A stretch of 64,000 bases of DNA. It comes from Owenia fusiformis. Lineage: Eukaryota; Annelida; Polychaeta; Sabellida; Oweniidae. Position 1 is the stretch's first letter; every line of letters begins with the position of its first letter. Positions 1 through 64,000 of this stretch are shown here, piece by piece. The notes under the pieces are model-generated. The model saw only the letters and a list, made by a program, of their open reading frames with translations. It did no database searches and was not told where the DNA came from. Both the position numbers and the translations under genes were made by a program. The stretch covers positions 4,207,169 to 4,271,168 of the forward strand of contig CAIIXF020000010.1 of NCBI GenBank assembly GCA_903813345.2, read 5' to 3'.

Positions 1-686
1 ATACCAAAGGGAGGACTGGAACACATCTTTATGGACTAAGTTTGTCAACAACGCATGTGCGTCCAGGCTAATGGAAACAATCATAAATGAAATGATCCTC
101 TCAGCAATGAAGAATACTTCTGAATAAATGACTTCAAGAGTACTGTTCTGTCTCTAGTACAAGTAGTTTGAAGCAACCATCTAGGCAAGATGAATATGTT
201 TTGGCAGGAAATTTTCAAATTAACATCAGTCAAAATTTCCTGACCCGCGAACCACTTTTACTTTTTTTGTAATTGCAATAAAATAAATTGTAGATGTGAT
301 ATGTATATGAAGCATTGCTTGTCAATCCAAAATTATACAATGTACATCTGCTGAAAATTTCAACTCAAATGGTTGAGAAATCTTGAAATGGCAGACCAAT
401 TCCCAGAACTTAATGATCACCCTGTATATCTCTGAGATGTTGGTTTTCAATATAAGATTTTCACAGAATGTGAATGATCAAGTAAACAATTTTAATGTAA
501 CACATATTTGATTAGAAATGGTTACTATGATAGCCAAAAAGACGCCTACCTGCCAAAATGAAGGATGGTGTTAATCGTTCAATATATTTATTGAGTACAA
601 ATCAAATATGATTGTTCTTATTCAATATTACAATAATATGTTGGTTTCTCTATTAAGTATTACAAAATGTGAATGTTCTCCTCTAG
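1..686. other. Intron or intergenic sequence 5' of the first visible lectin exon
   Basis: I see no convincing exon here. The lectin domain whose second half begins at 687 needs an upstream exon carrying its first half, and none is recognisable, so the gene's 5' part lies outside the window. A 42-codon open frame from base 2 to a TAA near 127 has no homology I recognise. Confidence 0.5.
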
Positions 687-3600
687 GGTCTACACATGCC
701 TGGATTGGTCTAAATGACAAACGATGGGTTCAGATGTATGAGTGGGTCGACGGTCAACCAGTTCTGTACACCAAATGGAATGTAGGAGAACCCAACAACT
801 GGCGAGGGCGCCATGAAGAATGTGTCTTCATGTACAAAGATACGGGAGCAACACGGGTATAGTGATCCATGTTATTGACATTTCGATATGTCATAGTCTC
901 TTCTTGAAAGTGTTTTCTTCTAATTACCCAAATGCGAGTAGGTAGTTACCAGTTTCACCACCAGGTGGCTGATTCGGGTCAATTAACATGGCAGGTATAT
1001 AAGAAAGTTCCCTTAAGTGGGTCAATTTTCATATAACTCTTATGTGCCTAATACTTATACTAATGAAAATATGTCCAGTAAAGCAAAATATTATCTGTCT
1101 ACTAAAAGAAAAGATATTTCATTTTTTGTGATTTTATAGCATGGGGTCTATGGGGAATCTCCCCGAGCCCTAAGTCACATTTTCAAAGAAAATTAATTTT
1201 TCAACGTTGACAAACACTTTTTAAAACCACATTTCTAAATGTAATTTTACACGTAGATTTCAAATATGATATTACTTTGACTGAATTTTGAATTTTTAAT
1301 GACGTAAATCAAGATTATTTCTACTCGCATCTGGGTTATTAACCCATCATCAAGTTCTCGATTCATATAGTATAGTGTAGTGTAATGCAGGCTTGTTAGG
1401 CTATGCTTAGCTAGGCTAGGCTAGGCTAGGATGTTAGGCTAGGCTAGTCTAGTCTAGTATAGTCTATTATAATGTCGTATAGTATTCGTCATACCTTGCC
1501 CGTATGCTGTATATCATGTTTTGTTTTGTAGCATGGGCGTTGGAATGATGAGCTTTGTGACAGAAAATGGTCTACTGTTTGCCAGACGTCCAAGAAGGTT
1601 CTCCCACCTGGCCTAACTCTACCCCCAGAGCCTGGATGCATGCCAGTAAGACAATTCACATGCATATGGTGATCCAATGAAATCGCCCATTCGTCCGTCT
1701 ATTCATCCTTTTGTTTTGTTGCCTATTGTTTGTCTGTTATCCGGTCTGTTATCATGCCAGTTAGATTGTAGTCTCGCTTTAATTCCGTGTGACCTCGCTA
1801 AATGCAATACTTGTGTGATCGGTATCCTAATACTAGTATACTTGCGTTTTAGGGCTGGACACCATGGCGATGGTCCTGCTATAACTTCATATTATCCGGA
1901 AGCACGTGGGAAGAATCTTTAAGAAATTGCCAGGGTTTTGGTGGATCACTCATCCGTATCGATGATAGGTTTGTACTGACATTTTTTCATGTACGTAAAT
2001 TAAAAGTCGTAAAGAGCTTATAGAAAATTGTGTTCAGCCTTCATGATCATATCTAATTTTCATTATACAGTGCTGAGAACGCCTGGCTGTCAAGTAAGTT
2101 TGCCAGTAAGGAAGGGATGATGTTTTGGACAGATATGACTGACAAGGACAACCCAGGAACTTACATATGGAGTGATGGTAACCCAAACATACCATACACA
2201 CACTGGGGCCCCAATCAGCCAGGTAGGGAGCCATGGACATGTTTTCATCTAGTTTCCAAACCAAACTAGACCTTATGATTTTATATGAAGCAAAAATTGT
2301 TAAAGATTGTTTTTTAACAAAATCTATGACACATATTTTTAGACCTCTGCTTGAAAAAAATAAAATTAAGAGTGATGGCTTTGTGCTTTCCGACCTCACC
2401 ATGCTTTAATTTTCTATGACTACATGTACATGTATGTATGTTTTTGTTTTGCAATATCGTCGTTGATTGATATTTCTTTAAATGTTTGTAGATGACAGTA
2501 CGGGGAATTGCGTGGCTTTTTCTGGAGGTGCTCAGACAGGGCTTTGGTTTGACGATAGTTGTTCAAACAAGAACCCATCAGTGTGTGAAATTCAGAGGAC
2601 TGATTACACCACACCACCGCCTCCATCGACCCCTCTGTCCTCCTTACCATGTGCTGAGGGTTGGGTCAGCTACGGTGACAACTGTTTTCAGGTATAAGGA
2701 ACACACATATTGTAGAGTAATAGAAACTAGTATAGCCTAATGAGGCAAATACTAGTACTGAAAACATTTGCGAGTTCTAATGAAAATATGATTTTAGATT
2801 AACTGGAACCACAATGGCAACTTTCTCCTAACCTGGGACGAGGCTCTTGTGGACTGTAGATCCAAAGGAGGTGACTTGGCCAGCTTCCACAGTGAGGCAG
2901 AGTATACATTCATATGGAGGAACTACATGATGTAAGTTATCGTTACTTGTTAAGTTGTACTAATTAAGACGATGAGATAATTAATTGCCCTATTTTTACG
3001 ATCTTTACATCAGGTGAAACTGGTCACGCTTTTATCTTTGGCAATTTTTATTTAAATTAATGATGGTGGAGGGGTAAATGACAATATTTCACCCATTTTC
3101 ATTCAGTGGTGAAACAAACGGCAATTATTGGATAGGACTTAACACTAGAAGTGGAAAAGAGGGGCATAAATGGTCGGATGGAAGTCCAGTGACTTTCACA
3201 AAATGGGCGGACGGCGAACCTAACGATTATAACAATGCAGAGGACTGTACCGTTGCGCATGCTCGTGCCGGCAGATGGAACGACATCTGGTGTTGGACCG
3301 GTCGAAACTGGATCTGTAAAATGCACAAAAGTAAGTGACCCATGTTTTTCTCATGTATTTAGAGGGGACCACGATTCACATTATTGGATCGGTCTAAACA
3401 GTCGAGGCGGGGCCGGAAGCGGCTGGAAATGGAGTGACGGTAGCCCAGTCACGTACACCTTTTGGAACAACGGGGAACCGAATAACTACGAGGGTAAAGG
3501 AGAGGACTGTGTCGAGGCCTATATACGAGGGGGACGATGGAATGACCAGTATTGTAGTTTAACACGAACATGGGTGTGTAAGATACATAAGAGTAAGTAT

Positions 3601-6600
3601 GGACGGTTTGCTCACTTTATTCAATTCCACGCACGATTCAACTAACAATAGACATTTGAAAATGTAATCCAATGTAAATCCCATATCTTGATAATCATCA
3701 TTAGCGTGTGTTTTTATTAGGTCTCGGCACCCCCATTCCTACAACGACAGCGCCATCTCCAGGACCACGTAAGTAACACACACATCTATGATTTTCTCAA
3801 TACATCATTCTATCATTGATGAACATTGCTCATTTAACGCGTACGTTTATTTTATTATACTTATTTAATCTTTATTGTGGTTTTAATGAATTGTGTTTAT
3901 TAAATTTCTAATTATAAATGAGTTACTGTGATTCACGCGTGCGTGTACGTCAGTCATGATCGAGTTGCGTATTGCTTTAGCTGATTGTTTGCCAATGCAT
4001 TCTAATGTTATATTTTCAAAGCTGGAAGTTGCGCCCCTGACAACGACAGATGGCTTAGGTACAACGACAAGTGTTATTACTTCAGTAATCGCACAGAGCA
4101 ATTCTCCTGGTATAATGCTAGAAGATTCTGCCAGCAACAAGGCGCAGATCTTGTGTCTATACACGATATTCAAGAGAGTAACTTCATTTATTCACAGGTA
4201 TATAATTTGACATACTCAAAAGGCATTTCGTTTATATCACGCTGACATATTTTTGTGTTGTTATCATGATTGATTTCTTAATCTTACCCCTAGGTGATGA
4301 AAGGGTAGTTTTTGCATGCACTAAAATCGAATGAAGGAAAGGTTTTCAAAACTGACAATTTCAGCTTTCCAACGGTGTATCGGAACCTTAGTGCAGAAGT
4401 GGCCGTAATTTAAAAAGCGTGGATCTCTGTTCGCGAGTGGAGAAATACTATATGTGCGCGACAAAAGATTTCTCGTTCGCGACGTGAGAATCATGGTTCG
4501 AGCTCAAGGAACGTAGTTCGCCAGCTCAAAACTAATGTTCGCGTTGTTGGAAGCCTGTTACATGTACTTGCTTGGTTTTTGAGTCTTTCTTTTTTGCTTC
4601 TTTCCAATCACTCCTCTTGATATTGCCAAAACTATTTGGAGACGCCGGGAATTGAACCCGGGGCCTCTTACATGCGAAGCAAGCGCTCTACCGCTGAGCT
4701 ACGTCCCCATCTTACAACGAGACAATATGCACCAATATAAAAAATGATCTTCTCCATAGTCCTGGCCTTAAAAAATTGCCACTTATTTTGACTGGGATAA
4801 TGAATACCAGTAAGCTATATCTCTCCATATTTGGCAGGAAAATAGTTTCACACAGCTTTAGTGGTGAGAGTTATTCATCATTTCTAACCAAAGTAATATT
4901 ATACTTGTACATCTGTATATATTTTTCACATGAATTTTGCGTGACTCTAGTCTGACCCCCAAGGGCCGTATGTGAGCCATTGTGGGGTACTCAAAATAAG
5001 AGAGTTCCTTGACTTTGTGATCTCGCTGAAGCATTTTATTACAAAAAGTCAAATGAAAGCCATTTAAGAGTATCTTTTTTCTGGCTCAAGCATCGGAAAA
5101 TCCAAATGGTATGGGGATTCGCAGTAGTTTGGAAATTCGGAAAATACATGTTGCATCTTCTTTTTGATTTTTGCTCATCAAAATTCATAGTAGCCATTCA
5201 AACCAGAGACTTTAGAAATGAAAGGTTTAACCATCGATTTGATTTTTTGTAATCTTTTTTCAATTTTATGGAGTTGCTGTTTAACTGTTTTCCTTTTACA
5301 ACAATTGAATAAAATGCTTTCAGGCCCGGCCGTCCACCGGACAGAGTGGTATGTGGATAGGACTGAATGAATTGGATTCGAAAGATGGATGGAAGTAAGT
5401 ATTTCTTGCTCTCTGCAATTCAACATATTTTTCTTTACAAAAGTCGTCTTCTGTTGTTCCGATCGTTGACATAAAAGTTTATATTTCAAACCTAGAAAAT
5501 TTCAGATAACTTCAAAATTCCTAGAATTAGACAAATGTACATATTTTCACCTATTCATATAGTACAGTATAATGCCAGTTATAATAGAACCATTTTATTT
5601 GATCCAAATCCGGAATCATTGAGACCAATGATGTATCATATTGACTGTTTATATTCAGATGGTCGGATGGAACTCCTAACAACTTTCAAAATTGGGATGC
5701 CAATCAGCCGAACGACTTTGGTTTCCAACAAACATGCAGTATTCTAACCGTCAGAAGTGGTAATTTTTCATTTCATTTTCATGTTTTCTTAATTGGTTAG
5801 CATGTGGAAACATCATGACTTGCATGTTTTATTTTTAATATTTTGTCTTATGTTTTGTTTATTTTTCACATGTGTTTTTGTCTCATGTTTTGTTTATTAT
5901 ATGACTGTTTTATTTTAAACAATAAAAGACACAAAGTAATTATTACAGGAAAATGGAACGATGACCATTGTGACATTAGGTTTGGTTTGATATGTAAGAA
6001 GTACCCCGGTGGCACCCCCGCCCCACCCACTATCCCGCCCCCAAGACCTGGCAACTGTCCGACAGACTATATAGAGTTTGGAGATAAATGTTTTAAATTT
6101 TTTGGCTCCAAAACTCAGAGGTGGACATGGCAAGATGCAAGGAAGGAATGTCATGCAAATGGCAACAATTATGATCTTGCATCTATTTCGAACCCTCTTG
6201 AACAAGGTATCCTGCATGATTAACACACCGTTGTACGAATACCCTTTAAAGTTAATAGCGTTTAAGTAATGGCCATTCGATATATTTTGCTGCAAGTTTC
6301 TGATATTGTCTTTAAATCGTTTGAGCAGTGAAAATGTGATTTCCGATTTCCTTTTTACATCTGTACATTTACAACCAAAGGAGGTAGTAATCTGCAGAAA
6401 TTCTTTGTTCATCTTTCAATTAAAATACCTGACATTTTATAATTAATATCACATTTTAGCTTTCATCACGACCCAATTAAAGCTACAACCGCTGGGAGCA
6501 TACTGGACTGGCATGTGTAAATGTAGAATCAACCAGTTCACGTGGGTAGACAACTCGGAGGTCACATTTACAAACTGGAATAGAGGAGAACCAAATGGAG

Positions 6601-9600
6601 GAAATAGGGTAAATTTTGATTTAGTGCATTGTGCCTAATAATTTTTGAATATCCGTTAATCGAACATGTTGGACAATGGTCTCTGACTGTTACGCGGTAA
6701 AAACATGATACAAATATACATGTCATATTCCGCAACGAATATGGCATATTCACTTACTGTGTATGACAGATTCAGCTATGGTATATGGCATACTCACTAA
6801 CCAATGAGAACGCGATGCAGAAGTACGCATGCAGTTGTCAATTAAATCGATTGAACGGGCAAAAGTTTATATAAATTATTATATATATAATGATTACTGA
6901 ATCAACAGGTCAGTGCATTGAATATTTCAACTAATACAGAATAACATACACCAGTGGTACCTGTCTTGTTTGATGTTGTTTCATATGATATGTGTTACAC
7001 GCAAATACACACTTCAAAGGAAACATTATTACGCATAAATAAACGAACCTACGATACTTTCAGAAGTAATATCCAGCAATAACACGTAATAAACTTAGTC
7101 ATATATAAGTATTCGAAGCGCAAACAATATAGGCAGCCCAGCGTAGTTTTACATTTAGAGTCGATTCGACCAATCTAATCGAGGCTTTATGTATCGAGCT
7201 TTCACATGCGGTATATGGCATATTCCACAGGTAAGTATGACATATTCCGCAGGTGAGTATCGGGTATTCACTGAAATCAATGTATCACTAATACCGCACA
7301 ACCATGAATATATGCCACATTCCGCGTAACACTGACTTCATCAGTGAAACTAAATCATATGTTTCAAAGCATTTCTTGTAGAATAGTTAACGTTTTACGT
7401 GCATCCATCCACATTCAAATGAAATGGCAAGGAGTTATTAATGTTTATTTACAGGAAGAATGTGTCCACGTACTTGGGGCGAGATTTTTCGCTGGAAAAT
7501 GGAACGATGCTAGATGTGACGCAAATTTAGGCTACATCTGTATGACTCTAAAACGTGAGTGATCAGCGCATGTATACTAGATGATGTTTAAAACAAAATT
7601 AAAATAATCAAACACCTGTCTTTTCTAATACATGCCATTTGTGCTTCATATTAGAGACATCCATTCCGGTACCACCACCGACGCCCCCTAACCCATGCCC
7701 TAGTGGCTTCCAGAGCTACGGGAACTCTTGCTACAAGGTGTTAACGGCCCTCCAGTCGTGGACGAATGCGAGAGACGCCTGCAAGACAGAGAGTGCCCAT
7801 CTTACCTCAATCACCAGTCAGTACGAGCAGGCCTACATATACTTACTGATGAAGACGAGTGGTCTAACAGCCGATTCAGTTTGGATTGGTCTCAGTGACA
7901 AAAATGTGAGTATCGTCAAAAAGCATAAATTCCAATACAATAAACTGATAAAAGTTTTTTTCACGAGATCTGATATTGGGATTTTAGGAAAAAAACATGA
8001 ATTTATAAGGCAATTTTCTTGTTATTACAAGTTTATACTGCTCCTGTCTTCACTTCTGATTAGGGGGGGGCAGTCACGCGTTTTTATTACGCTTATTAAA
8101 ATGTTTATAGGTTCCTGGTACCTTTTTATGGGAGGATAACTGGCCAGTTGTGTACACAAGGTGGGACAAAGGACAACCATCTTTCACGGGCGGTGGTTGT
8201 GTTAGCATAAAACAAGATAGCCATTGGAAGGATACTTGGTGTCTAATGCAGCAACCAGCTATTTGCAAATTTACAACAGGTTATGTGTATTACATTTTAA
8301 TATAATGATGTTGTATTATGTCCTGTTATTCTGTAGAAGTTCAAAAATCAAAATTTACAGGCATATGTTCAGGTATTATTATCAACTAAAACTGTGGAAA
8401 TGAAACCCAAAGGTAGTCATAGAAAGAACATTAAAACCTCCATTTGATCTCATGTATTAGATTCTCAAATGACATTTATTAAGGTATAATTTTATTGAAT
8501 TGAGTACTACCAATACCATTTTGAAGCATGTGGTAACCTTAAGTTATTTTATCAAATTAATTAATTACTTTTTAAGGATCTTTATTATAAGTCTCTGTCA
8601 TCAATTGCTTTGGTCATCGTTTGTAATAATGACTTTGGAAGGGAAGGATTTTTTGCCACATGCATATCAATTTTCAGACCTAATAATTGAATTACAATGA
8701 TCTCGTTTCAGATTCGCCACCAGTACCTACCCAGCACCCACCTGGTCCTGGAATGTGCCCGGATGCAGACGAGGACCATGATTGGTTACATTTTAATGGA
8801 TATTGCTACTTCATATATCATGTGAGAGGTTTTACAACAAACATGTTTAAATATATTTTTCATATTAATTTATTTTCCACCATCTGAAGTAATACATGTA
8901 GTACATTAAAGAAATACAGCCCTGCACTTATGCAGTGATTCAATGGTTCATAATGCATTTTTATGTAACCACTAGAAGTGGTGCCATATTGTTGTTATAG
9001 TCTTCCACTGTTTAGTGGATGACGGTTGGCATTCAGTGGTTGGTGTTTGATGACTGTAGCAAATGCCAGGTGGTGACATTTGCATGTTAATGCATTTTTA
9101 AAGGTTTATCGAGCCCCCTATAACGGGAAAAAATAAAGATTTATTTTTTAAGCATCTCTGGTAAATTGTATAGAATATCAAATTAAATCTAAAGTCAATG
9201 GGAGCCCATTTACAGGTGTTCAGCTTTAAATCCACCATAAGTTTGGTAATCGGAATTTCTGCGAGACTGTATTCATATTTTGTTTCAATTAATACACTAA
9301 AAAATCTTGCTGATGAATCTGTTCACGTCACCAAACATAGGCAGGCTTTAACTCATGGTCTGATAGATGAGCCCAGTTTTTGAAACCATTGCAAGGAAAT
9401 AAACATTTTCACAACATTTTAGGAACCAGATAAAAACTTTGCCGAGGCTGACTTTGAATGCCATACTAGAAATGCTGAGCTTGCATCTGTACATAGCAAA
9501 GAAGAAGACAATTTCATCGTTGCTCATTTGAGAGAATATGCAAGACATAAAGTTTACATTGGCTTCTGGAGAGGACTAACAGGTTGGTCTATTGTTAGTT

Positions 9601-11583
9601 ATATATAAAAAATCCATAATGTAATTTTGTATTAGTTATACATGATTTCACTTTGATTTCGTTCCGTGTTATTGTTACAGACAATTAAACAGTATTTTTG
9701 TCTAACATCATTCCTTTTCATACCTTTTTCTAAAATTCAAGAGTTCATAACTAGTCGACTAGATGCGAGTAGAAATAATCTTGATTTACGTCATTAAGTA
9801 TTCAAAATTCAATCAAAGTGATGTCATATTTGAAATCTACCTGTAAAAGTACATTTATCACTGCATGTTTCAGTCCAAATATCCCATCTTCTGTTGTGGA
9901 TTTTTTCTTAGCTATATATGCTCCGTATATTCTATAGCATATGTATTCATCTTGTTCATCTTGCTATAGAGGGCTTTGTTTGGAAAGATGGAAGTCCAGT
10001 TCAGTTTACAAACTGGGGAAAGAATGCCCCGTCAAATCAGACCAACACCGGCAATGCTGACGACGACAAGAATTGTGTTGAATATAATCCAACCGTGGAA
10101 AAATGGTTCGATCAAGTTTGCTGGGCAAGACGAGGATATGTTTGTAAAACTAAAGCATGTAAGTTAAGACAGTATTATTTTAAAATATTGATGAATAGTT
10201 CTAGAAATCGGGTTCATGATAAAATATAAACGTGGTTTTAAATTTGATATTTTGTCACGCGACCCTACATTGAAGCTCAACATGTACATTCGTTGAAGTT
10301 CTATATTTATACAAAATATATTTATGAAACGGGAAATTAAGACACTCAAGATACTGAAAATATTTTTTATATCATTTGAAATAAAAAGCATGCGTCGGCC
10401 GGGAATCGAACCCGGATCTAATGCTTGGAAGGCATCAATGCTAACCTTTACACCACCGACGCTTCGTGAAAGCTAACGTGAAATATACATATTTGTTTAA
10501 AAGAGTCTGATCAGCTGTTACTCCATTGAGCAGTATATTCATTGTAACATTATGTTAATCTAAGAAATGCAGATTCTTGGGAAAGGAACATAATATGAAT
10601 GCAGCACAATTAAGGTTAGAGAGAAACAGACTTGCAAACTTGATGTGTTGATTATTGATTTGTATTTTCAGTATACAACACAGGTGATACAACCACCAAA
10701 TCTTCTGCGCTTTTCACAACAAAGTATACTAAAATCACATTACCACCTTGGAGAACGACCCGTCAAGGCTGGACGTGGCCAATTGTTTGGACAACGCAAG
10801 GACAAACTGCATTACCAATAACACAAGGTACATGTATGATAGTGTCAATTGCAGTCTACCATGGCTTCACTGGTCAATACTGGTATACGTATAACCTCAA
10901 CTGAGAAATTTCAAAAAGCTGTCCTTTTACCATTTAAAATTCCATCAATTCAAATATGAGCTGCTTCGTCAAATTAAAATTAAGCAACTCCGATAGACGC
11001 TGGGTGTTTAGGAGTCATTGACAGATGAACTTCGCAAAAGTTTAAAAAAGTCCTTTGCTCTCTCACTATGCTGTCATTACAACAATTGATTAAGGAATCC
11101 CTAACTTGTGGTTTGTGATATATCACTCAATGATGTTAACTTGCTTTCTGGTGAATACCCTTTCAGCAACATAGACACCAAAGGATGATATATTTTCGAA
11201 ATTGAGATTTGTATAATGATAATGATATTTCTATAATCGGATCAGAGGTTTGTGCTCTTAGATGTTTCTTTAGCTGCACCTGAAATTCGCGCTCTGGGGT
11301 ATGTGCCCCATTTTGACCGGCTTGTGCTTAAATATATATTTATATTTTTATTTACATTCCAGGTCCACCAACAAAAAGCTCGTCTATCGGGGGTATAATC
11401 GGGGGTGTAGTAGCAGGTGTGGTAGTAATATGCATAATAGCAGTAGCTGTGATATTTTACAACAAAAGAAAATCTGATAGGCCACTTCTGAAACCAGACA
11501 GTAGCTTTGAGAATCCTGGGTATTCAGTTACATCCGGGACAGTTAATATGGGCAACAAAGATGGAAGTGAAACGTACACATAA
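687..11583 (+). CDS. Mannose-receptor-like multi-C-type-lectin transmembrane protein, 5'-incomplete
   Basis: Exons: 687-856, 1532-1645, 1853-1968, 2071-2222, 2492-2691, 2798-2931, then either 3107-3330 or 3363-3592, 3721-3768, 4022-4197, 5324-5394, 5659-5759, 5949-6206, 6460-6608, 7455-7554, 7655-7905, 8111-8279, 8712-8821, 9423-9582, 9970-10158, 10672-10827, 11363-11583. All have GT-AG borders and matching phases. They encode seven C-type lectin domains (the first lacks its N-terminal half) separated by Pro/Thr linkers. Ca2+/sugar motifs are EPN in domains 1, 3 and 5, QPD in 2, QPN in 4; domains 6 and 7 have QPS and APS and may not bind sugar. A Thr-rich stalk, a Gly/Val/Ile transmembrane helix and a short tail with FENPGY follow. 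By family knowledge this is an endocytic or pattern-recognition receptor (MRC1/PLA2R-like); NPxY is an internalisation signal. Signal peptide and any ricin or fibronectin-II domains are outside the window. Confidence 0.9.
931..1331. repeat. MITE-like repeat with ATGCGAGTAG inverted ends
   Basis: This 400-base intronic repeat starts with ATGCGAGTAG and ends with its reverse complement. A near-complete copy lies at 53213-53612, and one end recurs at 9761-9856 in reverse orientation. It has no coding potential. It is a non-autonomous DNA element by its shape; the superfamily is not identifiable. Confidence 0.7.
1370..1490. repeat. Imperfect TAGGC/TAGTC microsatellite
   Basis: Degenerate tandem copies of TAGGC and TAGTC lie in a receptor intron. 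The array is short and irregular, so it is a simple repeat and not telomeric. Confidence 0.75.
3107..3330 (+). CDS. Alternative exon A: second half of lectin domain 3
   Basis: This exon starts after an AG at 3105-3106 and ends at a GTAAGT donor. It completes an Ile codon split with exon 2798-2931 and encodes the WIGLN, WSDGSPV, GEPND and GRWND blocks of a mannose-type lectin fold, ending in CKMHK. It ends one base into a codon that 3721-3768 completes as Ser. Exon 3363-3592 has the same entry and exit phases and the same domain half. Reading on past the donor gives a stop within three codons. Confidence 0.88.
3363..3592 (+). CDS. Alternative exon B: second half of lectin domain 3
   Basis: This exon begins after AG at 3361-3362 and ends at GTAAGT. 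It is a diverged tandem copy of exon 3107-3330, sharing YWIGLN, KWSDGSPV, GEPN, GEDC and GRWND but with different loop residues and two extra codons. It enters one base short of a codon and leaves one base into a codon, exactly like exon A. If spliced after exon A the frame shifts and TAA at 3395-3397 ends translation. It must therefore be used instead of A, not with it. Confidence 0.87.
4637..4708 (-). tRNA. tRNA-Ala (CGC)
   Basis: The minus strand reads as a 72-base cloverleaf. The acceptor stem GGGGACG pairs with CGTCTCC (one G-T pair), the D arm is GTAGCTCAGCGGTAGAGC, the anticodon loop is TTCGCAT giving CGC, and the T arm holds GGTTCAATTCC. A TTTT terminator follows within a few bases on the minus strand. 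The gene sits antisense in a receptor intron and looks intact, with good A and B boxes. No CCA is encoded, as expected for a eukaryotic gene. Confidence 0.92.
6689..7330. repeat. MITE-like element with GTTACGCGG ends
   Basis: This 642-base intronic block starts GTTACGCGG and ends with the exact reverse complement. ACT lies outside both ends and may be a 3-base target duplication. Inside are several degenerate copies of a GGCATATTCC-type motif in both orientations. There is no coding sequence. Confidence 0.6.
8935..9110. repeat. Dispersed repeat fragment with GTGACA-type motifs
   Basis: This stretch resembles 15465-15610 (minor-groove of shared words such as AGTGGT, TGGCG and ATTTGCATTTTAATGC) and, more loosely, the edges of the repeat at 45620-46600. 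It is probably a decayed copy of one dispersed family. The match was made by eye and is weak. Confidence 0.35.
10391..10462 (-). tRNA. tRNA-Gly (TCC)
   Basis: The minus strand gives a 72-base cloverleaf beginning GCGTCGGTGGTGTAAAGG. The anticodon loop contains TTCCAAG with anticodon TCC, the T arm has GGTTCGATTCC, and the acceptor ends CCGACGC with discriminator A. A TTTTT terminator follows directly on the minus strand. It lies antisense in a receptor intron and has no visible defect. Confidence 0.93.
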
Positions 11584-12141
11584 TCTTTCCACATTTGATT
11601 ATAAATGATGTCATTATTTACATATTTTTCGTCATATAATAGCAGATCTAGAAAACACATTTGATTTTACTTTCTTATTTGTGTTAAGGTCCTTATTTGT
11701 TGAGATCTTGCATATTTTGTGCTGCCTGCTGCAGATCATTATTTTTGATACATGACTTAAAATGTGTTGTTGGATAGAAAATAGGGAGTTTAATCATGCA
11801 CTGTTTTTTCACAACCTAAACGTGAACGGGAGTTATTAAAGCGATGCAATGTCTGTATGGGCGATTGGACATCTGTACAGGTTGGCGTTTCGATTTTTAT
11901 GCAAACTTAAACTCCCCAATGTCTGGCAACGTCGTCGGCTGTTAACTGTCCCACAATAAATTTGTAAGTTAACTTGATACATAATATTGATAAGTTGACA
12001 TTAATAAAAAGTGATAAATATAACAAATCGTTTCTTTTAATTATTTTACATATAATATGTATTGCACATTCACTCTTGTTTTCTAATATACTATATACAC
12101 AATCAAAGGTCATCTACATTTTTTCAATCTACATTGCAATC
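11584..12141. other. Convergent intergenic region / 3' UTRs
   Basis: This lies between the receptor stop and the stop of the minus-strand gene at 12142. AATAAA hexamers on the plus strand near 11955 and 12003 could serve the receptor mRNA. I see no further gene. Confidence 0.5.
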
Positions 12142-14597
12142 TCAGTTTATCGTGTATTGATTGTCTCTTACGTCAGGTAATTGTGATTTTCGGTTGTCGG
12201 ACCTATGAAAAGCATTTTTGTAGAAACTGTGCCTTGTAGGCCAAGCCTCGCCCTGTGGACCTCCGTCAAAACCTGTAATGGCATTTAGGATTTGAAATAT
12301 TAATTTTTTTTTATTATTCGTTAAATTGCGTCTTTACGTCCATTTTAAATCACAGATAAATCCCATCGCTTCCATCAAGATAGATGTCAATCTCAATGTC
12401 AATAATAATAGTTCCATTTTAAATACTAATATAAACGATACAGATTGTATAATGTATGCCCTGTCACTTCTGTCTAAAAAGCAAATTCTGATTTTATTCA
12501 GCTAATAACATTGGTAATGTAACATAAGATAACCTGTTTCTACAACTTTGTTCCCAAATTATCGTTAGGCTAAACATAAAACGATTCGCTTCTTACCATT
12601 TACACAAAGCGTTTCTGCTGGACCCTTTGATGCCTTCCTTCTAGAGAATGACTGTCCACCAGACAGTAATGTGACACTCTCCTTATTCAATCTTGGCACA
12701 TCATGGTAAAATACGCCACCCTCTGAAATTGATGAAATTGCTCTTATATCATGATGGCTGTGACATGACAATTCATACATTTATATTATTCCCACCTGGT
12801 GGGGAGTGTCCTAAGGGTGTTGGTAGTTAGTACTAGTTAAGAAGGCTTATATTGCACTCATACTATATTGACTTTAGAAATATTTGACGTATAGCGGCGG
12901 GCCATAATGGATATTTCAGCCCGGTAATGTTCCCCGGGAGAGATATCGTACAGTGCGTATAATTTTTGTTCAGTGGCAATTCGTTCTTATTAAATCTTGC
13001 TGAAAACACTACAGAGATCAATCTTCTACCAGAAATGGATCGAATAATGGAACAAAAACGGGTAATAGGGTGATCAAAATTAAAGAATAACAAGTTTCAA
13101 AAGCTTGTTTTGTCTTATCTTGAAAATGAGCTACCGCCCACTACCACTCCCACTACCACCGGTCTAGTACAGGTAGTACTTGATTATCACATTTGGCCCA
13201 GAATAGATGAAAACTTTCCTTTATTGCAAAATAATTATACCTCTTGATGATGAAGTTACTTGATGAACCCTTTAGATATTTATGATTATGTAATTTTTTG
13301 TAAATTTGACATACTTGACAGTATAAAAATTAGCTAAAAATTGTCTCAGGTCGGACGATTTAATTTCAAGAATATCTATTCATCACTCACAGAGTTGTGT
13401 GATGTTTCGTGTCGGGTACAGTTACTTTGACAGTATACTGTATTATGTTTCACAAAACTACCGTCGGATCTATCAATTGGTATTACCTTCTGTGGGAGGT
13501 GTGACTCTTCTCTTCAATGTTACAAATGGTTTCGTATTCAGCATGTGAACCTACGAGTAGAAAACGAAGTTAAAAATAGTTAAAAAATTGAAAATCACAT
13601 ATTTGATATATAAAATTGAGAATATCGACCTGCAAACATATCCGTTGGATCATCCAATTACCTAGTCACAAATGTCAATTTAGACCAAAGCTTGTATTTC
13701 ATTTAACATTAAATTGTAACCCTTTAGAAATTACTAAAAATCTTTTCTAAAGAAACGATATCGACTTGTTCTATTATACAAAGAACACTTACAAAGAAAG
13801 ACATGAGGATGACTTATTCACAAACCTTGGCATCAGCAGGTAAGATTCTTTCACATTTTGCAAAATTCGCTCTTGTTTCATCAATCTGATGATCTATTGG
13901 AACTGGAAAGAAATATTTTGCTTCTGTGATTTATAATACCCATATATGTACAGTACGTATATATATCATTGAATCATACACTCCTTATTACAAAGGTGGC
14001 ATTGCGTATTGTGTGATCTGAACAGAAAACTGTTCACTTAAACATACTATTGTATTGTATTGTAGTGTAGTGTCCATCTTGTATTTCCAAGGTATGATGA
14101 AAATCAAACTGGGAAACGGGTATGTGTAGTGCCAGCGTGGTTGAAATGAAGGAATAATGAAAATACTAGCTAGTGATAAGGCTCCTGCAGGAGAGGAAGC
14201 AATTGGAATATTGACAATGATCCATTTGGGTCAGATTGCATGTCGCGTTTACGTACAAGTTCTCTTAAAGCGTGTAGCTTCATTATGATAAACCATGACA
14301 TCTCATTTCTTCTCAGCCCTGAGATTTTTCAGGTGAAACAGAAAGATGCTATGAGTATCAGAATGAATGAATATAATTGTATGATATCTTACCTATTGTA
14401 TTCACTAATGGATGTGGATCCTTAGAGGTGTACAATGACTTTGTGAAGCGCCGTTCACTACCAAGTGGTTTAGGCCCATACGTCGTTCTACTGATTGACT
14501 GGCTATTGAACGTCCTGTCTTGTTCGCCATTCTCGGAACTTGTTACGTCACATACTCTCTGAAACGTAGTCTCATTTGATTGTCGCGTATTTATCAT
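12142..14597 (-). CDS. Unrecognised five-exon gene, about 200 residues
   Basis: Exons in order on the minus strand: 14597-14393, 13902-13826, 13550-13487, 12722-12597, 12272-12142. Each has AG and GT borders and the phases (1, 0, 1, 1) join without a break into 200 residues ending RDNQYTIN and TGA. The protein is basic and polar, rich in Arg, Lys, Ser, Thr and Asn, with no signal peptide, membrane helix or cysteine pattern. Landmarks are TTYGPKPLGSERRF, KPFVTLKRRVTPPTE, GGVFYHDVPRL and RHSFYKNAFH. I do not recognise the family. The short basic chain with Tyr/Phe-Pro motifs recalls ciliary microtubule inner proteins, but that is only a guess. The ATG at 14597 is the first in frame and is chosen without other support; an upstream exon is possible. 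Confidence 0.7.
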
Positions 14598-17500
14598 CCT
14601 TGAAGTATGAGATTTGAGTACAGTGAAGATATTTTAATATATATGTTTAATTTCCTTTAATTTTACTTTAGAATGTTGTTGACAACTAGAGAGGTACTAT
14701 ACGTGTTTCCCAAGGGCAGTAGTTAACAAAGGAACATTGTGTTAATCGGATTTCGTTTAATAAGTTGGTTAACAACACAAAGCAAATAGGGATACAATGT
14801 ATACAATTTAACAAATGGTGCTGTTAATATAATTGAATTAGTACCATTGTTAATACAAAGTTATTGTGAATTTCCTAAATCGATTATATTAAGTATTTTA
14901 AGTTGCTAAATCTTCAAGTGGTAGCCCAATAAAATATAGCGTAATATATTACAAATTTACGTCTTCAAATGATCATTCCATTTTGTCGGTATCATAACAA
15001 TGCAAGTTGTTGATAAATTATATCAGTAAATCACAATTCAAAGCTATTAAGTAACATATATTTTTCGTGTGCAGCTTGTTTCCACGAAAAACTCTCCATG
15101 GAAAATAACATATAACATTTTCATCAAATTTTCAAAGATCTTTTTTATTTTCATCATAAAAAGTGGATCTTACAGTGGATAAATGGCAGATTTGTTCAAA
15201 GATCGTTATATTTTTATTGCATTTGATTCTACGTTACCTCATTGTTAAAACGTCGAATGTGATAGACATTTTTAGAGTGTGGATTGTGTGCTCTGTTGTG
15301 GCTCTTAGAAGGGGGTAGATCAGGCAGGGTCGGGGAAGGACCCGGGGTGAACTTCAGGTTATGAGTGCGTTTTGTCATGGATTCCCAGTTGCTAGGCTCT
15401 GCTACCAGAGGGCTATAAATATACAATTTTATTAAATTTACGTAAACTCAGAATATACATGTATTTTGAAGTAACAACCACAAGCGGTGACATACATGCA
15501 TTGTAATAGTCTCCAACTTTTCTGTGGTCGGTGTTCAGCTTCTGGCGTGGCGGCTGGCGTTCGGAGTTAAGCGTCTGTAACAAATTGCAGATGGTGATAT
15601 TTTGCATTTTAATGCCTTGTTGTATTTATCACGGTACAAGTAGTAAGAAATTAGATTTACATTCGAAATCAAACAACATTTCAGATTTGCAAAATTGATT
15701 ACATATTAATAGGTCAACACAACAGACTTTCAAGCAAAATAGAATACTTAACAGTTGCACGAAAATATTATATTTATAGTCAGTATATATTACTTGGAAT
15801 TAACATGGGTAGTCTTCCTTTGCCCGTAGCTTTGGGACGCTTTATCCATTCTTACAGATATCTTATCAAGTCAGCTAAGTGTTTCCAGCTAATTATCAAG
15901 TCCATAGAATTTCATGAGCACTGATAAACCTCTTCACTCAACACATCAACAAATAAAGGTAAAAGATAAACGACCCGATCGAACTAAACATCAGTTCCCT
16001 GAATTTGTAGACGACAATATTGCCATACTTCAGTATTAAGAATATCCATTAAATCCATCTGTAACTTTACATTTTTAGAACTCTGATCACTTTTTCTTGA
16101 AATCACAATTTCCTGAACGCTTGTCCAAAATCAAATGTCAATGTCCTATCGTCTGCAACAGCTGAGGATGAATTTCCTGGGATAACACTTGCTTGACAAT
16201 TTGTCGCCTTTGTATTCTCAAAAACAAAATGGGTTACTATGCCTGAATCTTAAAACCTGTTAGAATGGAAATCGAGACACTGGGAGTTGTTTAATTAGTA
16301 AATTGTTTTGACTGCATTGTTGAAATCGATGCTGATCGAGAAAGGATTTGGTAGGAAATCAGTGTTTGCTTTTCCCTTTCCACAATAGTCGCGAATGCAT
16401 AAACGGAAATAAGTATTTGATTTACTTTGAACAGACTGACATATCAAACACAACACTGAATTTCAAATGATTTGTTTCTGAAGTATTTAAAATTACTGGA
16501 ATAAAAGATACATTTTGAAATAGCATGCAAGATGCATGAAGATATGTTATTTCATAAAACATGTACCACTAAATGTATTACAGGCTAATAGGATAGAGAC
16601 CGGGAGAAAAAGACAAACAACGAGACTGGAAAGCAAACTCGCAACTCCATGTTTTTATAACGGGTGATTTGGGTAGATTTTATATTTCGCAATGCTGACC
16701 ATGCACTTTTTGACGACCCTTTGCATTTATTCGACTTCAATTCTTAAAAGAGAGCTTCGTCTTCGGTAGTTTATAACTAGACTCTGCGTGCAGGGTACTT
16801 TTTGACCATATAACAATATTCTAAGATAAAAAAAACATAGTTCGAATAACATTATATTATGAAGTCTATTCTAAATCTAAAATAGATTTTAAAAGTGTCG
16901 AAAGTGCCTAGTTACGCCTCTGAAATGTGACTTGCGGACCAAACCCCTTAAATTTATTTAGCATATCAGTAACAAACTAACTAATTTCCTTTTTGTGATT
17001 CAAAAGAATTGGAAACCCCCCAAGTCATGGGCGATATGGTTACGGATACTAATACCTATACCTATATTGATGGCTATTTACTGTATAATAGGTAGCTTAT
17101 TTTGTTTATTATTGGAGATCGAAGATTTATAGTATTCGGTAAATATTGTACGCAACTAAATAGCATAAGATAATGGATATGCCCTGTAATTTTACAGAAT
17201 AACATCGATTTCCCATTCCATACTTAGAGATATTTATGTTGTAGTAAACATGATACCAAGCAGCCATACATGTATCGCATAAATAATGGTTACAGTGTTG
17301 TTCCATAATGACATGATAATATAAATATCAAGTTTTTAATAACCCATCAATTTTAATATATTTAATGTAATTGAATGTAGGCAAAGTTGATAATTAATGT
17401 TAATGTTCAATTCACCTGTTATTATTGTTGTTCGTAGGCTATGTTAATTTATACTTAATTTAAAATGTTATAATATTGCTATATTATTCGTTTTGTTAAT

Positions 17501-18715
17501 TTATCAGTAATTAGTTTCGCTTTTTATAGAAATGAGTATTTATTCATTTATTACCTATTCATGTGTTCAGCTTTAAATGGGTATATCCCCGGCTGTATAT
17601 TTATACTCCTGTGCTTTTTCTCCAACATTGTTGCGGTCTTCTGTGCTCCGTTTATTTTATGATAAATAAGAACGGTTGTTTACGATAACTCATTTCACCA
17701 TATGATCGTTAATCTCATTGTTTTGAAATATTTCTACCCGATTACTGTCCTTTAGACGCTCGGTTTTAATTAACTGTAGTGCTTGTATGGCCTGAAAACC
17801 TGACTCTGAAATGTCAACATTATGACGTAATTCGTCGATTGTGTATTGTATGCTGGTATATTATTGACGTGTCATAGATAGCAATATTTGCATGCAGGTG
17901 ACATCTATCTTAGATTATGTCTGTTCATACTGAAAGAGTGGAAAACTGGAAAGATTGAGAAATTCTTTTGACGACCACGTATAACGTTCGTTAATCATTC
18001 ATTTACTTAACAACTTGACCCTACATGTACTTGAAAACAAAATAAAAAGTAAAAATAGTTATGTTGGTCCAAATGTTTCAATGTGAACTTCCAATTGCAA
18101 ATAAGACGTGATATCAACATTTAATCGTATATCGCAGAGTAAAGTAAGTAAACGGTACTTGTTCACCAAGCATGAAACAAAACTTTTTTTACATTTGAAA
18201 AGATGGAGCTACATCATGAAATAAATAAAAAACAACTAAAATAGGTTACCGTCAGAGTCCTTAGGACAAACTAGAAACGATGACAGAAGTTATCGTTTCT
18301 TTAATGTCATCTTGGTAAGGTTTTGATATTACGATATCAAGCACGAGAGACAACTTGAATCACCACCTATTGTATTCTTCATAAAAATTGAATAAAACAT
18401 TATTTTGAAACGTAAACGTATGTTTATTATTCAAGCTTTAATGTGTGTCAAGTAGGCTATCAATTGTATTAGTTATTGGCGTGATTGCTGGAGTCAGGCA
18501 CTTGAACCGTCGCGGCTTACTTTTATTCACATTTTACAACATTAGACATTAATAATGACATTAACTTACATGTACATATAAAAATAACAACTTAAAAAAC
18601 GAAGTATGGTTCCATCTTATCTTGACGTCATGTGTTGCAATTTACAGTCCACCCGGTTATTTCAATTTGAGGTCCGTGTAATTTCGTATTACATTTTGTC
18701 ATGGTTTATTAGTTA
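14598..18715. other. Intergenic, no gene seen
   Basis: Four kilobases of AT-rich sequence lie here without an exon I can support. A GC-richer patch at 15290-15415 and the repeat-like stretch 15465-15610 stand out. A TTTATT near 18532 (AATAAA on the minus strand) could be a polyadenylation signal for the stress-protein gene. Confidence 0.5.
15465..15610. repeat. Dispersed repeat fragment
   Basis: It resembles 8935-9110 in the receptor intron, sharing a GTGACAT start, a TGGTCGGTGTTCAG-like middle and an ATTTTGCATTTTAATGCC-like end. It is non-coding and decayed. Confidence 0.35.
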
Positions 18716-21700
18716 CTAGTGGACCACAAATACAGGTATGTTTGCATGGTGGAGTACATAGTCACTAACACTGCCTAATATTGTGCGTCGAAGTTTTCCC
18801 AAACCACGTGAACCAATGACGATGAGTTTAACATTCAGCTCTTGTGCTGTCTCGCATATTCCTTCACCAGGTTTGCCAACCTTTGCCCAAGCTTTACATG
18901 CCCCCATCTGGAATTATAAGACAATGATAAATTACAAACTTCATATTATAAAAACAAGTACGTGGTCGGTGTAATACTACTTAGCTCAGCTGTGATTGGT
19001 ATTCAACTTTGTTTTAATCATTTTGCACTGTCAATAATAACAGGTATGTATTTTTCTCAGCTGTTATAACTTGCATGGAAAATGGGGAGTCAAGGTTTTC
19101 AATAGTTTGGGGGAGGCGTATCTTCTTAACTCACCCCTGCATCCTTGGCCTTCTTCTGGTATTCGTTTAGATTTGCTCTGGCTTTTGCCTGTGACTTCCT
19201 CAACACGTCAGCCCATATCTCCGCTAAAATCAAGTTCAAAATTTTGAAGGAATTAACAATGGTGGTATTTACGATACATAGTTGATCTGGAATTCAATGA
19301 ACCCACCCCTCTCAAGCATGGAACAACATGGATGTGTTTGGATATGTTAAGAGCTCTCAGTTATACTAATTTAAAATTGTTTCTCTCAATATCCATATTT
19401 GCTGCCAACAATTAATGGCATAATTTTTACATTGATGTTGCAACGAGTTAATTTTGTTTTTCAAGCGTTTACATTTTCAGCAAAGAGGGTTTACATCCAT
19501 GTCCATTGATTGTATAAGTTACAGCATTATGAATCTAGAATTCTTTGGTGTGAGAGATACATCCAGTTATGGCCCTTTGAATATGCAATGTCTGTTTCGA
19601 GACCATCCCCCTCATACTTCTGGACATACATATAAAAGGCGTTGGAAATATGATTAGTTTGACGATTTACTCACCTGAAGATGCCATAAATGCCGAGGGA
19701 GGAGGCTCTGGATAATGGACATTCACGAAATGCACGACGTTCTCTGGCTTGTGTAGAGTTTCTGCATAAACTACAAGAAATGTACATTCATATGATGCAT
19801 ATCGGTACACATATAACAAAAATCATGAAAATGCGCAGTTTTCTCAAAAAGACGAATCATGTTTTTGGGTATCGCACTTTGAGACCAATTTTAGACCCAA
19901 AACATAGATGTTGGCCAGATCGTTTTGCAGTAGGATCTCATAGTCTCAAAGAATAATTTATTGAGCTGCTGAACCTACTACAAAGGAATCTGGCCGGTGT
20001 AAAAGGGTAGGAGGTCCTATCAAATTATGGTCCTACTCTTCATTGATTTATATGATGACCGATTTCCCTTATTATCTTATACACAATCAGGGCCAGGAAG
20101 GGTCGTTAAGAAGGGGGACCATAATCCCTAGGGGACCATAATTTCTTTCACACCGGGATCTATGGCCCAATATGAAAGAAATATACCATTCCACTAAACC
20201 CCTGCAACCTTTTGATAATCATATATTATTATATTATTATTATGAGCTTTATTATACTTGTATCCCACATTTGGGCAAAGTGTACAGCTTAAACAGAAAA
20301 AAATGAAAAAGCTTAACTAATTATCTATATAGTATATTAACTAATCAAAGGGTGCTTGATCATTGCAAGATTTAATTGGATGCACAATATATTATCAATC
20401 TAGCCAACATATAATAGCTTTTTGATATATCAAAAGATGGCGGGGTTTATTGGAAAGATCTATCAGCTCCTATACACTTGCGTCTTCCCCATCCCCAATC
20501 CCCCGATCCTATATGAGGCAATTCTATTTTTTCAATGTAACAACTTGCTCGCCTGTAATCTTACCAGGTTCTACTGATTTATTTCAGAGTGGCTTTATAG
20601 TTGTAGCCTCTGAATTATCAAATATGCACCTTTTTGTGCTCCTATAAAAACACCTGTGAATGTTGCAATTGCCCTTTGCAGTTTTTTAGTAACTCAATTT
20701 TTTATAAATGTATATGCCGCAGAAAATACTGTGAGGAGAGTGGATTAGGAAAATCCAAATGTTATTTTCCCGTTGTGACTTTTCTCCAGGGATACGAGGC
20801 ATCAGAGAAAATCGATGAGTATCGTGTATGTTAACAGTGAACGTTCAATGACATAATACAATTTTAATGATTTTTGAACAGAAATGGGTATACTGTATAC
20901 ATTACATCTCCATGGGTTTTTAATTTGCAATTTGTTGGTTTAATTACGTGTTGTATTTGATCTAGCAACCGAATAGACGTGTTTTATTTGTTTTTTCATA
21001 GTTTCAATTGCTCATTTGTTTAATTTTTGTCTGTTTGCTTGTTTGTTTGTCTACTTGTTTGATTGTTTAACATGTTTGTTTTAATAAACTCATGTCACGT
21101 GGTCAAACACGAATTAATTACTACCCACAGAAACAAACATGGTATACATCATTCTTCGTGTACAATAGAGCCAATAGAGTGAATTTTAGTAAACATTTTT
21201 TTGTCATTCCTAGCTATACGATAAAGAATATATTTTTTATCACGGGTTACACTAAAGCATATAGAAATCCGTTTTATATTAAATAAACTGAATGAGGTTG
21301 TTTTGACGTTTCAAACGTGAGAAAAACTGTTTAGCAAGACTTTTTTGACGAATGAATAAGTATGAACTACAAGCAAAAATAAATATTGAAAATACGAACA
21401 AAAGTTATGACTTACAATAGTCTTAAGTTAGTTGAGTTTTAATCTATTTCATTACTATTCGGCAAGTGGGAAGACAATCCAGTTTAGGTAACCCGTACGT
21501 TCACATTGTATCTATCTGAATAATTACAGTGCAATAACCAGATAACACTAGTAGTGAAAATCCCCTGTTCTAGTGCTATTTTGTTATTACAGAAGTGCCA
21601 AGTACAATAATGAGGCCTAGCCTACATTTCCTGGCAAGTCAATATTGCATTCATCTAATTTCCTTTTCTTAGTTTTCATACACTTCAATAATCTCAACAC

Positions 21701-22042
21701 TCAGTGCATTGGTGCAAAATTGAAAGATGTAGATAATGTGGGGAAGGAGGAGTCCATATTTGAAAAGAAAAATATGACTCTATGAGGATTGCATCGAAAT
21801 GTTCGAAAGTCCCGTTTAATCTTAATAATAACGTTTGTGTGGTTGCAATCCTTTCTTTGCCATAGCTTCACCTCAGCTCGGTTCTCAAGGGAGGAACCCT
21901 AAAGATTTGAATGCAAAATGCCTTGACAAGTGACCATGGGTTACTTACATGTAAACGCCTTTAGCGCACCCTCACTCTCATCTACGGGAATTAGAACCAC
22001 TTTATCCACAAGTAGGTTTTCCCCTGTTGGTTCAGATGCCAT
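18716..22042 (-). CDS. Universal stress protein (UspA family), four exons
   Basis: Exons: 22042-21949, 19770-19675, 19223-19135, 18907-18716; phases 1, 1, 0 join into 156 residues. The chain starts MASEPTGENLLVDKVVLIPV, then DESEGALKAF (the strand-1 and helix-1 region of the fold), FYAETLHKPENVVHFVNV, a Lys-rich helix, and ends with the nucleotide-binding signature GSRGLGKLRRTILGS followed by DYVLHHANIPVFVVH. That signature fits the family's G-x2-G-x9-G-S ATP-binding loop. Length is normal for a single-domain member. The family is a Rossmann-like cytosolic dimer linked to stress responses; its role in animals is poorly defined, and it is absent from vertebrates but present in several invertebrate phyla. 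Intron 1 (about 2.2 kb) carries a CCGG-flanked MITE. Confidence 0.9.
19800..19993. repeat. Half copy of a palindromic repeat
   Basis: The stretch containing GGCCAGATCGTTTTGCAGTA, ATCTCATAGTCTCAAAGAAT and TACTACAAAGGAATCTGGCC matches parts of the complex inverted repeat at 57530-59005. It lies in the stress-protein intron and is interrupted at its CCGG by the MITE that follows. Confidence 0.65.
19998..20152. mobile_element. CCGG-flanked MITE, copy 1
   Basis: This 155-base element has ends TGTAAAAG / CTTTCACA and subterminal inverted copies of GGACCATAATT. It is flanked on both sides by CCGG, read as a 4-base target duplication. A second copy is at 27961-28125. A related repeat at 58945-58970 has the flanks joined with no insert, which supports a real insertion. 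Confidence 0.85.
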
Positions 22043-23246
22043 TTTGGTATTGATCGCGGTGGATCTCACCCGTGTTCGAATGGTAGGTAACGAGGAATAT
22101 TCACTGTCACAAAGCTCTTCGATCGGTCTTTGCTATTCCTCAATCCTCAGTAGTAATGTTGATATCCGATTGTACTTTTCATTGGGCTTAATTACCAAGA
22201 GCTAGCCTCTGTATATCTGATTGTTCCAGTACATGTAGATCACGTTTTAACAGTACAGCTGAGTGGCCTTAAAAGAAATGGTTGATATTTATCGTGCATA
22301 AACCTCCTAGTTCATGACCGTAGATATCTTTGAAACAGTGATCTACTAACAATTTTGTTTAAGGTCACACAGTTAATCTATCCTTAATAAAAATTCGTGT
22401 AAACAAACCGATTGCTCATATCAAAGTCACGGTAGACAATGTTGTGTTCTCGCCAGCTGGAGAATGAAGATAATTCCGTGAAGGAAATATTGTTTTTTCT
22501 CCTGAACTATTTATATACCAATGCCTATGCAGCTATATGCATGAATACAGTATATTACACATATAGCTGAAGAACATGAGTAAAAATATCGCGCTTGTTG
22601 TGATGGATATCTACTGTGCAACGATTGCTAGCTGACAAGGTCAATGCAACACTATAAATTGCTTCTTTTCAAACAACGCTTTGAAAGATGGCAGGTGCAT
22701 TCAAAGCTATAAACGTCGACATGACATGCCATTGCAGAAAGTGCACTCCTCCCCTTAAAAGACTGGCTCCAATAGGGTTTTACATTGAATGGTGAAATCA
22801 TTAAAAACAATTTTAAAAGGTCAGAAATGACAATATATTTTTTTAAATCACCTATATAGATTTGATGTGACCCAATCATAACTCCGAAGATTATTGTGCA
22901 GGGATGTAGAATATATTTTATGAAAGTATACTATGACATAAAGAGATAAAATAAATTGGATGCATGTTTGAATGTACGCCGAGTTGACAAAAAAGCATCC
23001 TTCAAGATTGGACCGCATCGCTGAGCTTAAAAAGAATTAAAACACCTAGCCTTGGACCAAAGATAGGTTACATCATTATATAGCATACAAATTACGCATA
23101 CAGGTTTAGGTCACAGTGAAAAATATATGTCTGGGTATGCAGAAATGGAGTAAAGTTAATCATTGTCAGCCATGTGTTTGTGAGATAAATTGATATCTTT
23201 CTTTTTATACTTGTTAAGATGAGTAAAAACAATATGTTTAAGATAC

Positions 23247-23536
23247 TTCCCACTGGCGGATTAGGGGGGCCCCCTTGGGTGGGCCCAGAAAAAAATATTT
23301 GGCCCAAAAAAATTTTTGGGCCAAAGAAGGCCTTCAGGCCCCAAAAAGTGGGCCTTTTTGGTCATTACTGGGCCTTTTAAGGCCTTATTTTTAATTTCAG
23401 GCCAAATTTGAAGAAAATGGGCCTCAAAATTTCAAAATTTGGGCCCACTTTTGGGTTTTAGGGGCCCAGACGTTTTTTTCTCTGACCTGAAATTTGGGCC
23501 CCCCCCCCCTTGTTGGTTCCCAGATCCGCCCCTGCT
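23247..23536. repeat. GGCC-rich MITE-like repeat
   Basis: The ends read GGCGGATTAGGGGGG and, in reverse complement, GGGCGGATCTGGG. The body is a run of GGGCC / GGCCC words in A/T-rich spacers, able to fold on itself. No coding potential. Confidence 0.5.
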
Positions 23537-23667
23537 TCCGCACGATTCATTTGTAAGATTGGTGCATTTTCCTATTTTTAAGCTTGTAACTTAATCTCTG
23601 ATTACAACAATTATTAACATTTGAGAAATCTTCATTTGTGCTTTCGTGGTTTGCCCTTAATTTCTAA

Positions 23668-23798
23668 TGCCTGGGTCATATTTGCTCTGATCCATCGGCC
23701 GGCGCGCCCCTCCCGATTGAGTGTTTTGTTCAATATTGTAATACTCAATCGGGCGGGCGCCGTAGTGAAAATCAGAGCAAATGTGACCAAGGCATCAC
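23668..23798. repeat. Short hairpin MITE
   Basis: About 130 bases are bounded by inverted copies of ATGCCTTGGTCACATTTGCT-like sequence, with an inner inverted pair around ACTCAATCGGG. Both arms are strongly conserved, so the element could be recent. Confidence 0.65.
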
Positions 23799-23926
23799 TG
23801 AAGTTTCTGGCAGGTGACTCAAAAAAACGAACTTCATACTTTGTGTTCTCTGCGCTTGCATGCAGTGTCATGGAGTATACTCTGGTTGATTGGTGACGAT
23901 TGAGGAGTTGAACTAAAAAAATTAAA

Positions 23927-24020
23927 AGGACCTACAACAACGCCCCAGGCGGTCACCCATCAAAGCACTACTGGGGGAGTGAAATAAAAGGGATATCGGA
24001 TGCACTGAACCAATGTGACT
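23927..24020 (-). pseudogene. 5S rRNA-derived fragment
   Basis: The plus strand reads CCTACAAC, then CCCAGGCGGTCACCCATC and AAGCACTACT, which matches the reverse complement of the 3' half of animal 5S rRNA (normally CCCAGGCGGTCTCCCATCC, AAGTACT). The remainder is too diverged to be a working gene. It may be a 5S pseudogene or the head of a 5S-derived SINE. Confidence 0.55.
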
Positions 24021-24398
24021 ACACACGTACTATCTACATGTAGCAGTCCATTTTACTTCTTTTAATTGACATGTTAATTCATATATAGTAATGCGTTCAT
24101 GGATAACAAACAAAACGCTGTTTTACATCATTAAATAAATAAAATATATTTAGATATATTTTTGAGCCAATTCTAGAATGCAAGAGTATATACATATTTA
24201 TAAAACAACAGAAACATGGAGATGTACAATACAATGCACTGTAAATCGTAAATCCACTATATGTCTACAATCGGGATCCAAAAGGAGAGACTTGATGCTC
24301 AACTCCCCAATGACGATTTTCAAGTCAGATGTGTTCAGTAGCAGCTACAGAAGATTGTTGTTCCCTGGAATAGCCAAGACCAATTCTGATTTATTGAA

Positions 24399-27300
24399 TT
24401 AATAGTCGAATGTGCATAGTGTTAAAAAAGCACTAGTAACCAACAGTGAAATACATGAAAAGGTTGTTCCTGCCGAACTGGTGCATTCATCATTCATGCC
24501 TGGATATTTCTTGTCCCTGATATTATCACAATGCGTCTTAGAGTCGCCAAGACATGCAGCGAATTTCATAACGTGGAAGATATAGTTTTGCTCGTGAGTC
24601 GTGTGGAAGAGGTGCGCCATTGGTCCACGGGCATATATCCCAACGTCTGTCAAATCGTGGCCTGTTTCTTTCATTGGTATGGCAGCCGGGTATTTGAAAT
24701 TTCTGTTTTCTGTAACATAATGATATCAATCAATCTACATTAACTAATGAAGTTATCAAATGTGATGTCGACCTATTCAAAAGCTCTCGAGAAAACTGAA
24801 TCAAGGGTTTGCATTTGCAGAGAGCGATACGCTTACTTAGATCATCATTCGTTAGGTTTGTCCTCGGTGCGCTGTCATTAAAGTTGGGTCCTTCTGCATA
24901 AGCAATGACGGTGTATGGTTTCCCGTCCACTGTTGAAAAAGCACCACCCCCTGATGTATGGGACGAATCGTCTGTGTAATCAGTGTTACCTGGCGAATAT
25001 AAATTCTAAATATGATTTGTCTCGCTTGGAATATCATTAGTTTCTCATGATGCAGTCTTTAGAATAAGATATGAACATGTTCTCTTTAAAATGTGTAGTT
25101 AAACCTCCCTTTTGAGATGAGCAATGCAGCCATTGAACATGGACCATTACCTGTGACCGGGTTTCCTCTCTTGGCGTATGAGCCTGTAATTATAGGTGTT
25201 GAGTGGTCCGAAGTGACAATGATCAGCGTGTCCTCCTCGTCTGTCACATCCATACCGACCTTCACTGACTTGTCAAACTCAATGGCTTCTTCAAACGCTT
25301 TATGAGCCACTGTGTCGTGGTGGCCATGGTCAATTCTAGCACCTAAAATCAAAGATCATAGAGGCAAGGGTACAAGACAAGCCAGGAAAGCATACCGTTC
25401 ACTGCCATGGATGCATTACACTGTAGCCGAGTTCATTTGGTTCTGAATAGAAAAAACAAATAAATATGAACAGTTTTTGATTCTGATCTAAATTACCCAA
25501 AATAATGTCATTATTGTTTTTTGGTTAACTCTCACTCAAAAGCTCATCAGTCAACTTTATTGCAATTCGTAAACGTGGTTAAGGACCCTTCGTATTTGAT
25601 CAGACATTAAAACAAATCATTTTAAGGCACACATTCACCAGAATCTACTTTTGACACATTTTGAAAGTTCCTTCCAACATTTGACACACTATCTTTTTCT
25701 GCCATATTGATCAATCCATGGACCCGAGGTCAATAAGTAATAGTCACGGTATGTGACAAATGATATCCACTCATACCCGGTGTCCAGAGAACACTTCTCA
25801 TTAATTACCTTCTACGAATAAGAAGAACCCTTTGTCACTACGCTGGAGCCTTTGTATTGCTTTTCTAGTCATCTGCGTCAGTGTCGGCTCTCCTGCAGCA
25901 TCTGTGTCGTTTGTATACGTCATGTGACTGTAGTCAAATGATCCTGCAAGTTCATAGTTAACATATTTAGATATAATGTTTCCGTTCTCGGTTTCTATAG
26001 GGTCAGAAAATTACAATTTCCAAAGTTTTTGAGGTACTTACTACTTACTTAAAGATTAACAAGATTAACGAAAGTTACATTTAAAGTTGTGATTGTCATA
26101 GAATATTAGATGCTTTTACTTGTCCTAGTTAGTCACGAGTGCTTATATATTTTATTGAGAATCACTTTTGATAACCTACCAAACCAGTGATCTAAAGTGT
26201 TAGGATCAATAGCATCAAACTGTTCCTTATTCCAAACAAATTCAGCATTCAGACCTCGGTCAATCTTCTCTTTAACCCATTCCTCGTGAATTTTGCGCCC
26301 ATCAAGGCGTCGTCCTGTTCGGTCAGGATACTCGGGATCTGCGGTGATGTTGGGGTATAGATGGCGGCGACCACCACCCATCAGAACCTACATATTAAGA
26401 GGCAGATTCAATGATCAGAATACAAGTTGCCAACTTGATCAGACATATTTACCAAGCTCAAAATATTGTCCTTTTCGGATCTAGAACGTTTAATTCCCAA
26501 TTGTTGTATCTTAGAACAACCAAAATGTGTTATTGCGTTTTAATGTTTCATTTGGCCAATAGGTTGCAGCACGAGACAAATAGTTTCGAGACTATTGTAC
26601 CAAGATGGAGATTTCTAAATAGTGAAATATATTTGAGAGTAAAACCATATTTTATGTAGTTTATTAGATATACATGGACATAAGTTATTACACTAATGTC
26701 TATTGATCTGTCCCGAATCACTTACCGTGATATCTTTCCCAACGGGTCCCATAATGTGTGAAGCGATGTCAATGCAACCCTTTGTTTTCGCATCATCTGT
26801 CATTGTCGAATCATCCTCCCACTCTCTTTCCGGGACGTGCGCATAAAGAGGCCCTGGTGAAGCATGCGTGATTCTTGCAGTGGTCACTATACCAGTGGCC
26901 ATCCCTTTGGAAATAAAGCTCACTTACACTCCCCTCCAAAGTTTGGTAACCTCAGCTCCTTCATTAAACTACGTTTTAAAGTTACGTGTTACATGTTTTA
27001 TTTACATAACCTGCGAGGAAAATACTTGTAATATTGATGGAAATGTATCTTGACTTCATTTCAGATGCCTCCAAATTTTCCCAAATTTTTCCTCAATTAC
27101 GATAGGTCGAAAATTGATGATAAATCTGATGAATGTTTGAAAATCGACATGTCATATGAGTAATATTTAGGTTTCTTTTTCATTGAATCCCGAACGAACA
27201 TGAAAATCACACCTGCGTTTTGAGCCAATTCAAGAATACATGTTGGACTCCTCTCTGCGATGTTGGTGCAGTCCCCCCTGGGGGCTCGTCCGTCTGTGCC

Positions 27301-30300
27301 AATCACCCCATAGTTGCTCTTCACCCCACAAAAGCAGGCTGTTGCAGTTACTGATGAATCACTGATCTGGTGGTCAACACTGTATGTCTATAACACATTT
27401 CATTTAGGTATTTTCATTTAAAGTTTACATAGGATTCGGATGGTGAAGAGAATGAAGAATGAATAATTAATATAATCTAGCAAGAAAACTTTTCCTTTTA
27501 AACTCTTGGTCGAGGCTGTGTAAAAAATGTAATCTATGTATACTCTATATACCACATAAGGGGTGATATGAGATATAAATAAATACTAGATAAATAAATA
27601 AATGAATGGAAATAAAATAAAGATAAAATAAGATTAAACCTGCACATCGCTCCAAAACGCAATCTTGGGTTGTTTCGGGGGTGAACTTTATCATTTTGAG
27701 CTTAATGAAAGATTATAGAATGATGAACAAATGGGGCAAATCTTGCGTAGAAATACTTACGATAAATGTGTACCAAAGATTTTTCATTGAATTGCTTCGA
27801 TCGGCGCCGACGATATGATTTTGGAAAGGTTTCTAAATGAAGAACGTGACGTCACTTCCGAATCATAGCATTCAAAATAAGTAGCTTTTATTACTTCTTC
27901 CATTCAGGATTACACCGTGGTGTAGCGGTAGAATTCTCGTTTAGCACGCGGGAGGCCCGGTGTAAAAGGGTAGGAGGTCCTATCAAATTATGGTCCTACT
28001 CTCCATTGATTTATATGGTGACCTAGATACAACTCTTTCCCTCATTATCTTATACGCAATCAGGGCCAGTAAGGGCCGTTAAGAAAGGGGACCATAATCC
28101 CTGGGGGACCATCATTTCTTTTACACCGGGTTCGAATCCCGCAGTTGCAAGGTGGGTATAGGTAACGCGGCGCAGTCAAGCATATCTGTTCAAAACGAGG
28201 CTGCAACGCGGTAAAGACACAAAATGGAGGCAACTCCAATTATCGGAGGCACTTCGTCCTCTGTTTCCTCGAAACATAGGTAAGTTTTTGAAAACTCATG
28301 CTTCACACTCGGTGATCAACCCCTTAAGGTATGTAAAGCTATAAGAATTTCTGTTCAGGCATTGACCAGAATAAAGAAATAGTCAACGCAGATATGATTT
28401 CCCGATCCTATTTCTCTTGACCTATCTTCTTATTCCAATTAAGGAGGTATTTCGCCACTCATGAGCAAATTTAACATTGACATTCAATAGCCTGATACTT
28501 ATAGAATGTACAATACAAATTAAGATTGAAACTTTTGTTTATTTTCATCGTAATCTGCATACAAAATTGAACTAGTCGGAAACGCGGCGCAGTCATTTTC
28601 AGCAATTATGGCAACGCGTCGACAGCATAGATTAAATTGTATGGCAACGCGGTGCAGGCATCAACTTTCTCTGTATTGTAAAGTACAAAGAAGTTTTGCA
28701 TTATGCTTTTCTGTCAAGGATTTTGATTTAATAAGGCATGTGACTTTTTCAGAAAAAGATCAAGCAATACATGCAATACCAATCTATCCCTATACAGAAC
28801 GAAGAGACGAAGAATAGGGAGCAATTCTACAATAAACATAAATGTCGAGGGGAATAAACGGAAATTCATATCACCAGATAGGGGGAGGAGGCCAACAACC
28901 CCATTTCCCGAGGTCCGCTGGGCACCAAAAAAGCGCATCAACGTCCCGTCAGACACATAAGTTGCATTGCTGAACTGCGTTTCCAAAATATACCTGGTTT
29001 TCCACCCAGAATCGGTTAACAGAAGGCAAACAGTGATGAAACTTTGAAGAAATAGAGATTACCGTGGTATATACGTGATTTAATAGATATGTGTCAAGTG
29101 ACAAAGTCAAAAACATAGAATTTAAGCTAGAAAAATGCCAAATTGTCAAATTTCAGTAAGTGATTGATTTTGATTGACTTGGAAGGTATTTCCCTGATTG
29201 ACTAAATTTCAAGAAGCTTCACATAGACATACTCTGTGAAGTTCTCCACCGAATGGTATATGCTATTATAACTGTAGCAGACACAAACTAGTGTATGAAG
29301 CTTATGAATAAACTTACCGCCCTTTCGATCTTCCACTGAGTGGCCATTTTGTGTCTTTGCCGCGTTGCAGCCTCGTTTTGAACAGATATGCTTGACTGCG
29401 CCGCGTTACCTCTGACCACGGTGAGTTGCCTTTTTATTTTTTTAACTAAATGATTGTTCTTTGATATTACGCAGAAAAAACAATTTTTATTTACATTAAA
29501 CTTTATATTAGAGCTTAAAAATGTAAAAACAATATATGTCAACATATTGCGTTTTGGAGCGATGTGCAGGTTTAAAACAAGGGGGTGAATATGTCTATCC
29601 ATAGACTACACCGCTGCCATATTTACACCTATGGTGAGGGCACAGCTTACAGTACTTACATGTTTATGGAGGATATGTTACAAAAAGTGGGTTCACGATC
29701 ACAAACGGCTTCCTTTTTGGGTTCTACTGTAAACTATGTTTTTAAATTGCTTAAAACACATTTAACTTATAGCATGAACCAGACAGCTCCTGTCCACTTG
29801 GAAATAAAAGTGATGGTAAGTTATTTCTCTCTTGTGCATGTTATGTTTTCAGATAAGTCACATAATATGAAGAAGTCAATTCTCGCAATCCAAAAAAAAT
29901 GAAATAAAATGGGTTTAAACCATTGTGTCAACAATAACATTTACGAGTATCATAAACTCTTTTCTTCACAATTTTACAAGTTGACAGAGATAATATTTAT
30001 GATCGAATGCTTTACTAGAATAAAAAAAACTTTAATTCATTTTACTCATTCTTGTGTAGCATGGACAAGACGGTAAAATCGCACATTTTGTCTTTTCAAT
30101 GTTATTCCAACCTCGAAATTCACTCAAATGGAATGAAGGGTAAAAGTTGAAAATCTTAAGGTAGATATCACTGGCAAAAAATACGTAATTAATTCATATA
30201 TTTGTGGCCTCTGGATATATCTTAAATAACGAAAAGTTAACTTGTCAAACAGATACTCCATGAAATACTCGTACTCGTGCGAAACAATATTCGATTTCTA

Positions 30301-32821
30301 ACTTTTAGACTTGTAGAATTTGTTAAATCGGTTTCAAGCCCAGCCCCTGTTTAGTTCCAAAATTGTTGATACATTGATAAGAAAATGATTTTCTTTGCCT
30401 TGTTGTACATCGTCTATTCTAATATAGCCGATGTCCAAAAATATTGTACCTTTGAGTAACCGACGTTTGGGAAGTCATCGTAGACCAACGTTTCTTCAGA
30501 TCCCAACTTGCCATTCTGTTGTCCTTTGAAGATTCTAGACAGGGTAAGACTAGTTGGGCCATGTCCGTCAGAGAGAAAGAAAATTATGTTCTTTGCCCTG
30601 TTGTAGTTATTCTTTCTTCCCAATGCTCTCTCTAGCTCTGCCTGGGCTTTGTCTATCCAGAACTGCGGCTCTGCAATATAATGTTAAAGGGTTAAAACTT
30701 ATTGAATGACCTCTTATTCTTATTCACTTGATCGTATTGGGGTATTGAGCTCGAGAGCGTTATATTAAGCCAGTACATGTATTATCCCATGATATTACTT
30801 CAACGCTATTTTAACAACATTATTCGATTTGTCAGTTTCCTCGACCGACGTGGAGAGCGTGACTTAATCCTCCTCCTTCTTCTGCTGGAGATACCTCTCT
30901 ACCAGCCGTGGCTTTGATATCATAAATCACCGTGTCCAATGGCATTTAGATTTAGACACAAAATGATGCACCATCTTCATTTCTATGTGATCAATCCATA
31001 TAGGGTTTTTTCGAAACTCGTAAATGTTTTTGGCCATTTTGTCAATGACGAATATTTTTTTTTTTTATAATTTTTTTATTTCAAAGAATAAGCATGTTAA
31101 AGCAATTGCAAAAAACAATTACAGTACAGTTACATGGTAAACCTACATTTAACAATTTTACAATACAGTACAGTGGTTAAATATTTCGTCTTAAGAGACG
31201 TTTTATACCATTGGCATTTTTTTATTTATTTAAAGGAAAAAATCATCAGTTTCATTTGTTTAATTTTGTTTCCATGATTTTCCACTTATCGCCTCTGCCA
31301 ACCCGTTTGTCCATAATAAAATATTCCTTCACATTACTTATAAAACCTTTAAGTGTTGGTTTTAGCATAGAATATTTGCACAAATAAACATACCTTTTAA
31401 AAATACATAGCATATTATTTAAGATGATTGTCTTCTCATTTACACTCTCAGGTCCTATCAATACATTTTGTTTAGTGCATAGCAATGTGAGCTCTAAAGG
31501 AAGCCATTGTTTAATGTCATTTAATACGGCACTTACAATAGTACATTCATACAGAAGATGGCAAATCGTTTCAGGATTTGCTTTACAAAAAGTGCAAATG
31601 TTTGACTCTACGAGTCCACACATTTTTAGGTAATATGTATTAGTTGCTAAAAATCTGTGAAGGACTTTATAAGTGAAGGATGATAATTTTATTAGTATAT
31701 CTAAAATACGAAATTAATTTTTTGATCAAAGTTTCAAATCCGGGAGACCCGAACAGGAGACCAGATCAGAAAAATATCTTCCCCAGGCCTTATCAATACT
31801 TTTTGAACTCTCTCATAGCAATATGCGATATATGCTAGCTATTTCTAACTATTTATTAGTATAGGCTAATACAAGCTAAGGGTCATGGTAACCAAATGTA
31901 AACATGAGATGACGAAAGATATGTAAGTTATTCCAATATAGCAAGAGCAAAGTACGCAGGATGCGTTTATATTGTATTATTCAATATCAAAATTCGTATT
32001 CTATGATTAAAATCCGAATTTCTTTAAACCGTTAAATTTACTTTTTATAATTAGCTCAGTAGCAAACAGATAGAGATCACCATGCGCTTATACATAAGCT
32101 ATCGAGGTTCTTATATGAGTACCTGTGCAAGATCTTCCATTATTGATGAGCTTTGATAATATTCTTCTTTATCGAGTCGAAGACGAGATAAGGAAACATT
32201 ATCAAACGAGTCAAGGCAATATCTTGCATGGGGTTAAGATGGCTGTATCTTTATTAGTCATATGAGAAAATTCAAGCTAACGTAATAAAACAGAACTGAG
32301 CTCATGTATGATATGTAAATAGGATAATAAATCGAAATATTACATTCAACCAACAGCTAAATGTTATAAAGAAAACCCACATAGCTTTGCATTAGATATG
32401 AATAATAATTCAAACAAATCACGCCTTCTATAAACTGTGAACAAATTCAATATTTCACCCGGTCGTTATTCTTGGATACAATACCTGGTAAACCGGATAT
32501 AGGAATTGAATTTGAATATGTCTGAGGTTTTGGCAAGGAAAAGGTTATTTTGTATTTCCGATTTTGTGTTTCAAGATCAGAAATTCATCTTAGCACAGAT
32601 CCCTTTTAAGTATTCAATTCATATGCAAACATGTCGAAGTCAATATGTTCGTTACGATCGCACGTTAATCATAAATGCGTCAGGGCTCATCAACCCTATA
32701 ATGTTGAAGCAAGTTTTTACTTACCCTTTTCTTCTTCGTTGACTCTCCCGAGTGTTTGCCCAGCTACTGACAGTAGAACTGCCGAAACGAAGAGCAACTG
32801 ACGAGCACACCAAGCAGTCAT
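24399..32821 (-). CDS. Alkaline phosphatase, GPI-anchored type, copy 1
   Basis: Exons: 32821-32725, 30670-30450, 27387-27213, 26904-26726, 26387-26180, 25943-25809, 25342-25151, 24989-24837, 24709-24399. Borders are AG/GT and phases join into 556 residues. A signal peptide (MTAWCARQLLFVSAVLLSVA) leads. Catalytic landmarks are FFLSDGHG (metal Asp), SDSSVTATA (nucleophile Ser), VTTARITHASP (His/Ser metal ligands, Arg), FFLFVEGARIDHGHH (Glu, Asp and His ligands), VTSDHST (Asp-His) and ETGHDLTDVGIYARGP (Zn His). The C terminus has a Ser-Ser-Ala-Gly stretch before a hydrophobic tail, as for a GPI signal. The family hydrolyses phosphate monoesters outside the cell. VTSDHST replaces the usual VTADHSH, a small oddity. 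Close tandem paralogue at 38189-49581. Confidence 0.95.
26926..27160. repeat. Fragment of the ACACTCCCC-ended repeat family
   Basis: It starts ACACTCCCCTCCAAAGTTTG and runs parallel to 35610-35908 and 53815-54060. Only one end is present. It lies in intron 3 of phosphatase copy 1. Confidence 0.65.
27914..28150 (+). pseudogene. tRNA-like sequence (SINE head or tRNA pseudogene) split by a MITE
   Basis: Before the insert it reads TGGTGTAGCGGTAGAATTCT (A-box region) and an anticodon-arm-like CTCGTTTAGCACGCGGG; after the insert, GGGTTCGAATCCCGC (B box and T arm). Joined across the MITE this resembles a Gly/Ala-type tRNA, but the acceptor ends do not pair convincingly. A tRNA-derived SINE head is the likelier reading. 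Confidence 0.6.
27961..28125. mobile_element. CCGG-flanked MITE, copy 2
   Basis: This 165-base element has ends TGTAAAAG / CTTTTACA flanked by CCGG on both sides. It matches the copy at 19998-20152 along its length, with about ten extra bases. It inserted just before the B box of the tRNA-like sequence. Confidence 0.88.
28161..29410. mobile_element. Inner inverted-repeat element with 67-base arms
   Basis: Arms at 28161-28227 and 29344-29410 are inverted and match at 66 of 67 positions by eye, starting GGTAACGCGGCGCAGTCAAG. Copies of an AACGCGGCGCAG-like word recur near 28580, 28612 and 28642. No transposase and no clear target duplication are visible, so it may be an inner part of the surrounding TTAA element. 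Confidence 0.7.
31050..31725 (-). mobile_element. LINE 3' fragment (L1/Tx1-like zinc-finger end)
   Basis: Minus-strand translation from about 31720 to the stop at 31252 reads YKVLHRFLATNTYYLKMCGL, then CTFCKANPETICHLLYEC, the RVT-type zinc-finger tail of many LINE proteins. A plus-strand T-run at about 31051-31064 corresponds to a 3' poly(A) tail. The 5' part, including the polymerase, is missing. It lies in intron 1 of phosphatase copy 1. Confidence 0.75.
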
Positions 32822-33049
32822 GTTTTCAAATGCACAGGGGTATCACTGGCAATGTATTTGAGATTGTCATGTTACTGAATGCAATGTTGATTGTTTGCAC
32901 ACTAAGAACACTTAAAAACGTGGAGACCTTTTATAAAGAGCAAACATTTTTGCTGAACAGTGTCTGGTTACTTGTAAAGATATAAAGCATGCAAATATTA
33001 TTTTTTCAATCGATGAATATGTATCATGTAATTTTTGTGCCCATATTAC

Positions 33050-33594
33050 ACGGTCACTGGTGATCCACTCGATTACGCTGGTTACCAAAACGAACCGTTT
33101 TGGTAACAAAATGTCGGAACATCCGGAAGGTATGATTTTTCTCGTTTCCTTATTTTACACGTTGTAGGCAGAATTCCTACGACATTTTTTAACACAAACG
33201 TGTATCAGTATCATATGTTTAAGAAAGTGTACATATTTGCGAACAAATAGTTCAGAAGACAACAGAATCGTTGATTTACTTCCTCACTTAAGTTACATAA
33301 ACGGTTTGGGTTAAAAGTGCAGATCTTAACTGTTTTTCGAAAAACCGTTTATGTAACTTAAGTGAGGAAGTAAATCGACGATTCTGTTGTCATCTGAGCT
33401 ATTTTATCGCAAACATGTACATTTTCTAAAACATATGATACTGATGCACGTTGTGAGAAAAAACGTCTTGGGGATTCTGCCTACAACGTGTGAAATAAGG
33501 AAAAAAGAAAAATCGTGCCTTCGACATTCCGACATTTTGTTACCAAAACGGTTCGTTTTGGTAACCAGCGTAATCGAGTGGATCACCAGTGACG
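33050..33594. mobile_element. Long hairpin (fold-back) element
   Basis: Two inverted arms of roughly 255 bases face each other around about 33325. Outer ends are TCACTGGTGATCCACTCG and its complement; inner arms include AACCGTTT and ACTTAAGTGAGGAAGTAAAT. No intact gene lies within. It sits 5' of phosphatase copy 1 and has no counterpart upstream of copy 2. Confidence 0.8.
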
Positions 33595-33746
33595 GTGAGT
33601 AACGTTAACGCACCGTTCTATGTATCTTGGGTGTAAAGTGCGTTAGATGTCAGAAGTCAAACATCGCCCTACCAACCGGGCAAAAAAATAATATGGAAAA
33701 ACGAGGTGAGTGAATATCTAATAAAATTTCCATTATGAACAAGATA

Positions 33747-35249
33747 CAGGGTGTCAAATAAGTCCCGTCCCCCCCCCTACAGCCAAAACAGGAAAAGATG
33801 GTACATAGTGTGATATACCATTGGAAAGATCGTCCAAAGTTAAGTTGATTGGCATATATCTGACACTTGTCAATCAATGTCACAAATTGCTACATTGTTG
33901 CAATTAAGGTGCCCGTATATATAAAAAGGCGGCAATTCAGCAGATTTTTGAAAACCAGGCATCAGTAATGCCATTCAAGAAAAGTCTGTCAAGATGGCAA
34001 CATATGTATCTGATAGTGAGATACAACAATTTGTAGATAGAGTAAGATGTGTTGCATACAGAGAGGCAATGGACAGTGGTGCAGACTTTATTTGTAAGAA
34101 ATGGATAGCGAAGAAGATTAAAAGATCTGACAAGTTTGTTCAAAGATGCTGGAAAAAGCCGTATGATGAACTTGTTACACAATCAAGATGTGGTGCTCCC
34201 GAAGTCCTTTCTCCTGCATCAAAGGAAGTTATATGGGATGGATCAGCTAAAAAGAGAAAGAGTTGTACTGAAGTGGCCAGAGATATCAAGATGAAGCGTG
34301 GCAAGGTGGTGTCAAGACAATTGGTGCACAATTATCGTGTTCGCGAAGGCCTTAAGGCATGGCACATTATTCCTAGACCATTGAAGAATGAATCCCAAAA
34401 AGCAGATCGCCTTTGGTTTATTAACTTTTTGAGAGATTGGGATGAGGATGACTTCCTCCATTTGGCTCCTTCTGATGAGTTTTTTGTGTATACAATAAGA
34501 AAGCCAAACCATCAGAATGACCGTGTATGGGCTAAACGGCGTGATGATTGTAGTGATTTGCTAGTGCGAGAACAGTTGGCATGGCCCCAATGCATAGGGA
34601 TTTTCCTCTTATTTACGGCAAAGAAGATGATGTGGATTATTAAAGATGATGGCTAGAAATGGACCGGGGATTACTTCCGTGATACAGTTTTAAGGGGGAG
34701 GGTAATACCCTTTCTAAGAAATCCTCAGAATGTGATTGAGCCATCCCAAGTGACTTTGTTACATGATAAGGCCCCTTGTATGAAGGCATTGGCTACACAA
34801 GATCTCCTCAAGCAGTCAAAAATTGACTTTTTTGGGAATGATGACTATCCTAGTAATAGTCCGGACTGTAATGCGTGCGAACATATGGGATCCATAGTTA
34901 AGGATAGAACAGAGGCACTTATGGATGAGGAACCCATAGAGAACAGAAATTCAAAGGATGCTTTATTAAAAAACTTGAAGAAAGTACTAAAAAGTCTTGA
35001 AAATGCACATGAACTTTTTGACGTTTTGCTTAAGTCATATCCGTCTCGTTTTGACGCCATAAAAGCTGCTGGAGGGGGACATACCAACTATTAAAGAAAT
35101 CATCAGAATAAAGGTAAATGTCATCTAAACTACTTGAGAGTTGGTGAGTTAATGTAACTTTGGATGATCTTTCCAATGGTATATCACACTATGTACCATC
35201 TTTTCCTGTTTTGGCTGTAGGGGGGGGACGGGACTTATTTGACACCCTG
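33747..35249 (+). mobile_element. Tc1/mariner-type DNA transposon
   Basis: This 1.5-kb element has inverted ends of about 95-100 bases beginning CAGGGTGTCAAATAAGTCCC and is flanked by TA on both sides, the usual target of the IS630-Tc1-mariner superfamily. It contains one transposase frame (separate entry). The ends are still very similar, suggesting modest age. Confidence 0.93.
33994..35094 (+). pseudogene. Mariner/Tc1 transposase, DD37E-type, one in-frame stop
   Basis: The frame starts MATYVSDSEIQQFVDRVRCV and runs to TAA at 35092-35094, 366 codons interrupted once by TAG at 34654-34656. An N-terminal helix-turn-helix region is followed by three catalytic acids: Asp in PSDEFFVYTI, Asp in LHDKAPCMKA, and Glu in SPDCNACEHMGS. 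I count 37 residues between the second Asp and the Glu, the DD37E spacing. Translation in the same frame continues across the stop, so the defect is a single nonsense codon. The protein cuts and pastes the element in the nucleus when intact. Confidence 0.88.
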
Positions 35250-35609
35250 TATATGGGGGTACCATCCAAAAATTCCAGACAGACTGTAACATATCAGTAT
35301 AATATGTTCTTCTCTATAGCAGTACGGGCACAAACTAGTCAGCGAGACCCCCAGGGAGGATAATGGCTCTTGTGATTTCCTCGTGCAAGTTATTTTTCAA
35401 GCGAGCTATACAGTCAAGTTGGACTTGTTTTCTTCGCCCTCAGTTTTCAATTCCTCGCAGAACCTAAATATCATAGTGCTTGTAAAATTATGCTAAACCT
35501 TATTTCATTCATAAATTCATTTCAAATTAATATTTTGTTCCGTGCGCTCATAATGTCAACGATTGTTAAAAGATCTGCGTTTAAATATTAAAGATCATAA
35601 AAAGAACAA

Positions 35610-37339
35610 ACACTCCTCACCGTAAGTTTGGCAACCCTAACTCCCTCATTGGACTACGTGTAAAAGCCTCTTTTATTTGAAATCTATTTACATAACCAGC
35701 AATGAAAATACTTATGATAATTTGATAAAGGTGGAAATGTAACTTGACTTCATTTCCAGCGCCTCTAAATTTCCAAATTTTTTCTCAGTTACAATAGGTC
35801 GAAATTGTTGACTTTGATGATTTTTTGAAAATTGTCACTCCCATGTAAACCAATGGGAAATGGTGGGTTCGGCGCAAATCAGATTTCTGGATATCTATTC
35901 AGCAAATACAGGGTGTTCCAAAAGTAACAGGACTGGTGCTGGCATTTTGTTAAATATGCACCAATCGTTTTCAAAATTTTACATAATGTACTTCCATGTA
36001 TCGTTTCTAAGACTGCAAAGTTCCGACAAAATATATGAAACTCGGGTAGAGTTATGGTTGCTATAGTAACATGACATCGATATACCCGGGGCAACATTCC
36101 ACGCAAAAAGTTACAGAGACAGTAAGCATTTTGTACATCCCATATCATTTTGTTCATGCCATTTCAAAGTTAAAATGCATCAACTGGTGAGAATTACATT
36201 TGTTTTACATCATTTGATATTCCTATGTACCCTCTACTTTGAAAAATACTAGGCTCCTCTTTGGTCAGTGCAAGAGTAGTATTCTGTATCCATGACCCAA
36301 ACACATGAGTGAACCCATTTGAGGACATGTCACGCAGGGTCGATTGGACAACTTGGAGAAGGTCATTCTCATCTTTAAAGGTCTTACAGCACTGATTAGC
36401 ATTCCGTTCTCAATATAAGTAAAAATTAGATATTGCATGATCAGAAGAGTATGGTGCATGGTTTTAGACCTCAAGACCTAGCTCCTCTTTAGCTGCATGG
36501 TCTTTAATGGTGACCTACGGGCAGGCGCGCTATCAAGGTGGATGACTGGCTTCAAATTGTGTATTTTCAAAAACTCAACCGTGAATTGTTCAGACTGTTA
36601 TATATAGTGATATTCCAGGAAATTGAATAAATATAATTATCATTATGAAATTATACTTGAATCTGAGTTGTATAGCAACATCTTTACAACAAAGCAACTA
36701 ATAAAATAAACAAGAAATGTTGTATTATAATAGGTGAATTAGATGCTTTTTTCAGTAATACAAAAGTGTTAAATATCACATTTTTAAGAAAAAAGTTGCC
36801 CCGGGTATTGGAATGTCATGTTACTAAAGTAACCATAACTCTAATCGCATTTCATCATTTCTTCTTAAACTTTACAATTTTAGTTGAAATACTCCAAAGT
36901 ACAGTTTGTGAAAATTTGAAGACACTCAGTGCAAAATTGACAACATGCCAGCACCAGTCCTGTTACTTTTGGAACACCCTGTATACTTTGTTGAACGTGA
37001 AGGAACATATCATTTTCTACCCAACTTGTATTTTTGCGAGAACTCGGATAGATGTATATTCTGTCAAATGACTTGCGACAAACCTATCAGTTTCCATTGG
37101 TTTAACATGGGAATGTCGATTTTCAAACTTCTTCAGATTTGTCATCAATATCCAACCTATTGTTATTGTTGAAAAAATTGAGAAAAATTGGAGGTATTCG
37201 AAATGATGTCAATTTATATTTCAAGCCCTAAAAGTAGTATTTTCCTTACAGATTATGCAAATAAAAATTCAATAATACATAGGCTCTAGTAGTATTCCAA
37301 TGGAGAAGTTAGGGTTGCCAAACTTATGGAGGGGAGTGT
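35610..37339. mobile_element. ACACTCC-ended inverted-repeat element carrying a nested mariner
   Basis: The ends are ACACTCC..TAAGTTTGGCAACCCTAAC-like on the left (35610-35640) and the reverse complement on the right (37308-37339). A mariner at 35909-36981 splits it. Related fragments lie at 26926-27160 and 53815-54550. No coding sequence belongs to the outer element. Confidence 0.7.
35909..36981 (-). mobile_element. Decayed mariner element
   Basis: The element has inverted ends of up to about 190 bases starting CAGGGTGTTCCAAAAGTAAC, flanked by TA. On the minus strand, fragments such as PVIHLDSAPA and a PYSSDHAISNFYLY-like piece match the second and third catalytic blocks of mariner transposase, but no long frame survives. 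The arms have diverged more than those of the element at 33747-35249, so this copy is older. Confidence 0.75.
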
Positions 37340-38188
37340 ATGTACGAGTCTCCTCTCCAAAACAACAAAACATTTATTACATTTCTATTAAATACTATGA
37401 GTTAGTAAGGATTACTTTAAAACAGAATTGCATATTTATTAGGTTAACGAACTCCAAAAACATACTCAAAATAAAGTTATCACTCATGAACAAGTTGAAG
37501 ATTTTAAGCTTCTATGTGACTAAATCATTGCGTTAGAAATATCACATAAATATAAGATGTCCAATTTTGATACAATTTTAACACCATACGCAAAAACAGT
37601 ACAATCGTTTGTGTTATGATATGATATGTGAAATATGTTACAAGAATAATATGAATTATGTTACAAGATGAATTTGCTTATAATTGTATCATGTTTTAAG
37701 AATAACCCCGCCTCAACCCCGCATACACATATTACAAATCCTACACTCCCTCCATAGGGTTGGCATTGTACGCTTTTCATTCGACAGCATGTAAAAGCCT
37801 ATCAAATCTTATTGTGTGCAATCGTTTGGAATCGGTTGACAAACTTAAAGAGGGGAGTCTGAGAGTATTAAATGAGCCCAAATGTGCCTTTGAACGATTC
37901 ACTCTGCTCCACAATGTTGGATCTAGAGGGAGAGATTTGATGATCAACAAACGTGTTGAATACTAAAACTTTAGTCAAACTACAAACCTTTGTGACCCCT
38001 CCCCCACACACACAAACACTACACACCGCCCCTGTGTGAGTAGGTGTTAAGTCAAGTAGGGGGAGCGCAGTCGCAGGGGCTTGTGGCTAGACTACTAAAA
38101 CTTTATAACAATTAGGATTTTCAAGAGTCAGTGGTGGTCAGCAGCTACAGAAAATTGTTGTTCCCTGGAAAATACCAATTCCGATTTA

Positions 38189-41100
38189 CTAATAGTCAAA
38201 TGTACACAGTGTCAGAGCACTAGCAATCAACAGTGAAATATATGGAAAGGTTGTTCCTGCCGAACTGGTGCATTCATCATTCATGCCTGGATATTTCTTG
38301 TCCCTGATATTATCACAATGCGTCTTAGAGTCGCCAAGACATGCAGCGAATTTCATAACGTGGAAGATATAGTTTTGCTCGTGAGTCGTGTGGAAGAGGT
38401 GCGCCATTGGTCCACGGGCATAGATACCAACATCTGTCAAATCGTGGCCTGTTTCTTTCATTGGTATCGCAGATGGATATTTGAAATTTCGGTTTTCTGT
38501 AACATATTATCATTAAGTCTACAATCATATTATCAATGAGTGTACATACAATATTTTTCGGAGCATTCAATGACTCATTCGAGGTTTAATCTCACTTTAT
38601 GTTGTCATAAAGGATCGTAATCAGAAAATTAAGGGATTGTCAAAAACTTTTTGAAGTAATTCACGATAGATATTTAATTATGTCTTAATCTCGCCGAATT
38701 CAAGATTCTCGGGAAAACTAAAGAAGAAACACACTGAAACGAAACTACACTTAGAACAAGATTTGTAGAAGCATCCGATATGATAATTTTATGAACATTA
38801 TTTTTTTATTAAGCGATTCGCTTACTTAGATCATCATTTGTTAGGTTTGGCCTCGGTGCGCTGTCATTAAAGTTAGGTCCTTCTGCATAAGCGATGACGG
38901 TGTATGGTTTCTTGTCCACTGATGATAAAGCACCACCTCCTGATGTATGCGAAGAATCGTCTGTGTAGTCGGTGTTCCCTAGTGAATATAACACTTAATA
39001 AAATACTCACTTTGGATTACCCTTAGTTTCTCATGATATCGCTCATTATTTTAATATTGTGACATATGCATTTATATTGCTCATCACTTTTTTAAAATGT
39101 ACTGGTGCACGATTGATGATGGGACTTTAATTCATACATACGCATGCGCACTGTTTACAGAAGTCCGTGGACGTGTAATATTTTGACCAACAGAGATCCA
39201 TGTAGTCATTGAAAATGGACCATTACCTGTGACCGGGTTTCCTCTCTTTGCGTATGAGCCGGTGATTATAGGTGTTGAGTGGTCAGAAGTGACAATAATC
39301 AGCGTGTCCTTCTCGTCTGTCATATCCATACCGACCTTCACTGCCTTGTCAAATTCAAAAGCCTCCTCGAGAGCTTTTTGAGCCAGCGTGTCGTGGTGGC
39401 CATGGTCAATTCTGGCACCTAAAATCAGACCAAAGAAGCAAAATACAAGACGAGCTGAGGGAAAGAGAGCATTATCGTCAGCTAGCTAACATACGCATTT
39501 CTGTATAACAATTAAATACGGCTCTTTAATCTATGGTTTTGCGTCGCAAAGTGCTCTGGAATAACTTGACAAACTCCATTATAGAGCAGCCCTAATAGTT
39601 TCTGGGGCGATTCATGGTACGTGTTAGCAAAAATAATAATAGTCTAAATTGGAAAACCCTGGCGGAGAGAAGAGAATATTAAAAACAAAATATTCACATG
39701 TTCAAAGTCCGATCAAATTTGACCCCCTCTTATGTAGTTTCTATATTCGAAAAACTGTCAAATCCTGGTGCCAAAAGGGAGCTCCGCTCCAGAATAGAAT
39801 ATGTTTTACCCGCGAGAGCGACTATGAAATACTTAAATTCACCAGCCATAAAGCCTATCTCCATTTGGCCTTATCTTTCAACTGAAATAAAAATATCGCC
39901 AACCCTATCGATCTTTAAGAAAAACTATAATAAGAAATACACATTTCATAAAAAGAATATTTTAACAAGAAGTCTTAACTAAAAAGGTCTTTTGAAACTA
40001 AACTTAATAAAATTAGAAGCGATCTTGCCCTTAAAAGTGACTTTTTAGACATAATTTTAACAACATCATAGATCCTTCTTGCCCCTATGGCCACCGAGAT
40101 CAAGATAAGATTCATCTTTTACTCGACTGCCCTCTAACCGCCATACATAGAAATGATTACATACAGAACATCCTGAAGTTAGATCTTGATATTATGTGCT
40201 ATTTTGGAAAAGCCAGAAAGCAAAAAATAGAATTTATACTTTATGGAGAAGAAAATTTAAATAGTGAACTGAATACAAAATGCCTTCAACTATCTTCAAA
40301 TTATATTGACAATATCTTAGAACGACCCTTCTCATTTCGCATCATCATCTCTCACTAGCATTCATATACATCATCACGGGCAAGACCTGGTGGACGGCTG
40401 TGTCCGTTGCAATCTTACACACTCAAGTGATTTATACTATGTTTTTCTCTTTCTATAGGGGGGCCCATAATGCTATATTTTCCTAAGTGACATCTATATT
40501 ATTGAGTAGAGTGAATGTTTATTCTAAATAGGGAATTCGAAGTGGCCAGACGTACATTCAGCAGTGGTAAGCATATTTTGATTTACATGCCCGAGCAAGG
40601 GGCGCCCGAGCAAGGGGCTAAAATAAAAGGCTTTGAGGGCCTAGAGATATAATGCCCGAGCAAGGGGCTAAAATAAAAGGCTTTGAGGGCCTAGAGATAT
40701 AAATGCCCGAGCAAGGGGCTAAAAATAAAAGGCTTTGAGAGCCTAGATATAAATGCCCGAGCAAGGGGCTAAAATAAAAGGCTTTGAGGGCTTAGATATA
40801 AATGCCCGAGCAAGGGGCGCCCGAGCAAGGGGCTAAAATAAAAGGCTCCAAGGGCCTGAAATATATGCGCAAGCAGGGGGCAAAAAAATATGAACCATAA
40901 GGGGTAATGAATAAAAGGCCTTGAGAGCCTAGAGATACAGAGATATATGCCAGAGCAAGGGGCTATTAAATATAACTATGAGACAATATAAGAGAAGTTT
41001 TCTGAGAGGCAAATATTTGACAGAAACAAAGAAAAATAGAACATTGATGACATGAAAAATCTTGATAACATGGCCTTAAAATGAACACTGGAAATTCAAC

Positions 41101-44100
41101 GTGTTAATAACACAGTAACATTAGAGGTCATTATACAGTACGTTATGACGTTATAGTACAGTGTGACGAAAATAATGACACTCAGGTATAATCTGGTAAT
41201 TGGCAATTGAATGAAAATTGGGGTTTACTCAATAGAAAGTAGGTTGAATTGTTTTGACATGACTGGATAACCTATGCAAGTGATTGGTTATGTAATGGTT
41301 TAATTCCATGTACCCTCTTGTAAACTAATTTGAAAATGACTTGAGTTTGTAACATTTGAAACTAGTGAAGTCTGATAAACAATTGGCTTCTCTTTACATC
41401 TAAAGTCCGGGAGCACTGATCTCTTAGTGGTTTTAACCACGTGGACTTCGGATGTGAGAGTTGTCTCTCCACAGTAGGAGGTAATTGGCAATTGAGGTTA
41501 ATTACTCATGTTGGGGGACTGATTTTTCCCCACCAGTAATTCATGAATGAAACATTGATATGAGGTCAATTTTAGGTTTTATTAGCTTTATAATTACATC
41601 ATGGAAAACCATCTACTAGAACTACTGGGAGAGATTGCTCTCAAATCCGATGTCCACGTTAGTTTTTTGCCCGTTTTGGGTTAATTTTTTATTAAAGATT
41701 TGAGGATTGGGAGTAGTAAAAATTAACAAATCACATTATTCAGGATGTAAATACACCGTAAAGGGTAAAATTAAATGTGTATTTCACCCAATCCTTTAAC
41801 ATGAAATCTACTTGAATGTATGGATGTCACTTTGGAAACATAGATTTCCTAAGTGACATCTATATTATTGAGTAGAGTGAATGTTTATTCTAAATAGGGA
41901 ATTCGAGGGAGGTACTACTTTTTTCAAGGCCTGACTTCGTCGCTAACATGCTAAATATAAGAGTTAGCTGACGTTTGGGAGTCTGACTTACCTTCTAAAG
42001 GTTAGAACCCGAATCTTAATGAAACCATATCACCTTTGTTCCGTCAACCATGGAGCATTTGCCACAACATCCAAGAGGTAAATCATTGACCGAGAAAATG
42101 AATGATTTCCTTGTAAGTTCCGGAAGTTTCAATACGAAAAATTACCGAACATATATGAAAACCGAATATTTGTTCGTTGTTTTCACGATTTACAGGTTCG
42201 TATGTTCTTCAATGTTTTAGTCTAAATTATAAAGCATCACCAACAGGTCTTACTCTATTAATCGACTAATACAGCAGACGGCTCATATTTCTACGTAGCA
42301 TTTCGTTCAGACAAATATGGGACTGTAGATCACGCAGTTTCGTTCGTTGCGTACTTCACTTGAAATTGGTAATTTTATATTGGCTACTTCACTTAGCTTG
42401 GCGGATGTAGAACATTGCTTAATATTCACACCAGACATGCTTGGTTGACACGTCAACAAAGTAAAGTTCAAGGGTCAATGCGTTATTTCGTGATAACTAC
42501 AACGCCTTCCCGAAAGTCAACATTGATGAAAAATGAAAAAGTCGGAAAAGCATTTACACTAATTTCTATCAAATGCTATGTTTATGCATTACCATCGACG
42601 CAACAAAGGTGATATGGTTTCATTAAGATTCGGGTTCTAACCTTTAGAAGGTAAGTCAGACTCCCAAACGTCAGCTAACTCTTATATTTAGCATGTTAGC
42701 GACGAAGTCAGGCCTTGAAAAAAGTAGTAGTCATTAGCGAATGGAATGGATAATAGTTTACATATCATGAAATTTGGATGAAATATCATGAAATTGAGAA
42801 ATGATTGAAAAATAAGTAACCCTCCCACCCAACCCATTTCCTGAGGCTGTACATTCTGGTGGGTTTCACTTAAATATGTATTTCACCCAATCCTTTAACA
42901 TGAAATCTACTTGAATGTATGGATGTCACTTAAGAAACATAGAAGCTCCGGACCCTTATAATCTATGTAAATAATTGTGTTGAATAATATGGAAATACAT
43001 GTAAATTTAACAATAACCTAAAAAAGAGAGCATTATCGTCAGCTAGCTAACATACGCATTTCTGTATCCAAACGTGTCATAGTGTTACCAGCAGGGCGTA
43101 AAATGTTACCCACTGCTATATAGTATGTTTTAAGAAACACTTATTACCTTCTACGAATAAAAAGAACCCTTTGTCACTACGCTGGAGCCTTTGTATTGCT
43201 TTTCTAGTCATCTCCGTCAGTGTCGGCTCTCCTGCAGCATCTGTGTCGTTTGTATACGACATGTGACTGTAGTCGAATGATCCTACAAGTCCAAAAATAA
43301 ACATACTCAAATAGGTATACTATACTATATATTATATATTATCATAATAGCGTTGTGGAATGGAGATTGGTCCCTTCTGTTGATGTTATTTGCTGGCCCA
43401 TGATGTCTTTGTCAGATTGGTACATCATTTGTGTTTTCTGATAAAATAATCTAGGGTAATTAATCATATTTCTTTAAAGATGATTAAATAACCTACCAAA
43501 CCAGTGATCTATTGTGTTAGGATCAATAGAATCAAACTGTGCCTTATTCCAAACAAATTCAGCGTTCAGACCTCGGTCAGTCTTCTCTTTAACCCATTCC
43601 TCGTGAATTTTGCGCCCATCAAGGCGTCTTCCTGTTCGGTCAGGATACTCGGGATCTGCGGAAGTGTTGGGGTATAGATGGCGCCGACCACCACCCATCA
43701 GAACCTACATATTAAGAGGCAGATACAATAATCCAAATACAAGTTGCCAACTTGAGCAGACACAGATTTACTTACTCAAAATTTTCCTCTTCGGATCTAG
43801 AAAGTATTTTGAAAAGTTTAATTCCCAATGTCTATTGATCTGTCCCGAATCACTTACCGTGATATCTTTCCCCACGGGTCCCACAATGTGTGAAGCGATG
43901 TCTATGCAACCCTTTGATTTGGCATCATCTGTTATTGTCGAATCATCTTCCCACTCTCTTTCCGGGACGTGCGCATAAAGAGGCCCTGGTGAAGCATGCG
44001 TGATTCTTGCAGTGGTTACTACACCAGTAGCCTTCCCTAGAGAAATATAGCAGTTTATTTTGAGTAACTAGGGCCCAACGTTCTCTTTACTTGTACCCAT

Positions 44101-47100
44101 GATTCCAAGTGGAGTAATTGATGTAAAAAAGGAATAGGTCATCGATGTGAGTTAGAGTCAAGGTTTCCTTTGATACCCCAGATCGAACATGAAAATCACA
44201 CCTGCGTTTTTAGCTAGTTCTAGAATACACGTTGGGCTCCTCTCTGCGATGTTGGTGCAGTCCCCCCTTGGGGCTCGTCCGTCTGTGCCAATCACCCCAT
44301 AGTTGCTCTTCACTCCACACAGGCAGGCTGTTGCAGTTACTGATGAATCGCTGATCTGGTGGTTGACACTATACGTCTATAACACATTTTATTTGGTAGA
44401 GATTAAAAGGTGGATTGGATCTAGTGGATTGGATTCATGTAAAAGGTGGATTGGATCGAGAATCTTCAAAATATGGAATTTCTTATGAGATTTTTTCTGT
44501 TGATTTCCCTCTGCAGTATTACAGGTCCCTTTTGAGAAATCAGAACAAGGCAATGACAAATACATACTCCAATTAGTTCATAGTACTCTTAAGTATTTAA
44601 CTGCTTTTCCTTGTAAAACAACTTTTGTAAGACATCATAAATATAAATCTGTATTTAAAAGCTGTCATTCAAATTTATGTGTGAATGTTTGCAAAACATT
44701 TCTGCTATGTTCAGTTTGGATTGAAAACAGATGATATGGATCTTCAAACCAGTCTGCCTTATGATTAATGAAGTCTAAAATTACTCTTGGAATGAAAATA
44801 AGATTGTGTATTAGAGCAGGTACTAGGTCACCCTTCTAGCCCACCCATGCAAAATAATATTACCTCTATTATTTGACATTGTGGAAGTGAGGAGAGCAAC
44901 AATCTTATTAGAGGGAGATCAATAGAACTTTTTAAGGAAAATCCATATTTTGAAGATTCCCAATCCAATCCACCTTTTACATGAATCCAATCCACTCGAT
45001 CCAATCCACCTTTTAATCTTTACCTTTTATTTACGTAACTTTATTTGAAGTTTTCGTAAGATTCGCCGGTGCGATGAAGAGAGTGATATGGTGTCTACAA
45101 AACCTCTAAAATACTAGAACAGCAATTCCAGGGAGTCTTGAAAATCTCATCTTGGACGGAGCATGTGTCAGCTAATAAAATTAGAAAATCCGTTCACTGG
45201 TATTTGAGTTTTTTTACGAAAACTTGTTGGCATTTGAAATACAGCTGCCATTTTGGAAATTTCTTCTTAAACAGAGCTCCTATATGTCTCTAAGTAGCCG
45301 CATAAAAAATTTGAAAATCGTGTCAGGGTTTCCGTTTTTTGACCACCTGTATTTGACTAATCAAAGATTACATATTTAATGAAAATGGCGACCATTCTTA
45401 TCGCCCGGGAACACGAACGGACGGACAGACGAACGAACGGACGACTTTCCTATATCCCCCTCGAACTTAGTTCGGTTGGATAATTACAACACAAAGTTTG
45501 CGTAAAGAGACTTTAGGCCATAAGAACTAGAGTCTTTGTTTTGCGTCCACTTGTTTGCCCGATTTTGAGTAAATCAGAAAAAACAAACACATCCAAATAG
45601 CAATCACAAGGCATTAACATGACAAAATGTCACCACCTAGTTGCTCACAATATTATGAGTTCAAACTTAATATAAGTCAGATTTGAATTTCTGAGAACTT
45701 GTAAAGTCAAATTTGAACTTCTGAAAAGATGTAGATGATTTTGAAAAAAAAATTTGGTCAATTTGAAGCAAGTTGAAAACAGACCTTTTTGACCTTTTTT
45801 GACCTTGAGAAGGTCATTAAAGGTCAAATGTCAAATCTAAAGTCAGATTTGAATTTCTGAGAACATGTAGATGATTTTGGAAAAAAAATTAGTCAATTTG
45901 AAGCAAGTTGAAAAAAGACCTTTTTGACCTTTTTTGACCTTGAGAAGGTCAAATGTCAAATCTAAAGTCAAATCTAAAGTCATATTTGAATTTCTGAGAA
46001 CATGTAGAATGTAGATGATTTTGAAAAAAAATTTGAAGCAAGATGAAAAAATACCTTTTTGACCTTTTTTGACATTGAGAAGGTCATTGAAGGTCAAATG
46101 TCAAAATCATCTACATGTTCTCAGAAATTCAAATCTGACTTTAGATTTGACATTTGACCTTCAAATCTGACTTTAGATTTGACATTTGACCTTCAATGAC
46201 CTTCTCAAGGTCAAAAAAGGTCAAAAAGGTCTGTTTTCAACTTGCTTCAAAAAAATTTTCAAAATCATCTACATGTTCTCAGAAATTCAAATCTGACTTT
46301 AGATTTGACATTTGACCTTCTCAAGGTCAAAAAAGGTCTGTTTTCAACTTGCTTCAAATTGACTAAAATTTTTTTTCAAAATCAGATTTGAACTTCTGAG
46401 AACATGTAGATGATTTAGAAAAAAATTGAAGTCAGTCTAAACAGTATTTGTTGAGTTATAGGAAGTTGTAAGAAATTGTTACAGACGCCGGACGCCAACC
46501 GCCGGACGCCAACCGCCGGACGCCAACCACCAACCGCCGGACGCCAACCGCCGTCGCAAAAAAAACGGAGACCATAACAATATGTCACCACTTTTGGTGG
46601 TGACATAACAAGGGTCTGAAAGTACCATCGCGTTTCGTTCAATCAGAATCAGACGAAACGGCGGGTAATTCGATGAGCGTCAAAAATTGATTACTTTGGC
46701 ATACATTGTTTATTTTCTTTTTTACCCTTGAATGATAGCTATATTTTTAAATATACTATATAAAATGTATAGATATGTGTTTGTAATCACTACAAATTGG
46801 TATGTCATCCTTTTTATTCCCGGGTTTTTATGCCCTTGAAATGTATTCATCACAAGTTTGTGTTTTTCTTGAGTTTGTGTTTGTTTTCCTTGTTCCCTTG
46901 CATGATTTGGATTTTGCCAGGACGCAAAACAAAGAATCTACTTCTTATGGCCTTATACTAAAAGATGAGAATGCATACCGATACACTATATCGATTGTGT
47001 GGATGTGTCTATCCATAGACTACACTCTACACTACTGCTATATTTGTATTTACCTACGGCGAGGGCGTTTATGGCAGTATTATTGTGGATAATTTACAAA

Positions 47101-49581
47101 AAGTGGGTTCAAGGTCAAAGCCAATGGGCGTCGTTTTTGGGTTAATTATGTTTTTAAACTGGAAATAAAAGTGGTAAGTAATATCCCTCTTATGCATTTT
47201 TTTATTGAGGAAGGTCATATCATAAAAAAACATCTAACCTTGCAATATACGACCTGTTATAGGAGGTAGACTAATGGAACATTGATATCTCGTCGACCAC
47301 CATTGCGGCCACAAGAATTTCACATTTACGACTTAATTTCATAAACTCTTTTCCTCACATCAAGTTGACAGAGATATTATTTTTATTATCGCATAAATTG
47401 CTGGCATAAAAAAAACATCTAAACATAACTCCATTCTACTGGACTAGAACGCATTCATACATTTTACTGAGATCTATTGGATGTTTATCGTATACTCTAA
47501 ATATCTAATGTTACAAAGAATTGTATTGTACCTTTGAGTAACCGACGTTTGGAAAGTCTTCGTAGACCAACGTTTCTTCAGATCCCAACTTGCCATTCCG
47601 TTGTCCTTTGAAGATTCTAGACAGGGTAAGACTAGTTGGGCCATGTCCGTCAGAGAGAAAGAAAATTATGTTCTTTGCCCTGTTGTAGTTATTCTTTCTT
47701 CCCAATGCTCTCTCTAGCTCAGCCTGGGCTTTGTCTATCCAGAACTGTGGATCTGCAATATAATTGAAAGTAAATGTTAAAACTTATTGGATGACCTCGT
47801 ATTCTTACTCACTTGATCGTATTGGGGTATAGAAAATATTGAACCAATATCATATATTATCCCATAGTTCAGGTCAAATCTATCTAACATGTATTTATGA
47901 TATTTTGCAAATAAGAGTAGAAAAAGCGATAACCGTCGAATACGTCCATATCATTGAAGACATATTGATTAGACCAATTTTTCCGAAACTCGCACATTTT
48001 TGGATATATCAATTGGAAATGAAAAATAGGTCTAGCTAAAAATGAGTCATCAAACCCTGGAGACCAGATCAGAAACAATAATTTTCCCTGGCCTTATCAA
48101 CACTTTTGTGTGCTCGCTTGAAGCAAAAATGATCATAGGTGTCTTCGTAAATTGCGAAGGATATGTTATTTCAGTTTAGCAAAAGCAATATAGATTCCTT
48201 GAATAAAGTTCGTATTTTTATGATAGAAATCCGAAGTTCATGAATCCATCACAGTTTTTGGGCCACTGACAGAGACAGAGAGCGGCAAACCTACCCTTTT
48301 CCCGATTGGAGAAATGTTGAGCATGCTATGGTAACTACTGTCATCGTAGTAGTTAACCCCATTGGGAGTATGTTGAATGGAAACTTAAAAAGCTGTACCC
48401 AATGCCCTGACCGGGATAGTACTCTAGGCCTTATACAAGTCAGAGACCTTCATAGTTCATAGCTTGAGATAACTGATCATACTTCGTATAAATAGTTTAG
48501 AGAGATAAAACAGAACTTAACTTGAAGAATGTATGATTTGTAAATTGGAAGATAAAACAGAATATTCGAGTATTTTGAGTGATATCATTTTTTATCGACA
48601 AGTTGATATCAAATATCAAGTTAGCGTAGCGAATGAGTGTTGATATTTGATCTACTGTAAAGCAATAAAATTATCTAACATAATATGATATTTTGTTTAT
48701 CGCATGATTACAATCAAAAATTCAAGAAATCCAAATTCGTTCATCACGATATGCGATGGATAAATGGTATCATAAACGAGAATTTCACACGGATGTACTT
48801 ATTGTACAGATTACACAATAATCGTGGAGAAATATAGTTTTCAAACAAGGCGAACATAATACCTGACGGAACGTACAAACATGTTTGACCATTAGCCTAC
48901 AAATCCAACATAAGCAATCAAATACATGTAATCCTTAAATTAAAAAAGTGTTAAGAATGTTTGCAAGCAACTTGTACTGACGTAGTATTGTAAATCTAAT
49001 TCTAAGGACTGCAAAACGATTGATTCTGAATTTTCGATGGTGGGAAAGTCATTTTTATTTGCTAATTTTTCCAGCTCACGTATTATTTCAATGGGACTTT
49101 TTATCAAAAATTGATAAGAATTTCGGTGATCTGATAGAGTTTTCAAATAATATCAGATAAAATTTATTTTGACAATTATCAAAACTATGCTAATATTGCA
49201 ATACTTATTGTCAAAACTATCGCTTTTAACGCTAAGACTTTTTGGTTTGGACCAAATGGTACCAAGAGAAGCGCCAACGTGAAATTAGCATTATCTGATA
49301 ACATCAGATAAAATTGATAAAAATTAAAAATATCGCTAATTGATAAAAGTGAGCGTCCGTATTTAAATGCTCTAAATGGTAGCCCCTTGTCGAAGTCAAT
49401 ATGTTTTTATAAAACGCGTTGATCACAAATGAGAAATCAGGGCTCGACAATCTTATTATATGTTGAAACAAGTTTTTTACTTACCCTTTTCTTCTTCATT
49501 GACTCTCCCGAGTGTTTGCCCAGCTACTAACAGTAGAACTGCCGAAACGAAGAGCAACTGACGAGCACACCAAGCAGTCAT
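38189..49581 (-). CDS. Alkaline phosphatase, GPI-anchored type, copy 2
   Basis: Exons: 49581-49485, 47752-47532, 44376-44202, 44036-43858, 43704-43497, 43282-43148, 39418-39227, 38978-38826, 38496-38189. Exon lengths equal those of copy 1 except the last (308 against 311), giving 555 residues. Signal peptide MTAWCARQLLFVSAVLLLVA, FFLSDGHG, SDSSVTATA, VTTARITHASP, ARIDHGHH, VTSDHST and ETGHDLTDVGIYARGP are all kept, so both copies should be active. Substitutions are sparse (for example QQNG to QRNG, YDDFP to YEDFP, YSVDHQ to YSVNHQ). It is a recent tandem duplicate in the same orientation. Intron 6 is swollen to 3.7 kb by repeats (about 0.5 kb in copy 1). Confidence 0.95.
39462..39506. repeat. 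45-base direct repeat, left copy
   Basis: It starts AAAGAGAGCATTATCGTCAG and is identical to 43023-43067. The pair encloses about 3.5 kb of repeats in intron 6 of phosphatase copy 2. Confidence 0.85.
39640..40370 (+). mobile_element. LINE 3' fragment
   Basis: Plus-strand frames in pieces give LRSRIEYVLPARAT, then CPYGHRDQDKIHLLLDCPL and IDNILERPFSFRI before a stop. This is the Cys/His tail found at the end of many non-LTR reverse transcriptase proteins. Frames shift along the fragment and no polymerase core is present. It lies inside intron 6 of phosphatase copy 2. Confidence 0.65.
40484..40544. repeat. 61-base direct repeat, copy 1
   Basis: It starts TCCTAAGTGACATCTATATT and ends GGGAATTCGA. 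A matching copy is at about 41847-41907. The pair flanks the minisatellite region, as if one parent element had been duplicated or recombined. Confidence 0.7.
40587..40970. repeat. Minisatellite, about 50-base units
   Basis: About seven units share ATGCCCGAGCAAGGGGCTAA and AAAAGGCTTTGAGGGCCTAG. Units vary in length by a few bases and the last is degenerate. Two units contain a doubled GCCCGAGCAAGGGGC. Non-coding. Confidence 0.88.
41847..41907. repeat. 61-base direct repeat, copy 2
   Basis: Second copy of the sequence at 40484-40544, immediately before the inverted-repeat element at 41913. A further shared block (41775-41850 and 42870-42945, containing CACCCAATCCTTTAACATGA) brackets that element. 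Confidence 0.7.
41913..42729. mobile_element. Inverted-repeat DNA element, 0.8 kb, about 120-base ends
   Basis: The ends begin TACTACTTTTTTCAAGGCCT and stay complementary for about 120 bases (left to about 42034, right from about 42605). The interior has no recognisable gene. It is nested in a larger repeat in intron 6 of phosphatase copy 2. Confidence 0.8.
43023..43067. repeat. 45-base direct repeat, right copy
   Basis: Exact partner of 39462-39506. It is too long for a normal transposon target duplication, so a segmental duplication or patch repair during insertion is more likely. Confidence 0.85.
44391..45026. mobile_element. MITE-like element with GGTGGATTGGAT ends
   Basis: Inverted ends of about 75 bases, starting AGATTAAAAGGTGGATTGGA, lie at 44391-44475 and 44948-45026. 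The GGTGGATTGGAT word is repeated within each end. The interior is AT-rich with no gene. It is in intron 2 of phosphatase copy 2. Confidence 0.75.
45655..46410. repeat. Head-to-head tandem array (large imperfect palindrome)
   Basis: Three direct units of roughly 120-180 bases (words AGTCAGATTTGAATTTCTGA, ATGTAGATGATTTTG, TTTTTGACCTTGAGAAGGTC) run to about 46095. They are then followed by inverted units of the same sequence. The whole can form a long hairpin. Non-coding. Confidence 0.85.
46483..46555. repeat. GACGCCAACCGCCG minisatellite
   Basis: Four to five short GC-rich units of GACGCCAACCGCCG stand out in an AT-rich intron. A GTCACCACTTTTGGTGGTGAC palindrome follows near 46585. Confidence 0.85.
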
Positions 49582-50028
49582 GTTTTCCACTGCACAGGGG
49601 ATCACTGGCACAGTTAGATTGTGATTGAGTTCAATGCTGGCATAAAACACTATACATAAGCACACTTAAAAGGAAGGCCGCCTTACTATAGCGTCATAAC
49701 TCGTCATTATTCGTTTGGAATAAATTCCCTTATACGAATATTAACGTAACATTTACAAATAAAATTCCCAAATTACAAAAACAAATATGAAGTATCAAAT
49801 AAACAAACAGATACTAAATTCGGGTGCATTTTATGTTTGTTAGGACTAGAAATATTTGTAACTAACATTTTTTTGCTTAACAGAGTCTGGTTATTTCTTA
49901 AGATATGGAACGAACAAATATTATTGAATGTCTTCCTTCGTTTGGATAATAAGAGTCTTTTACGATAACTGGTTTATCAACATTCTAATTTTCTATAAAA
50001 ACTGCAATATTTGTGTTGATATCAGCAT

Positions 50029-50190
50029 CATTACCTGTGTATTACCTGTATATTACATGTGTATTACCTGTGTATTACATGTGTATTATCTGTGTATTAC
50101 ATGTGTATTACCTGTGTATTACATGTGTATTACTTGTGTATTACATGTGTATTGCCTATGTATCACTTGTGTATTACATGTGCATTACCT
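50029..50190. repeat. GTGTATTAC minisatellite, 11-12-base units
   Basis: About a dozen alternating units TGTGTATTACC and TGTGTATTACA are arrayed without interruption. A frame of repeated YYMCI/CVLPV residues can be read through it, but that is an effect of the repeat. Confidence 0.9.
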
Positions 50191-50554
50191 TGATAACAAT
50201 ACAACAATTTATCATTACCAATCATTTTTAAAACACTGCTTATTTTTTCATGAATTTAACTTCAAAGATGGAATTATATACACGATATAAAAACAAGGTA
50301 TAGATCTTAGGAGGCTAAACATTTACTTCAACGTATCAACAAATCAACTTTAACTTTTTTCAAAGCAGTATTAACTAATGAATGCGTATTATATAAAAAA
50401 TAAAAAAATAAATAAAATAACGAAATTAAAAATATAATCATATAAAATGGCCTTCAAATCATCGCCATAATTGTGTTTAGCCTTCAGTCGGGTTTTCCAT
50501 TCCCTGATATATCTCTTAACGTGAAAAGTCCAATATACATGTAGCGCCCAACTT

Positions 50555-50667
50555 CACACCGGAATAGCCTGACAACGGTAAAGTCAGATACCGTTGTCAG
50601 ATACGGTTATGTAAGCCATTTGTAACAACGGTATCCGACTTTACCGTTGTCAGACTATTCCGGTGTG
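50555..50667. repeat. Short hairpin element
   Basis: Inverted arms start CACACCGGAATAGCCTGACA and contain AACGGTA and GTCAGATACCGTTGT. The arms are about 45 bases with a loop of about 20. It is a small fold-back MITE. Confidence 0.75.
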
Positions 50668-51309
50668 ATCTTGGGAGCAATTATATCTACATCAAAATAA
50701 AAGGCATTGATGTGCATGTAAATCACTCCCGATCCGTACTGTATACTTTAAATTTCATGAACGATATTTCCAAATTAGAGGGTAGGTTTTTTATGTCACC
50801 TCGTACTCTTATTATGTGGCAGTGTAGGCTAAAATTAGTCAGCGAACCCCTAAGGAGGATGTTGCTTCTCGTGATTCCTTCGCACATGATATTTTTCAAG
50901 GGAGGTACAAACTGGTTTGACTTCTTGTCATCCTAGCGAGACCCAGATATAATTCATTCCTTGCATTCTTGTGAAAAAAATTCATCAGTGTTTATGAATG
51001 TCGACGACTATAAATATAAAAAGAACTGCGCTTAAATGTCAAGGATCATGTCAAAGACCTAGTTATTTAAAATCACACGTCTATTATCACTATTCATAAG
51101 ATATAAATTTAATAGGTCATTTTAATACAGAATTGCAATTTTATTCAGTTACAATATACGTTTGATAATGAAAACCTAAAAAGTACGAACGACTGCAAAA
51201 TAAACCAGAACAACGGCAACGCCAAAGCGTAGCGAATCCCATCGAACAGAAATGGCTAGCATTTTTACAAACGAATAGCAAATATCATAAAACAACACAC
51301 ATAAGAAAG

Positions 51310-52010
51310 GCCACCATTTTCAAAATGGTTGCTCACTAGCCAAGTTGTCATCAGAAGAAATAATATGCTTTTCAGTAGCCACCTCTAAAATTTTTGAAAA
51401 TCGCACACGTACTTGTAAAATAACACACATAAAAATGGTGGCCATTTTTCAAAATGGCCGACTACTCCCCAAAGTTTTATTAGAAAATGTGCCATTTTTA
51501 AAGTATTCACATATCAAATATGAACAAAATCGCTCCACTACTTTTTGAGTTATAGTAAAATACGTTAAAATGGCGGCCATTTTTCAAAATGGCAACCTTC
51601 TACCAAAAGTGTCATTAGAAATAGACAATGTGCCATGCTTATAGTATTCACATACCAAATATGAACAAAATTGCTCCACTACTTTTCGATAATAATAGTA
51701 AAATACGTTAAAATGGCGGTCATTTTTCAAAAAAAAATTCAAAATGGCCGCCTTCTACCAAAAGTGTCATGGGACAGTGTGCCATGCTTATAGTATTCAC
51801 ATACCAAATATGAACAAAATCGCTCCACTACTTTTCGAGTTATAGTAAAACATGTTAAAATGGCGGCCATTTTTCAAAATGGCCGCCTTCTACCAAAAGT
51901 GTCTTAAGACAGTGCTTACCAAATATGAACAAAATCGCTCCACTATTTTTTGAGTTATAGCAAAAATCGTAAAATGACGAGTAAAGGCCACCATTTTTCA
52001 AGATGGCTGC
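51310..52010. repeat. Tandem repeat, about 140-base units with a palindromic core
   Basis: Five to six units begin near 51315, 51436, 51570, 51711, 51858 and 51984. Each has a core like AAAATGGCGGCCATTTT followed by AAATATGAACAAAATCGCTC. The array belongs to a larger repeat that ends near 52330 in GGACGGACGTACGTACG and a GAACTTCGTTCGATGGGATA hairpin. A related end is at 45405-45490. Confidence 0.82.
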
Positions 52011-53212
52011 CATGTGCTTCTTTAATATCTACATTTGTAGCATTATTAATGTCCTTTATAATTTTTTTACATTTAAAACATATTGCTATAACAGTTTTAC
52101 ATATAACACCTAAATTACTGTAAAATCGGCACTAAAACGGCCGCCATTTTGAAATGAGCGGCCATTTTGAAAATCGGCTTTCGAGCAGAACTTCTACCCC
52201 CATAAGGTATATGTGTACAAAATATGAACAAAATCGGGCCAACGGTATTTGAGTTATTGCCCGGACGGACGTACGTACGTACGGACGGACGGAGGCGTTC
52301 CCTATATCCCTCCGAACTTCGTTCGATGGGATAACTAACAGGGCATGGATGAAGATTGAGATTTACATGGTTAACATAGAGATAAGCTTGTATAATTAAG
52401 TCAAGGCTAGTACTGGACTCGTGTTTTCAAAGTGATAACACTAGCTTTCAGTGTGCAGATCTTGGAAAAGGATTCATAAATTTGCCGATAATGGCATTTG
52501 GCTGTAGAGTTTATGACCCAACCCTTCTTCCACTCAAATTAGATCAACTGTTATCTTGTTGCCATGGTAACGAGAGTAAAGACTTGAAGTTAATAGATTT
52601 CCATAGTTAAAATGTTTCAAAATGGAGGGGAATATGTTGTTATTATATGTTTTCTTCAGAATTTATAGTGTATATCTCTGATGATATGGTATAAACGCTG
52701 TCATTCATTTCGTTCCTTACATGTTGAGCCTTGCTACCATCTACCTTCTAATTATATGTGCAAGTTTTGGCAACTTTCCTCTTCTTAACCACATCAACTT
52801 TTTGCAGAGATGGTACTGCATTATATTATTGGTAACATTATTTCGGCATAGCAACTACCTAGCAACGGAAGTAATTACGACATTGGAGCCTCAAAACCAG
52901 CTAAGATATCTCTACAGACATCGGATAATGTCATATTTTTCCTAGCAATTAAATGTTGGAGCCTGATAACCATTTTAGATAGGCAAATTACTACCGTATT
53001 TCGTTTGGTATGGAATAACGTTGAGAGGTAATGACACAACACCTATAAAACTTGATGACGTGATTATTTCGTTTCTACTACTAACAGTAGTTAAAGCAAT
53101 GTACCAATACGTTGATTTTTTTAAATTAATGATATTGCAAGGACGTGAATGTTACATTGTTGCGAAGAACACCCTTAATATCTGCAGTAAGCTAGCTACT
53201 ATCAAATAACGC

Positions 53213-53612
53213 AGATGCGAGTAGGAAGTTACCAGTTTCACCACCAGATGGCTCGTTCGGGTCAGATAGCATGACGGATATAGTAAAAAGTTCCCTTTAA
53301 CTTAAATTACATCTGTTAGTAGTTCAATTTTTCATATCACCCTTATGTATCTAACAGTTATGGAAATTATAATACAATACAAGAAACGATATTTCACTTT
53401 TTGCGATTTTGTAACATGGAATATGGGGAATTTCCCCGAACTAGAAGTCACAATTTCAAAAAACATTAATTTTCAAAGTTGATAAACAATTTTCGAAACC
53501 ATATTTGTAGATGTACTTTTACATGTAGATTTCAAATATGACATCACTGTGACTGAATTCAGTTGAAATAGCCTATTTAATGACATAAATGAAGATTATT
53601 TTTACTCGCATT
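53213..53612. repeat. MITE-like repeat, second copy of the ATGCGAGTAG family
   Basis: A 400-base copy of the repeat at 931-1331, in the same orientation and with the same ends. The body matches along its length with scattered differences. Confidence 0.72.
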
Positions 53613-53814
53613 TAGTCGATCAGGGAATGTTTTATAGATAAGGTTACTTGTCCAACACCCCTGTGGGACCCTAACCACTCAATTCAAATTCAAGCATAGA
53701 TTAAAATGGTGTAGGTGCCTATACTTTACATCTGTTTGCACAAATTGTTTGTGCAACATAAAATAGTTCCATTTCTCTGATGATGACAATTATGAATTCA
53801 ATAGCCACAGTTGT

Positions 53815-54550
53815 ACACTCCCCTTCATAAGTTTGGCAACCTTAGCTCGCCCATTGAACTACGTGTTAAAGCCTCTTTACGTTTGAATTTTTATTTACTT
53901 AACCGGCGATGGAATTACTTATAATATTGAGGGAAATGTAACTTGACTTTCTTCCCAATTCCTCCAAATTTTCTCAATTTTTTCCTCAATTACAATAGGT
54001 CGAAAATCGATGTTTTTGATGAAATTTTGAAAATCGTCATTCCCATGTAATCGACTGTGAAATGGAGTGTTCGGGGAAAATCAGAAATCAGGATATCTTT
54101 TCAGCAAAAGATTCAGCAAAAAATATTTCATATAGAAAATTGAATTGTGTAACTTTTTTGTACACTAGGTGTTTAGTTCATTTGATGAATACTAAAGTTA
54201 CATGTACAGCGTTTCAAAGTCATTTTTGAAAATAATTTTTCGCCTCGCTCCTGTGTTATTTCAATGGGAGACGTTTTTTGAAAAACAATTTTGACGTTAA
54301 AGCCCTTTAACTTTGTTGAACCTGAAGGAACATATCAATTTTTTGTTGAATAAGGTTAGCTAATTCAATTGCCTGCCTAGCTCGAATTTTTTGCAAGAAA
54401 TCGGATGGATGGATATTCTGTCATATGACTTGCGGCAAACCTACCATTTCCCATTGGTTAACATGGGAATGTCGATTTTCAAAAATTCATCAAATTTATC
54501 ATCAATTTTTGACTTATTTGAGGAAAAAATTGAGAAAATTTGGATTTGAA
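53815..54550. repeat. ACACTCCCC-ended repeat, partial copy
   Basis: The left end and body follow 35610-35908 and then, after a gap, 37000-37200. The right inverted end is not seen. There is no mariner insert here, unlike the copy at 35610-37339. Confidence 0.65.
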
Positions 54551-54728
54551 ATAAGTCAAACTACAAAAATCTTTATTAATATAGGCTATGACACATACGG
54601 AAATAAAATGATTATACATGTATGTACAGAGTAATTACACAAGTCTCTTTTTAGTATCCTCTCTTTAAATAGAATACTACTAAAACATTTTGCAATTATC
54701 AATCAAACTTGGCACAACCTTCAACAGG

Positions 54729-57291
54729 CTAGGTTTTCTTACGTTTAGTTTGTAATTGTTTGAATAAATTCTTTTTTGCATCTTTCTTCATCTGAAGATG
54801 TGCTGTTCTGTCTTGCCTTGAGATATGTATGGATAACGTTCCAAACTCAGCGTCAGAGTCACTGCTTGGGCTACTTTCATAGCTCACATTCTCTTCCCCA
54901 TCACTTACAATAAAATCAGATTCATCATCACTACTTATACAAGTAATAGGTGTATCACCCTTTAAAGGCACATTACCTGCAATAGTCATATCACTTGTTG
55001 GCCTTTCACCATGATGTTTGATGAAGTCATCAATTTCATCATCATCTGAGATATGAGTCCCATCATTAGCTGTGTTCATGTTTGAATTATCATTTGGATC
55101 ATTCATTGTGTTTTGATTGGCATTACCCTTAGTTTCCTGGCTCAAAGTGGTTTGTTTTATTGGGGTTGATTGTGGAAGAATCTGAAATTCTGAGCTATAG
55201 TTTTCACTCTCTGCAGTTGTGGTAGCATGATCATGATCAGTTTTAACAGTGTCATTGGCATTATTGATGTTTTCCTTTTCATTATCATTCATGTTTATGT
55301 CCCCATTGATGGTTGTGGAAGATTCTTCCTCCAAGTCTGAAGAGCTCTCAATGACAGACTTGCGTGTCTTACATTCTGTAGTCTCGTCATCGCTGCTACT
55401 GTCTGACGATGTCACATACCGCTTTATGCGTTTGTACTTTGAATCACCCTGAAAAACAAACGACATTTGTACACTCTAAACTGATAAAGCCTTCTTGTGG
55501 CATTTGGAGAATGGATAATGACACAAAGAGGGGAAATGTCATGACATAGGTTCATATTGTTAATACAGCTTTTGTTACATGCACCTTATTATTTTAGATA
55601 GACTGGAAAGTGATTTGAATAAGTTTCTTACTATGGCTCATTTTTTCATGGTTTCAATAACTGATTTAGATAAATTCTTAGTTTAGAAATTTCTATTGAT
55701 GACTCCCTGATTCAAAGATGGCGTTCTCTTCATATTAAAACTCCAATGAAATCCCATAGAAGTTGTACCTCCTCATGAATTGGAATTTCAATGTTCTGGG
55801 TTTGAATTTCAAGGTGGAAAGTATTTGAACTTGACATATGGTGAGTTCATATTTGTTATTGCTGCTTTAAAAACACACCTTCTTGTTCAATGATCCACGT
55901 CTTTTCTTGATCTCTGGCTGGTCTTCATTCTCACTCTCAGTTGATTCAGAGGAGGACCCTCTTGACTGGGACCTCCTAGACTGGGCCTTTCTTGGCCTAT
56001 TTCTTCCTAAATTTTTAGATTTCTTTCTTTGATGCTTCGCTACCTTTGGAGCCTCCTCTTCAACAATAAAATCCCCAAGTGATGAGTCACTGTCCGAATA
56101 TTCATCATCTAAGTTACAATAGCGACTATTTCTGTAAAAATAAGTTCTAATTTTTTAACAATTAGTGTATCTTTTTTTAAGATAACCAATAATTGTCAAT
56201 ACATTCTGACTAACAACCTTAGAACATATCATATTAGCTTATGTGAGTAAATAGACCAGTAAGTAAACCAACATTGTCACTTTAGATTTTCAAAAATACT
56301 CATATAATCATTTAAAAGTATGACAATAATCATACTAATTTAACAATACTACTTGTGCTTCTATCACACTACTCTTGATAACAATACTAACACTTAAAAA
56401 TACATTCGACGTTTTATATAAATGCTCAATTTTTAATAGTCTATTATGCATTAACTATCCTATATCAGTACTCACTGTTCTATTTAATATTTAACAATTG
56501 TCACTATTCAGTGTTCTCCCCAGAATATTTTTCAAGTGGGTGCAAAATTATATTTATTTCAAAATTCCTTTTTACAGCTTAGTCAATATAATGCCTACTT
56601 TTCAGGATTTTTCTCATTTTTTGTGGGTGCAAATGTATTTTAAGTCGGGTGCAAGCCTATTATTAAACCCTCAAGTGACGTGCGGCAGCTATTTGTTTTA
56701 ATGTTGTGGAGATCATGCTGTTGTCAGGTAAAACCCATACTGAATAAATATACTCACACTCTTGTATAATCGTTGACCAGTTTTCTTGGCTTCAATCTCC
56801 CAAATGACTTCTCGGGTGTTATATTACTATCAACTTGTATCTTGCCAAGAACATCTTCCCTGGTTGGCATGTGGAATTCCCTTCTGCTTTTAGCGTGAAG
56901 TCTTTCTGAGCTTCTTTTCTGAAAACAATGTTAGATACTTGATGAGGAACTCAGACAGTTCTAACTTTCTCATATACATGCAGGTGACTTGGTTGACTTG
57001 AGTTTGAGGAAGTTAGCGTTGCAAATAAGTGATTTCACAGCTACTTTTTCTGATACTTCTACAATTGGTTAGGCAGCTTCATTTCTTAGAAATAGAGTCT
57101 TATAAAAGTTCCACACTTAAAGCTATTTATTCAGTGGAAAACATTTTAGTCAAGTCACAATGACATTGTTTTATGGGTCAACAAAAGTAAAAAGGAAACC
57201 ATGTTACTCAAAATTCAAATAACTCTATGATCTAAAATGAAGAATCATGTTTGTACAACATGCATGTTATATTTACCTTTGAAGAATCCAT
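54729..57291 (-). CDS. Acidic Ser-rich, probably nuclear, disordered protein (unknown)
   Basis: Exons: 57291-57277, 56918-56758, 56131-55879, 55448-54729; phases 0, 2, 0 join into 382 residues. It starts MDSSKKRSSERLHAKSRR, has a possibly folded stretch with FGRLKPRKLVNDYTRV, then alternates Ser/Asp/Glu runs (DDEYSDSDSSLGDFIVEEE, TSSDSSSDDETTE) with basic patches (KHQRKKSKNLGRNRPRK, KKRRG) that look like nuclear localisation signals. It ends in a basic helix, KKDAKKNLFKQLQTKRKKT. Many Ser sit in acidic context and are plausible casein-kinase-2 sites. I do not recognise the family. The five-codon first exon is the weakest part: the ATG and splice site fit, but another start is possible. An AATAAA on the minus strand near 54572 could end the transcript. 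Confidence 0.78.
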
Positions 57292-57529
57292 GATAAATTG
57301 AGCTTCACAATAACCAATTAAACTGCTAGAAGGGGGGGGGGGTCTTAATTCTTGATTGGTACTTTACATCAACTTAAAAATTATTGACTTCTCATCCCTG
57401 TATATACATGTGCATGTAGTTCAGTTCCTGGCCAACCTGAAATTTAACATACAAGACAAGATCTCGTCAAATTCATTATAAATCTGAATTTAAATGCAAG
57501 GTGTTAGTTTTGATGAAATATCCAAAACT

Positions 57530-59005
57530 GCTTTGATAAGAGGCCAACACAGTGATATTTCATCTCTGGGCTCTTGTCTGTCCAAATCTGAATTGAACTC
57601 CTGTGATTCCAAACATGTGACATCATAATTACAATGATATTTGGACACACAAGAGCCCGGATCAAGTGAAAAATATTTGCCATATTAAAAGTCAAATCAT
57701 TGCGTCCCTAGGTTATTTAATCGAACCAAACAAGTAGAAATAGAAAGATGAAGATCTCAAATGAAGTGCAAAATCTGTCACAGGAAAGCAGGTACCATTT
57801 TGTATAAGGAACGTTTTGAAAGGTGGTCACTTTTTTTGGAAATTTTCCAATTTGGTGTCTCATCTTATGAATTATTCTTTGAGCCTATGAGATCCAACTG
57901 CTTAACAATCTGGCCAACACATATGTTTTTTCTTGAAATACATTGGCGTCAGAAGGGGGAGGGCATTGGGGGCGAGTAGGGAATAAGAGTACAAAGACAA
58001 GGTCTGCAAAACAGATATAGTGGGGAATATAAAGAATTACTATAGCTATGAAAAATACATGCTGTCGCACATGTAATAAATTCTTACTTCAGTATATTCA
58101 GTGCTCTATTTTCTTCATCCTAGTAAGTCCAAATATAGTGGATTTTTGTGCCCATAATGACAAATAGGAACTTAAAAATTTGAAGTAGATATTCACATGT
58201 TAATGCCGACTCTTCAATTGTTGAGGTGATTTTGGAGCCTGATGGCGCCGCAAGGAGGATTGGCTCCCAGAATGCAACATGACACGTGCCAGATTTCAAA
58301 ATGCCGTTCCGCCATTTTGAAACCTGTCACAAGTAAATCAGGTTGACTGATGCACAGATATTGGCTAGATCGTTTTGTAGTAGGATCTCATAGGCTCAAA
58401 GAATAATTCACAAGATATGACACTAAATTGGAAAATTTCAAAAAAATATGACCACCTTTCAAAAATGTTCCTTATGTGAAATGGTACCTGCTTACCCATG
58501 ACAGATTTTGCACTTACAGTATTTTATAGCTGAGATCTTCATCTTTCTATTTCTACTTGTTTGGTTCGAGTAAATAACCTATGGATGCAGTTATTTGACT
58601 TTTAATATGGCGAATATTTTTCACGAGATCTAGACTCTTGTGTGTCCAAATATCATTGTAATGATGACGTCACATTTCTGGAACCACGGGAGCACCATTT
58701 AGATTTGGACAGACAAGAGTCCGGCGATAAATTATCACTGTTTTGGCCTCTTATCAACGCAGCATTGCTTGAATAACGGTCATTGATGATAAAAAAGTTA
58801 AAGAATAACAAGATGCTTCGAATGAGGTATGATTTGTCTCATATTTTTCAGAAATGGCTCCATAATCGTCATTTTAAAATTTGAAATTTTCTGAGGTGAC
58901 TCATCTTGAGGAATATTTATTGAGCTACTGATCCTACTACAAAAGAATCTGGCCGTGATCTATGGACTGATGTTACATTCTGGGAGTCAATCCCCCTTGG
59001 ATCAC
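57530..59005. repeat. Complex inverted repeat, two overlapping palindromes
   Basis: Arms of about 400 bases at 57530-57935 and 58350-58755 are inverted, sharing AAGAGGCCAA, AGTAGAAATAGAAAGATGAA and ACAGATTTTGCACTT-type words. A second inverted pair, 58248-58420 against 58830-59005 (GGATTGGCTCCCAGAATG and its complement), overlaps it. Half of the second pair recurs at 19800-19993. Confidence 0.75.
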
Positions 59006-59635
59006 AAACATGGCGATTCATGAAAACATTTGTATGATTTGGTAGGAATTTATCCATCATTTGCAGGTACAGTATGAAGCTTTGGATTCATTTATTGTGC
59101 AACTTAAAGTGAACGGGAATTATTTTCTACCGCTTGGGAGAGTTTGAGACACGAAACTTAAAATTTAGCTTATTGTGACAACTTTTGATGGTTGAGGTTT
59201 ATTAATGTCTCCGACTTAATGTGCAGGTACTGTATCTAACAGAAATTTGTATCGCGCAAATAACAGCTTTTCCCTGTATTTATTTTCTCCCGAATGGCAA
59301 CTTCTTCCAGGTTGGCCAATAGTGTCAGGTTTTGCTTACAAGTTCCTGTGAAATATCTGTTCTGTGGACCCTGAATAAGAATGCACTCTTATTCCTTACC
59401 TCTCATATCTCCTGAAGTCACGATGACCTCTTACAAGATTTTTAAAAACAATCCAAGACACTATTAGAAATGAAATAAACACAAACATGTGAGATCATGG
59501 GAGGCCCGGATAGAGGTACCCTACCTAGGCCTAAGTAACCTCAGAAATGGAGGGAAAATTGAAAAAATTAAAAATTGTTTTTTTTCATTTTCCATGAAAT
59601 AGCCTGCTTAGTTTACTCATATTTACCGGTATTAA

Positions 59636-60039
59636 GGTACAGCTGGAAAGTAACATTTTGTTAAAAAATTGCTATACCAGCACATGTTATTTTCTGGTAC
59701 AAAATAAAGTATGAAGGCATGTGTCAATTTCCTTGCTTTTTTCAGGAAAGTATCATTACATTGTCTTCTTTAAGAATATCTAGTAGGAGTTCAATGGGAA
59801 CTCCAGGAAATTCTGATATTTCACACTTTCTTTTTTTCCAAATTTTCTTTCAAAGTTTCCGGACAACACAGGTGCTACCATTGACCTGTTTCCAGGTTTA
59901 CTAAAAGTAGACAGTGTAATGATACTTTCCTGAAAAAAGCAAGGAAATACACTCATGCTTTCATACTTAATTTTGTACCAGAAAATAACATGTGCAGGTA
60001 TCACAATTTTTTACCAAAATGTTACTTTCCAGCTGAACC
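59636..60039. mobile_element. TTAA-flanked MITE, 0.4 kb
   Basis: TTAA lies on both sides (59632-59635 and 60040-60043). Inverted ends of about 138 bases start GGTACAGCTGGAAAGTAACA and GGTTCAGCTGG. Only about 130 bases separate the arms. TTAA targeting fits piggyBac or Kolobok derivatives; its ends differ from those of the element at 27638-29571. Confidence 0.85.
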
Positions 60040-60393
60040 TTAACCTACATAACATAAGCAATAATGTTTGCGTCGCCATTAGATGTTACACTACATACCT
60101 CCAAGGAGCTACAACTGTCGTATTTTACACCTTTTACTGGTAATTGTGAAATAAAAGTAGATTTGTTTTTGATATTTCAAACCGGAAGTATGTGCTATTT
60201 ATACGAACGGACAGAACATTGTGACGAAATACAGTTCTTACTTTAACCCATATAACTTTGTCTTAATTTGGACCTACATGTAGGTCCTACAGTATATCTA
60301 AATGTATTTTCATACAATACTGATATTTATCATTCCAAAATCAGTAATGGCTCTGAATTATTAAAATGTGACAACAGATTTCAATTATGCAGG

Positions 60394-63045
60394 ATGTATT
60401 TATTTATTTAACATCTGCCATGATTTATGATTGTGCTTACTCGAGTCTTTAGCTATGAGAAGGCTTTCTTACATCTTACATCTATCCTAGGGGAAGAAGG
60501 TTGGATCCTGTTTAATCCCCATCTTTTTATCGGTCATTGTTTGTATTTGTTACGTGTTATTTGTTGTGCGATGCGCCAAATAAATAGTTCAGAAGTTGTA
60601 TTGTTCATTTCTGAATATATTGTCAATCTGGTTTTTGAAGCTATTGACATCTTTGGCACTAATAGCAGATTCGGGTAGTTTGTTCCAGTTATTTGCAACA
60701 CGCTGGGTAAAAGACATCCTTCTAACTTCTGTTCTATTAAATCTAATCTGCACTTTTTGACTATGCCCTCTGGTGTTCCTAAGTTTGGGTTTCTCAAACA
60801 GTTTGTTAGGATTTATTCTGTCTTTACCTCCTCCTCCTAGTATTTTGTAGGCTTGAATTAGGTCACCTCGTTTTCTTCTGTATTTAAGAGAGGGTAGTTT
60901 TAATGTCTTCATACGTTGGTTGTAAGATAGATTACTTATGGAAGGTATCAGTTTTGTTGCACGACGCTGCACCTTCTCAAGATTGTCCTCGTCTGTTTTG
61001 TATCTCGGCCCCCATATTATGTTACCATACTCAAGGATGGGTCTGACTAAAGCTTTGTAGAGTAATGGTAAGATTGTTGCATCAAGATTGCTGAATGTTC
61101 GCTTAATGAGTCCAAGTACATTGTTAGATTTTATTATGGCATCATTAGTGTGCTTATGGAACTTCAGCTTTTCGTCTATTTGAACTCCTAGGTCCTTTTC
61201 TACTTCACTTGGTCGTATTTGTTCCGTGTTGATTAAGTATTCCTGTCTTGTGTTGTTACTTCCTAAATGCATCACACTACATTTATCTGTGTTTAGTTTG
61301 AGCTGCCATCTATCTGACCATCTAGAGAATTCATCTATATCATTTTGTAGTTGTCTGTGTTGTGCCTCATGCTTTACCACATTGAACATTTTGGTATCAT
61401 CCGCATATATCATAGTTTCGCTCAGGATATTGTCAGGAAGATCGTTAATGAAGATGGCAAATATCGTGGACCCCAAAACGGACCCCTGAGGTATTCCACT
61501 CGATACAGGACTCCATGATGAGGCTGATCCATTGATTACGACACGTTGTTGCCTTCCCCTTAGGAAATTCCCAAACCATCTTAGTAGCGGCCCTCCAATC
61601 CCATAAGATTCCAGTTTCATTAGTAGTCGCTCATGCGGAACGGTATCAAACGCCCGCGAAAAATCAAAATATATTGTGTCTATGGGGTCTCCAGCGTCAA
61701 TAAGCTTTGTTATTTCCTCCATATACATTATCAGTTGTGTTATGCATGAACGGCCTGGGACAAATCCATGTTGATCGTCTGTAAAAAGCTCATTTTTCAT
61801 GAAGTGGTCGATAATAGCGTCTCTTATTAATGATTCTAGTATTTTCACCACTACTGATGTTAGACTAATGGGTCTATAGTTCTTAGGTAGTTTTCTTTGA
61901 CCTTTTTTAAAAATGGGTGAAACATTGGCTTTTTTCCAATCGTCTGGTAATATGCCACTGTCCATTGATTTCCTGAAGATGATTTTTAAAGGAGACACTA
62001 TATTTGATTTAATTTCACGGAGGACACATGGGTGCATATTGTCAGGTCCCATAGATTTGTTAGCATCTAGTTTTAACAGTTTCTCCAATATCCGATCCTC
62101 GTCAATTGTTATATCATTTAGTGGGACTTCTCCTGTATATATTGCATCAACATGTGGAAATTGTTCCATGTTCTCTTGTGTGAAGATACTGGAGAAGTAT
62201 CTGTTGAATTCCTCTGCTGTTTCAGTGTCATTCTCTGTTGATGATCCATTGGCTCTTTCAACACTGCCAATTTTATGATCTGTTTTCCTTTTACTGTTAC
62301 TGTAGTTCCAAAAACTTTTTGGGTTCTTTTTCATATTTTTGGATAAATCTGTTTCAAATTGCTTCTTTAGCTCTCTCGTCTTGGCTCTAAGGGAATTTCT
62401 AGCTTCCCTGTACTTCTCGAAGTCGGCAGCTGATTTAGTTTCCCTGTATCTACGCCAGTGCGCATATTTTCTTTTGTTGAGTTTAAGTGTTGGTTTATTC
62501 ATCCAGATATTTTTCCTTCTTTGTTTACTTGGCTTTGAAATAGGGACGCATGTTTCTAGGGCATCATTGTATTTCTCTTTGAAACAGGACCATGCTTCCT
62601 TCACGTCCTTATCTTTCAGTGTGTTTTCCCACTCTATCTTACTGAGTATGTCATTCATCTTTTTGTAGTCTCCATTTCTGTAGTTGTATCTCTTTGTTGC
62701 TGGTTTAGCCGATTTTTTCGCTCTCAGTGTTGTGTTGAAACATAGGCATATATGGTCACTTAGCCCTAAAGGGGGGAGATAGTTAATTTCCCCAATCAGT
62801 CTGTCATCATTGACTAGTATAATATCTAGAAGACTCGGATTTTGGCCGGGTCTATATCTTGTGTTTTGGTCCACCTTCTGTATCAGGAACAGTTCTTGGA
62901 TACATTCTATAAATAAGTGTGATGAGTGTGTAGTGGGTGCTGTACTCTCTTGAGTATTCCAGTTGATTTCTGGGTAGTTGAGATCCCCTAATATAATCAC
63001 GTGATCTGCCTGTATTCTATTCATCACTGTAGATAATAGGCTTTG
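60394..63045 (-). mobile_element. 5'-truncated LINE, CR1/Jockey-like
   Basis: The body is one open frame (separate entry), followed on the minus strand by about 190 bases of 3' UTR ending in AAAT repeats near 60394. The 5' part is missing: homology starts inside the endonuclease domain, and a stop lies just upstream at about 63050. The uninterrupted frame suggests recent insertion. Confidence 0.85.
60589..63027 (-). CDS. LINE ORF2: partial endonuclease plus reverse transcriptase
   Basis: The frame has 812 codons with no internal stop; its first ATG is at 63024. Residues about 10-105 are the C-terminal half of an apurinic-type endonuclease (IILGDLNYPEINW, and LSDHICL with the catalytic Asp-His). 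The reverse transcriptase follows: KNYRPISLTS near residue 395, YFDFSRAFDTVPH, GIPQGSVLG, and the catalytic YADD near 545, then KLNTDKCSVMHLG and a C-terminal ALVRPILEYGNIIWGP block typical of CR1/Jockey-group LINEs. It nicks DNA and reverse-transcribes its RNA at the target. Lacking half the endonuclease and the 5' promoter, this copy is probably immobile by itself. Confidence 0.92.
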   Translation of the reverse strand: MMNRIQADHVIILGDLNYPEINWNTQESTAPTTHSSHLFIECIQELFLIQKVDQNTRYRPGQNPSLLDIILVNDDRLIGEINYLPPLGLSDHICLCFNTTLRAKKSAKPATKRYNYRNGDYKKMNDILSKIEWENTLKDKDVKEAWSCFKEKYNDALETCVPISKPSKQRRKNIWMNKPTLKLNKRKYAHWRRYRETKSAADFEKYREARNSLRAKTRELKKQFETDLSKNMKKNPKSFWNYSNSKRKTDHKIGSVERANGSSTENDTETAEEFNRYFSSIFTQENMEQFPHVDAIYTGEVPLNDITIDEDRILEKLLKLDANKSMGPDNMHPCVLREIKSNIVSPLKIIFRKSMDSGILPDDWKKANVSPIFKKGQRKLPKNYRPISLTSVVVKILESLIRDAIIDHFMKNELFTDDQHGFVPGRSCITQLIMYMEEITKLIDAGDPIDTIYFDFSRAFDTVPHERLLMKLESYGIGGPLLRWFGNFLRGRQQRVVINGSASSWSPVSSGIPQGSVLGSTIFAIFINDLPDNILSETMIYADDTKMFNVVKHEAQHRQLQNDIDEFSRWSDRWQLKLNTDKCSVMHLGSNNTRQEYLINTEQIRPSEVEKDLGVQIDEKLKFHKHTNDAIIKSNNVLGLIKRTFSNLDATILPLLYKALVRPILEYGNIIWGPRYKTDEDNLEKVQRRATKLIPSISNLSYNQRMKTLKLPSLKYRRKRGDLIQAYKILGGGGKDRINPNKLFEKPKLRNTRGHSQKVQIRFNRTEVRRMSFTQRVANNWNKLPESAISAKDVNSFKNQIDNIFRNEQYNF

Positions 63046-64000
63046 GGCCTAAGTAAGATTGTGCCATGATCACAAGGATTGTACCAAATACACACAGCAG
63101 TGGCTGAATGCAAAGGGAGCAAAGGGTACTATGTGAGGGAAAGAAAACTGAAATAAATCAGATTTTTTATCCTTTTACAAAGGATTGGTATCGATATGGC
63201 GAACTGAATTCAAAATTGTTTTTCTCTCAAACCAATTATTGAAAAAGCACTGTCCTTTACATGTATGTAATGGTCACTGGTTGAAAACAATCTGAAGCAG
63301 AATATATTATATTATATATACTAGATAATAGCATATACATTTTTTATAGCATATACATTTTCTTTGACCTCTCAATATTATAGTTGTACAAAGGAAAGTT
63401 TGGTTCATTTAACAAAAAGTATTCAAAAAATTAAAACAAAAACCACCAAAATATATTAAAGTAAACATTTTATTCATTAACAAGATTCTTTTTTTATAAC
63501 CAAACTTTCCCTTATACAGTTACAATATTGTGAGACCTAAACATTTGTACATGTATATGTCATTTTGTACAGATAGATGTTCCATTTCAGACCATCGAGT
63601 GTTAATTTTAGGAAACAACACCCAAAAAGAATGATCATAACGCAATGCATTGAGTCTTTGGCTTCAATTCTTATCACACATTGCAAAATATTTTTCACAA
63701 AATCATTTAAAAGATACAAAATATTATTGTATAACTGTATGCAGTTGCATGAAATAGTGTGGCCTAATTGGCTGGAATTGGACATACCTTGCCTGGCTAG
63801 CTACAGTATTTATGAATCAGATTTGACAATTTGCAATTTGATAGTAGTTGCACTATATCGTTTTATAATCTAATGAAACTAACGATCATATATAATTATT
63901 ACATGTACATACATGTAATGTATTTATTATTTGTAAAATATATCTCTTACAATCATACTATACAATAAACATGCCTAAGTTTCAGGCCTATGATTTAAAA
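63046..64000. other. AT-rich sequence, no gene seen
   Basis: No exon or repeat end is convincing. An AATAAA occurs near 63964. Small frames here are chance. Confidence 0.5.

Follow-up and report, generated by a model that had tools for sequence, protein, structure and literature searches.

In a 64,000-nucleotide stretch of Owenia fusiformis DNA (contig CAIIXF020000010.1), hereafter the window, a gene for a predicted receptor of the mannose receptor family carries two adjacent, tandemly duplicated exons, A and B, both of which code for the C-terminal half of the same C-type lectin domain; this half bears the Ca2+/sugar site. We consider it highly probable that a tandem exon duplication has here turned into a mutually exclusive pair, in which joint use is prevented mainly by crowding and secondly by the reading frame. 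The exon at 2798-2931 would be spliced to A or to B, and whichever was chosen would then be joined to the exon at 3721-3768, so that the choice would swap the Ca2+/sugar half of a single domain and leave the remainder of the receptor constant. Across the 32-nt gap the 5' splice site of exon A and the branch and 3' splice sites of exon B would be unable to act together. The frame would form the second barrier, given that joining at the main acceptor, retention of the gap or skipping of both exons is predicted to lead to an early stop. Mutually exclusive use appears well supported by the anatomy of the pair and by the signs of selection on it, and we infer that its enforcement by the short gap is steric.

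The gene model (687-11583, plus strand) comprises 21 exons, was built by hand from splice sites and was checked by translation (Table 1). A single open frame runs through it whichever copy is chosen, with 1089 codons for exon A and 1091 for exon B, the stop included. The 20 introns of the exon-A model measure 100-1126 nt; the presence of introns and a GC content of 36% suggest eukaryotic, and most likely animal, DNA. Seven C-type lectin domains (Pfam PF00059) are visible, the first of them only as its C-terminal half in the model. The 5' end of the gene lies outside the window, to the left of the model, so the "lectin domain 3" to which an earlier, sequence-only reading had assigned the pair holds as the third visible domain and not as a count from the start of the gene. 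Tandem lectin domains, a transmembrane segment (hydropathy 3.08 across 19 residues) and a short tail place the predicted protein in the mannose receptor family, which is also known for N-terminal cysteine-rich and fibronectin type II domains. The best PDB matches are the yolk-sac IgY receptor, PLA2R, DEC-205 (Lymphocyte antigen 75), MRC1 and MRC2. We take the FENPGY of the tail to be an endocytic motif. The linker exon downstream of the pair enters and leaves in phase 1, and its omission from the form with exon A leaves the frame open, so it may be optional in its own right.

Table 1. Features of the receptor gene and of the exon pair (positions in the window; domains are numbered as visible in the model).
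Feature	Position	Strand	Remarks
Upstream exons (687-856, 1532-1645, 1853-1968, 2071-2222, 2492-2691)	687-2691	+	One open frame, GT-AG introns; C-terminal half of domain 1, whole domain 2 and start of domain 3; Pfam PF00059 in 2 stretches, E 4.1e-30
Constant exon (exit phase 2), coding for most of the N-terminal half of domain 3	2798-2931	+	
Exon A, 224 nt, entry phase 2, exit phase 1	3107-3330	+	By itself matches Pfam PF00059 at E 2.9e-12
Gap between A and B, 32 nt, GT..AG ends	3331-3362	+	
Exon B, 230 nt, entry phase 2, exit phase 1	3363-3592	+	By itself matches Pfam PF00059 at E 3.3e-14
Second AG of the tandem acceptor (TTTAGAG) at exon B	3363-3364	+	Exon start 3365
Shared linker exon downstream of the pair, 48 nt, entry and exit phase 1	3721-3768	+	
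Exons for domains 4 to 7 and a Thr-rich linker	4022-10827	+	Pfam PF00059, E 1.6e-24, 7e-18, 8.1e-21 and 1.1e-17 for domains 4, 5, 6 and 7
Last exon, coding for the transmembrane segment and the short FENPGY-bearing tail	11363-11583	+	Stop TAA 11581-11583

Other elements were also recorded in and around the receptor gene. Its introns hold two tRNA genes in antisense orientation, tRNA-Ala (CGC) at 4637-4708 and tRNA-Gly (TCC) at 10391-10462, both on the minus strand. A 97-nt inverted repeat (1236-1332 and 9761-9857, 93% complementary), perhaps a mobile element, is found in two of its introns. Elsewhere in the window, four alkaline phosphatase-like frames on the minus strand (24402-25355, 39135-39485, 47514-47783) apparently derive from more than one gene copy. 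There are also a long endonuclease/reverse transcriptase frame (60592-63048, minus), a Tc3-like transposase piece under the Pfam cut-off (33952-34653, plus), a zf-RVT piece (31255-31713, minus) and two tandem repeat arrays (40604-40818, with a unit of ~50 nt, and 45702-46105, with a unit of ~135 nt).

The exon coordinates, phases and splice dinucleotides proposed by the sequence-only reading, as well as the 32-nt gap, were all reproduced. The translations of A and B are similar well above chance, with a local BLOSUM62 score of 249 (maximum 70 in 1000 shuffles) and a tblastn E of 3.5e-28. Among the domain halves of the protein they are nearest to each other by identity, at 58%, followed by B with domain 1 at 49%; the tree of these halves is weak, with FastTree joining A and B at 0.665 and IQ-TREE not joining them. 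When 21 exons were compared with their flanking introns, only this exon had a copy there, at an E cut-off of 0.05 that gives low power for the shortest exons. After splicing, the Pfam match of the domain reaches 7.2e-21 with A and 1.3e-22 with B. The features used to recognize mutually exclusive exons were taken from PMC5740500. Adjacent internal position, similar sequence and length, the same frame, GT-AG boundaries and freedom from in-frame stops were all found; the paper also asks for junction reads that run from each exon past the other, and for none that connect the two except where this changes the frame. Exclusion enforced by the frame would require every form of joint inclusion to shift it, which holds for acceptor 3363, where joining to A leads to the stop previously predicted (TAA, 3395-3397), and fails for acceptor 3365, where A and B are joined in frame and 1165 codons run to the normal stop. 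The frame alone thus does not forbid double inclusion, and exclusion described as frame-enforced applies to the first acceptor only. With the frame a barrier in part, most of the exclusion must fall to the short gap. The shift expected upon skipping of both exons was confirmed, with a stop at 4038-4040, and retention of the gap leads to a stop at 3336-3338.

These frame relations bear on two other explanations. Both exons could sometimes be included via acceptor 3365, and the open A-B frame would allow a protein with a repeated half-domain. However, this would require a 34-nt intron, one third of the shortest other intron of the model, and would add an extra sugar-site half after a complete domain, with no N-terminal half of its own; we regard it as highly improbable. 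Alternatively, the pair may double as an off switch, whereby skipping of both exons or retention of the gap lowers receptor levels through the early stops located above. Such by-products should arise from any frame-shifting exon pair, though, and no sign of regulation was seen, which makes this explanation unlikely.

The splice sites of the pair were scored with matrices built from the remaining sites of the same gene, 19 donors and 20 acceptors. Donor scores were 8.04 for A and 5.92 for B (others -1.7 to 10.01) and acceptor scores 0.42 for A and 3.68 for B (others -4.82 to 13.05), with 1.79 for acceptor 3365. These matrices are weak and give high scores to decoys too, e.g., 8.8 to an AG within exon A (start 3241), 7.76 and 6.47 to the GTs after 3013 and after 3354, and 5.91 to a GT after 3493 inside B. 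Within the gap and immediately upstream of it, the most branch-point-like A that has a usable spacing is A3338 (GTGAC), a motif match only, which lies 8 nt past the last base of exon A and 25 nt before the first base of exon B. The better motif, CTCAT (A3353), is 10 nt from exon B, which we judge to be too close. Any branch point within the gap would lie under the limit that vertebrate papers give for joint use, a distance of ~50 nt from the 5' splice site to the branch point (PMC7969005, PMC5740500). Human introns of 43, 49 and 56 nt are spliced (PMC4463651), and some ciliates have introns of ~25 nt (PMC5014332). The limits are vertebrate figures and some ciliates splice introns this short, so that we infer, rather than observe, a steric limit of this kind in this species. 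On these terms the earlier argument that the gap is probably too short to be spliced holds: it measures 32 nt, and no other intron of the model is shorter than 100 nt. RNA folding of 3240-3440 revealed nothing unusual (z -0.38; 69 of 200 shuffles were at least as stable).

By their sequence divergence, both copies look constrained. Exons A and B share 43 of 74 aligned residues (58%), a level of identity at which they are not alleles, while 14 of 16 fourfold-degenerate sites differ. Differences at codon positions 1, 2 and 3 affect 24, 21 and 48 of the 74 codons, respectively; Ka is 0.40 (NG86) and Ks was not computable. In a simple Jukes-Cantor simulation that took exon A for the ancestral sequence, with 5000 runs per distance, a selection-free copy reached the observed identity in 83% of runs at 0.2 substitutions/site, 12% at 0.3 and 0.4% at 0.4, and in 0 of 5000 runs at each of 0.5, 0.75 and 1.0. 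The near saturation of the fourfold sites, counted at 16 sites in one short exon pair, points to the larger distances; at 0.5 substitutions/site or more, 3 to 5% of the selection-free copies stayed free of stops. The identity of 58%, the divergence at fourfold sites and the lack of stops thus suggest that both copies have probably been maintained by selection over a long time. A pseudo-exon was considered and rejected on the comparison of substitutions between A and B. The possibility that one copy alone is used, the other being a relic never or hardly spliced in, finds some support in the acceptor of exon A, which is among the weaker ones (3 of the 20 others score lower). Nevertheless, amino acids, motifs, frame and splice sites have been retained in both copies despite the near-saturated fourfold sites, and the simulated copies at the larger distances behaved otherwise in both identity and freedom from stops, which renders a relic distinctly unlikely. 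An assembly artefact or collapsed paralogues would hardly be credible, since there is one shared set of flanking exons and a gap with GT..AG ends separates the copies.

Returning to the proposed mutually exclusive pair, its two versions can be compared around the sugar site. EPN, a Glu two residues before a Cys, and WND together are the mark of mannose-type sites. All three are present in both A and B, in agreement with the sequence-only reading as to EPN and WND, and they occur together in visible domains 1, 3 (both versions) and 5 and not in 2, 4, 6 and 7. Judged by sequence, both isoforms therefore have a C-type lectin domain with a mannose-type Ca2+ site. A and B differ by one residue in the length of each of two loops, and substitutions flank both motifs, e.g., Ile-Trp versus Gln-Tyr following WND. 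A difference in ligand preference between the two forms is plausible, as both keep the Ca2+-site motifs and differ around them. DC-SIGN entries are within the best 60 of 196 PDB matches for B (1sl5, E 7.1e-15) and absent from the best 60 of 173 for A, while the GalNAc lectin CEL-I (4wqq) matches A (1.4e-17) better than B (9.2e-14); this differing ranking may be a weak hint of different specificity. More tentatively, and with rather less than even confidence, we propose that an endocytic receptor of the mannose-receptor type shifts its sugar specificity via a regulated choice between the exons, in a ratio set by cell type or infection; nothing but the Ca2+/sugar half of one lectin domain would be exchanged, as a lectin counterpart of the half-domain swap in Dscam. 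Should both forms be produced and differ in the sugars they bind, a single gene would present two recognition faces without gene duplication. AlphaFold predictions of the half-domain from each exon alone were uninformative (mean pLDDT 43.0 for A and 41.4 for B). A contig scan returned nine loci from Flavobacterium that are 40-50% identical to a portion of the domain, but these are bacterial and silent on splicing, and no match was found in the viral contigs scanned. A short DNA pattern matching only the two exons was discarded, as 15 of 100 shuffles did likewise.

Like the Owenia receptor, the vertebrate receptors MRC1, MRC2, PLA2R and DEC-205 have lectin domains in tandem, a single transmembrane segment and a short tail, and we know of no exclusive exon pair in their genes. 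A switch of this kind in C-type lectins or mannose receptors was not found in a search of one open-access library; the novelty assumed by the sequence-only reading stands after this search, which does not amount to proof. In the available text of PMC9021376, PMC12758981, PMC7016707, PMC13428168, PMC12737323, PMC5343826, PMC6752684 and PMC12246121 no exclusive pair in a C-type lectin domain or a mannose receptor is described. A crab transcriptome yielded 25 C-type lectins and one exclusive-exon event, which may fall in a lectin gene, as the accessible text does not name the gene (PMC9021376). The Owenia pair thus looks like an ordinary case of mutually exclusive exons, in what may be a protein family new for such pairs.

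Regarding mechanism, the closest case is that of exons 4a/4b of OGDH, which are closely spaced and exclusive (PMC7969005); the same mechanism is likely here. In OGDH the branch points were mapped, and in human they are separated from the 5' splice site by 25-41 nt, whereas in the Owenia pair the whole intron would be 32 nt, the branch point is a motif match and the protein is of a different kind. Alpha-tropomyosin is an earlier such case, cited together with OGDH (PMC7969005). As a case of splicing the Owenia pair would be extreme, with exons only 32 nt apart. Among invertebrate immune proteins, the molluscan BgTEP2 and CfTEP are likewise varied by tandem exclusive exons; they are thioester proteins and not lectins, have 12 and 6 such exons, and come with expression data (PMC7016707). 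Finally, Dscam is a surface receptor with a proposed immune role, whose exons 4 and 6 encode the N-terminal halves of Ig2 and Ig3 (PMC6851185). In the arthropod Dscam clusters 4 and 6, tandem alternative exons swap half of an extracellular binding domain, as the Owenia pair would do. The Dscam clusters concern the N-terminal half of Ig domains, with 26 and 81 variants in Penaeus monodon (PMC6851185), while the Owenia pair concerns the C-terminal half of a C-type lectin domain, with two copies at 32-nt spacing. Provided that both Owenia forms are produced and differ in the sugars they bind, half-domain swapping would reach from Ig domains to C-type lectin domains.
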